Below are positions 1 through 64,000 of a DNA stretch of 64,000 nucleotides, one piece after another. Origin of the DNA: Branchiostoma floridae (Eukaryota; Chordata; Leptocardii; Amphioxiformes; Branchiostomatidae); NCBI RefSeq assembly GCF_000003815.2, contig NC_049991.1:16600776-16664775 (forward strand), written 5' to 3'. A program made the position numbers and the translations under genes. The notes beneath the pieces were generated by a model that was not told the origin of the DNA, searched no databases, and was given only the letters and a program-made list of their open reading frames with translations. Position 1 is the stretch's first letter. Each line of letters begins with the position of its first letter.

Positions 1-677
1 ATTTTCTTGAATGGAAATATTGGTTTACTCTCGGGGCCACCACGGTTCGATACGTAAAAGGCCCAAACTTTTTTTTACATATGATGTATACAAAGGTTCA
101 AACTATAACTGTGCCAAAAATCAAGCAAATTGATTTGCCTGTAAATGACCTAATGGTCAATAAAAATGGTCAAAAAATTGATTTTTGTCAATTTTGGAAA
201 TTCACGAAAACACATCATTTTCAAACATCTGCTGCACCTCACTACAAAAACATTTTGAGCATCACTATATATCATTTTTTTCATTAGAATATGGGTAATA
301 ACATATCCGAGAATCAATAAAATATCAGTTAATTTGTGGGGGCTACAGGAGTCCAAAAGAGGCCTATTTCGGACGCGACCAAGGCCTTCCCTTGCTGAAA
401 ATCCGCCATTTTGAAAAATGGCCGTTGCCATGGCAACCGGTGACCGCAGATCTAAAACTTTGCCATTTTTGTAGGTTTGGACCAAGGCCCTACCACCACA
501 CAAAATTTAAGGAAAATCGATTTTTTGAGTTTGGCCACCCTATGCTTGGTTTTTACAGACAGAGCCTCTTAATTGTGCTGAAAACTGGTGCAATGGCTGA
601 GTTGGTAAACTGCTTGCCTTGCATTTGGTAGGTCGTGAGTTATTGACATCTGATTAAAAAAAATTACACAAACTCAC
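1..677. other. RNF213 intron (left edge), with interspersed repeat copies
   Basis: No coding exon recognised. Positions about 340-555 belong to a repeat whose inverted partner lies at about 5925-6135. Positions 588-650 resemble a decayed tRNA(Ala)-like sequence (GAGTTGGTA..CTGCTTGCCTTGCAT) without an intact B box. An A-rich tract follows at 655-665. Confidence 0.5.
340..555 (+). repeat. Interspersed repeat family A, copy 1
   Basis: The segment from ggctacaggagtccaaaaga to ggccaccctatgctt reappears reverse-complemented at about 5925-6135 with scattered substitutions and small gaps. The centre (ccattttgaaaaatggcc) can itself fold back. No coding potential; probably a short non-autonomous DNA element. 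Confidence 0.75.
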
Positions 678-3600
678 TTCTTCTTCCAGAGCAGGGTCGT
701 CTGTGTCCACCCCACTCATCTCAGAGCAGACCTGGAACACCAGGGTAGCGGCCGTGTCGGGATGGTAGCCAATAAAGGCATCTCCTACGGTGTACTTGTG
801 CCTGAAACATGTTAACAGTCTATTTAGGATGGGGAGACTTTAAGTTAGTAGTGATGAGGGAAAGTTACAAGGAACTACACGTAGGTTTATTGTATTGTTT
901 AGTTTCAGTGGATAAAGAGGGGGGTCCCATGACAGAAAGCACCAACACTCAAGCATTTATCAAACCCACATGATTATCCCCAGTGTTTGACCTTACCCTA
1001 GATCTTAGATCCTCCCACAACGCTGTTGCATTGGTCAACTCAGTGAGCGTACTTTCTCCATAGGGTGCGGTTTTGAGTATTTGAGCTACATGTATTTGAA
1101 TGCTTTCCATGTTGTTTGGGTGCAGCAAAATTGTCATTCTGGTCTTACATAGCTTTTTATTTATTGTCCAATACTTTGTTATGCCTTGAAACTGTTCACA
1201 AGTTATGCAATGAAAGCAAACTTACTGGACAGTTTCGTGAGGCGCCATCCTGCGTGTGGCAAAAGCCTCTGCCCACGTCTCCAGCCTGTGTGCGATGGCC
1301 TTCTGCTGGGGGGTGAGGACGGTGGAGATCGCCAGGAAGTGTTTCTCCAGGCGGTTGATCAGGGGGATGGGGAACCTCTCGTACACTATGTCCTTCTCTG
1401 CCACAACTACCAGCCTGGGAAATTAAGGATATTGTAAGCATGGTTCACAATGTTTATCCTTGGATATCTCCATGTAGTTAGGTAGGAAGAGAGTTCAAAG
1501 CACAGTTTTCTTGTCTGGCTTAATGGTGTTTTACAAGTCTCTTAAAAAAAGACTTTATAAAAGGTAAATAAAAATTGAAGATGTGAAAGATAAGGTATGA
1601 AACATGAAACTTAAAAGTTTACTGTCTAGTAGAATAATATCATAGGAAAATAAAAGATGGAAAATAAAACATAGAAGATAAAGGTACAAAATATTAAAGA
1701 AATAAAAATATAAACTTATCTTTATCTACAATGTAGTAGATCAAAGCATTCAAAAACATTATAACTTTATTTTCGATGATGAGGTAACGTGATTGTGATA
1801 GCAAAAAGTTTTACCTGAAGTTTTGATGGACTCTGCACTTGACCCTGTGTGTACCCAGGCCAAGATCCACATACCGCTGTCCTCCAAAGTACACATAGTA
1901 CTGCACAGAGGAAAACAGTTAAAGAACATAATATATACTTCTTAACACAGATAAAAACAACTTTGTTCTAATATCCTTCAATCTTTAACCTGTCAAGTTC
2001 AGGCCAAATGTAACAACATATCCAATACTTTTAAGGGTTGAATTAAGTTTACAGTGCTATCCTTCCATGTCACAACAAGTTCAACATTCTTATTTCAGAA
2101 CAAAAATTTTAGAATTAGTGCTGGGATTACAATAGCATGTCTGCTGTCTTACACAGGGCTTGATGCTGTACAATAAACAAACATTGAAACTGATCCAAAA
2201 TATTGGTTGTTAAATAAATAATGAAATATTTGTTAAATAACCAACCTACTGAATCCTACTTGTTACAATTAGTGAAAATCAATGCAAGCCTGTTCACCTG
2301 GTTCAGAGCATCGTACAGACTCTCGTACAAATTTTCCAGGTTTAGCAGCACCACTGTCCGCCCTGTCTCCATGCACACCTTGATACGGTTGATGTTTTGA
2401 CACACCTGACAAGGAAACATCATCAATCATAATTATCGTACAATAAAATCATAAGGTATCAACCTTTGTCCCTGCACCAAAAACATCCACTACATGACTA
2501 GTATCTATACTCATCTACGTTCTAACAACAATGCAAAAAAAGTCTATGATACATAGAAAATAATTTAAGATTGGCTTTCATAAGACACTCATTTGACCTG
2601 TCAAGCAAAATTTGATTTTGCCTTGTGTGACAAACATTTTTTCCCAAATTATTGACCAACACTGTGTTTGCTTTCTAATGTCATCATCAACAGCATAAGA
2701 TGTCTTTGGTTTAAATAAAATCAGATGACTTAAACTGCAGTTCACACAACTGTCAGTGGGCAGATCCTTTCCTCCATTCAAACCCCTGTGCTGTGCCCAT
2801 ACCTGTGTGTACTCCAGGTCCTTAGGAAAGCTGCTGCCGAAGATGATGACAGTGTCAGACATGGTTAGTAACTCCTGCTGCAGGATACCCAGCGCTGCGT
2901 AGTTCTGGGTCAGGACCATCAGGTAACGGCTCTCACTGAAAGAGCAGGGACAAAGGACAACACTTACAAGATGTAAAAAATTTGTGCATTGGACATCTAT
3001 TTGGACGCTTTTTTGGTGGCGGATATACATGTATGTGACCTGGTAGATACATCTAACAGAGGACCATCAAGTAACAGCTCTCTCTGGAACAACAGGGGAC
3101 AATGGACAACACTTAGAAGACATTAATAGCTTACAGGCTTAAAAAATGTGAACGACAACATCAACTACAACATTTAGGAGGTATGAAGCTAATGATAGCC
3201 TATAAAATCTAAACATACAACATTTTACAACAATGAATTGAACAATTGCAAGAATTATCCGGTAATGGCTCTCTGGGTAAACATCGTTTTAAAAATGTTT
3301 GACAAAGTCAAAGGAACAATCAGTTTTATACACAAATAAGAGCATGAATGTAGGAACAATACACTACAAGACAAATCAGCACCAGGGGCAGTGTTGGGTA
3401 TGGTTTTAATAGTAAGGAAGAGCATGAATGTAATAGGTACACAGGTACAAGAAAACAGGACAATTCAGCACCAAGGACAGTGTCAGGTGTGGTTACACTA
3501 GTGGGTGACAATTAGTATTCAAGGCTCCATGTGTCTAATTGAGTCCTACCCTTCACAGTGCATGCCGTGAACACTTGCTCTGATCAGGCCACTGGGGGTG

Positions 3601-6600
3601 CAGTCTGGATCATCAGCATGCTGCAGCAACAACAATCGTGTTTTCACCATTTCACCACCACAAAACTCCTCACCTCAAATAAGCAAAATCATTGTGAAAA
3701 GTGCAAGGTGCGAAGCTTGTGCTTTGTAATATTATACAAAACATAATTTACAAGTCTCCACTCTACTGTTTACATTTAGTTGACTCCAGTAGACAATTGC
3801 TTGCATGCAAAATCAAATGCCATATGATGTCATAAACTTGCAATAACACATAAGTTTGCATGAAAAACAAAGTCATACCTTTTCATCTGGGAGTGTCCCT
3901 ACAACTTGTCCAAACTTCTGCAGAAGATCCATGTCATCCCTGCCACCGTAGTTCCTAAGGACTGCGTGAACCACCTGAGCCTTGGTGGGGGGTCTCTCCG
4001 ACGTCTTACAGAAACCATACACCATCTTCACCAGGCTGTAAGATATGAACAATCTTCAGACTATGTCTTGGTAACACATAACCTCCATTAACTTTTATCC
4101 AGTAGATTAAATATATCCGACAGTTCGAAAAACAGACTGCGTGTTTGAGAGATCTCTAGTACAGGAGTGCACTACACTGGGAGACACTGCAATGGATAAC
4201 TCTTAAGATGCAGTTTTTCAGGGTGGTAGACACATGTATACATGAACATGATTGTTACCTGGCAGATAAATAGTAATAGAGTTTACTATATATTGGACAT
4301 CAACTAATCATTAACAACTTTTCTTGTATTCCTAAGGACAAGGAGAATGTAGCAAAAGTGTTAAGTAAAAAAATTTGGTACATTGTACAATGCATCTTGC
4401 AACAATTTCTGCAACCCATAGTTCACAAGTTCCTTCAGTTTCTGTTCATCATTCCTGGCCATGGCTTCTTCGAATCCCCATAAGTAAAATGGCTTGGGAA
4501 CAGATAGAAAAACTTTACCTGTAGAAGTCTCGAAGGCCAAAGAACTCCCTGTCCTGGCTGTTGTAGAGCTTCAGGTAGGCCTCAGACAGGTGAGGGAGGA
4601 GAGTCTTCATTCTGGCCAGGACATGGTGGTCATTCTCACAGATACCCCTGGGGAATAGGGGAACTATAGTCAATGTCAAGAAAATCCCTAATGGTTATTA
4701 AGAAGTGTGGAAATTATCCAAATATTTTGTAAGAGATGTTTTGCCCTTCTCAGCTGTAGAAAAAAACAATCCTATACATATGTTCTAAGTGTCTAAAAAC
4801 ATTTGCAATGGTTTATATAAGATTCCAAACACCGGAACTATGTCTAAAAGTATGTACCTGATGGGGTTGATAAAACCTTCAAAGATTTGGTAAGAGAAAT
4901 GCTCTTCCTAGAAGTGGGGAATACTAATGATTGTTCCCGTACAAATGTAAGGTCTCTAAAAATCTTTGACTATGGAAATAAAACTTTGACTAGAAGGTAA
5001 AAGGCACCTTCAAGAGCTTCAGCTTGCAAGAGATTCCAAAGACCTGATTCCTGCCTATAAATGCAGAGAAACTTGAAAAATCAGCTGCTGAAAAAGGAAA
5101 CTTACCTAGCACTCTTGGTCAGGTCTTCTTTCCTTGGTTTCCCCCTGGACACAAAGATGCCCCTGTTCATCTTAGCAGGATCCAGAGCCCAGTTGGAGAT
5201 CCCCACAAAGGCAACCTTCTTGTGGGACCTGGTCGGATCCTGGTCCTCTTCCTCCTCTGAACCATCATCATCTTCTTCATCCTCTTTCTCTTGGTCTTCC
5301 TCTTCATACCCATCCTCCAGCAACGGATGCAGGGTCTGTGTTACAATCGTTGAAAACACAATAGCATGTTAAAGCCATATTAATTCTATGCACTTTCATA
5401 TTGAACATTGGCCTGTCGTTCAAGAAAGTGCTAAGACATAACTGCTGATCTCTGACCTCCTGATCATGACCCGGGCTGCCATACTAACTTTAGTTGACGA
5501 TTTATTCTGATTGATAGTTGTGTATATGTTGTTACTTTGGTTTGTTGTTTCTTTTATTTCTTTATTTATGCTATTCAGTGTATGTTATTCTGTACAGGGA
5601 ATGCCTGGAAAGCAGTGCGGTAAGCACTGAATTTGTTCAACCTGTATAAAGAAAACAGAAATAAATAAATTAACATGTATTGAGAAGATATTGACCTTCA
5701 GGGGCATTTTGGGGGAGTCCTCTGCCAGTCCCACCTCGTCCAGCACAACCACAGACACAAAGCGGGACAGGTCCTTGTCCTTCTGGAACTTGCTGCACTG
5801 GCGGAAAGTTCCCACAATGCCTTCTGGTGTGGCAAGCGGGCTGCACTGGAAGGAAACCATCTGGGCCTGAAATGAACATAAAAAAGAACTGAAAAATCAC
5901 AGCTGACAAATTTTAAGATGATGCATGAAGCATAGGGTGGCCAAACTAAAACAAAATGATCTTCCTCAAATTGTGTGGTGATAGGGCCTTGGACCCAACT
6001 TACAAATATCTAAAAGTTTTAGGTCTGTAGTCACCGGTTGCCATTGCTGGCCATTTTTCAAAATGGAAGATTTTCATCAAGTGAAGGCCTTAATCTCGTT
6101 CAAAAAAAGACCATATTTGGACTCCTGTGTAACGCCCGCAAATCAGCAAGGGTAGCCATTCGTAATAGCCATAGGCCAGTTGGCCTGGGAAGCCCTGGCT
6201 TTGCACCCAGAGGAGCCAAACCAAGTTCCTACCTTCTGAAAATAATTTCATCAGGTTTGTACAACATATAGGATATTAGAGATCAAACCTCAGAGCTTCC
6301 AAGTGGAGTTCTGCCTCTCGCCACAACATGCAGCCAATGTAGGTGACTGACAGACATCGAAACGTCAACAGGCAAGAGGCATTCTGGTTGACAAAAAGAA
6401 ATCTCCACTTTCGAAGTTCCTACCTGTTTGAGTCCTTTAAACAACGATGAAGGCGCTGAGTCTCCCTGCATGGCATCTGCCACGATGGTTTTGGCCAGAG
6501 ACTTGGAGTTGCCAGCTGGCTACTAGCCTGACATGTTTTGAACAATGGCACTCTAACTTGTCATTATTTATAGAGGGCTGACCTTGGACATGATGATGAT

Positions 6601-7002
6601 GTACTGCACCACAAACTTCCTGAAGCTGGGCAGTGTGATAGTTCTTCTGTCCATGTCAAAACCTCAACTCCAATTGCCTTTGCCATTGTCAGCATTGCTA
6701 GCCCTTCATAATAGCCAAAGGCTAGTAGGGCACTCGAAGCTGTGTGTCCCAGACAGCCAAACATAGTTCCTACCTGTTTGAGTCCTTTAAACAACGATGA
6801 AGGCGCTGAGTCTCCCTGCATGGCATCTGCCACAATGGTTTTAGCCAGAGACTTGGAGCTGCCTGGCTTGCCCACCAGGAAGAGCGGGATCTGCAGCTCG
6901 ATGCACACCACCATCATGAACACGTTCTCCTTCAGCGCTGTGTTACAGGCGATGTTCGCTCCCAGCTGGTCCTTCAGCTCATCAAGGAACGCATCTTGGC
7001 AT
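678..7002 (-). CDS. RNF213: RNF213 exons 43-53: AAA4 module and start of AAA5/6 region
   Basis: Exons: 6774-7002, 5696-5866, 5106-5335, 4519-4647, 3879-4035, 3550-3620, 2803-2935, 2298-2405, 1815-1900, 1226-1414, 678-801. Exon 43 has FLVGKPGSSKSLAKTIV (P-loop 6849-6872), exon 44 SVVVLDEVGLAED (Walker B near 5740) and exon 45 FVGISNWALDPAKMNRGI, hallmark RNF213 AAA4 motifs. Exon 48 (71 nt) is easy to miss: it restores phase between exons 47 and 49 and allows exon 49 to use the normal CAG acceptor. Exon 50 has NLENLYESLYDALNQ and exon 52 FPIPLINRLEKHFL. The last exon ends EEE followed by GTGAGT, so the frame continues beyond the left edge. Confidence 0.9.
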
Positions 7003-10000
7003 CTTGAGGGGAGAAAAGGATCTTATCTGTCTGAAAATTACATGCTCGATGAATCTTGCATACCTTAGTTCGTCTAATACCATAATAGAAAAATGTTCGC
7101 GGTGGTTTTAAGTTAGCGGTGAAGTGGTCACCGCGAAAACCGTGAACATTAATCCACCGCGAACATTTCTGCATTTATGCAGTTCAGGTTCAAGCCTAGA
7201 AACACAAAATAAGGAGTCACCTTCTTACACATAGTTTTTCGAATACATTCACATTGCAGTCCATAAAACATATCAGACACTGATCCATCAATCAAGATAC
7301 CAGCTAGACGCTGGCTGAAGCAGCATTTGAAGCTTCTCATACCACATCAAAGTCCTATATCATTTGAGGGCTACTATACTTAAAAAAAAACCGGCGAAAG
7401 AACAGTCACAATCTGACTCTACAGTCTATTAGAGGGGTAAATAATAGCTGTGTTAGTGAAAAAAGTTTAAACTTTGTTCCAATACAAAAGGAAACTCACC
7501 ATAAATTTTCGACTCAAGACTTCGACCTTCGTCAGATGAATGAATCGCTGAACTAATCCGGAAGTCGTTGGATGACGTCAGGTAGCAGCGAATCATAAAT
7601 GTTGGGAAGCCACCATCACATTAGTTCAGCGAGTCATTCATCTGACGAAGGTCTTTGGCCGAAAATTTATGGTGAGTTTCTTTTTGTGTTGGAACAAAGT
7701 TTAAACTTTTTTCACTATGGAATTTACCAACACAGATGAGCTTTCATTCGGATAATAGCTGTGTTAGTGTTTCCAAAAGCTGGAACTGGATGGAGCAATC
7801 ATACTTCACCATACCTGTCTATCTCCTGTTCAACTGTCTGTGGTCCCTGGGGGAGCTGGCAGGGCTCTGTGAAGTGTTGTGCCACGTATCTCCTGTAGTG
7901 TTTCCGTGTCTCCAGGCGGGAGTGGTAGCACACACCGATGGCAAGGACAAGAGCTCTGGTGAAGTCAGATATGTGTGCCTGCGACAATATTGGGGTTATG
8001 TGGGTATTGTCAGTAAGATAGCCATGAAGAAAAAAGATTACTGATGTCCATTGTGGCTGTTAATTACTAACATGTACATTGTAGAAGGTCTTGAATTACC
8101 CCCTACAAGATAGTGCAAGTAAAATTAGAGATGTGAAGGTATTTCTGATGTCTACTGTCACAACTATTCTGCACTAGACCACGCCTGCAGCACTTGGGTA
8201 ACCTACTGCCATCAGTAAGCCACAAAATGGTTTGCATTTTACATTGCATTATCATTGAATACTGCAGATAAAAAGATCCAAAATTGTACCAATTAGGAAC
8301 ATTTTCAAAACTTGTTTTTTTCATGGGCTAAAGGCAAGGAAGAGAAAGTGGTGCAGGTAAAACTTGTCTGGTAGAGGTAGTGTGATATCATGTGCAGAAG
8401 TAAATGTAGAGGAATAATGAGAAGATCTTGCTAGATGATAATGAGAGCTGTACATACATTTGCCCTCGTGCTCCTGCCTGTATCTGGCATCAGCTCCCTC
8501 AGTTTACCAGACATTTGGTAGAACCAACAAAGGACAGTCAGTGTTCTCTCTGCATCACGTAGGCTCACAAAGCTGCACTCATCCTAGACACAACATTGGC
8601 TATAGTTAAAACCATATTTATTATGCAATTCAGTAATTCTTTTTTTTAATGCTCATAAAACTGAACAGCTTACTTCTCACTGCCGTACTGAGTCACATGA
8701 CTGTGATATGCTGAAGGTCATAGAAGCAGTGCCGCTGCTAGAACAGGACGGATATCTGGCTAATATAGATTGTACTGTAGCAATCTCCTTGATAGTAGTA
8801 GGGTGGACTGATTGACTGAGATAAATTGATATTGTACAGTTTTTTTTTAATGTGTATGTTTTACTTGGGGTATAGAGGGATTTGTTTCAACTGAATTGTA
8901 AGTTGGAAGTGCTGGGCTCATTTCTCAACGTACGCTGGTGTCAAACAGTCAAAAATTTGCAGATTCTTAAGGTTATTACCTTCTTGCTCCTCATGTATCT
9001 CTGGGATGCGGCCAGTACAGCGCTCACAACCTTTGTGGAATTTGCTGGAAGGCTGTGCTTTTTTACCTGGAAAATGAAACAGGGGGAAAAGAAATCATCA
9101 TCTATAAACAAACATGACTGCAGGAACTATTGCAATACGTAACTCAATTGAAGTATTTATAGGCATAACAATAGTTAGAGCTCTCTCAGGAATAAATCTT
9201 TTACGATGTCTGGAAGAATGAGTGCTATTTGCTAAAAAAACGTAGCAGTAACTTTTAGCAGTAATATCTAATTGTAAAGAGAAAACCAGGAATGTATTAC
9301 GAAAAAAAAAAACTTGACCTAACTAATACTAACGATAGTTAGGCTTTAAACAAATGGACCCCTCTACTACAGCTTCCGTTGAAGACACGTGACTGCAGCA
9401 ATGGATCATAGATGCCAGGTACCCTATATCGCCCCATCTCTGTTCAAAACTTGGGTAAGTGCCAACTATCTTGTTGTGTTGTTGACTAAGGTAAAGTCTT
9501 TTTTCCATTATCATTGTCATTTATCAACACAGATGAACGTTTGTGAGAAGAATCAGGCAAGCTTACACATCTGTTGACCATCTGCACAATGTACTTCTCC
9601 TCCACGTCACTGCTGAGCTGCCCGAAGTCCCAGACCAGAGGCAGCATGCTGGGCGGGAGGGGCTGCACACGGTACACCAGCTGGCGCAAAGGGATGTGAC
9701 CTAATGGATATATCAAGTATCGACTTTTACATCTACAAGAGCTTCATGACAGAGCTATAGAGTCTGAACTCTAAGGAGTCTGATACAGACTAGATCGCTG
9801 GACTGCTTCCGACACTCTTCAACCAAATGAATCTCTCCAGACCCTTTGTGAGTCCCTTCTTCATGGCACTCACCTACAAAGATGTACCCAGGATGGAATG
9901 GGTAGACCTGAACAGAGCTAGGAGTGGAGTAGATATGAACAGAAACATTACCTACTGAAATAGGGACAGGTGAACAAGTGTCATTGCGGTCACCCTACTA

Positions 10001-13000
10001 AAACTATGGGCATATGGGCATATTACACAGGACTGCATATTAGGCCTCAACATCTCCAACTGGGACCTGCTAGAAGCTAATGAGAAGGCTGTGGCCTGGC
10101 TGCAGTACTGGCACAGAACAATGTGATGATGATGATCTACGTATTTGTCAGATACAAACCAATCATAGGTAGATTTTCCTACAAGCATATGAACTACTCT
10201 AGAGATTAGCTGCATACAGTCCACACATACCAAACCTGTCCTTTGTCTCTGTAGCCTTGATATGGTAGCCTAGTCCTGCCTCCTCCAGCCTCCTGATCAT
10301 GTCATATGTGTGTCTGAGGAGAAAAATAAACAGTACTTTAACAATGAAAAATGAGTACTACATTACACATCAGGAACATTTCTCTTCTCATACACATTTC
10401 CTTTACACCAGGCCAAAGAAACTTTTCGGTTTATTACGGTAACACATTTTGTTGTGTCACAAGCTCATAAAATCATTTACAATACGTAGCCTCTGCTAAA
10501 AGACTGTTCTTTACCTTACAGTGATACTTCCCAACATGAACATTTATCAAACAATTCATAACGAAAGCAAGGTAAGATTTCTACACCCAAGCTACCTGCA
10601 TATATCGTATTCTTTTTGGTCTATGGTCCCCCCAAATTCAATCTTCAACAACTTTTAACTACAAAACTTACCTTCTGTAGGGATTAATGGCTGCAACGAT
10701 CTTCAAGCAGCCCTGTTGCCTGTTGAGCGGCTGCCCTGCTATCGTCCCGTCACACATGATCTCTTTAATCAGACCAATGGCTTCTGTGGTGTTTGCCTCG
10801 TCGAAGAACAGCACAGTGTCGATGTTGTGCCGGTCCCTGTTGAACCGGGCAGTCTGCTGAGCTTTCTCCACCTTACGTATGATGTCCTCTGCTTTCACAC
10901 CTCCATGGACCTGTTATATATAACAATTGGCTTTTTATTTTACTGGCCATTTCCATTTATCTGGGGGGTTACATATTACTTGACTGTGTAAATGTGTGTT
11001 TGACAGATCTCTTGTATACCACCCACCAAGTATGCATAGTACAGGAGTGAACTATCAGGAGTGAATTATCCTTGAAGATATTGTATTTGGAGATCTCTCT
11101 GGACACATCTTCATCAGTGATGTAACTAATTACTCTGGTGCCAGTTCACATGTGACCTTGCAGATAAATGTTTCAGTTTCAGTTTCAGTTCAGTTTATTT
11201 ATTTATCCAGGAAAATACATCGCCTATTGGCGTTTTTCAATACCTCCTGGGGGGCCGGGAGACCCCAACATAAAATAACACAAAATCACAACAACTGAAT
11301 CAAAATTGAAATCAAAGGTCAAACTTAAATAACCAAACGTCAGGTGTCAACTATTTACAATACAAATAACTCAGGATAACTTAATATAATGATTGAGCTT
11401 ATCCACAAGACCTTGGATCTACCATCATCAACTGTCAAGTTTATCTGATAGCAGTTTTCAAACAATCAACCAATCAATGAACCAACTAAATTAACCAACC
11501 AACCAAGGAGCCAACCAACCAATTCACCAATTAAGCAGTCAACCAATCAATCAATCAATCAACCAATCAAGCAGCCAACCAATTAACTAACCAAACATCC
11601 ATGCAATTTTACCAACCAACCAAGGGACTAAATCATTAAATCAATCTTTATTAGAATAAACAAAGATTGTTAGAGACAGCNNNNNNNNNNNNNNNNNNNN
11701 NNNNNNNNNNNNNNNNNNNNNNNNNNNNNNNNNNNNNNNNNNNNNNNNNNNNNNNNNNNNNNNNNNNNNNNNNNNNNNNNCTTAGCATCAAAACATAATA
11801 CAGAAATCAAACAAAAGGATCCACTGTGATATGACAGGAACTAAAGTTAAAATATATACAATCAGAATCCTTTAGTCCTGGTCATACAATCGTTTAAACT
11901 TGTGACAGTGTCCTCGCAGATCTTAATTGGGACGACAGGGAATTCCAGAGCACCGCCCCAAATGCTAGTACAAGAAGTCCATTAGAATAAAACTTTGACA
12001 CTGCAGAATATTCAATGTATATAAGATGAACAAAAGTGTGTATTTTGCTTGTAATGACCATTTGAATAAACGGTGGACAGAATTCATTCATAAAAATGTA
12101 TCCTAACTCTTCTAACTATAAGTATAGCTACTAAGTTGAACATTGTTCTGACAAACCTTCATGATGATCATGTTCTCAGGATGTTTCTTGCCCTTGACAT
12201 GGCCGGCCTGAAGGTCACACATGAACTTGATGAGCCTGGTTTTGCCACAGCCCGTCTCTCCCATAATGATGACTGGGATGTTGCACCTGTCAAAGGTCAA
12301 TAAAAGAGACCCATGGATTATAACTTACCACTAGAAATGACACATTCGAGTTTTCTTTACTACGATAATGATGCCTCTGTGCAAGTGGAAACTTAAAGGA
12401 ATCTTCTGCTGATAAATCAAGGAACTGCTGTTCTCTAACAATCTTTGTTTATTCTAATAAAGATTGATTTAATGATTTAGTCCCTTGGTTGGTTGGTAAA
12501 ATTGCATGGATGTTTGGTTAGTTAATTGGTTGGCTGCTTGATTGGTTGATTGATTGATTGATTGGTTGACTGCTTAATTGGTGAATTGGTTGGTTGGCTC
12601 CTTGGTTGGTTGGTTAATTTAGTTGGTTCATTGATTGGTTGATTGTTTGAAAACTGCTATCAGATAAACTTGACAGTTGATGATGGTAGATCCAAGGTCT
12701 TGTGGATAAGCTCAATCATATTTGACAAATAGGGTAGCAAAATTTTAACTTGCAAAATTTTAACTCGCAAACTTTCCACTGACCTGAATCTCATCTGGAT
12801 AGCCAGAATCTTCTTGACGTTGTCTGTTGTCAGTTCATAGGACGGGTCGGGATCATAGAACACATCATGAATGCCCATCACAAAGCACAACTTCTGGATC
12901 TTCTCAAACCTGCAACATAGATTTTATTACAAAAATGTCAAACATGAACTACACATACAGTCATTATAGTGACCACTTGGCTTTTGAGGCCACCTTTTGG

Positions 13001-16000
13001 TGGTCTTTAATGTCATTTTCCCATTGACACAATCTAGTTTGACCATTTTCTGAATTGAATCCATACCCCTGTACATGCCATATGCTTAATACATTGTACA
13101 ATGTTAAATTGATAACATAACCTTTTTACCTACAAATAATAGGCTCAGTTTATCACAATAATCATGATCAAACTGCTAACAGACAGCTTGTTGAAATTAT
13201 TTGTCACTGATCATGAATTCTTCTAATGTATATGTCACAGTAGAGATTGCGATTTAGGACAATCTAGGACAGATATTTAGATATTATAGGTGGAACTTTT
13301 ATAAGTCTGCTGGATTTTACCTGGTCAGGTCATCAAAGTTGGCGTTAAACTTGACGCCGTTGCCAGTCAGTCCCTGGTACAGGTTAGCAGTTATCACATT
13401 CTGCTCGAGAAGCTGTCCAGTAGCGTCAATGACACTCCCGGCACGATCCACATAGAACCCCAGGAACGTCATGGTGTTGTGGTCAGCATTGAAGAACAGG
13501 TATGGGTGAGGGCTGTGGACAAGGTCATATTACATATCATTAATATGTTCTGTATCTTATATGTTGTCACTCAAATGTTATTGTATTGTACGTTGATGTT
13601 ATTTTATGTGAAGGGTGGCAACTTGTAAAGGTTGTTCGAACTTGTTTTGCCCTCCCCATCACTTTGTGATGAATACAAATAAGCAAATAAACATCATGTA
13701 CAAGGTTATCTATTGTAGAATATATATTGTCTAACATAATTCACAACATAGATATATCATGTACAACAGAAATACATTTTGCGGTAATCAGATTATTTTA
13801 ACTTGCCAACAAACTGCCGTTTTGAGCCGATAAAGTCCTAAAAAGCAGCTATATGTGCACCATTATAGCAGTGAGAGCATATCTTAAGATTCGCTGTCTT
13901 AAATTGTTTTGGGTGTAACTTGGGCAAAGTGTACCTGGTCTCCCAGGTTCTCCTTAGCTGGAACTGCTGAATCTCTGCTTGCTGCTGCGGATCATCAGCT
14001 GAAAGTGCCATCTTTAGGGAAGGGCTCTGGTCACTCATGTTCAGGGATGGAGTTGCAAAATCCTGCAGTGTGCAAAGTGTAAGTTGATAAATGGTCTACA
14101 TCTTGCCATTCATAGATAGATGTATATGACATGACATATATATATATATATCATAGAAAAATTGTCCCATAGCCTATTCTAGGCTATAGGGGCAATGGGT
14201 TGTTCTCCCCAAATGAAGTCAGTACTACCCATTTTTACCCCTGGAAGAGTGAGGAAAGTCATGCAAAGTGCCTTTCCCAAGAGCACAACATCGGGGGTTT
14301 TGACTCTAGTACCTCTGAGTTCTTGGCAAAACGCCCTGATTGTTGTGTCAACAAGATGCCAACATGATGCTCATAACTCTGATCATCCTTTCTTTGGAAC
14401 AATGTTACTAACAGGATGATTTTAACTTTTGTATCTTTGGAGGCATTTTGAAAAAGGTTACCTTGGACATGATGATCATGAACTGCACCACAAACTTCCT
14501 GAAGCCAGGGAGGGTGTCCCTGAGAAAGTCCAGACAGAAGGCGGAGTGCTCGTAGTCCTGCAGCTGGTAGTTCAGGAAGGACAGGAAGTGCAGCAGCTCG
14601 GCCCAGGACGGATCCTCCATGCCACAGTAGCTGGGCAAAAACAAACCAGTAAGTTTGGAACTTGTTTGCCCTTTATGAAGCTTTGCATAGTTTACTTGTA
14701 CTGTTCTTTATATAAGAGTTTCATATAGGCAAGCACACATACATGTAGTCACTTGTCAAGCCAAAGATGCTACACTTGCAAATATACCATCAAAAGGAGC
14801 TTGTGCATGTACAATATCACAAATTTGTTTTGTATTTGAGTTGTAACCTGCTACTTCAACCATTGATGTCAAATCTTCACAATCTTCATTCACATGTCAT
14901 AATTGTATCTCTGTCTGCTAAACAACGGTTATGTCAGAAGCCATGACATATTTTTCCAGTTTTTACAAAGGTCTGTCATTACCTGAGAACAGTGTGCAGA
15001 AAGTTCTGATGAGTCCCTTCTGCGTGGGACGGGGTGAAGACGAAGGTTTCCAGGTTGGTATTTGCCATCCACCTCCTGAGGTACTGGTACGGGCGCTGGT
15101 ACTCCACACTCCTGAACATCACATCGTCTACCTGACGCAACCCTGCAAAGGAACCAACAACAATTATGTACATGTATAAACGGCACTTCTTCTAAATATC
15201 CTTTAAAGAAATTGAATTAAGGGTTAATGACCCGCCCCGAGGTGTATATGGTGTCATAACGCCTGGTCCTTTGCTATAACCACCGAATAAAACCACCGAG
15301 TGAGCGAAGCGAACGAGGTGGTTTTATGAGGTGGTTATAGCAAAGGACCAGGCGTTATGACCCTTGTACACCCGCGGAGCAGGTGATCCACTAATCATTC
15401 TTATCTCCTCTGCCGCCCCCAATCTAGGAAGGCTCCGTAATGACCGGTCCATACCCTTGGGNNNNNNNNNNNNNNNNNNNNNNNNNNNNNNNNNNNNNNN
15501 NNNNNNNNNNNNNNNNNNNNNNNNNNNNNNNNNNNNNNNNNNNNNNNNNNNNNNNNNNNNNNNNNNNNNNNNNNNNNNNNNNNNNNNNNNNNNNNNNNAA
15601 AGTGGACTTTTCAACATGATTTTAACCAACACAGACGAACTAACGAGTTTCAGAAGCCAAAGAAGAAACAATCAAAGAGTCGATTCATTCTGACCAATCA
15701 GAAGGAGCAAACACACCGGCCTGGCCGGAATCTGTATGTTACTACGTCATAACGTGGAACGGGGCCTTCTGATTGGTCCGCGGCGCCTGGCTATATGATA
15801 ATATATTCTATAGCTTATGAAACTCGTAAGTTCATCTGTGTTGGTAAAAATCATGTTGAAAAGTCCAATTTTTGCAATGAAAATTAGAGCTTGACTTTCG
15901 TTTGCTACAATACATTGGACATTCTCTCTTTTGTAGTGCTTTACAAAAGAAAGAAATTGATGAATTGTATCAGACAGTAATGTTCATAACATACATTATG

Positions 16001-19000
16001 TCAATATAGAATTGAAATTTTCCTCCATTTCTTGGAGTCATAGTTTTTAGAATAGAATAGTAATATTGCATTGCTTGGTATTTGTTCCCATACACTGTTC
16101 CATGTACTACTGTACGAGCAATATAAAGTTTCTTCATTCACTTTGCTTCAGAGGTAAAAAAATCTATCATCAACTATTTTCTACTATGAATTACTAGAAA
16201 GAATGATGGTGCTGATAATAACTAGAATATCTCAACCTGACACTAAAATAAGTCAACATACCTGGAATAGCTTGTTGACCTTTTGTCAGCATGTCATATG
16301 TCTCCCTTGGCGAGATGCACGTCACTCTTGGTAGCATGGACACAAATGACTTGTTGTCTTCCCTGGTCTGATGTAACAGATATCAATGACAATGTTAGCA
16401 TTGGCGACAGAGAAGTACACCAAATCACATATACTTTCCTCCCACTTCAAGTCTTATGCTAAATAAAGAGAAAAGTTGACTTAAATGAGCCATCATTCAA
16501 GAAAGTTGTTTACTTTTAAATTGACCCCACATAGACATTGAAAATTTTCAAAGTAACACAACTAAGTGCATGTAAGATCTCTGATACAAATTTAGTGTTG
16601 TGGATATAGAAGACAATGCAAGCATGCACAATACATGCACCTTTACCTACTTGTACGACAAACAAATTTTCACACTCTCACGGATCATATCTATATCCTT
16701 GTACTAGTTGTAGTATACAATACATGAAAGGCATCCATACATTCCAGTCTGCTTCTGGATATGTAAGACCATTGTTTTCCTTTTGCCATTGAAATGCAAG
16801 ACATTTTTTGTAATGTACAACATTAGCTCACCTGTTTGTCATCTGCCTGTGGTTTGTAGGTGTGCTCCACCACGTATAGGTCCCAGGGGAGGCGTCTCCA
16901 CACCGCCCCGTCTCTCCCCACCAGACTACCCAGCACCAGGAGGTTAAACAGGAGGCAGTCCACTGCTGTATGTACCTACAACACAATACATCAACATTGA
17001 ATATTGGCTTGTACACACAAATGTACATGTACGATGTATGTCAGAACAAAATAGTATACACGTACATCTTCAGTAGCCCACTGCAGATTATGCTATAAAC
17101 CCAAAACACCCTGAGCATAGAAAATTGACTTTCAAATAGTTAAGGAAGAGTCCACAGTAGCCATTCACAATAAAAAAACATGTTCTCATCTTCAGCTACT
17201 CGGTAACACTACACAAGGTAATCATAAAATCCTGGTTACATTATGCAGTAGGTAACTGTTTTCTTAGAAATATAAAAGCAAACACATTCAGTACAGCCTT
17301 CTGCTCAATACAGTGTATCAATATCAAATGGTACTGAGTGGTAAGATTCTACAGTGACAATCACTTCCAGCTTCACAATCCTGGAAAATCTTAGTAGGAG
17401 TCAAGAAGACGTTAATCTATTCAAGCTCTCAGGATGGTAGCTATAAGAGTTACCTAATAGATACATCAGCTATGCTTTGAGACCCTCATTATCAAGTGAC
17501 AAGAAATGTTTGACAAGGAGCTTTCACTCATGTTCCTACCAAAGGAGAGATGTCCAGATGGATGATTCTAGGGGAGGGACTGGCTGGGTTGACAGAATGA
17601 CGGAGTAACGCCTCAAGAACTGCATCATTGTTCACTGTTGCCTCGTGCAGGGGAACCTTGATGTAGGACAGTCTCCCCCTCAGCACCCTGGGGAGCTTCT
17701 TCTTCAGTTCTTCTGAGAGACGCTGGACGACAAGGGACTTGCCAACACCCGCTCGCTGGGAGGATATCACTCGCACTGATGACCTGAAACGAAATTTTTT
17801 ATCAGTCCTATAAAATTTCTACCAATGTAACATGTGGAATGAACAAACTTAACCATTCTCACCGCTTGTAAACTTTGCCCTGTTCTTGTAGCTTGTTGCG
17901 GACAAAAAAAATAACTGAAAACAGAATATATACATATACATGTACACTATAATAAACAAGTGACATACTGGATGTGGCTTGATTCCAAATTTCAAGTAAC
18001 GCCTATATAGGAGGTACATGTGCATGGCTTGTTATACCAAGCAGACAATTACAAACATTCCTTACTCTCATGCAGAGTTAGTGAATGGAACTCCTTGCCT
18101 GGCTCTGTACTAGATACCCTCACAGTTGAGCAAAGGAACTTGCCTGTCGTAAATGCCTGATCACTCCCTCACTCCAATAATGCCCAAAAAGAGTTCTTGA
18201 GATGGAGACATAGGTAATAGCAACTATCCTAAAATTTCCTTTACCGTTGGTGATCTACAGCTGATGCCATCAGAGTTGTGCCAGCATACTGCTGCTGGAA
18301 CTGTGACAGCAGGTACTCGTGAACATGCTCGTGGGAGGGCACGTGGGGGATGGGCACCTTGTACTGGTCCAGGGCAGTCACCATGTATGACTGGTGCTGT
18401 CTCTCCGATGCACACACCACAGCAACATGATAGCCTGGCAGATGGAACAGACATTTTAGCAGTCATTTGATCTGAAGATGTGCAAAGCCTGACCATCATA
18501 CATTAGGTTTCCTTACTACTTCTTTCATTTTGCATTTCAAGTCTATGCTACGGTGTTGCTGCAGATTTAATATGGCCAACTCATCACCTGATTTCCCTTG
18601 GAAGAGTTTGCACCTCATCTCCTCTGCCCTGACGCTGACATCATAGTCCAGCTGGTCAGCTGCCACCAGGCAGAAGATTCCTCCTGTCTGGTCTCCTACA
18701 GCTCTTCTCCACAGGAGGACCACCTGACAATGGCATTGTCAATGGGTTTAGTCAATTTGATTATCATGTTTCTCTTTCTAATAATTCCATTTGAGGATAA
18801 GACTCAGAATCGTAGTCAAAACAAAAGGAAAAGATACATTTTGCCACATGTTTACGTACATTGCATTAGTGGTAACTTCAATTCAAAGAAGGAGAATGGG
18901 TCATTTCAATGGTAATCTGTCTGTAAAGCATTGGGTTCCTTTTACTTAGGTATACAAACATGTATACAACTGATGTGTTACAAAAGAGGGGTTGCTATAT

Positions 19001-22000
19001 ACATGTAGATATAGATACAGAATACACATACAGAAACAACTTCAGAATATTGCACATTTCTGTCATAAATCATTAAATGCCTTTGTTGTACCAAGTAGTT
19101 TTACAAAATCTGAGAAATAAGGCATAAAAAAACTGTGCATTAAAATCAACGCTAGAATAAAATAGGCAAGACCTCACCTCCTCCAGAGTTGTGTGGGGAG
19201 TACAGATCAGCACTTCCCTGTAAGATGGCAGAGGCTGTGTTGTCTGGCCTTGCATGTACAGAAACAACACTGTCTGCCAGATGTCGTCTGGAGACGAAGA
19301 TACAAGGAGTGAATAATACTGATCAATGGAGTGACATAAAAGTGGTCAAAATTATACATAGAAATTGTCAGACATTCTGCACAGTCAGATAAATTAATTT
19401 GAAGTTATCTCAAGCACAGAAAAGGCAGTATCTGCTATAGAAATAATTACCTTGTGGACACACTACAAGGTTGGGCTTGCCCGCCTCTAAGAATCGACTT
19501 GGCCACTGTCGACCTACAGTGATGTTTGCTGCAAAATAAAGAATAAAGAGATTTAATCACCAATTGATAACACATACCCAAAGCTTGCAATACATAATAT
19601 AAAATGTGCTGTAACTACTATAAATGTGCTATGACCAATTACACAAACGGAAAATCTTGTGCATACATATTAGTCAAGATAAGATACCTTTCCAACGAGG
19701 AAAGCCAACATCTCCTGCAGCTTTCACTTATCATTCCTTGCTCATGCAGCTTAAATCATCCCCTTGCAAAAGTTGACCTTTCCCAAATCCCCCTGTACGA
19801 AGACAGACTATACCAAAAGTAAAGAATACAGCTTTACACGCAAAGTACGTACCAGTGCTGGAAAGATTCCTCAGCACCAAGGCCAGGTGATCGATGCTGA
19901 TGTACTCTTCAAATGTGGTGGACTTCACAGTGGTCAGGTACTCTGCCCAAACTGACTCCATTTTTTTAATCATTGTCCTGGAAATGAGTCAGATTTGGTC
20001 ACAATCCATTCTGTTATCAATCACTCAGTCTCTAGTCAACATATATAATGCTATACATGTAACAAGAAAACAGAACAAAAAGGTAAGGCTACAAAAATTC
20101 AACAGTCTAGTACTCACTCTTTCCTGGGTTCCTCTAGATCTCTGGACAGTGACATACTTGTGAAGCCAGCAAGGGACACAGGTTCTTGTATGGAAGTCAA
20201 CATGATACTGCTGTCTTCCACCATCTCTGGGATGACATCTTCCACAGCAGCAACCATGTCTTCTTCCTCTTCCTCCTTACCATTCAGGACCTGGTCGATG
20301 ACATCATCATCGTCCATGTTGATGATGCACCATTCGACAGCCTCTTCCAGGTTGCCCTTGGTAGCCTTCATCGCTGCCATGGCAACCCGATCTGTCAGAT
20401 CAGGCACCATCTGCTTCAGCTTCTCCACAAACTCCTCCCTCTCTTCATCATCCATGGACCACAGCTTCCTCGCTGCCTCCTCCATCTCTGGTTCTTCGTT
20501 GATGTTCTCCTCTTCCATGGCATCGATGTCCCCTGCCACACGTGCCATTGCCCTCCTGATGTCATCTTCAGCACACAGTGGCTTGATGCTGGACAGCAGG
20601 GCCAGGACTTGGGGCGACACTTTTTCACTGGGATCAATCATCTTTGCCAGAGCTTTGCGTAGAACCACAATCTGCTCGGTGGTGAAGTGATTCAGTTCGT
20701 CGTACTCCAGTCTGGCTTTGTCCATGGCACCCAGCCACTCATCCAGACAGACCTCCATGTACTTTGCCAGCTGGGTCAGCTGTTCTTCAACTGCTGCCCT
20801 TGTGCCATAGAGGACAGGTGTGTCAAAGCCAAAGTTGACCATGACTTTGACCCTTCTGTTGCCCTCACAGTACACAACAGCGTTCCAGTTGTTGAACAGG
20901 ACAGCACCAGCATTGTAGAGGTGCACATAGGCCTGTCCCAGTCTTGTCACACCTGTCAGAATCTGAAATAAAATGAGTGTATGGGAGAGTGAATGACAGT
21001 GAACAAGCTACCATCAGTGAGCAAAAGGGAGCAAATTAGTGAGTGACTGAGTAAACAAGTTACAGAAAACGTTTTCCACATCGTATACAAAAGTAAATAA
21101 TTTTCATCCAGAAAACTAGAAATCTATAGTGGGTATACTTTACACAGAACCAAAAAAAGAAAGACCTTGATGTCAAATTCTGATGACAACAGAAACAAGA
21201 CACATTCTTTTCCATCACATAGACATAGAGAAACAAGACAAAAAACACCTGACCTCCACAAATCTGTCGACTTCCTGGCTTCCCTTGTCAGCCTTCCCTG
21301 CCAGCAGCATGAGCTTACTCTGCAGACTCTTCAGCATGGACAGGTTATACTCCTTCAGCTCTTTAGCAGCCATGTCCTCATCATCAGCCTCCTCAGACTC
21401 TGCACCTTCTACTCTTAGTCTCACCACCGACTCTAAGTCATTCTGAGTAAAGAAAAAGTAAGTAAAAAATGTCTTATGTATCTGACAACCTGCAGTTGTT
21501 TCCTCGAAAAATGAGTATAAAGGCAACTTCCTCTCTAGGCAGAAACTGCTCCCAATGGTAAGAGGGTACATTACCTCTGTTTCATAGCAATTGTAGTAGT
21601 TGTAACAAACCACAGTAAATTGTCCAATGAGTGACTCCTTAACAGACAAAATCGATGATCCCTTTCTAACTTCTCATTATACAGCTTTAGGAAGAGGTTT
21701 TGTTGTAGGGGACGGCAATCACACAATAAAATCTATAAAGACTTGCATGTGAGCATACCAATGCCTGGTTTTGGCCGAAGCATCCGATCTCGTAGACTCC
21801 CCTGGCATTGATGGCTTCAGTCTGAGAGAGGGAGGACATCTCCACAGACCCATGGGAGTCACTCACACCCTTCAGCCACTCCAGGTTGCGGGTGGTGTCC
21901 ATCTGGAATATAAGGAGATAAAGGAGATAAATTTTTCTTCACCCTTCTCAGTTTTCTGTTCTTCTTAATGTTTTGCAAAGTGTTGTGCTGGTCCTTTTGC

Positions 22001-25000
22001 TACCTCTCTCGTCTAGACAGATATACTTGGCAAAATTTATAATATGATCTTGTTTTCATTCGCCTTTTTGAACCTCTGACCGATCAAATAGTCTTAAAAG
22101 TCAGATTCTGTATTCAGCCAAAGCACAAGATATTTAGTTAAATCCAGCATATAGATGATGTTCAAAGAAACTATACCAAATTCCAAAAGACAACGTATGC
22201 ATAACAGGTGGTGCATATCGAAGTTTAAGAGTTGGGGTAGATATGAGATTGTACCAGGGAGTATAAAGTAAATCCTGACCAGTTTCTTAGGCAGGTGCTT
22301 GTCCTTCTCCAGGGCAGTCCAGAAGTGCCTGCAGCACTTCATCAGTGCATCAAAGTCAGATTCCTCCTTCAGGTCATAGATGAGGGGTGCATATCCAACA
22401 CCAGCTGACAGAAGGCAGTTCACCTTGTCCACCTCTATGTCACTCTCACCTGCAGAGATGCTGGCCAGGTCCACAAACACCTTCAGCTCCTTTGTATCTG
22501 AAAGTGTGAAAGTTATCATGATGATCATAATTAATTAGTCAGTAATTGCATGTCATCATCACCATCATCATGTACATGTAGTTCGTTAGATGTTTGTACA
22601 GGGGTTCATTTGCATGTATTATTAGTACAATTACCATCCATAAGGACCTCATTTGGTCGTTACATTTTTTGTGTAATCAATTTGAAATACAGTTACAAGA
22701 ATGCTTGTGAGATAACTATATCTTCAAGCAAAAAGATTCCACAACCCATGTCATTTGGCATGTACATTTACAGCAGCATACATGCATTTCTAAAAGGCAT
22801 GATGATGTACCATGGATCTTTGTTCTCAGCCAGTCCACCAGCCGCTGACACTTGACAAACATCCTGATGCTCTCAATCCTCTCCTCTGTCATCTCTGCAA
22901 GCAACTTCCCTGCATTCACCACTTTCTTGTTGATGGAACTCAGCGGATTCTGCTTGAAGTTCTTTGCTTTCTGTATAAAAGAATCCATCGCAGGCACATT
23001 TATAAATGTCAGACTACAGTACATACAAGTATGCTGCTAGATAGGAGGGTGACTTGATCAAATTCCCGAAGTATGTAGCCCTTTGGGTTTGAGTGATCAC
23101 AGCACGGTTTTGTGGGAACCGCAGATAACAAGGAAAGAGAACTTTACCAAGTGCAAGACAGTGAGACCTATCCGCGACTCCGACCGCCGAGTCTTTGGCC
23201 AATGGATATGTTCTCAATCCTGGGACGAAGTGTACACATCTCCTACCTGTGCCGGCAAGGCCGAGGCCTTTTACACAATAATGGAAGATGCTATAAACAA
23301 GTTTTTCCCAACCAAGCAGGTAACAATGCACAAAAATGACAAGCCGTGGTTAAAACCAGACATCAAGGACATGATTCGCCGACGGCAGAAGGCATTCTCA
23401 GAAAACAAGACTGCCTTGTGGAAATACCTGCGTAACAAGGTGAACAGAGAAGTAAAAGAAGCGCGAAAGTCTTTCTACAGGGACAGGGTACAAAATCTCA
23501 AGGTAGAAAATCCGGCGGATTGGTACAGAGAGATAAAGACCATCCTGAATATACAGCAGTCAGAGCTCTCACTCAACATCCCCGGTCAAGACGAAGCAGA
23601 CAACACTTTCATCGCAAACCACATCAACAAGAAGTTTGCAGAGGTGGCAAAGGGAAGACCGCCCCTGGATCCTGAACAGTTACCAGCATACAGGCCCGTC
23701 AAGTCATGCCCACCTGAGGTCAACGTGTGGGATACCTACAACCGTCTGCGCAAACTGAAGGCCGGCAAGGCGTCGGGGCCAGACCAGTTGAGTACTAGAA
23801 TCCTGAAGGAATTTGCATGTGAAATAAGTGGTCCGGTCACAGACATGAATGCTTCTTTCAAGGAAGGTTACGTCCCACAAGTATGGAAGGACGCCACAGT
23901 AGTGCCCTTACCCAAGTCACAACCTCCATCAGTCGACAAACTCAGACCAGTCTCTTTAACATCTCAACTCGCCAAGGTCACCGAGTCCTTCGTTTCGAAC
24001 GATTTTGGAGGACATAAGTGCGTCACTGGACCAACAGCAGTTTGGTTGCCTAAAAGGCCGCTCTACAACACTGTATCTGGTCAGCTAGACTTCCTCTGAA
24101 GGGAATCTGAAAAGGCCAAGAACATTTGCACAATGGTTATGACAGACTTTTCAAAAGCCTTTGATAGAATAGACCACACTTTAGCCATCCAGAAGCTGTT
24201 ACGACTCGGAGTGCGGGGGGAACTAATCCCGTGGGTCTGCGACTTTCTAACCCAGCGGCGGCAAAGAGTTTGCTATGGAGGCCAACTCTCTGACTGGGAG
24301 GTACTGACATGTTCAGTGCCACAAGGGACCCTCCTAGGTCCGTTAATTTTTCTAGTGGTGTTTGATGACGCTATGAGGGACGCACTGATTAATCAGTGGA
24401 AATATGTTGATGATCTGATTTTCACATCGTTTGTAAGACCAGTACTGGAGTATTGCGCGCCAGTTTGGCATCCGAGCCTCACCTGCGCACAGTCAGACAG
24501 GCTTGAAGCAGTGCAGCGGAGAGCTGTTCGGACAATTCTAGGCAGACACTTCACTAACTACGAACAAGCCAGGAAGAACTTAAACATCCCACTGCTGTCG
24601 GACCGCAGGCGAGATCTGTGCTTTAAGTTCGGAACCTACTTGGAGAGACACAGACCGTCAATGCTACCACCAAAGAGATCGGACTATCACAACAGAACCA
24701 CCAGAAACTGTGACAAATATCGACATGTGAAATGTAGGACTGACAGACTAAGAAACTCGCCGATCCCCTACGTTGTGCGCCTTTTGAATGCCTAATGTCT
24801 TGGTATCTAAGGATATCTGTTGTGTTTTAAAGTGTTGCTACACGCACGTATTTGGCTTTATCAATGTCAGAATTTTAATCGTTATTTAAATGTTTAAGAT
24901 ATAATTGATGTTATAGATGTTTTAATATTTCTAGAATTAGCTCTGGCTGGACAAAATTATCTGTACGAAATCCGCAATTCAGCCAAACAGGCTGCGAGTG

Positions 25001-28000
25001 ATTTTTTACCAATAAACCATTCATAATCATCATCAAGTTTGGACTAGAAAGATAAAAACCTTTCACACAAGATCGATCCCTCCCAGCCACTTTCTGCATG
25101 TTTTGTTTAAAAAAGGTAGAAGACAACAGCCATCTAGAATAGTCCTGTACATGTCTATACCTTACAAAATACAATACATGCAATGCCCATTATACTGAAC
25201 AAATAGTTTATCAGTCTACATACCGAATGAAGCAGGACCTCCACTCCTTTGAAGTCTCCCTTCAGGTTGTACTTCTCCTTGACATCTTTCACCACATCTG
25301 CAGCATCCAGGTGTTTGTTCAGCTGGTGGTACTGTTGTATCTGTAGCACCCGGTCCTTGATCCATCCCTCTCTTGGATTCTTCGCCAGCATCTTCATTTC
25401 ATTCTCCAGGTTCTTGTTTTTGAACTGTCCAAATGTTTCGTCAACCTCTTGGAGTTTGATGTTCCCATCTTTGACACTCTGGCGCAGTTCCAGCCACTTC
25501 TGATAGGCGGGTTTCCACACCTGGTTGAGCACATCATCAACAGAAAGTGCAGGCATTGCCTCCTCCTCCTCACCAGGCTCTGTTTGTCTCATCTTCTCCC
25601 AGATCTTGTTGAAGACGGTGCTTTTGCTGAGGCCTTCCAGGTGTGACAACATCTCCCTGAACTCAGGAGTGATGCCAAAGTAGGTGATGTTGGGGGGTTG
25701 ATTCAGGTCAAAGGAAACATTGGTGATGTCATCACCGGCTACTGGTTGACACAGGTTGCTCAGGGATATGGTTGAAGTGTCTCTTCGCACCTTTTGCACC
25801 AGCTCTTCACAGGCAACTATAACAGAAAATATGGCAACATTTGACAAATCAATCTCTACGATGTCATGTTTTAGTCAATATACGAACAACATCAATGTCA
25901 TTTCATTACAAAGCTTTTCCAAACCCTTAACCTGTGTTGCTTACAACCAATTTGGTAAATTAATGAAACTAAATCATGATGCTCAGCAGTAAATATACAA
26001 ATATTCTTAAACAACACGAGAAAAAACTTTCAATCAAACTTCAGAAAAAAAGACCATAAAATATATTCTTAAAAGCTTTAAGCTTTGTTGCTGTAATCAT
26101 TTTGGTGTAAGAATGACAATGATTTCCCACCTGGTTTGATGTCTTCACACATGCCAAGGAAACACTCAATCTGCCTTGTTTCTGTCTTGATAGCTGCCAG
26201 TTCCTTTCCTCTCCAGTCCAGAACCTTCTCAAGCTGCTTGACAGGCCAGGCAGAATCCCCCACCTTCACTACCATGTTTGCATCATGCTTTCCACTTCCC
26301 TTGGCCTTCTTGGTCTTATCTTCCTCTTCGCCTTTGACAACCACAGCAGAGCAGAGCTCGAGGAACTGCTTCTTGTGGTTCAGGAGCAGCTGGAGGTGGC
26401 TGATGATGATGGTGGCTTTTGTGAGCTCCTGGATTGTCGTGCCCAGCAGAGACTTGTAGGAGGCAATGTGGGTTTGGCTATCTTCATCCAGGACTTCCAC
26501 CAGATCTGATGCCTCCCCTGCACAGATGTTGTTGTTTGTTGAATATGCAAGATGAAAGAAGTTATACGTTAGTTATATGCACACATGAGAAAATGATGAC
26601 GATCATACAAACCAAAACAATGGCAACAATTATTAGAAAAATACTTGCCCAAAACTAACTTTCATCATCACATGGGTACAGTACTGTACCAAATCAATTG
26701 CTTTGGAACTTTAACTATTATACACATGCAGATCAACATCACATCATGCAATGCTACATGCTAACATGCATACATGAATTGTGTATACTGGTATCTTAAG
26801 ATGGCCAAAGGCTGCAATATTTAACCACATAAAAAGGACAATGTCCTGACCAAAGAGTTTGAGGATCCCAGCACAAGGCTGCCATGTGAGCATGTGTTGA
26901 AGGAGCCTGAAGTCCGTTGGTGGTGTTCTTCCCTGGTTGGTTGCTGGCCATGTTCGGCACAGCATTCTGGAGAACAAGCTGCCATACTTATACTTGGACT
27001 CATTTGGTGACCTTGTGTAGCTGGCTACGATCTGCTGACCATTTTTGCTCTGAAACACAATGAAAACACTAAGTGTAACTCAGATTTCATGTCTTTCTGA
27101 GCAACCATATGCAACATTGACTAGTTACATTCTTTAAAGTGACAAATAGTCAAAATACAAGATAGCCAGAAAACTATTGACAGCATTATTGTTAACTATA
27201 TGATCTGTCCTTCCAAGGTAAAATTCCCATTTATAATCTGTGAAACATAGTATCAACTGGGTTCGATAAATAATCTGAAATTGTTTTTGAAAAGATCTCC
27301 TGGCACAAAGATGTGTACCTTAACAATATTGTCCACTGCATCAAAAGCTGCATCGCTGAAGCACTGTGCCAAGTGTTGAGGGAAGGTGGAGGTGTCCAGC
27401 GAACAGAACAGCTCCACACGCTCCATTGTGGAGATCTGGAGTAAGTGGATTAAATTTCAGTTAATACAACAGAAGAGTGATGATACACATACCTACAGAA
27501 CAACAACAAAAAACATGCAGCTAAACATTGTTAATTTTCTTGTTTTATATGACTGTACATTGCTTTTAGAAAGACATTGCATACTCAACTGATGCTGTAC
27601 ATATTGCTTTGTAGCATTTATGTTAAATTATGAAGTAATCAATTACATATAAAGCTAATAATCTTTGACAAGTCTTATAGTACCTAATAACCGATCATTT
27701 AGCATTTGAGACTTGGTAGAATCCCAGAAAGTTTTTTCCTTCAAAGTTAAAACTATGCTATACAGAACTCTGGAAACTCACAGCAAGGAGACGTTCACGT
27801 AGCATCCCCAGTAGGCTTTTGTTCCAGTAGCTTTCAACCTCTTCCTTTCCCCAGTCTACACTGAGAAGACCCAGCCATATCTAAGAAATACAATCATATA
27901 TCAACATCAAGTAAAAGTCAAGATGATGTGGGTAACAGCTAGACATGTACACAATACATATGATGTACAATGACATTATATATGAAATATACTATATGAA

Positions 28001-31000
28001 ATACTAATGTATATGTAACGCTATGGGGGACAGACTTGTCTGGAAAGAGAGAGTGGACATGGTCCAAGTAACCCGCCCTTGATGATGATAATGATATGAC
28101 ATATTATTATTCAGCCATTAAACAATTCTGTTAGTACACTTTTAATTGCTGGTTGGTACGTTACTTTCTTTTTGGTACCTTCTACAGTACAAAAATAACA
28201 AGCGCATGCAAATTTTTGTACCTCGATGCCATCAATGCACATTATACTACAATTAACAATACTGAAAAGCACATTACACACACATGTATCTCTTACATGA
28301 CAGTTGATAACCTTCAAGATTAAAACAGAGATCAAGAAGTTGACAGTACCTTGCTCTCTTCCTCTGCCCCATAAGAGATTCTTACATTCAGCTGTTTACC
28401 CAGCCACCTTATCACCCAGGATGTTTCCTTCTCAATGAGTTTCATCATATTAGTCTGCATGTTTTGTGCTTTGGTTTCTGTTGCAGAGCCCATGCGTTGC
28501 CAGAGATTACTCATACAGGCGGCAGCGAGTCCTACTGCACCAATGAGGATGGGGTGACGATCACGATAAGTGCAGGCTTCTAGACAACTCATCAAGACGT
28601 TATGAGCAATGCAGAATGTCTGACATGCCTCTTGCCTTGTTGTATCATCCCTGCAGAAGTACATGTAGAGATCAACTTTAAATATGCATCACTACTGCGA
28701 CACAACTAAGTGCAAGCAAAATTGTTCTAACAAAAGTAAGAAGAGGTACTTGTACATGTACATGAACAGTGAGTGTGCACAATGTTCCTTTACTGCCACT
28801 GCCACAAGAAATTTGAAAACACACATACATTATCAAAATCATTTACCATGATGCAGGTAATATCAACGTACAATGCCTGCTGAAAAGTATACATTCAACA
28901 CTTCTCAGATGTTCATTGTACATGTATAATTTGGTGTTTAAGCGACATACTTCCAGCTATAGACCCCCGTCAGTATGGATCGCTCAAGGGCAAATCCACC
29001 ACGCATTATCTAACCAGCCTAATGCATTACTTGGCAAGTACAACAGATAATCCTGGCTTCCTGACTGACTTCACACGCGCTTTCGATCGTGTGCACCACC
29101 TGACTGCAGTCTCCAAACTCCTGGACCTAGGCGTCAGACGTTCGATCATTCCCTGGGTATGCGCCTTTCTATCGAATCGTCAACAGCGCGTTAAGTACCT
29201 ACAAGTCGTGTTTCTTTGGGAAACGCTTACTTGTGGTGTACCGCAAGGAACCAAGTTGGGTCCCGTTGTGTTTCTCGCGCTCATAAATGACGCGTCACCG
29301 GTAAGGGAAGACTCAGCCGAGACTTGGAAGTATGTTGACGACATGTCTTTGTCGGAGGCAAGGCACGTTACACAGGACTCCACAGTGCAAACTGACGTGG
29401 ACAAGCTACATGCAACTGAACCCCTCCAAGTGTATTGTACTGCTAATATGCTTTATGCGAAACCGTCCTCCCCCACCTGTAGTGACTGTTAAGTCAACAA
29501 CACTTGAAGTAGTTGAATTCGCGAAGATCCTAGGGGTGATCTTTCAAGCTAACCTTAAGTGGGACATCCACGTCAACATGATGATCAGCAAAGGCAGCCG
29601 CAGGCTGTACCTGTTACGAGTATTAAAGAGACATGGTCTAGACTCTAGTGACTTGACATTAGTGTTCTGTGGATTTATACGACCTATCTTAGAATACGCG
29701 TGTCCGGTATGGCACCCAGGAATCACTAGTGCCCAGTCTAGGGCCATAGAGAACGTGCAAAAAAGAGCTTGCCGCATAATTCTTGGTTCCACCTTTGCTA
29801 GCTATGACATGGCTCTAGTCCAGTTGTCACTTCCGTCTCTGTGCAACAGACGGCACGAACTCTGTACAAAGTTTGGTACCTCCTTGCTGAGCTCTCCGTC
29901 TTTCTCAAAATGGCTACCGCCAAACCGTGTGAGCCTACATGGCAGAAACCTCAGGTCCAAACACCAGATAACACAATTCCACTGCAGAACCTCTAGGTAT
30001 AGGAAGACTACACTACCATACCTTGTCGACTTGCTCAATAGTTCAAAATGCTAGCTATGAATACATGTAAGTCTTGAATGTATACACAGTTATGTTAAAA
30101 GTAATTATTGTTATTTTTAAAATGTGTTGAATTATGCACTTCTATTGTTTTTCATTTTAATTGTAATATGTGTAAAACATACTGCAATTCAGCCGAAAGA
30201 TATAAAGGCTGCCATTGTATGTTATTGTATGTCGCATGACGCGATAATAAACCATTCATTATTATTATTATTATTATAATCATCATACATTCAAGCACTT
30301 AATACAGAGATTAAAATTACAATATTATATATGTATCGCTTTCAGATAATCAGCAGCTACAGATACATGATTGTATGGCTCACCCTTTGTCTGCAGTGTC
30401 ATCACTGACATGACTGGCAGCAAGTGCTGTGGCTGTCTGAAGAAGTGCCAGAACATCCTGAATGGGGGGAAAGGATATTTCAGATAACCAGTAAGAACAT
30501 AATAATATGCTGTAGGCAACATTCAAATTAGTCAAGTAGATTGAACTGGAAAACTAGTGCACTGTTTAGGCCATTTCTAGGAAACATAATGTATCTGGAG
30601 ACAGGCAGTGTTATGATTTTGACATGTTTGACCAGAGACAAGGTATTCATTCCCTCTTACATGTAGATATTAATGACATACTAGATTCTGCATGGACCAA
30701 AATTCCACCTTCCCAAATTTTACAATATCTTGTTGACACCTTAGTGCTGTTCAAACCATACAGACACTTCCATGTTATGACTGGAACAAAACTATATGTA
30801 TTACCTGTCTGTCTTCCTCGAGCGACAAGGAATACCCAGTTGCAACATTGACAGCAATGGCTGCACACAGAGTAGGGAGGCTCACAGTCTTCACTGTCAG
30901 GGGGTCCAACAGTTCCTTGTTGGTGAGAATGGCTGCACAAGATCGTTCTAGCAGTGCATCAGCATCGAACACAGCTGGGTCAAGCTCCTTCATCACTGCA

Positions 31001-34000
31001 AGGGGTTTCTCTGCAGGACTAAAGATATACAAAAGTATCATATTCGAAGTATTCCTTTTTGTACCCAGGAAATAAAAATCATTGTCCAACATGGATTTTG
31101 ATGCATGCAAATTTATAGAATTACATTTGAAAAACAAACAAAAAATTTCTTACCCATATTTGATGTCCTTTCTGAATTGTCCATACTTGAGTCCTTCTAG
31201 ACCCCACCATTTCTGTGATGTTTTCTGAAAGTCTGTTGTGGGTGCCGTTGGTTTGAAAGGTGATGACTCATTCCGCAAGAAGTGGAGGACAGGTAGTGCC
31301 AGCAGCCATCTTGACTTCAGCATCAATGCATCTCCTGTCATAGCGGTGTTCATGATGCTAACAACAGCATTTGTGACCTCCCTACAAAAAGTTGATTTAA
31401 GAATATTAATTATAACATTCCTGAAGAATCCAATGACATACAATCATTTGTAAGAGAAAACTACTTCCTTTATTGTTGTAAAAATTTGATATGTGACAAT
31501 CAAAACTCAAGTTTAATGTCATAATATCTGCAGAGAGTTACATTTTTGTAAAGAACAACTTTTCAACACATAATTAACACAAGAAGATTAACACAAATAT
31601 GTCCACAATGAATAATTTGACAAATCTCCAACATCACTTACTTCAGCCTTCCATCCTGGCAGAAGTGAAGAGAAAATGCCTCAACTTCGCGGCAACTTTT
31701 GTCCTTGGCATCAGGCCTGATGAGGAGCCCCTCGAACAGGGCATGTGCCTGCTTCTCGCTGAGTTGAAGACTGTACCTGTCTACCAGCCAACAGATGGAG
31801 AGGGCAGACACGATCCGTGCCTGGGCTGCCTCTGGGCTCTCGATCTTCTGTTCCTTTGTCTTTGCCAACTGGTCCAGCTTTGGACCAATGTACTCCATCA
31901 GTACCTGTAATGACATAAACATTCATCCCTTTACTGTCTGCTATTCGCTGTGTATGTCCTTCAACGAATCATTTTGAAAGGAGAGCAGTGTAATACAGTA
32001 CAGTATAAGAAGGATCGATAAAGCTGGGATTAAGCAAACAACTGAATCAAGGTAAACACATTGAATTCTTACCTTTGAGATGGAAAACTCCCTAAGTTCC
32101 CATCTCTTCCTATTGTAATAACCATCAGAAACTGGGCTGGTCCCCACCCAATGACAGACAGCCTGAACCTGCTTCATGACATCACATGCCAGTAGCTCTT
32201 CACCCTGTTGATCACATGTGAAGCCTTTCCATTGTGGTAACCAGGCTTGGACAGCAATCCGACGATCGTGGGCCACTTTCTCCTCGACACTAGTCCATCC
32301 AATCAAAGACTTAAATTTGTCAAGACGTCCGAGCTCCACTTGCATGGCATCATTGTACAGGTGCACGTCACCTACAATAACAGTCAATGAGGTAATTTCT
32401 AATGAATATGAATCACACAGTAGCAAGGCATTATGTCTATACATGTCCATGATTGTATAGCTGCAATTCATGAATGTATCATGATGGCAACATTTATTCC
32501 TTCAAGTGGAAATTTTTGGTAAAAGGTGAGATATCAGTTAAATGTAGCAGTAATCATCATTACAATAGACAAAGTTACTTCACCCATGTCAATCTCTTAC
32601 TTCTGAAAAGAGCAAAATGTACAAAATATGCAATAATATATACACAGAAAACATAACGGCACTGAACTTTAATCCAACACATTCCAGCAAATTCCAAACT
32701 GAACAATTAATAAACAAGCGGGCTTTAGCGCATTCTGGAAACTGTTTAGTGCATTGTTTACTATGTTTCCCCGGCCATTGCTACACATGCATTGGTCTGC
32801 CACTTTCTGTTGTGTCGCGAGAAAATAACATTTCAAAGACAGTGTAACTGATAGCAGGTCCTTTGGGATTCTATTCCCAGTGGAACTTTAATCCAACACA
32901 ATAATATAACAAGGCTGTTTATCTATGGATTTCATATTTACAACGACAAATTTGTATCAATCTGCAGGCACTTACTCAAGGTTAATTGGCAAATCGGCAT
33001 GTCGGTAAACTGCTGATAGTCGCGATCAAAACACAAGCCCCAAAATGCATCAACCAGCGGCAAATCCGTTCTGCTGTTCTACTACACAGTTATGAAGTTC
33101 TATGAAACTTTTCATCCGTTGTTTGGCTACCAAATGGTGGCAAAATACGTTGTTTGTGAATGGTTCCCAAAAAATATACCCGCAAAACACAGTACAAACT
33201 CCCTACAATACGTCCCCCATATGGGGCTGTTGGTATCGCCAGTGAGATCCGTCGTACTGGCCTTTGGATGTGATCACTTTCATAAATGGGGGTGAAGGGG
33301 TGTGCTGAAATATGATTCAAAATGGCGCGTGTTCGGATTTCCACTGAATTTACTGTAACAAAGCCTGGCCCTGTACTTGAAGAGGGACACTTCAACTTAG
33401 TTCAAGGCATGTTGGTTGTGTTGGATGGACAGTTTATTAATATTTCGCTATATTTACTGTGATGATTAATGTGTAATGTGAGGACGAAGAGTAGGGTTGC
33501 TTGAAATTACAATCGCTGCCCTCCTCCCACGGCTTGATAACGGCATGAAAACATACCAGAAGATTGATTAACTTGTCAATGCAACATGCGATCTTTGTGA
33601 GCTCAAACTTACAAGGTTTTGAGTCATATACCTTACTGGTTTTGTAAAGCACTCAAAAGAATTTGCATACCGGGGCTAGTTTTTGACTGACAGATGGGTT
33701 CTGAAAAGTGTTGGATTAAGGTTGCGTTGGATTAAAGTTCAGTGCCGTTACTTCTATTACATTATTACATATTGAAAATGTTGTGAAACATAACAGACAG
33801 AAGTACCCAGTGAAGTAGCCCATGACTATGACCAATCAAATGTTCTGTATATTACAGTTCTTCAATGTTTGCTTTGAATCGAGAGAAGCGGTTCGTTCAA
33901 CGGTTTGGTTTGCATGGATGGATGCATGGATCTAACCAAACCCTTCTAATAGCCCTTCTATACGGCTGATAACGTAATTGAGTCAGCGTGGCCGACCATT

Positions 34001-37000
34001 CTAAGGCGCTGGGTGCAGATAGCGATTTGCTTTTGCAGCCGTGGATCGTGGGTTCGGACCCCACTTGTTACAATTTTTTTTTCTTCTTTAGACAAATCTC
34101 ATGTAATGTTTTTTAATAGAAGACAGACCAATTCAGTAAATCGATGTTCAAAAACTCTTTTTTTTCATGTGATTTTGTTTAACATCCAGGCTTTTTCCAA
34201 AATACGCACTGGCCAGCTTTTTTCAGAAGCTTTCTTGTTACACTAGAGGAAGCTTCTAAAGTCAAACTAAGAGCCCATACTACACCTACCTCCTGCTTGG
34301 CACTGTTCAGGTAAAAGCTTGAAGCATCTGTTGACAATCACTCCTCCCCCCATGCTATAGTGAATGAACTCCCATTTCACATCTCCATTTTCTTTCACCA
34401 CAGCATACTTGAACGACACGAATCTGTTGTTTACTCTCTTAAGATTAATGCTGCATTTGCCTTCTGCTACCAGGAAGCCATCTTTCAGGTGCCTGCAGAA
34501 AAAGTATGGGTCAGTGAATTCATGCAGCATTCTTTGAGGATGCCTAAGAGAAACTTACACATACATATATATACATATGTACATGTAAATCGATACATGG
34601 GGAAGTGGCATCATTTACAAAATGCTCAGCAGTTCATCTACATATAACTACGTACACACATCTACATTAATCTGAACAAAAATCACTCATGATACGTAAT
34701 ACGGTATATGCATAGCTTTAATGTATTCTTTTTTTATACTGATGAGTGATGATAATGATTATTGATGCACATTTGCGGGGAGTTAACTTCAATACAGGAG
34801 GGACAGAGATCTAGAGGTACTTACAGTTTTTCCTGTTGAAAGAATATCAATGCAGTGCAAGACAGAGCACATTATATATATTTATATGTATGTCTGCTGA
34901 GTATGTGCTCGCAAAGACCACAACAAATATGATTTTTACTAATCTTCATCTGCAAAGCTGATGGTTTCTTACCGTGTAATTTCAAGGACAGCAAGGCTCT
35001 TCCAGTCAACTATGTCACTCCTGACATGAACCCTCTCCACGTCCGGCTTCATTTTGAAGTCAGGAGAGACGAGGACGTGGAAGTGCAGGGTCATCGTTGA
35101 TCCTCCTTCATACTGACTGGCCAAGTGAGGCTGGTGTACAATCTTGCTGGGTGAGGAAGTGTGATGTGATCTGGGGATGGGATAAAGATAAGACAAACAG
35201 GTAATGAGACACTCAATACAAAAGATACTCAAGTAACTGAGTACATATACATCAATTAATGTAAAATTATAGGAAAAGCAGCATAAGACTGGGTTGTAAG
35301 CTCTTATCATGTTCAACAGTTAACATAAAGCATTTCAATGTTATAATTTTCCATGCTGTGTGCTCATCCACACATGAAAATAATAAGAAGGATAAAGCTA
35401 CATTAGTGTACTCACTGGTTTTCCTGCTCTTTCTTTGCCTTGTTATCTGGTTGTTTCCTGTTTTTGTGATCCTGCTTCTTTTGTTTTCTGGATTTTACAG
35501 TTTGCCATCCGCCAGTATCCTGCATAACATAACAGATATTTGCTTCAAGTTTGTACAAATATCTTGATCAGATTAATGTAATGTTACCTACAATTGGCTT
35601 TACTTATATAAATACACAGTGTTGCAACAGACAAACATGTACAGGAGTGACTTTTCTTTTCTAAAATGGTTTCCAGTGATATTTCCCATGACATAAAAAA
35701 ACTGAAAGAACAAGAGATAATCACTTAGGTTAGGTTGTAATATTGACTGTTAGCAAAGACAGCAAAGATTACTAGAAGTCCTGAAGTTGGAAAAAAAGAA
35801 AGAAATCCTACCTCATTATTAGCAGGTTCAGAAGGGCCATCGTGTCTGTTTTTCTCATCTTTTTCATCCCCCACCAACACGAAAGAGTCTTCCATGCTTG
35901 TATCAGCAAAAGGCATGTCCTGTAGGTCTTCATCACCCTGCTGATCACCCTCCTCTTGCACTGGAGTCTCCTCCTCCCCTGTATCTTGCTCTTCTCCACT
36001 GGCTGTCTCTTCTTTGTTAGCCTCTAAGTGGTGTCCATCCTTGGGAGGGTGGTGAATGATTTCTTGTTCAAAAGCTTTAGTCTTGGGTTTAACAGTTGGT
36101 TTGGGCTGGTCTGGTGTCTGGGACTGTTTTTCTTCTGTCGAATCAGGTTGAACTTTTTTCTTGCCTGGTTTCTCACCACTCTTCGGTGGTCCTTCGTCTT
36201 TGTCAGACTTGTTTGTTGCAGTCTTTGAGGCTTGCTCGTCTTCTGTTGTAGCATGTGTTGGCTTGAGTTGATGACTAGCTTTAAGATCACTCTTTGGTTT
36301 GTTCCTCTTTTGTTTGTTACTCTTAGCTCCTCCCTTGTCAACACTGCTAGCATCTCCTTTCTCAAACCCCTGTACACTTGTACTAGTTCCTGTGGTATCA
36401 TCTGCTGGCTTGGGTGGACAGCTAGCCTGAAGGTTTCTGCTTTCTGTATCCCCCTGGCCTGCCTCTATATGTCCACTACCTTCCTTGACAAGGCTGCTGA
36501 CATCTCCTTTCTCAAACCCCTGTACACCTGCACTAGTTTGCATGGCATCATCTGCTGGCTTGGGAGGACAGCTAGCTAGTAAGTTTCTACTTTCTGTATC
36601 CCCCTGGCCTGCCTCTATATGTCCACTACCTTCCTTGACAAGGCTGCTGACATCTACTTCCTCAAACCCCAGTACACCTGCACTTGTTTCTTCTGTAGGA
36701 GTGTGCAACTGGACAGACTTCTGCAGAGTGTCTGCCAGGACAGTAGGAGAAACCGGGCGTTTATCATCAGGCAATGATCTCTCCCCTCCTTTGCTACTTG
36801 CGCTTCCCTCTGTCTCTTGGGGTATCCCATCCTTCAAAGCCTCTGATGAGCCAACATCCTTTGAAGCACCCATCTCATCTTTCACGTTGTCGGTTTCCAT
36901 GGGTTCAGCTTCTAAGGGTTTGATGCTCTTGTCACTTGTGGGCAGGGTGTGGATTTCCATGTTTGCGTTGTGGTCCGTTGACAGGCCGGAAACGTGCACG

Positions 37001-37828
37001 TTTCTGTCACCAGGCTGTGGTGATCCTTCTTTGCCGTCATTTGGCTGTTTTGCTGCTCGTGACAAAAGAGACAACTTTCTTAAACGTGTACTTTCATCCA
37101 CTCAGTCTCTAAGCTCGCTGTTGTACATGTTAACATAAGGCTTCATGCTAGACATTTGTACAACATGATGTACAGATTATCATATCTTCATTTCCAAATT
37201 CTATTCTGTGTAGATGTTACAATAAAGCTGCATCTACTCACTTCCTTCACCACTACCTAAAAACCAAGACTATACGTTAGATTTCAACAATTGGAAACTA
37301 TGATTTCAATATCATCTTTCACAGCCACTGGTAATTAATGTTATTTGCAACCAAACTTGTCAAAAATGATATCTTAAATAGATATCTATGGATAAATGTG
37401 ACAAAATAAAGATAAAATACATCTCGTTAGATACAAAAAAAAAGATTTTAAAAATGTAACGTTACTTCAATATCCCCTATTAAACCAGATAATACAACCA
37501 TACACATGGTAGTGTAAAACTTATAGCCTAGAAGGAATGGCACCCTGTGCCAAGTACCTGATGTAAACATATACATGAAAACATTCCCCTCCCCCTCTGT
37601 CAGTAGACAATCAAAATAGCTGAGAAACTGGGTTATGAGTGAGCAATGTTTCTCACCTGCTGGTACCACAGGCTCTGTGCCAGGTGTGGAACTGACCCTT
37701 CCTCCATCCCCAGCACCCTGGAACTCACCAGAGTCCTGGAACTTCTGTCTCTTCTCCAGTCCTGTCCCACACTCATGACAGAACTTCTGCTTGGCTAAAA
37801 CCTGCTCACCACAGCTCGGGCACTCCAT
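678..37828 (-). CDS. RNF213: RNF213 (mysterin)-like giant AAA+ ATPase / E3 ubiquitin ligase, C-terminus off window
   Basis: RNF213 is a cytosolic giant E3 ligase with a dynein-like AAA+ core; in vertebrates it acts on lipid droplets, in antimicrobial ubiquitylation and in vascular biology. Here 53 exons on the minus strand join with matching phases and no internal stop into 3588 codons. Order seen: CPxC zinc ribbon (residues 1-20), low-complexity linker (63-477), CBM20-like domain (about 512-645), long helical arm, a UBA-like insert (about 1984-2021), AAA2 with QRAGVGKS (about 2316), AAA3 with GETGCGKT (about 2740) and FFDEAN, then AAA4 with GKPGSSKS (about 3096) and VLDEVG. These motifs and many blocks between them match RNF213 as I know the family. 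The RING and E3 module (the family has about 5200 residues) must lie left of position 678. Start: the first ATG of the zinc-ribbon exon. Exact splice borders are inferred from GT/AG plus phase, not from transcripts. Confidence 0.93.
5234..5305 (-). other. Acidic insert within the AAA4 domain of RNF213
   Basis: Between HPLLEDG and HKKVAFVGISNWALDP the protein carries about 24 residues made almost only of Glu, Asp, Gln, Lys and Ser (EEEDQEKEDEEDDDGS and EEEEDQDP). In the vertebrate protein as I recall it this loop is short. The coding DNA is a TCC/TCT-rich low-complexity run, so it probably grew by slippage. Confidence 0.8.
5925..6135 (-). repeat. Interspersed repeat family A, copy 2 (inverted)
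   Basis: Reverse-complement partner of 340-555: it runs gcatagggtggccaaac ... cattttcaaaatgg-like centre ... tggactcctgtgtaacgcc. It lies in the intron between RNF213 exons 43 and 44, next to the exon relics at 6424-6632. Confidence 0.75.
6424..6513 (-). pseudogene. Partial duplicate of RNF213 exon 43 (AAA4)
   Basis: About 90 bp are almost identical to the donor-side end of exon 43 (6774-6863), including the GTAGGAAC donor and the codons for SLAKTIVADAMQGDS and SLFKGLKQ. The copy breaks off before the Walker A lysine codon region and has no acceptor, so it cannot code for a functional module. It differs from the real exon at only a few positions, so it is young. Confidence 0.85.
6583..6632 (-). 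pseudogene. Fragment of a paralogous RNF213 exon 32
   Basis: About 50 bp encode FRKFVVQYIIIMSK followed by a GTCAGC donor. The real exon 32 at 14462-14630 reads FRKFVVQFMIIMSK. The fragment therefore comes from a related but not identical exon 32, although it sits in the intron after exon 43. No acceptor or full exon is present. Confidence 0.75.
7069..7183. repeat. MITE of the CGCGAAC family, truncated copy
   Basis: Contains aaaaatgttcgcggtggtttt, a central ggtcaccgcgaaaaccg fold and ccaccgcgaacatttctgcat. It matches half of the elements at 38009-38220 and 62433-62628. Confidence 0.75.
7459..7751. mobile_element. Foldback element flanked by 18-bp direct repeats
   Basis: Two arms of about 110 bp are inverted copies (gtttaaactttgttcc.. 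and ..ggaacaaagtttaaac, with the conserved block catctgacgaaggtc). The element is bracketed by the 18-bp direct repeat ataatagctgtgttagtg at 7441-7458 and 7752-7769. It has no ORF. It lies in the intron between RNF213 exons 42 and 43. Confidence 0.7.
7815..12286 (-). CDS. RNF213: RNF213 exons 36-42: AAA3 ATPase module
   Basis: Exons: 12157-12286, 10672-10910, 10231-10313, 9567-9700, 8980-9066, 8458-8583, 7815-7978. Exon 36 encodes PVIIMGETGCGKTRLIKF; the Walker A lysine is about residue 2740 (12238-12261). Exon 37 encodes DTVLFFDEANTTEA, an intact Walker B with D and E (10791-10808), and AAINPYRR as a sensor-like segment. Exons 38-39 join to GHIPLRQLVYRV and VWDFGQL. The module therefore keeps the residues for ATP binding and hydrolysis. 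Exon 36 lies in the loop between the arms of a 290-bp inverted repeat, next to an assembly gap. Confidence 0.92.
11175..11387. repeat. Transposon 3'-end-like sequence next to the inverted repeat
   Basis: Starts with three copies of gtttca, then cagtttatttatttatccagg, aatacatcgcctattggcg and a G/C-rich ggggggccgggagacccc. This resembles the 3' end of a LINE or SINE in reverse. No ORF. Confidence 0.4.
11388..12720. repeat. Large inverted repeat (arms 11388-11680 and 12427-12720)
   Basis: The left arm reads gattgagcttatccacaaga ... aacaaagattgttagagaca and the right arm is its reverse complement with almost no differences over about 290 bp, including a (CCAA)n-type stretch of aaccaaccaa and aatcaatcaatcaatc. 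The 750-bp spacer contains the 100-N gap at 11681-11780 and RNF213 exon 36 (12157-12286). The arm begins directly at the gap. Either a recent inverted duplication or an assembly artefact at the gap. Confidence 0.85.
11681..11780. other. Assembly gap (100 N)
   Basis: Run of 100 N, a conventional unknown-size gap, at the inner end of the left arm of the inverted repeat. Confidence 0.99.
12784..19977 (-). CDS. RNF213: RNF213 exons 23-35: AAA1/AAA2 region and linker to AAA3
   Basis: Exons: 19853-19977, 19451-19528, 19178-19287, 18588-18723, 18245-18434, 17540-17783, 16832-16975, 16262-16367, 14983-15142, 14462-14630, 13935-14062, 13321-13512, 12784-12909. Exon 28 holds the AAA2 P-loop QRAGVGKS (17735-17758); the matching Walker B position reads RIIHLDIS without the usual DE pair, consistent with AAA2 binding nucleotide without hydrolysis. 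Exon 31 has QRPYQYLRRW, exon 32 GFRKFVVQFMIIMSK, exon 33 DFATPSLNMSDQSP, exon 34 HPYLFFNADHNTMTFLGF and exon 35 YELTTDNVKKILAIQMRF, all strong RNF213 signatures. Every phase matches. Confidence 0.9.
14165..14400 (-). repeat. tRNA-derived SINE-like repeat, decayed
   Basis: Contains acccatttttacccctgg, aagtgcctttcccaagagca and caacatcgggggttttgact, a word order seen in a widespread invertebrate SINE-like repeat in which a B-box-like gaTCGAAcc occurs on the opposite strand; here the B box is degraded. Family identification is from memory. Confidence 0.4.
15217..15805. mobile_element. Foldback DNA element with assembly gap, copy 1
   Basis: The left end (ttaagggttaatga..cgccccgag) and right end (ccgcggcgcctggctatatg) recur in reverse orientation at 50683-50905, defining one family. 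Inside, 15254-15297 and 15317-15360 form a long hairpin (tcataacgcctggtcctttg pairing with its complement) with a 19-nt loop. The centre is lost in 137 N (15462-15598). Intronic, between RNF213 exons 30 and 31. Confidence 0.75.
15462..15598. other. Assembly gap (137 N)
   Basis: Run of N inside the foldback element. Confidence 0.99.
15599..15880. repeat. Inverted pair around the right end of the foldback element
   Basis: aaagtggacttttcaacatg..ccaacacagacgaac at 15599-15650 is inverted at about 15820-15880 (gttcatctgtgttgg..catgttgaaaagtcc). Similar aacacagatga words occur at 7726-7740 and 9527-9537, so this end motif is shared with other repeats here. Confidence 0.65.
20118..22970 (-). CDS. 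RNF213: RNF213 exons 18-22: conserved stalk plus UBA-bearing insert
   Basis: Exons: 22811-22970, 22280-22497, 21759-21902, 21254-21442, 20118-20962. Exon 19 carries ELKVFVDLASISAGESDI and exon 20 RNLEWLKGVSDSHGSVE, among the most conserved RNF213 stretches. Exon 22 is unusually long (845 nt). Its first part (AYVHLYNAGAVLFNNWNAVVYC, given here in fragments LYNAGAVLF and FNNWNAV) is family-like; its second half is a Glu/Asp/Met-rich region with a UBA-like module at 20321-20434. As I recall the vertebrate protein, no UBA domain is present at this place, so this looks like an insert specific to this lineage or lost in vertebrates. Confidence 0.85.
20321..20434 (-). other. UBA-like domain inside RNF213 exon 22
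   Basis: Residues about 1984-2021 read EFVEKLKQMVPDLTDRVA followed by MAAMKATKGNLEEAVEWCI. This fits the three-helix UBA pattern: a hydrophobic L..M before loop 1, A..A+.AT.GN at helix 2, and EEAV.W at helix 3. The usual MGF loop is replaced by MVP, which could alter ubiquitin affinity. Acidic stretches flank it on both sides (DAMEEENINEEPEMEE before, DDDD and EEEEED after), which suggests a flexible tethered module. Confidence 0.75.
23056..25034 (+). mobile_element. CR1/L2-like LINE, 5'-truncated with internal deletion
   Basis: Begins in the endonuclease C-terminus (GLSDHS) and continues into reverse transcriptase: KASGPDQLSTRILKE, a stop and frameshift near 24100, then DFSKAFDRIDH (motif A), SVPQGTLLGPL (motif B) and KYVDD (motif C). 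Directly after YVDD the frame jumps to FVRPVLEYCAPVWHP, which in the second copy lies well downstream, so the part between is deleted. Tail: aataaaccattcataatcatcatca. Dead copy, antisense in the intron between RNF213 exons 17 and 18. Confidence 0.88.
25224..32371 (-). CDS. RNF213: RNF213 exons 7-17: N-terminal helical arm
   Basis: Exons: 32073-32371, 31642-31904, 31154-31381, 30805-31018, 30384-30457, 28350-28650, 27782-27880, 27319-27435, 26851-27049, 26131-26517, 25224-25816. All join in phase. The product is mainly amphipathic helix, matching the extended stalk that precedes the AAA core in RNF213. Family-like stretches include LPVLHFLRNE, LLLNHKKQFLEL and WIKDRVLQIQQYHQL. No catalytic motif is visible. 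Exon 15 uses a GTCAGG donor, also used after exons 19 and 21. A 5'-truncated LINE lies in the intron between exons 11 and 12. Confidence 0.85.
28945..30285 (+). mobile_element. CR1/L2-like LINE, 5'-truncated second copy
   Basis: Starts inside reverse transcriptase (PRQYGSLKGKSTTHYL) and carries FTRAFDRVHH, GVPQGTKLGPV and KYVDD, then after frameshifts the C-terminal FIRPILEYACPVWHPGI region ending near 30050. A 3' UTR follows with aataaaccattcattatt and an (ATT)n tail, typical of CR1/L2-clade LINEs. Same family as the copy at 23056-25034. Antisense in the intron between RNF213 exons 11 and 12. Confidence 0.88.
32655..33749. mobile_element. Candidate 1.1-kb non-autonomous DNA transposon with terminal inverted repeats
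   Basis: The left end aacggcactgaactttaatc (32655 onward) is inverted at the right end (..gattaaagttcagtgccgtt, ending 33749), giving terminal repeats of about 25 bp. A second internal copy of the end word (gaactttaatccaacac) lies at 32883. No transposase-like ORF is seen. Intronic, between RNF213 exons 6 and 7. Confidence 0.65.
33982..34071 (+). tRNA. tRNA-Leu-like sequence, probable pseudogene
   Basis: About 90 nt with a tRNA-Leu-like A box (tggccgaccattctaaggcg), a long variable region and a perfect T arm (gtgggttcggaccccac), followed by nine T at 34074-34082, a strong Pol III terminator. The acceptor stem has at least two mismatches and the anticodon stem is poorly paired, so an intact Leu anticodon cannot be assigned. 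Probably a decayed tRNA or the head of a tRNA-derived SINE. Confidence 0.5.
34290..35170 (-). CDS. RNF213: RNF213 exons 5-6: CBM20-like carbohydrate-binding domain
   Basis: Exon 5 is 34973-35170 and exon 6 is 34290-34492. The joined peptide (residues about 512-645) contains TLHFHVLVSPDF, RVHVRSDIVDW, FVSFKYAVVKENG and WEFIHY, the beta-strand pattern of the CBM20-like starch-binding fold predicted in the RNF213 N-terminal arm. Aromatic residues (W, Y, F) needed for sugar contact are present in several strands, but I cannot tell which are exposed. In the family this domain is proposed to bind glycogen-like polysaccharide; that function is not shown here. The join is phase 2 and gives an Arg codon across the intron. 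Confidence 0.75.
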
Positions 37829-37842
37829 GTTTAGGCAGTCAC
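35416..37842 (-). CDS. RNF213: RNF213 exons 1-4: zinc ribbon and disordered linker
   Basis: Exon 1 is 37657-37828 plus a short 5' UTR to 37842, where an AG acceptor shows that a non-coding exon lies upstream. It begins MECPSCGEQ and continues with CHECG, a four-cysteine zinc ribbon like the RNF213 N-terminus. Exon 2 (37242-37256) is a 15-nt microexon adding GSGEG. Exon 3 (35812-37055, about 415 codons) is hydrophilic, rich in Ser, Glu, Lys and Pro, predicted disordered, and contains a 50-residue tandem repeat (36325-36687). Exon 4 (35416-35519) is a Lys/Gln-rich basic stretch. Phases 1, 1, 0, 2 close correctly across these joins. The exon 3 acceptor is ambiguous between 37052 and 37055; both keep the frame. 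Confidence 0.85.
36325..36687 (-). repeat. 150-bp coding tandem repeat in RNF213 exon 3
   Basis: Two full 150-bp units (36538-36687 and 36388-36537) and a partial third (36325-36387) repeat head to tail. Each encodes 50 residues beginning TSAGV.GFE and containing VSSLVKEGSGHIEAGQGDTE, ending PPKPADD. Units 1 and 2 are nearly identical, so the expansion is recent. It lengthens the disordered linker between zinc ribbon and CBM20-like domain without breaking frame. Confidence 0.9.
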
Positions 37843-40344
37843 CTACACAGTAAATTAAATGTTTAATTCATATTTTGACGGGATATTATCATGTAGGAAT
37901 TATGAAATGCCTACTCTGCAACTTACTGTCAACCATAAGGATAGAAACTGTGTATCAATGACACAATGATATATGACACATGTATATAGATATGCATCCT
38001 GGCTTATCTACTGTAAATGCAGAAATGTTCGCGATGGATTAATGTTCGCGGTTTTCGCGGTGACTACTTCACCGCGAACTTAAAACCACCGCGAATATTT
38101 TTCTATTATTGTATTAGACTGCAGTCTATGGTGTTACCGCGAACCTAAATCCACCGCGAAAAGTCCCTTTTCCCGCTACCGTGAAATTAAATCCCCGCGA
38201 ACTTAAATGCATTTACAGTATGTAGCCAGTATAACTATAAGGGTCTCATGCCTGTATTACCGGTACTCCAAGCAGGCACTCTCAAAGAGTATCAAAGCAT
38301 CAGATTTATATGTAATTCTTTCTAAATGCTGTTTTTGTCGCAAAGGGCACTAACACACTCACTGATTTTGATAAGAGGGAAACAATGTAAATAGAAACCA
38401 AACAACTATGCGATCAAACACTGAGTGGACTTTGTTACCCTTACTTCCTGTTTCCCCTTTCAACTTGGTTTCTGTTTACATTACAATGAGTGGGAGTGAA
38501 ACCAAGGTGAAATCTAATTGTCTGGGACAATAACAAATAACATTTCACCTTTGTTTCATGGGCATTTGTGTGTGGCGCTCAGTCAAGTTCATAAGTCCTA
38601 ATACATATAACAGAGTTCACAAGTTTATTCTAAAGGTATCTCTAATAAACCTGTATTTTCAGCAGTGACACTGACACGTCTCCCTGCTACCTAAGGTGCT
38701 AAAGGTTAAAGGTCAAGGTTGACACAAAATGTACAGGTTTGCAGGCACGGTCGGTAGTATCCTATTTCTCAAGGTTTTCTTCCAAAACCAGACTGATCTG
38801 GTTCTGTGCAGGCAGTTCCATTTAGATTTGTCAATAAAAATGAGTCATTACTTTGAATGTGTGATAAGTCAATACTGTTGACGGAGTGTTGTGACTTGTG
38901 AGATAGCGTAGGGGGCAGTGGTGTAGGCATTGTTTTAGATACTGCAAGAAAAACTAACAACACATACACACCAGCTAGAACACAAACATGTCACCTACAC
39001 ATGCACAGGAGCTGTAAGTTGGGGTACCCTCTCTGCTTTTTGTCATTGTATTGATGATGTAATGAAGACATTTTTGCCAAACTAAGGTTACAGGTCACAA
39101 ATGTTATTATTATGTATAGTTTCCCAGATAGCGACAATTGCTCAGCATGAAAGACAAAAGGTACTAGATTCAACATGTCGATGTCACTTGACACCTGCAT
39201 GGCTTTCCTTTGATGTGCTGATTGATCAAAGAATTGTGCTGCATATTCAGAGTAAACATCTTGGTGCAAACAATGTTCTTGGTGTTGATTTACAGTTGAA
39301 TGCTTTTGTTGTGAGACTACTGAGAGACATACAAAAATACTGGGATATACTGCCACATATCATGACTAAATCATATATCAAATGGCCTCTTGACAAGTAT
39401 TCATCGTAGACTTCCCAGTCAAAACCATCACGTGACAGTTCAAGGTTCACCACATATGACAAGGCAGATGTAGCTTCTTCCAAACTAAAAATCAAGAGGG
39501 ATCACCTATGATACATATACGTAGAAACTAGTACTGAGTATGTCCTGGCAAGGAGGTTAAAATCTTTAACGTCCTTGGTCCTGGTATGTGCTGCACAACA
39601 TCCTTCTCGTTCACACACCCACATAGTGATACACACACACACACGCGCACACACACACACACACAGGCACATGCGTGCCCACATACACACAAGCATTACA
39701 ACCCCAGGGATTGACAGCTGAGGGCACACAACAAACAACAACTATCTCAGATAAATGTAAGTCTCCTGAGTCCTTGGTACAGCTGGGATAGTTTATAAAA
39801 ATGAAAAATATACTAGTATGCAATTGCACAAATTATATGGTTAGGTCACAACGAAGGTCAATTTCTACACGGAAGTGAAACCAAGCCTGTCCGCCCTCCC
39901 CTCCAAAGTCCAACTCCTGTCAGTCTTTGATCTCAACTTCCGGCCAATGGAAAATGTGGACATGAATACGGATGGCAAGGTTCACATTCCACAGCGCGAC
40001 CCCCCACCCCCCTCCATCACTTCGTCTTCCCCTCACCCCCTGCACCCCTCCCCCTGGTCGGAGCTCACCCTAAACCCTTGGTCATGGTCACCCCAATGTA
40101 TCAAAGATTTGCAACAGTGAAGTTTGGACTTTGCAACACTATTTGAACACATATGTTGACGAAACTGCATGCTGCGTATCATGTTACAACAACACTCAGC
40201 AAAAGGAACAACCACTGACTGAAATAAACAAATGATCGAGAACTTGTACACGAGAACTATTCTGCAGCAATTTCCTAGCATGGTTTTTCAGCCAAAATGA
40301 CGCTGCACATTATTCCTATTTGGAGGAGACATGCCCAGACTTAC
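37843..40344. other. Presumed first intron of RNF213
   Basis: Besides the MITE at 38009-38220 and an (AC)n run at 39630-39664, about 39000-39500 is open on both strands. No domain was recognised in either reading, so no gene is called there. Confidence 0.5.
38009..38220. mobile_element. MITE of the CGCGAAC family, full copy
   Basis: Bounded by tactgtaaatgcagaaatgt and its near-complement aacttaaatgcatttacagta. The interior is a series of cgcggt / accgcgaa words able to fold on itself. Shares termini with 62433-62628. Intergenic, upstream of RNF213 exon 1. Confidence 0.85.
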
Positions 40345-40700
40345 CCCAGCTTGGCTGAAGACTGCCACACTCGCTGTCGGGGCTACCGGCGTTTCTTGGA
40401 ACCCCGGGCTCGATTTGAAACTTGCACTTGGCCGCAGATCTTCAAGAGAGACGTCTCAAACGCAGAATACTGCCTGCATACTGCTTGCAACGTCTTTTGA
40501 AACCCAAAAGGTGTGGACCCGGGTCCCAGGTCGACACAAAAACAGCTTGAGACTTGATCATGAGACCGAAACTCCCGTTTTGAGGGGGTGACGCAGTCGA
40601 CGAGACGTGGAACTGGCGGGAATCCCGAACCAATGGGAGCGGTGATGTCATCGCGGGAGTTCCCCATAGTTCAAAGGTTAAGTTTGCGCGCGAAATCTAA
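40345..40700 (-). promoter_or_regulatory. Candidate RNF213 promoter and 5' non-coding exon
   Basis: A strong minus-strand donor (GTAAGTCTGG, plus-strand acttac at 40339-40344) ends a GC-rich segment, and RNF213 exon 1 has an upstream acceptor at 37843, so this fits a non-coding first exon. At 40630-40664 there are CCAAT, a CRE/ATF-like TGATGTCA and GGGAGTTCCC, a perfect match to the NF-kB consensus GGGRNNYYCC. CpG density is higher than in neighbouring DNA. The transcription start itself is not visible. Confidence 0.45.
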
Positions 40701-41341
40701 ACTTTCACCGTCATTCTTTGCAGTTAAAATCTGCGCTATGCTTTCACATGAAATCGACATGAAAAACGAGCGATGATTTTCTTTATTCAAGTCCTCTTAT
40801 CCGAACCAACAATTTTTATTTTCTTATCATTCACATGTTTGGGTACAACAAGGAGGTTGAAAAAGGGAACCTCCTTGGGTACAATGAACAGGAAGCTGCT
40901 CAGCTAGTGTAGGAAAGTTCCGCACTAGACTATGGCGTAATACGTCAGTTTGTAGTCTCTACCAGACTATAAAGGATGCAAAAAATAGCGGAACAAATAA
41001 ACAGACATCTTGGCAGAGGAATTGGCTGACCGAGGAGTAAACTTAGCTTTGCAACTTCTTGGCCTACTAACTTCTCTGACATGTTATCTCATCTGTCTAT
41101 TTAGCCAATTTCCTGTGACATGTGAAGCCTTAAGTGGAGACTAAAAATCAATTTCGGATATTATTTCCCCCCGCGTTTCCTTCCCGTTTTTTTGTGTAAA
41201 TATACCATTAATATGATGACACAAGATGTCACTTTGCTGTAAACCTTTAAGGGGTCCCGTTACTAGTAATGTACTAATGATTCCATGTCTAAAAAATGTT
41301 CGCAGGCAAGGACTCTGGGATCTGTCAGTAATATGAAAATA

Positions 41342-41347
41342 TTTATT
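41342..41347 (-). terminator. Candidate poly(A) signal of the NLR gene
   Basis: TTTATT on the plus strand, AATAAA on the minus strand, about 330 nt past the NLR stop codon. Other AATAAA words further left (near 40783) cannot be excluded. Confidence 0.45.
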
Positions 41348-41679
41348 CATATAACAATACCAATTGTTATGCACATTTTCCAATCAAGTCAATAATGTAA
41401 AAAGACATCTTCACTGACACTCTGTTGTGTAATAAGAAACCAAGAAGAAAGAGGAACTCAACATCATGATTTTTCTTGTTAGAATATATATCTAGCATTG
41501 CTCTAGTTGTGTTCATGTCGAAAGAAATAAATGAACTGATGGTTTTGTCTATAGTTTCATTTAACACCATGCAACACATTCACAATACTGATATTGGCTT
41601 TCTTAAACAAGTAGAAACATGAGAAAACGCATTAAGCCAAAAGTTTCCATACAGCCGTCTTTGACATTGTCCCATGTAT

Positions 41680-44600
41680 CTAGTCTAGTGAGCATGCGTC
41701 CCAGATATAAGGTATATCCAAGTTACGTTCCATTTTCCTTCCTATCGTTGCACAATTAAGGTCTGCCACAAGTTTTGCCGACTTGGGGTCTTGTGCGTAA
41801 AAGCCAACTATATCAACTCTTGTCAGAGTATTGTTTGTTTCAACGGCCTCCACCAAATTCCTCAGGGTGAGTCCGCTGCAGAACAGACCTAGGGGGCGCT
41901 TGTGAATCACGAAACTGAAAGTTCGGAGGGTCGGGTTCGTCTTCAACACTTCGATGACGTCACGCAGGAGTTCGTTGGGATTGCAGGAGGGAGGAACGTC
42001 CTCTAGCTGGAGAGAGAAGCACTGCAGGGAGCGGTTGTTGGTCAGGGCTTGGAGGATCTCTGAAACCGCTGTGGTTTCTCTTGGTGTGCTGGTCTGGAAA
42101 GGAGAATACACAGTACAAAATTACTGTAATGTTTAAGGTAGTTATCTGGTGACAAAGATATTTCTTTAGAACAAGAACTTGACAAAGGTCCGTATGGTAG
42201 TAGCAGTGAGTGATAGACTAGTATAAATCGCAGAAGTAACAAATTAACAGCGCATTTCGTTTTTTTTTTAAATCGAGACAATTGCTTTCAGGGGTTGGAA
42301 CTTTCTTTTCATAAATTCTAGTTCATTCTCTTCCACACTTTTATAACCTTCATTTCTCTGAAATCTTTAACGAAAGCGCGTTAAGCGCGAGTGGAAGTGG
42401 TTAACGAAAGCGCATGTCCAATGAAGGCGCTAGACGTGCCTTCTTGTCTGCACTACACTCAAAAGCTGTTCACGGGTCAAACGTATATGCCACAAATTAT
42501 GCAATCTAAGTCAAAGAAGTACATTTGCTTACCTCTGACGCGGTTAGATGAAATTTCTTGAGTACAACGTTCCTTGTGACGAGGTCCCGCGTGCCCGTCA
42601 GGATGAGGATGTCTGCCCGGGGCACCTGCAGGCTGAACTCCTGCAGGGGTATAATTACATTTATTCAAATAATTCTATATCTTATGAGCATTTGTAAGAA
42701 CTAAAACTTGCTAGGCTTACTGAGAGCAGACCTAAGGATAGAGGACCATTGAGGTCAGAAAAAAAAACTACGGGGGCTAAGGAAACTCACGATGAATAGA
42801 ATAAAGTGGAGAGAGTTGAAGAAAGACTGATTGCAGTTACAGAGTGTCCAGACCACTGCAGTAGCAGAACACAGTGGACTACTACTTGAGAGCATTGTCC
42901 AAAAAGCGCATTGCCAGACGTTCACGTGTTTTGAGGCTTACTGGCCCAAGAAAGTCACAAACTTATGTCTAGGTCCAGGTCCGGCCAGGACGTGATCCTA
43001 TGGACTGGGATCGTACCTAGACCTGACTTGTAGAAAATAAAACTGTGATAGATGATAGCCACACGTACCTGCAGCGTCCTCTCCCCTGCCACGGCCTGCA
43101 GTAGCGGGATCACCTGTAGCGTGTAGGCTCGGGTCGCAGGCTTCTCGCTGTGCACTTCTGTGTCCTCGATGGTGATGGACATTTTCCTGAAAGGTATAAA
43201 CATGAAAAGTTAGATTTTTGTATTAATGTAATATCAATTGTAAGGCTTGACACCACTAAACCATACAGCCTTTTACTCTATCGTCACAGTGAAAGCATCA
43301 ATGCGATTTCAATATTCTTTTCTGCTCAAATGCAGAATTCTCGAGTATTTTTTCCACTCTTGGCACAGATAGGTACAAAATCAATTGCCATCCATTGACC
43401 CCATTAAAAGAAAAGTATGTATACCTGTCTGTACAGGAAATCATCAAGACAAGTAATGAATACTGCCCCCACCTATGTCTTGCGGCTCTTACGTACCGTG
43501 GATAAATTGTGAATATATTGAAAGTATCACAGAAACAACGCACCTCATCTGAGGAGAAGTCTGGAGCATGCGCACAACGGGAGACATGAGACTGAGTCTA
43601 TTCTCCGCCGTGCTCTCGTTCTCCAGCTGGCTGAAACAGGACTCCTCCAGTTCTAACGTGAACTCCTGTGGTGAGAACATAGATAGGGTGGAATTAAACA
43701 AAAGACCAACATACGCCTACTAGGATAACAGGAGTATTGGTGCGTATGCCTTGGTGAACCCTTGAATGCACATAGCAGTGATTGCAAAGCTATCATTGCA
43801 TCAATAAAACCATAAATAGCCTACTTCATATGCTTAACTTTTATTTTTAGATATAGAAGGCGTTGATCCCAACTGAAACTGTTAAACTGCACACAGGCAC
43901 AAACACAGACACATAAGCGCACACACACGCGCACACACACACATTCACACGCACACAAGCACACACACGCACACAATCACACGCACACGCATATACATGT
44001 ATATACACATGCACAAACACACACATCCGTCATTGTTTGATGTGAGACTTATTAACACCCACCTGTAAGGAGGAGACCGCCAGGGCCTCGAATGGCAGTG
44101 AGCAGAACTCCTCCGCGAACTTGGAGTCGTAGTCGTACAGGATCTTGAAGTTCGCACAGCAGAGGGACCTGAATATAAGTACAACAGACGGTTAGAGATA
44201 TCATGCATCAAGTACCGTTAACCGTTTACATTTCGTTAAAATGGAAAATAATACTAGCAGAACTGTACATGACCCTCGGTGATCCTAAAGCCCGTCGGTG
44301 GCGATTGAGAGAATAATTTTCTAGGGGAGTTTTGCTACCAAACAAAGCGTTTGAATTGCAGCGCAGTCGAAGGGGAAATGTTAACTTTAGCATAGACTGG
44401 CTCTTCTGGGCAATTATTTGCTGAATTATTTGCCGAAACCTACTTTCCGTACCCCAGTACTGGTAGGATGGCCTGATCTAGGCTAGAACTAACCGGCTGG
44501 CCGTCATGGCGTCTATGATAGCCCCGAAGGCCGGGCGGGAGATGGTGATGTTGTCGATGTTACACGAGACCTCGTCGATGGACCTGTGCCGCTGGAGGAA

Positions 44601-47600
44601 GCGCCGGAGGCTGCGACAGTCCATGCTGATGGAGCCGCCGCAGGAACGCGCAGAGCTCAGGTTCAGGTTGTCCTCGAACACCAGGCTCCGGATCCGGAGG
44701 TCTCGGTCGAGCGCGTCGAAGAACATCGGCAGCCGCGCGGTCAGGCGTCCCGCCACGCTGATCTGTGTGGATATGGGTGTCATTCAATCTTCAATCTTTA
44801 TTCATCAAATTATTTAACATTGCAGAGTTACCCCCTGAGCAGTAGTACCTCTAAATACCGTTGCTTTTACAGAATGGAGTAATTGACATTGTCATCAAAA
44901 GGGTCGCCAAACAGTAGAGAGAAAACTTTGGAGAGAAGACACACTCGTGAAAGCAACAATGAGAAATAAAATTGCCAAAGAAAGTTTGCAATCTCGCGAA
45001 AACAATATAGTTACTGGCAGTGCTTTAAGCTTGCCTCTTATGTCATTGATAGATGACTACAAGTCTAGGCGTAAACAAAGCATCACTGGCTAGGAAAACA
45101 AGGAATGGGGATGGAAAGAAATCAAAGGAGAGGGACAGAGACTCGGTGAATTAGCTATAGGGAGAAGACACATGAGAACAAATCGTTTACCTGAAGTGTA
45201 TTTACGAAGACTTGGTCCTTTTGATACTTCTGTGCCCCTTGAAACTTCAGCACGTCAGCGATGCTGTACAGAGAAGCGGCCGTGCACTTCTCTGTGATGT
45301 GCAGCTTCTCCGTGAAGAACTGCGCCAAGATGTGCACAAAGTTCGTCTGCGCTCGGCACTCCTGCAGGCACTCGAGCCCCATTCGGAGAAGATCGGTGAG
45401 CCGAAGTTCAGCTTCGCGAGACTTCGGCACACGTTCGATTTCCTTCCGGTAGAACTTGATCTCCCTCTCGATGGTCCTGATCAGAGGACTGGCCTTGGAC
45501 TTCATGTGGCCGGCTGTGAACAGGCACACCAGCGAGTTGTCTCGTTCTAGGCAAGCCTGGAGGTATTGCGTGGTTTGCCTTGAATTTGGCTGACTTTTTG
45601 CCTTCTCTCCTACGTAAAACGCAGCAAAATACTCCTGCCATGTCCGGTTAATGAAAGAACACTTCTGTGATAGCATCAATTCATTGTGGACTCCCCTTTC
45701 GTATTGCTGCTCTATTTTTAGCACCCCCAAAGGCAGTAGTCTATCCAAAACTTTGTACGTGTCTCTCAAGTTATGAACAGAAAACGTCGTCCTGTTGCAC
45801 TTTAGCTCCTCCCAAGCGATCTGCCCTAGCGCCATCAGTCTGAGGTGGATGTCCTTCCACATTCTCTCACCCTCTAGGATGTACGGTTTCGTCGAACATG
45901 GCGACAGGAGAAGCCGTTGGAACACCTCGGTGTAGAGTTCGGTAACCGTCGTGGGCAGTCGGAACGGCCGAGAGTCCTGCCCGACCTGGAGGTGGCACAG
46001 CAAGGCGAGACAGGAGGGGTTACTGGCGAGCTCCAGGAGCTGCGGGTTCGTCTCAATCTCCGCGACAAGACGCTCGGCTAAAGACGTCTTCTCTACAAAG
46101 TACGACCGGACGTAGTCCACTTTAGCCACAGTGGTAGGGCCCTGTAGGATGTAGACGAAGTCGCAGACTTTCATGAGCGTTGTCGTGCGCAGACCGCTTC
46201 TCGCAGTGATGACGACGTGTGACCGCTCCAAGGCACCCCCGACAAAGATGTCGTAGAAGCCGAGGTTGTGTAGCTGCTTCTGCGTGAGGATCTCCAATCC
46301 GTCTACGAGTAACAGCACTCTCTCCTGGTGGTTAGCGACGTAGTCCCAGAACGCTTCCGGCGTGGTGAACGAGTCCGACCCGAAGTGCTCTCCGTAGAGG
46401 TAGTCGCAGAGAGATGTCGTCACGCTCGACACGTCCACCATTAAGACCAGGTCGTAGTTGTCCAGCATCCCCAGCGTCCAACGCAGAGCCATTCTCTGAC
46501 AGAACAGCGTCTTCCCAATCCCCGGGTCTCCCTCGAGACCCACTCTCAGCGGGATCGCTTGCGGAATCTCAAGGGACGACGCGATGTCCTCAAGATTTGT
46601 GGCGAATCCCGGAGGAGATTCTCGCGTGGCTTTGATGACGTCGGCTTCGACGTTCGCGGACTTGGAAACCGACGCCGCGTTCATGAGGTCCGCCCCCTGC
46701 GACGCTGTCGCTGTGGGTCCGAAACTTGCCGCATAACTGGCGCGAACAACTTCGGGAATAGACAGGTCGGAGGACTTAAGGACCATCTTACGATTCTCAT
46801 CTGTATGAAAAATACAACGACAGGAAAATTAGATTTGTAAAGAAACGTTGTTGATACGTGACACTAATAGCATATGTCAAGTGAAAAAGATAGAGATGAA
46901 AAATAATAATAAAGGACAATTTCGTAAAGGGGCGCTAGCGAAAATCAGTACTCAACATGCACAAGAAAACATATCTGAAGTGAGTACGTAGTCCGTCCGT
47001 TCATTTGTTCAGACCCTTGAGGTGTCTAGTGGCGCATGGGGCAGCATGGTGCGTTTTGCAGAAAGGGAGTGCTAGCCCTTCACGCTTGGAAATGAAGGGA
47101 GACGAAATGACATATTTTTCCATAGCGAGCTTGGGGTTGAATATTTACGATTAGTCTAATGAAAACACCCGTTAGAAAAATATCAAGCACACATTTGGTT
47201 CTAATTTCGGACGGATAAGTTCACCAAACTGACATGTATGGCCTCTAGCTATATTTAACAGCATGGCATATCGCTGCGTTGAAAGTTAGACCTAGAGACA
47301 TTGTTCTACTTCAATGCTCCGGTAAACGACACCATCTCTATTGTTCTCGCCGTCGTAACTAAGCCCGGTACATGAAAACAACTTTCGCCGCGACATGATT
47401 TGTATTTCAGTCGTAACAGAATATTCTTGTCACTTTTAAATCAACCTTCGTTGTTGCCTGGCAACATGTATAGCTGACAATGGATGACGTAATGTACAGA
47501 CACACGTCTGAAGGGCTTACAGCAAATAATTAGCTGTCGTCCACTAAATGGACTTGTTGTAACCGCACAAACATAAACAACCGTACACTAAATTTCACTG

Positions 47601-49515
47601 TTTAGATCTGTTAAGCACACAACTCGTTTTGAGACAGAATGCAGAATTATAAAGTTCTGGGGTACAGGATTATTACTCTCCAAGCAGAGGTTAGGCTACG
47701 ACTGATTTTTAAAACGTTTTTTTTGGGGGGGGGGATTTTATCTGGTTTCATATTTTGTCCCGTTTTGGTGATATCTCGTGGCCGCGAGCCAGATAAAAAC
47801 CAATAAAAACAACAACAAAAAACGTTAAAAAAACCAGCCGGATCCTAACTTATGTTTGGAGAGTACAGGATTATACCTGACAAAAGTACACGTTTTATGC
47901 AGCGTCATGTGCAGACCGTCTGGGCAGCTGGAAAATTTTAATTGTTAAGACTAAAGTGGCCGATTTGTGCTGCTTTTCGATCGTTCTCGTATTCTAGTAT
48001 GGCCAGGCTGTTCACTAACTACATGGACCAGACGATCTGTTCAGGAGGCTAAAAGATTATCCGCAGTTGTGAGACAAGAGGTAAAGAAATGAGGTTATAG
48101 AGATGAAGCAATATGTTCCTTCTTACTTGTGACCATTGTGCCGACTTTTGCTTCCCCCTTGTCGATGGTTGGCGGTGGTTCCGGGGCGTCCTTATCTGTA
48201 AGACACGTACAGAAATCTGTATAACACAACTGTGTTTCATCAGCTAGCAGGGTACAGAAATCGCTGTAACACAACTGTGTCTTTCACAGGGCACAGAACA
48301 CGTAGTTCCACAGGGCACAGAATATCAGGACACAGTCGGTGCTGTGACTTAAAAAGCTTACATACACAAGCTTACACACAGAAAGTAGAGTAGGCGTCTA
48401 TGTTGTAAAAACGGTTATAGTTTTCTTCTTATGACAAACGAAAATTAGAAGACTAAAGACTACGTATTGCTGTTTTTTTTACCCTTTACAACATCAACCC
48501 CCTTATACATAAATGACATAAATGTCAATAGGATGTAGGTGGATTTAAGACGGCTCCGACTTGCATTATTACGTAATCTTAACTCGTTGAAATGCTTCGA
48601 CTAAGTCTGAACATAAGGGAGGTAGTGGGGACTTGTTTGTGGTCAATGACATGACCAAAGACCAAGGTATCGTCACTATACACCTGTAGGTGATCTAGCC
48701 TTGGCCTGTGATGGTGACCGTAATATTATATCATTAAGTATAACACATTGCTCAGTATCTACAACGGAAGACTTTTACATGGAAGTAATGGTGTGAAACA
48801 TATTTTTAGCTCTAGAATGACACGTCCACAAAGGTTCAAGGCTAATGTATGGGTCCAAAACGCCGGGCACTGTTGACCAAACAATGTCAGGGTGGCCACC
48901 GGCACCGGCATGACTTGAAGTACTGAAAGAACGATTCACCCATGCTTTAACTTCTAGAGAGCCACATGTTCACAACGTCGGCTGCTATAGGCTTATTTGC
49001 ATGCTGCAGTCTCTAACAAGATTGCAAGGTACAATGGTCAACTTAAGTTGTAAAGGATTGAGGAATGCCTACCTGAACTCGGCACCCGTAATCTTATTTT
49101 CCTCTTCTGTTTACCAAATTGTCGAGCCCGCCTCGGTATTCTATACATTGTGACTTCTCTCTACCGTAGCGGGTTGGGACCCAAATACATGGAGTCCTGT
49201 CCAGATATCTGACCACTAGAACGTCTACGGCGGTACCTGCCTACCGAACGTCTATAGGAAAACATACCTAGTGAGCTACATTTGAAATGGCTGTCACAGA
49301 ATGCGTGGTTGTGCCGTGAGAGAAATCACCTGGTCGGTATCGTGTGGGGATCCGGTTCGTGTGGGTTGTAAAGTTATAGCAACGGCGCGCCAAGGGTCAT
49401 TGATGGTCTATAGAACTCGCGAAGCCCATTCAAACAACTCACCGTATTCTGTTCCAACCTCGCTGTGAGAAGGTACGAATATTTCAGCCTCCGATTCGGA
49501 CGTTGTCGTAGCCAT
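41680..49515 (-). CDS. NACHT/NLR-type protein, complete, 962 residues
   Basis: Nine exons join in phase: 49443-49515, 48127-48195, 45191-46800, 44494-44762, 44063-44168, 43544-43665, 43069-43186, 42533-42640, 41680-42093. The ATG at 49515 opens MATTTSESEAE. NACHT hallmarks: Walker A GDPGIGKT (residues 138-145), Walker B LLLVDGLE (210-217), VVITARSG sensor region (about 242), NPQLLELASNPSCLALLC (298-315), and FINRTWQEYFAAFYV (about 428-442), the NLR-style end of the winged-helix/HD2 region. Exons 4-9 encode a degenerate leucine-rich region (NNTLTRVDI, NPTLRTFSF). The first 130 residues contain no recognisable CARD, death, DED, pyrin or TIR domain. NLRs are cytosolic sensors that oligomerise through NACHT. 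Lancelets are known for expanded NLR sets, so orthology to a vertebrate NLR is not claimed. Confidence 0.88.
43880..44030. repeat. (AC)n microsatellite
   Basis: Interrupted CA/CGCA dinucleotide repeat in the intron between NLR exons 5 and 6. Confidence 0.95.
46801..48126. other. NLR intron 2
   Basis: No exon recognised. It contains a MITE at 47675-47864 and otherwise unassigned AT-rich DNA. Confidence 0.6.
47675..47864. mobile_element. MITE with CTCTCCAAGCAG termini, copy 1
   Basis: Left end actctccaagcagaggttag and right end ggatcctaacttatgtttgg agagt form imperfect inverted termini. The same ends bound the copy at 56386-56523 and a right half at about 52060-52150. Confidence 0.75.
48205..48325. 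repeat. Short tandem duplication beside NLR exon 2
   Basis: The block gtacagaaatc..taacacaactgtgt occurs twice about 50 bp apart, followed by two cacagggcacagaa words. It begins just upstream of the exon 2 acceptor. Non-coding. Confidence 0.65.
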
Positions 49516-50682
49516 GTTTTTTTTCTTCTCCGTAATAGAAGGCAAGGTCCACAGTCCTGAGAAACGCACAGGTGCCACCACCACAACAACTTCTAGAACG
49601 CCAGTCGCTCCTTGGTAACAAATCCTTCTGAGAAAACCACGGAAGAATGGCTCTTTTGAGTGGCGTACATTAACTAATCGTTAGTTTTGGAGTAAGCTAA
49701 CAAAGTTAACGCACCGCCTCTCCCAGGCAACGTCATAATGGTTTTGAAAAGGGACGGGGTCTAAATCGGGCATTTTCTTTGACTGTATCATTATTCATTG
49801 ACTTATGTTGGTCCATTCTTTCCAAAGTGTTTAGTAAACTCCAGAGAGGGGTTTGCAAAGCAAATAGATGGTCACCCGTTGTATACATGATCCAGAGACG
49901 GTAGATCTCTGTAACGACCGGCACATTTGTGTTCAGATCAGCCTGTTTTGAAAAACCCTGACCCAACTGACCCGTGTAAAGTGGCAGTGTTTTTCGTCGC
50001 CAAGGTCGATGTTATTCTTTGTAACAACAGTCGGTATTTGTTTTATACCACATTGCTCGGTGGTCTGTTTACCTAAGGATTTAAGGCAACCGTTGGGTGA
50101 TGACTGTTGCATGTATACGTATTTTAACAGACACGGTATCGGTGTTTAACGTTAAGTCGTTACTTTGAAAATTGTCGAGACAATAGCCACCTATAGAACC
50201 AGCTCCATTGTGTGTTAATTGCCGTGTGTTGTTGTAGTATCGTTACACCTGATCAGAGTCTACTAGAAATGACCCCGGGTGAATTTGAACTAGACTTAGT
50301 GGGAGCCTACACTACAGGTGGTGCTATAGTAACTGTTCCCACGCTGTGACTGAACAGTACATAACATACAGGAGCTACGGGACTCTCACTCAGAAACTCT
50401 AACTTCAATCGGTCTACCGAAAGGCCGTACTGCGAAGCTTAGCAATTCCTTCCTCCAATGCACAATCCAGCTCTATAACTAGGCAATAACCTAGTAGTAC
50501 CACCAACATTTGGTCTGGCTGGTCCAACATGCTTTTCAATCAATTATTGTACTATGTTGAGCACGAGTGTGCTGTTTTTATGTGGTTATTTGGATGTTAA
50601 GCTTTGTGATAAGGGCGAAATTCGGGTATACCTTTATCACCTGTGAGTTCCTCACTGAATAAAACATTACATTACATTATCA

Positions 50683-50905
50683 TATAGCCAGGCGCCGCGG
50701 ACCAATCAGAAGGCCCCGTTCCACGTTGGTTATGACGCCGTAACNNNNNNNNNNNNNNNNNNNNNNNNNNNNNNNNNNNNNNNNNNNNNNNNNNNNNNNN
50801 NNNNNNNNNNNNNNNNNNNNNNNNNNNNNNNNNNNNNNNNNNNNNNNNNNNNNNNNNNNNNNNNNNNNNNACTCGGGCCGGGGCATTAACCCTTTATTAC
50901 ATTAT
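50683..50905. mobile_element. Foldback DNA element with assembly gap, copy 2
   Basis: The 60 bp before the gap (catatagccaggcgccgcgg ...) are the reverse complement of 15733-15800, and the 30 bp after it (cggggcattaaccctttatt) match the other end at 15217-15240. The interior is lost in 126 N (50745-50870). Confidence 0.75.
50745..50870. other. Assembly gap (126 N)
   Basis: Run of N inside the second copy of the foldback element. Confidence 0.99.
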
Positions 50906-52059
50906 ACATCAAGTCGAGGCGGTGTAGAATATTAATATCATTTTCTAATGACATGTCCCGCCTATACTTGAAGCTAGATAAAAATTAATGAATATGATCA
51001 CATGTAAATCTAGTGCACTCTTCCTTAAGGCAAACACATGTAATTTCAACCTACTTATGCCATGCCCCGACTCCATGCCTACGTACTTAGGCCAATAACG
51101 TTACATATGTACCGCTCTAAAAAATGAGAACGCATTGAAACAAACTGAAACAGTATGTCAATACGCCATTTACGTTCATATTCATGTAGTGATAGACCTT
51201 AGTAGAGACGAGTTTCATTGTAATAATTGATCTATAATTTTTGTCTTACATTGTACCATGTACAAATCTCGTGCAATAGTTCATTCATTCAATGCGGTTT
51301 TCTTATTATACATCAGGTACCACAATGTGCCACTGTGTATGTTGGTATGATTGTACTACGGGTTGTGTGTATGTGTGGCATTTAGAGCTTCAATAGAATG
51401 ATTTTGTTTTGTTCCTGATCAGTTTTAAGATCTCAATTTGATTTGGTTATGGCAATGTTATGTGATGATGAGTTAACACATGTGTACCTTTGATCATATA
51501 CGATACCACGGGCCAGGGCAGACGTTCTACGTACAATAAATGTCAGCGATTGTAGGAGAGTACATGTACTTTGCCTCTTCTCAGCGTCCTCTCCCAAGTT
51601 TGGGCACAAACTAACTTAAGCACACATGGCATGGTGCCATGCACTGTGCAGGCGTTTCGGAATGTTTTTGGCCCAAGTGGTAATTTGTGCCCATCACATC
51701 CCCATATTTGGAATAGAGGGCCACATAGCATATCGTCGTCGTCTACAACGAACATGGCCAACGTACAGAATACAAAGCCTGAAGTTAGGTGACTTGGATT
51801 TCGAAAAGGTGTCTCATTTGTCATTATGCCAATCTATAAACACAATGACAACCTATGGCACTACCCGTCACAGTCGCTGGAGGGCGTGGGTTTGGCGGGT
51901 CCATGTGTACGTATCCGCGTACGGTTTACGATTGTGCAATGATTGCAGGTGTGTAGATTTTTATATTGCCGAAGTGTATTTCCAGTAGGATCATCCAATG
52001 GAGGCGGTAAACAAACGTACAACATTGAAGCTACCGTGTGTACATCATGTTTGTGCCAA

Positions 52060-52150
52060 ACCCAAACGATACTAAATAGAAAGCCCGATAAAAACGTCAT
52101 AAAACGTCAAAAACAGCCGGAGCCGAAACTCTGCTTAGAGAGTTTGAGAC
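52060..52150. repeat. Half copy of the CTCTCCAAGCAG MITE
   Basis: aaacagccggagccgaaact ctgcttagagagt matches the right end of the copy at 56386-56523; no left end is seen. Confidence 0.55.
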
Positions 52151-53507
52151 AATACTAAATTCATAATTCTATAGTGGTAATTGATGAGAATCTTTTTATT
52201 TTTGCAGCATTCGGAAACTAATTAAAGATGGAAATTATCAGACATAAATCATGCAAATCGGGGTCTCATTATCATAATTTATGAGGAAATTCTTGAAACA
52301 AAATGAAAATTAAATGACAATTTGTTATTTGGGTAGAGAAGATGATAAACTGATAATTCATTATAAGGAGGACCTTGTTTGAAAATAATCACAGAAACAT
52401 TTATAATACACCAGCCGAAAAGGTTAATAAATTTGGCAAAGGGCTGAGGTCATGGAACTTCCTAGTTTTTAAAAGATTTCTTGTTTGTTCGTATGAATAA
52501 CTTAAGAGCTGCCATCTTCTGTTTCCATCAACCCCACGGACAGTGACCTATGAGGCCGATGAGGCAGCCCGCTGCTGGATAATGAGATGGACTGACAAGA
52601 TATCGTGATGATCAACCCCATGCACATTTCCTCCCAACTTCTTGGGAGAAGAACAACAGACCTGGCAGGAGCAGATCTTTCCGAACGGTGAAAACAAGGT
52701 GAGTCATATCGTGAGACATCAATAAATGTCATGTTTGTAAAAAGAGCGGATATAGGTCACCCCGCGGATAAAGGTGAACTAGCGTTACGTGTGTGATATC
52801 AAGGAGCTTTTATCAGATGTAAGCCCCTTGGCTATATATATCTTTAATATCTGTTTTCACGTACAGGCAGCAATTGTTAAATAGAGAGCTAGAACCTTCC
52901 AGCGGTCGAATCAAGACCCTGATCAGGAGTAGATAGTAATGTAATTCTTTTTGTGTAGAGAGGAGTTTACGTAGGAAAAAGAGACTAAGTGACTTCGAAG
53001 CTGTACGAACCGTTTCTTAAGATTGAGCATTTCTTAAGATGCCCGAGTTCCGATTTCTTGGATGCCGGTGTCCGAAGCGATTTGCGTCTTCGCCGTGCGC
53101 ATCTGGAAAGAATCAACCACACAGGAGTTCAAGTTCGGTCTCCAAATTCAGGGACGACCCAAAACTGAAGAAGTTCTAAGTCCTTTTGTTGAAACACTTT
53201 CTGTAAACAGATAGGCAAGGTACGAAAAAATAATCTCAAAAGTAACGCGAATGGTCCAAAAAGAGGAGTCGGCACTGTGACGTACGAATTGTAGTACAAA
53301 CGCCTATTCGTTTACCTACGTCACAGTAGCTTCTTTGTAAACAGCACCGTCCCTGCTAGAGTTCACCCTACCTGAAGTTCAAAGTGCCTCAGGCTCAACG
53401 CGCTGTGGCCTTGAATGCCCCTTCTCTGACAAACAATGCCGTCACCATGTGCTTCCTGTCTTTCTCGGGGAATCCTGGGGATGTCCCGTGTAGGCGTTAC
53501 GGTGGAA

Positions 53508-53515
53508 TATATAAA
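53508..53515 (+). promoter_or_regulatory. TATA box of the coiled-coil gene
   Basis: TATATAAA lies 97 nt before the start codon, placing transcription start near 53540 and leaving a 5' UTR of about 65 nt. Confidence 0.7.
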
Positions 53516-53604
53516 GGACAGAGACAACACGAACTCTACAGTCCTCCTGAAGATCTCCCGAAGTCAACTTTTCTCCTCTGAAGAAACTCCTGCCGTCTAT
53601 AGCC

Positions 53605-55738
53605 ATGGCTTTCTTCCGTACGTCGCTAGTGCTGTTGGCGGTGGCGCTGCTTTTGACGACCGGCTTCGTGGAGGGCGGGAAGAAGCACAAGCGTCGCAGA
53701 AGCAGGGAGCACTCACGGGAACACTCTCGGGAGCACTCAAGGGGGAGCCGGGAGGACAGCAGAAGTTCGTCTGAGGAGACCCGGGAGCAGGACAACGAGC
53801 GTCTGGACAAGTTGGAAGAACTGTGAGTCTGTCTTGCTTTCTAGTAAAATGCTGCATAGCTTCCATCATGTCACCCATGTTATGATATCAAATCGTAGGA
53901 TCTGTTTCGCCGTCTTTTGATTTCGAGTTTAATAGTACGCGCTTCCTCAAATGTTCGATTCGTGTTTGTATCAAATTCCTTTCAAGTGCATTGATGCAAT
54001 GTAGCAGTCGTACTTTCTATGTTACTTCGGTACAATAAACGAAGTAGGAGATAAGATGTGGCTAAAAACGTCCCTTTCCTGCCAGTCCATCCTCTTGTTC
54101 GTCCTTCGCTCATTTGTTAAAGACAGGAGGCCCCGTTGGTAATTCGGAGAACTGGTCTGGATTCTACTAAAAGCAGTGAGTTCGACACTAAATGGTGTTC
54201 ATTGATTCACATAGAAGCATACTGCTCGCCAGTCTCTATTTCTTGGCGTTTCATCACGAAGATCTTTCGTGGATTTGTTGCATGCCGCACTCAATGTACA
54301 AGTCCAGACTATGCCTTGACATCGGTAGGGCGTTTATTCTAGTCACAGAAAGATGTATTATGTCGGCTTCCGGAAACTTAAACTTTCAATGTTTCTTTCA
54401 ATCAACAGGATTAAAAAGCAACAGGAAGAGATCGAGGCATTAAAGGAAGACAACAAGGCCCTGAAAGACAAGATAAACGCACAAGCCAACACAACTGATA
54501 TTCTAGGCGACGAAGTCGGTACGTCTTTCCTTCATACCCAATGTTGAACTGGTTCTCTGAAAGTTTTTCCTTCTCTGGGGGGCCTGCAGTAAATCGACGT
54601 AGATTGAGTAACATCGCAATCATTCACTAATCATCCTCCTACGCAGGGACATCCAACAGCTAAACTGCCTGTCTGGATGTGTCCTGCTCTTTCAACCGTC
54701 ACCCTTATATATAGTTCCTGACCGCCCTGATTATAAATATTAATGAGGTTACCCTTATACATGCGAGACAGCTTTTGAAAACGGAAAGCCTATTCTCTAA
54801 TTGGCTGACAGCTGGTTTGTGGGGAGGGGCGTCCACAGGAACTAAGAGTGATGGCACATCTAGACAGGCAGTTTGGCTGTTGGATGTCCCTGCGTAGGAG
54901 GATGTCATTAATAAGTCCTGTTAGTATTACCTGCATGTGAAAGTCTTACGTTCCATAGTTTTCGTCTCCTTCTGGTTACCAATTTTCTGTATGGAACTTT
55001 AATGCGTTCTCAGTTCGACAGCCACACCAATAATGGTTGATCCGGCGTTTGCGTTGTATAACCCTCTTACTAACCACATACATTCTTTTTGTCGTGCAGA
55101 TTTTCTCCAACAGGTGGTCGGAAAGGGACAGAAAGTGATCAAAGCATTGAAGGACGACAACAAGACCCTGAAAGACAAGATAAACGCACAAGCCAACACC
55201 ACTGATAACCTGGGGGACGATATCGGTAAGTCTTTCCTTCATATCCAATGTTGACCTGACTCTCTAAGTTTGCAGTAGATCAACGTAGATTTAGTAACAT
55301 TGCAGTCACTCGTTCAATCCTGATGATCTTGTTATGAATTACCTGCATACGGGTGTCTCACGTTTCGAAGCTTTTGTCCACCTAAGGCTATCATTTTCTG
55401 TATCAAACTTTCATGCAAACTCATTTCGACAGCCACACCAATAATGTTGGTATAAATGGATTAATAATCCTCTTACTAACCACATACACACGTTTTGTCT
55501 TGCAGATTCTCTCCAACAGGAGGTCGAAAAATGCAAATACAGCGTCTCGGATCTGGCTGACGACGTCAAGACCCTGATGGAAGACAAAGAGGACCTGAAG
55601 GACGCCGTTGACAGCCAGAAGACGGAGATCCGCGAGCTGCAGGCGGAGCTGGAGGGCCTGGCGGAGTGCTGCGCAGAACAAGCCGCCGGAGATGACGGGT
55701 TCTTCGGCATCCCGCTGGTACAGGGCGAGGACGTTTAG
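53605..55738 (+). CDS. Secreted coiled-coil protein with duplicated exons, 228 residues
   Basis: Four exons join in phase: 53605-53822, 54409-54518, 55100-55225, 55506-55738 (stop TAG). The ATG has a good context (agccATGg). Residues 1-24 (MAFFRTSLVLLAVALLLTTG) form a clear signal peptide. A basic Ser/Arg/His-rich segment follows, with SREH three times, then SSSEETREQ. The rest is heptad-rich coiled coil. Exons 2 and 3 encode near-identical blocks (LKDKINAQANTTD), each with an N-glycosylation sequon NTT, and exons 3 and 4 both start D(F/S)LQQ.V. The C-terminus has a CC pair and DGFFGIPLVQGEDV. No family recognised; an extracellular oligomeric or matrix-like protein is possible. Confidence 0.85.
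54632..54904. mobile_element. MITE with catcctcctacgcag termini, copy 1
   Basis: Termini catcctcctacgcagggaca and its exact complement tgtccctgcgtaggaggatg bound 273 bp. The interior (attggctgacagctggtttg) matches the copy at 61229-61515 in the opposite orientation. It sits in the intron between exons 2 and 3 of the coiled-coil gene and splits one unit of the tandem duplication. Confidence 0.9.
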
Positions 55739-55828
55739 TAGCTTCCCAAGTAGAAACAGTACTCCACGCACCAATGCTGTAGAATACGCTTATTGGAAAC
55801 TGAACCCCTTTTTCCCTCGTCGTATGAT

Positions 55829-55834
55829 AATAAA
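55829..55834 (+). terminator. Poly(A) signal of the coiled-coil gene
   Basis: AATAAA 91 nt after the stop codon. Confidence 0.65.
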
Positions 55835-55839
55835 CAATA

Positions 55840-56670
55840 TATGTCTACCGTGCTCCTGTACAGTTGCGTTATGAATGTCAATCGTATGTGAAAATAATCA
55901 TGTCTTACCCACGGAAGGTCAGCATTGCCCTGAGGAAGGTGACAGCCATCGAAACGTCGGCTCTTGTAGCTTCTCGTTTGTGTACGAAGAACTATGTGTT
56001 ATACAGCCATTTACCAACATTATAATTCACGAATATCGCACGTCTTTGCATTTGACCGATTGTACAGTTCTGATTGGTGTATTGATTGTTGATGCAATTT
56101 TGTAGGCTTTTTATGTCAATATATGACATGATTTGTCATTTTTGTCAGTCACCTTGCCGAATAAAGATTCAAGTTACCATATGACACCTGGTATTTCATA
56201 GAAAATGGATTAGGTAATGTACCAACAGACGCCGCATGAATACATTCATAACGCATGTAGACTAGTGCATTCTTTTAAAATCCTATCAGCACCCTTCTCC
56301 CATTTTCCTATGCCGAGTTGAATCATTGTCGTAGAAACTTCTCTTGATTCGACCCGACCGGAGTTCTTTGTAGTGGGTTCGCCTTACTCTCCAAGCAGAT
56401 GTTAGGTTCCGGTTCTTTGTTTTTACGAGTTTCGCGACCGCAAGACATAAAGAAAACGGTACAAAACAGAAAGCCCCCCCCCCCCAAAAAAAAACAGCCG
56501 GAGTCTTACATCTGCTTAGAGAGCAGGTTCGACTCTGCGTAGGGGAATGTCTTCTTCGCGCAGGACAGTGAGTCAGTGTATGTTTAGCGTAAATATCCCA
56601 CAGTAGGCCTAACGCACAGGGATCAAGTAAAGTATATCTCAATAAAAAAAACCCAGACAATTCAAATAAA
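55840..56670. other. Intergenic region between convergent genes
   Basis: Contains a repeat fragment with ctgaggaaggtgac..atcgaaacgtcgg at about 55930-55962 and aataaag near 56160, and the MITE at 56386-56523. A 145-codon ORF on the minus strand overlaps the MITE and is not supported. Confidence 0.5.
56386..56523. mobile_element. MITE with CTCTCCAAGCAG termini, copy 2
   Basis: actctccaagcagatgttag at the left and ccggagtcttacatctgctt agagag at the right form inverted termini. A poly-C/poly-A run lies at 56474-56494. Confidence 0.8.
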
Positions 56671-58726
56671 CATTTTATTCGTAGTACAAAAGATATCATA
56701 TTGAATATGGAACGTGCATACATCTATAAAACGTAGTTTTCACTTATCTAGCGATTCAATCTCAACATCAACAGTATCAATGTACGTAAACAAACTTATA
56801 AATGCGAATTTCCTTTTGAAACTTAAACAATCGAGAAATAGATCTACAAGGGCAAACCTGTCCCAACATTCTGTTCCCATTGACGCTGGTTTCAGCCTGA
56901 CATATTCATTTAGGATAAAAACATAATGTTCATTTTCACCCTGCCTGAAGATACATGTAGTTTTAGCTCTTTTTTTATCGGACCTGAAGCACTGATGTAA
57001 ATCCTACACCCACCCAAATTGGTAGTTCTTAGCAAAGATATTTTACTAATTGGACGTATGATATGACGAAGTATCATTTCAGTAAATGAAAAAAAAAAGA
57101 CGTAACTGTCAACATCTGTTTAAGAGTACTAGCCCTCGCAAAATGGGAAAAAAACAACGTTTAAACGGCTAGAGAGTGTAAGCGAATGGTAAGGGACAAT
57201 CCTTAGCTCTCATCAGTATCATGAAGTAAACAACAGTAAAAGCAAGAAATTTTGAGTCCAATTTTTGTGTTGGAAATTACAGTTAAACTAGTTCTATAAC
57301 AGTAAAAGCAGGTAGGTACCATAGACCCATAGTGTCATGTACAATCTACTTTCATACCCTTCCACATCTAGCTTCAGGCAGATTTACGTAGGATACATAC
57401 TGGTTAAAACAACACAACAGCTTATAAACAAACAAGACTGCTTCTACCTAACACACAACTGGAAGAACGTAACAAAACATCTATGAAATAAATATGGCAT
57501 GAAAGCAACATCCGTATAAAGTTAGGGGAACGTATTTCATTACTATGTACAATTATCTTCTTCCTCTCATAAACTGGTTTTATTTTCCTTAATTCAAGTA
57601 AAAAAGCGTGGTATCTTTCCATTTTGCAGATTCAGGTACCAGACCATTGGCAAAAAGGTGGACAATGTAAAACCAACCAGTATATTTCAATACCCTGTTT
57701 TGACATGATGGTGACTTGATGAAAATCAGTTTGCCAATGTGGTACAACAATAGTTTGTTCTACTCTAGAAATAACAATAGGAATAGAAACAGTACTGATA
57801 CACAATACCAAACTATGGATATACTGACAACTTGCCCAACAACAAAGTTACTGGAAAACATTCTTCCTTCATGATGAATTTTCGTTCCAACAAAACAGAG
57901 CCCAAATTTTGATGATGCATAGCTATGCAAGACTTTACAAGAATACAGAAATAAGTAGAATACCTGATAACAAAAAAATATGACATGAAGTATTCAACTA
58001 TGGTCTGTCTTTAAATCAAACTGTCAACATGTCATAAAGGAACAAATGTTTCCGATATGAGTGTAAAATTTGCTCATGGCAGCAGAGCACCAAGCTATAG
58101 TACTGCCTTTGGTCCAGTTGTCAAAACCTAAGAGTTAACATGGAGTTTCCAATAGACTTCTTCAGTGGAATGGCTGTACTTTGTAATAGGCATGCCTTCG
58201 AAAGCTTCTTGTGCACTCAAAGTGCAGAGTAAGCTTGCAATGAATTCATAAGTTCACCAGACGCTCTTGCCATGTGAATGCTTGAAATTGAAATGGAGTC
58301 TCCTTCTACATTTAAAAAAAAAACTGTTCCCTGTTGTGCTTGACTCCTGCTTTTTTACAAGGCCACTTGAGCACTGTTTTTGGTCAGATCATCATTCCTA
58401 TTTACGTGTAAAAATATCTTTGTACATTTTATCTTACTGGCTATATCCACAAAACGTTAAGTTTAAAAGACAATATAAATATACTGGCCATATACTGTCC
58501 ATGTTGAGTTTTGCACAGATCAAATAAGACTTGCCTTCCCTGTATTTAAATGTCTAAAGTCTGAAAGCTTTCTCCTGTATGGTGCATTTTCCAACATTCA
58601 TGACAAATACAAAACTTGACTTTCAGCTAACATAATGTTGTGTTCGTATGACTTCAAGAACTGGAACAAACTGTACAAAGAATGTATACTTAAATATTAC
58701 CAGTACCAGTTTACCAAACTGCAGAA
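56671..58726 (-). other. Probable 3' UTR of ATF7IP
   Basis: AT-rich, repeat-poor sequence of about 2 kb directly after the ATF7IP stop. A minus-strand AATAAA (TTTATT at about 56673) could end the transcript. This is inferred from position and composition; no transcript evidence. Confidence 0.4.
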
Positions 58727-61700
58727 CTAAGACGAAGACAAGTCAATACTACAAGGTGCACTGAACGGTCCCACCCTTTGGTACACATCCATAGCTCTCA
58801 CAGCAAAATGGTAGGTGCTCCCAGGTAAGAACTGGGTCAGGGTGCAGGCCATCGGCAGCGGTAACGCTTTCACGTCGCCAATCTTCTTCCACAGCGCAGT
58901 GTTGGGCTGCCCGGTCCCCTCCTGATAGGCAAACAGCTGGTAGCAGTCCACCGTCGGAGCGTGAGGGTTGGGCGGCTCGGTGACGTTCCACGACAACACG
59001 ATACCGTTCCCCGCCCTGGCGATGTGGAGCGTGGTCCTGTGGGGCAGGGGAAGGTTGGCGTACTGAGGGGGTAGCTGTGGCGAGGGTGGAGGAGGCTGAG
59101 GGAGGGGGGCAGGGTGCTGGTTGTTGCCTGGGTGGGGATGGTTTGCTGGCTGTGGAGGTTGTGGCGGCTGCTGCATAGCTGGTGGCCTCTGGGGGAAGGT
59201 TGGTTGCATAGGTGGCCTCATTTGTTGGACCTATTGGTCAAGGGGAAGGTAGTAACAAGTTAAGCAGAATGCTGGAGTTAGAGTTAGACACACAAAGCTT
59301 AGTTGTGACTCTTTTTCTCTGTGTAACATAACCTACCAGAGCAGCAAGCCAGGACAACAGTCAACAGGAGGTTATGACCTCTGCAGCAGATCTTGTTGCC
59401 TGGGAGTCTGGCTGGTGATGTCCTATACTGATGTTCATGTCATACCTACGCGATGACATTCAATATAGGTATTCTGGTAATAGTTTTTTTACTTGTCTCA
59501 AACATGAGGGGGCATATTTTGTGTGCGTTAATAGGGCCAATGAAAGGATTTTCTAATCTCCTCTCGCTTTGAAGGGCCAAAATCATGCAGGCTCTACGGG
59601 GCCAATGGTCAAGGGACCAAGTACCAAAAGAAATGGGCAGCAAAAGTGTATTTTGAGCCAAAAAAAAAAAGACCCCAGAGAGTCTGTTATGGACGCTACC
59701 CATTTTAGCACCTTTGTGGGATGAGGAAAGGTATGTCAAGACACAAGAAATGCCACAAATAGTACCCTTTACTGACTGATACTGAGTCAGCTAGCCTAGC
59801 TATATATAGAATACAACACGGTGTATTCCGTATCACCCGAGGTGAACAAATTTAGTGCCCTCGAACAAAAAGTGTTGCAACAGTAATGTGGCGCCGCACT
59901 CGGCCCGCTAGAAACAGTTTGATTTATTCGAATGGAGCCCATGTGATACGCCTTTGGAACCTGGGTGACACGGAAGTTATGGCCCGGTCCGGAACACCCG
60001 TATCGAACGTTTTCGCGTCACAGGTACGACATAAATGACAAATATTACACCAAATTAGTTATATTACATTGGACATTGTAGAGTGTACCTGAGGAGGGTT
60101 GTTAGAGTGCAACAGAGGTGGGGGAGCTGGCCTGGGGACCACAGCGGGCCCGGCTGGTCTGGGACCCTGCATCATGTTGGCTGGAGGCTGGACCTGGTGG
60201 AAGGCCTGGCGATAAGCCTGCACCGTCTGCGGCATCGGGTGCCTGGCCTGGACCACCACGTTGGGCACGGGGTGTCGCTGAGGCTGCAGAAATACAGGAA
60301 AGGTGCGTTCTATATTAATCCTAAACAAATATCACTAATATAATCATGCAAGCAGATGCATGGCTTTGTAGGGAAGCGGGCAAAGCAAGCAGAGAGGAAA
60401 AAGCACTTAAAAGGTGTATAAAATGATGCAAGAGGGCATGCAAAACCCAACAACCTGGTGAGCAGTATTACTAAGCACGAGACCACCCTGTGCTACTCAC
60501 TGATTAGATCGTACTACAAGAGCTCAGTCATGGGACAATACAATAGAGCAGAAAATGCCATTTGCACATTGTTTTATGGGGATAAAATCATTTATTAAAA
60601 AGATAGTCTTGCCAATGTTGGTTATATTCAATGCATATAACATTCCTCAGAATGGACTTGCCTCATTAAAACCTTAAACTTAGCATCTTTCTTGATTACC
60701 TACAAATGTATACATAGACAGGCACCTCATTTTACAGACTTCTTTGATGGCATTCTTACTTGCCTATGCAACAGCGATTTCATAATTATAATTAAACGAC
60801 GGCTATAGTGTACAACCAGAAATAAAAGCAAAGGTTGGAAGAAGAGAACCAAGAATTCTATGCTTTCATTTCCTTGGGGACCCCTTTTAGAATCAACTTC
60901 CTGTTGTTCCAATGTAGAAAACATTTAAGCTTCTTGATAGCTAAATTCCATGGCAGATGCACAAACAGTTATTGATATGCAAACAAAAAGGCTTAAATCA
61001 GTCTTAGTCTGGTGTAAGTGCCAAAAACTAAAGCTTATCAAAATTGTAGAAGATCAGAAACATGATATTAACAGCACATGATATTAACAATCAACCTTTT
61101 CTTTGGTAATGACAAAAATAAATGCAAGCAAACAAGCAAGGAAACTGGCTGAAATTCATCTTTACTAGATTTGAGAAAGAATCAGAGCCTTGAAATGTTA
61201 AAGCAAGTTGAGGCATGAAGCATCAAAGCATTCTCCTACGCAGACGCATCCAACGGCAACAGCAAACTGCCTCTTGTCTGTACTCTGCTATCTCAACCGT
61301 CACAATCAGTTCCTGTGGGCGTTGCCACAAACCAGCTGTCAGCCAATCAGAGAATAGGCCTTTCAGTTTTCAAAAGAGATCTTGCATGGATAAGGGTAAG
61401 CTCATTAGTATTTATAAACAGGGCAGTCAGGAACTGATGGTGACGGTTGAGATAGCAGAGTACAGACAAGAGGCGATTTGCTGGCGCTGTTGGATGTCTC
61501 TGCGTAGGAGAATGCATGATAGGGGTCAGGCAGCAAGCAAGGAAAGGCAGCAGCAGCAATGGCAAGCTGGTATTCCAAGGCAGGCACCTGAGTGTAGTGG
61601 TTGTACAGAGGGTTCCCTTGCTGTGACGGCTGCATGCACATAACAGGAGGACTCAAGACGGATTCCACAACATGTGCTGGCTACAGAAAGACAAAAGTGT

Positions 61701-63790
61701 AGCCTATGGCAGAAGTCTACACTACAAGGATCTCTAGATCTTAATGAATACAGTGTTACACTACAAGTTAGCACTGCAAATATAAGTGCATGTGCAGCTA
61801 TGTTGTGAATTACTTATAACAGGGTTATTGCATGAATCCCTACTTTTGCAATTTTTCACAATTAACATACAGTTACAAAAAGAAGAAAAACGAAAGAAAA
61901 AAAGAAGAAAAACGAGAGAAAAAAATAATTCATCCTTAAAAAATGTTTCCAAGGGGAAAATATGCAGCTTCAGTGTGGTCAAAAAGGATGGATGATAGCA
62001 ATGCAAAGCAAATCAGTCGGCTTGAGGTTGCATATCCATTCCTTATACTGCCTTTGTTTGATAAAGTGCATACATGAACAAACACACATAATACAATGTG
62101 TGTACAAAAGAACAATTTACCAGTAGCCAGAAACAGGAGAAACATTTGTGAATAGTTTTAACAGGTTGGCTGATCAATGAATTCTTTGTAGACAATCACA
62201 TAAATACTCTGAACTGTGAAGAGGGGGGGGTTGTACAAGCCTAGCCATGTTTGGGACTGCAGTCTTAGCAGCACCACCAAACAGCAAAAAGTATATCCAG
62301 TTGATATTGTCCAGGGGATGGTATAGACTGAAGAACTACCGACAAATTTGTAGGTAATATTTTTTTTATGTGAACAAAGAAATTCTAAACCCAGAAGGAA
62401 AGATAGATACAATGTGCAGTACACCTCCATGATACTGTAAATGCATTTAAGTTCGCAGGGATTTAATTTCGCGGTAGCAGAAAAAGGACATTTCGCAGTG
62501 GTTTTAAGTTCGCGGTAGCACCATGCACTGTAGTCTCTTACTGCCATAGAAAAATGTTCGCGGTGGTTTTAAGTTCACGGTAAAGCTGTCAACACTAAAC
62601 CACCGCGAAACTTTCTGCATTTACAGTACTGTATCATCACACGTTTGTCCTTACCTGTCCTACGAAGGCAGAAGTTGTGACAGCGGGCGGCCTGAAGGTG
62701 CCAGCAGTCTGCACCCGCGGCATCACAGGCTGGCCTACGTAACCCACCGTGCTCTGTGGTATCTGGGCCAGCACCTGAACTGGAGGTCTCTGGTACGCCG
62801 GAGCAGTTGGCGGCATGGAGTGCATTGGATTTTGTCCCACCTGCTGTACAGTGGTGGCAACCGGTCGAAAGTTCGGCGGCGCTTGGATCGCTCGTGTGCT
62901 GTTCACGATGGCTTGTACGACGTTGGTGATGTTTCTTGCGTTGCTGTTGCTGGTGCTGATAGCGACAGGCACGGGTTGGGGATTGTTGAAGGGGCGTACT
63001 TGAGACGTTGGTCGTGCTTGGGACGTGGGAGCGACAGTGTTGGGAGCAGCCGAGGGAGTAGCCACTGCTTTCAGGAGAGGTGGGGGACCTGCACCGGAGG
63101 GCTTCCTTCCCTGGGCGGATGCCTATGGAGAATGGTTTATTGCCATTGACATTAAAACTCTTGCAGCACATGCACAAAAGGCTGAGTTGTCATCGTTTTT
63201 TTAGTCAGTATTTCATCCTCTAACTTGACAAGATCGAGCGACAAAATAACATCTAATTGTTTACAATAATTGATTGTTATTACACAAAGAAACATTCACT
63301 ACTGTACACAAATTACCCATCATATATGTACATCCAAACAACAATACATCTTAGAATTACTTCAACACAGCAAGGTGATGATGACTGAGTGTATACGTTG
63401 GCAGATAGCACAAGAAAACAAAGAAAAGGACACTCATAAACAAAGTTGAGTATTCTGACTATCATGTTATTGTGACTTAAATATTTTGTCTTAACCCTTG
63501 AAAATTTTTGGCCAATTCAAGCCCCCTAAATGAAGATGGTTAATTAATCAGATCAGTAAAACTTGACGTATCCTGTGCTGTTGCTGCAGATTTACTTCAC
63601 CAATCGATGCAGTTTGCTACAAAGGAAATTTACATGTTGCTTAATTTTATCAAGGTTACATGATAAATATCTTCACAATATACCTGAGTTTCTTCTGCGT
63701 CCTCAGTAAGGTCGATTACTGCGTTAATCTTCCCTGCATCTTGGGACGGTACGCGGGCCTTCTCTGGAGTTTTCTGTCTTGTAGGAGGTG
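58727..63790 (-). CDS. ATF7IP: ATF7IP/MCAF-like chromatin cofactor, C-terminal exons
   Basis: Five exons join in phase 0 after the first: 63684-63790, 62655-63122, 61588-61680, 60089-60283, 58727-59230 (stop at 58727-58729). The last exon ends in a fibronectin III domain with GNGIVLSWNV, WKKIGDVKALPLPMACTLTQF and YHFAVRAMDVY, the signature of the ATF7IP C-terminus. The first exon has INAVIDLTEDAEE, a SUMO-interacting motif with acidic tail as in ATF7IP. Between them lies a Pro/Gln/Val-rich low-complexity region. In vertebrates ATF7IP is nuclear and partners SETDB1 for H3K9 methylation, and its FN3 domain binds MBD1. The 61588-61680 exon is the least certain. The SETDB1-binding part lies beyond the right edge. 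Confidence 0.85.
61229..61515. mobile_element. MITE with catcctcctacgcag termini, copy 2
   Basis: Termini cattctcctacgcagacgca and tgtctctgcgtaggagaatg are inverted; the interior is the reverse of 54632-54904. It ends 72 bp from the proposed ATF7IP exon at 61588. Confidence 0.88.
62433..62628. mobile_element. MITE of the CGCGAAC family, second full copy
   Basis: Bounded by tactgtaaatgcatttaagt and ctttctgcatttacagta, with cgcggt / accgcgaa words inside. Same family as 38009-38220. It ends 26 bp before the end of the ATF7IP exon at 62655. Confidence 0.85.
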
Positions 63791-64000
63791 CTGAAAGAAT
63801 AAGACATACAGACCATCAAGTACATGAAAGAAAATGCTGTTCAATGTGTATGTTATCCTTTCTAAAATTAAAAGAGTATGAGGAAAAAGGTGCAGCATTG
63901 AACATTGATTTTCCAAATCTAAACCAGACTGGCCGTGGCCTTAGATTTTTAAAAGTTCACGATAAAATTCTGACGAAAGAAGAATTTTTCCAGTTTTCGT
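63791..64000. other. ATF7IP intron at right edge
   Basis: No further exon with matching phase could be supported in these 210 bases. Confidence 0.5.

Follow-up and report, generated by a model that had tools for sequence, protein, structure and literature searches.

The question raised by this locus is whether an RNF213-family protein of Branchiostoma floridae carries a ubiquitin-binding module that is not present in its human and mouse relatives. The window analysed is a stretch of 64,000 nucleotides, and all positions given here are those of the window. A first-pass annotation of the sequence had reported a 38-residue segment with a UBA pattern at 20321..20434, flanked by acidic runs and placed between the stalk and the AAA region, and had held that vertebrate RNF213 has no UBA domain at this position.

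The segment is coding. It lies on the minus strand within a single 845-bp exon of an RNF213-family gene (20118..20962), which is preceded by TTTCAG, containing the AG acceptor, and has GA followed by GTGAGT at its donor end. The exon splices in frame to the next exon (TMIKKMESVWAEYL...LVLRNLSST, 19853..19977, minus strand, delimited by its own splice sites and frame), the codon being carried on without a stop. A single open frame spans an acidic stretch, the segment itself, and a second acidic stretch, and the minus-strand translation of 20321..20434 is EFVEKLKQMVPDLTDRVAMAAMKATKGNLEEAVEWCII, exon residues 179 to 216. The upstream part of the exon, residues 3 to 148 (20525..20962, minus strand), is conserved RNF213 linker sequence that aligns to residues 1652 to 1792 of human RNF213 in 8s24 (phmmer, E 1.1e-16 for the exon alone), and because of this alignment the strand and the frame are secure. 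When the exon is joined to its neighbours, the match to human RNF213 from the linker to AAA1 has E values of 8.2e-97 to 1.1e-96. From its splice sites, frame, and homology to human and mouse RNF213, this one exon combines conserved linker sequence, acidic tethers, and a UBA/CUE-like domain.

The gene as a whole is assigned by sequence to the RNF213 family, having the homologous linker and the Walker A and B motifs of AAA3 and AAA4. The motifs that we take by eye to be these are GETGCGKTRLIKF and FFDEANTTEA for AAA3, and GKPGSSKSLAK and VVLDEVGLAEDS for AAA4. By eye, the gene runs off the left edge of the window, and what is presumably the last recognisable RNF213 piece, judged against the human sequence, is near 657-839. 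The RING/RZ E3 module is outside the window and, given the family membership, should lie further along the gene.

Structure prediction, one of the checks proposed in the first-pass annotation, gave a three-helix core. In a confident single-sequence AF2 prediction of an 86-residue construct, helices are found at 24-37, 43-53, and 57-67. The core corresponds to exon residues 174 to 217 (20318..20449, minus strand), as delimited by AF2, the CUE and UBA_7 profiles, and the VIA structural alignment, and AF2 adds a short helix after it at residues 221 to 229 (20282..20308, minus strand). The domain is thus larger than the 38 residues originally described. When the whole 284-residue exon is modelled, a confident fold is found only at about residues 171 to 230. 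The predicted bundle is compact and superposes on UBA, CUE, and TS-N domains, which places it in the UBA-like clan. Its neighbours by structural alignment include the UBA domains of USP5, hHR23A, and EDD/UBR5 and the CUE1 domain of SMARCAD1, with the UBA/TS-N domain of EF-Ts giving the best superposition among the matches listed. No weight was given to families missing from the VIA list. Since the profile matches, the single-sequence prediction, and the structural alignment agree, it is very probable that the segment adopts a UBA-like fold.

Acidic residues surround this fold as had been described, with D or E making up as many as 9 of 20 residues on either side. The N-terminal stretch covers exon residues 151 to 172 (20453..20518, minus strand), with blocks of pLDDT 37 to 45 up to residue 170, and the C-terminal stretch covers residues 230 to 252 (20213..20281, minus strand), with pLDDT below 50 from residue 231. 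Both were delimited by composition, and from the predictions these tethers are probably disordered or flexible.

Among the Pfam families, the closest by sequence is CUE rather than the classical UBA. With the whole exon as query the top two families are UBA_7 (22.2 bits, E 1.3e-4) and CUE (20.4 bits, E 4.1e-4), both below their curated cut-offs of 27 and 21.1, CUE by just 0.7 bit. In the profile search of excised segments, also proposed beforehand, CUE (PF02845) is over its cut-off of 21.1 each time, with 24.5 bits for the 38 residues at 20321..20434 (E 2.1e-5), 25.0 for 62 residues (E 1.4e-5), and 23.7 for 86 residues (E 3.8e-5). The match is of equal length and covers positions 5 to 36 of the 42 in the profile. 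For the exon and the excised segments alike, UBA_7 (PF22562) stays below its cut-off of 27, at 16.3 to 25.1 bits (E 2.4e-5 for 86 residues; 16.3 bits and E 0.0093 for 38), and UBA/TS-N (PF00627) stays at 14.6 to 16.9 bits against a cut-off of 22.4.

CUE domains have an MFP motif and a di-leucine in alpha3. The candidate contact residues here are M187-V188-P189, an MVP in place of MFP, and W-C-I at the presumed di-leucine positions, so that the canonical ubiquitin-contact motifs appear from the sequence to be present in part only and to be non-canonical. Outside repeat proteins, the best four PDB sequence matches are to USP13, USP5 (two chains), and plant UBP14, all weak (E 0.0068 to 0.034), and two of the four bear UBA-domain titles. 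These are different enzymes with a similar fold, as is UBR5, an E3 with a tethered UBA, and the MGF/Y loop of their UBA domains is absent from the domain in the window.

Other matches were set aside. In the PDB search with 62 residues, designed PPR repeat chains rank first (E down to 4.3e-8), and a PPR reading was rejected because each repeat contributes 2 to 7 bits and the total is summed over repeats in the five chains shown. Enkurin weakens from E 0.0012 in the whole exon to 0.077 in the 86 residues, and DUF2621 has E 0.26 and 0.033 in the same two queries; neither is listed for the 38 or 62 residues. An NCBIfam profile search gave no useful match, and no relative was found among the viral contigs or prokaryotic genome contigs searched.

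The position first given, between the stalk and the AAA region, can be refined. The linker of mouse RNF213 extends from 1291 to 1774, with the AAA core beginning after it, and resembles the dynein linker both in fold and in its position above the ring (PMC7311170). By sequence alignment, the domain is placed at the C-terminal end of this dynein-like linker, beside AAA1. Flanking linker and AAA1 sequence is shared, in the same order, with human and mouse RNF213. Between the conserved anchors the window has 179 residues (query 331-509), including the UBA/CUE-like domain, whereas human RNF213 has 87 (8s24 1793-1879; the stretch used is identical to the deposited chains) with no recognisable domain, a surplus of 92 residues in the window. 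The mouse counterpart would be at about 1697 to 1787, provided that 7oik carries its 13 extra residues at the N-terminus. On alignment and profile evidence, nothing equivalent to the domain can be recognised in human or mouse RNF213, and it is for these two that the earlier statement on vertebrates is supported. Among the papers listed in searches of the open-licence literature, no title or abstract opening mentioned a UBA or CUE domain in RNF213, although automatic annotations of the domain may exist for RNF213 entries of other invertebrates. In the sections consulted, the UBA domains named in PMC13199130 and PMC13061254 belong to proteins other than RNF213, and those of PMC3140517 and PMC4632019 contain nothing on invertebrates.

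It is possible to explain these results without an added, folded domain. An acidic helical segment might mimic the UBA pattern by chance, as could be argued from whole-exon scores just below the curated cut-offs and from the presence of another acidic run in the same gene (5105-5368). This is very improbable. None of 20 shuffles of the 86-residue construct matched UBA, UBA_7, or CUE at E<=1 (the best E for any family was 0.0047), two models of the clan agree on the native sequence, and the only confident fold in the 284-residue exon is the domain. In 42 ORFs of the window, hand-picked on both strands from 120 stop-to-stop ORFs of at least 90 residues, UBA-clan names are absent among the best 25 of 69 families (down to E 0.026). 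Search space can be roughly accounted for by counting the minus-strand ORFs of at least 35 residues in 1-6000, 6000-17600, and 22000-38000 (50, 82, and 113); their total of 245, multiplied by 1.3e-4, the E of the best family in the whole exon, comes to about 0.03. The domain might instead be the diverged counterpart of the 87-residue human and mouse stretch. MAFFT does set human FLPDCLDL against MVPDLTDR of the domain, and that stretch has no significant match in either the domain or the next exon: alignment searches with 19853..19977 did not match human or mouse RNF213 significantly, and when the stretch of either species is aligned locally with the domain or the next exon, as good a score is obtained with 422, 334, 202, and 125 of 1000 shuffles. 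Against divergence are the 92 additional residues, the absence of any Pfam family at E<=10 from the human and mouse stretches, and the order of the blocks, which suggests that the following conserved block is adjoined by the next exon rather than by the domain. The query without the presumed inserted part still aligns as two blocks. Length and block order thus favour insertion, and divergence seems improbable.

The function of the domain is a separate matter. Because it belongs to the UBA clan, the domain may bind ubiquitin, and we put at roughly one in two the probability that it works as a reader of ubiquitin, or of a ubiquitin-like protein, in an invertebrate member of the family of giant AAA/E3 proteins. 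The acidic tethers, the deubiquitinases among its sequence neighbours, and the precedent of UBR5 would all be consistent with a reader, whereas the M-V-P in place of MFP, the W-C-I in place of the di-leucine, and the EF-Ts, NAC, and Mex67 domains among its structural neighbours point away from one. Some of these neighbours are not ubiquitin readers, and the protein with the best superposition, EF-Ts, is unrelated both as a protein and in function. They provide a precedent for a true UBA fold that serves in protein-protein or intramolecular docking, for example to regulate the linker above the AAA ring. Docking is a possibility that we regard with some doubt, since low-confidence acidic stretches on both sides are more in keeping with a mobile reader than with a docked piece, and the best neighbours by sequence, repeat proteins aside, are the UBA regions of deubiquitinases.

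If the domain is a ubiquitin reader, a parallel exists with UBR5, another giant ligase, whose flexibly tethered UBA is required for chain formation and captures the acceptor ubiquitin (PMC10830417). By analogy, a role in chain extension or in recruitment, as first suggested, is plausible. A small, autonomously folding CUE-like domain on acidic tethers just before AAA1 could allow RNF213 copies that have ubiquitylated a target surface to grip that ubiquitin, which would favour retention of the enzyme and recruitment of more copies in a feed-forward manner. It could also present the acceptor ubiquitin for chain growth. The coats formed by mammalian RNF213 on Salmonella and Listeria require the ligase activity of the RZ finger, this activity is dispensable for those on Toxoplasma vacuoles, and the route from ubiquitin deposition to coats is described as unclear by the authors (PMC11549300). 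Human RNF213 bound GST-ISG15, with binding to GST-ubiquitin at background only (PMC8486878), so compared with the human protein a ubiquitin reader would be a gain. A more speculative and rather unlikely extension is that writer and reader are joined in one chain, with the tethered CUE/UBA domain gripping ubiquitin that the same enzyme has placed on microbes and the coat propagating itself by way of ubiquitin, and that mammals replaced this with ISG15 sensing. An RNF213 with a natural UBA/CUE-like domain would offer a direct way to test how ubiquitin deposition promotes the protein's own coat on microbes.

Several other features of the RNF213-family gene were observed. Two copies of a 99-nt piece of the AAA4 Walker-A exon are present in this minus-strand gene, at 6415-6513 and 6765-6863, 350 nt apart and 97% identical. 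By eye, the copy at 6415-6513 has no exon start, and the repeat reflects either an artefact of assembly or a partial duplication that is recent. The acidic run in 5105-5368 (minus strand) is EEEDQEKEDEEDDDGSEEEEDQD, in an apparent AAA4 loop before KKVAFVGISNWALDPAKMNRG. A zinc ribbon, MECPSCGEQVLAKQKFCHECG, at 37451-37867 (minus strand), with Zn_Ribbon_1 over its cut-off, is presumed to be at the N-terminus of the protein. Introns of the gene contain long ORFs, at 23053-24792 and 28884-30051 (plus strand), that by eye resemble the remains of non-LTR retrotransposons. Runs of N at 11681-11780, 15462-15598, and 50745-50870, 363 bases in total, are assembly gaps, two of them within the gene.

Elsewhere in the window, a 557-residue ORF at 45158-46828 (minus strand) has a NACHT domain (E 1.2e-13, 51.7 bits against a cut-off of 26.7), and an ORF at 41683-42120 appears LRR-like by eye. 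An fn3_4 domain is present at 58730-59230 on the minus strand (E 9.9e-37), and presumably resembles the FN3 domain of ATF7IP.
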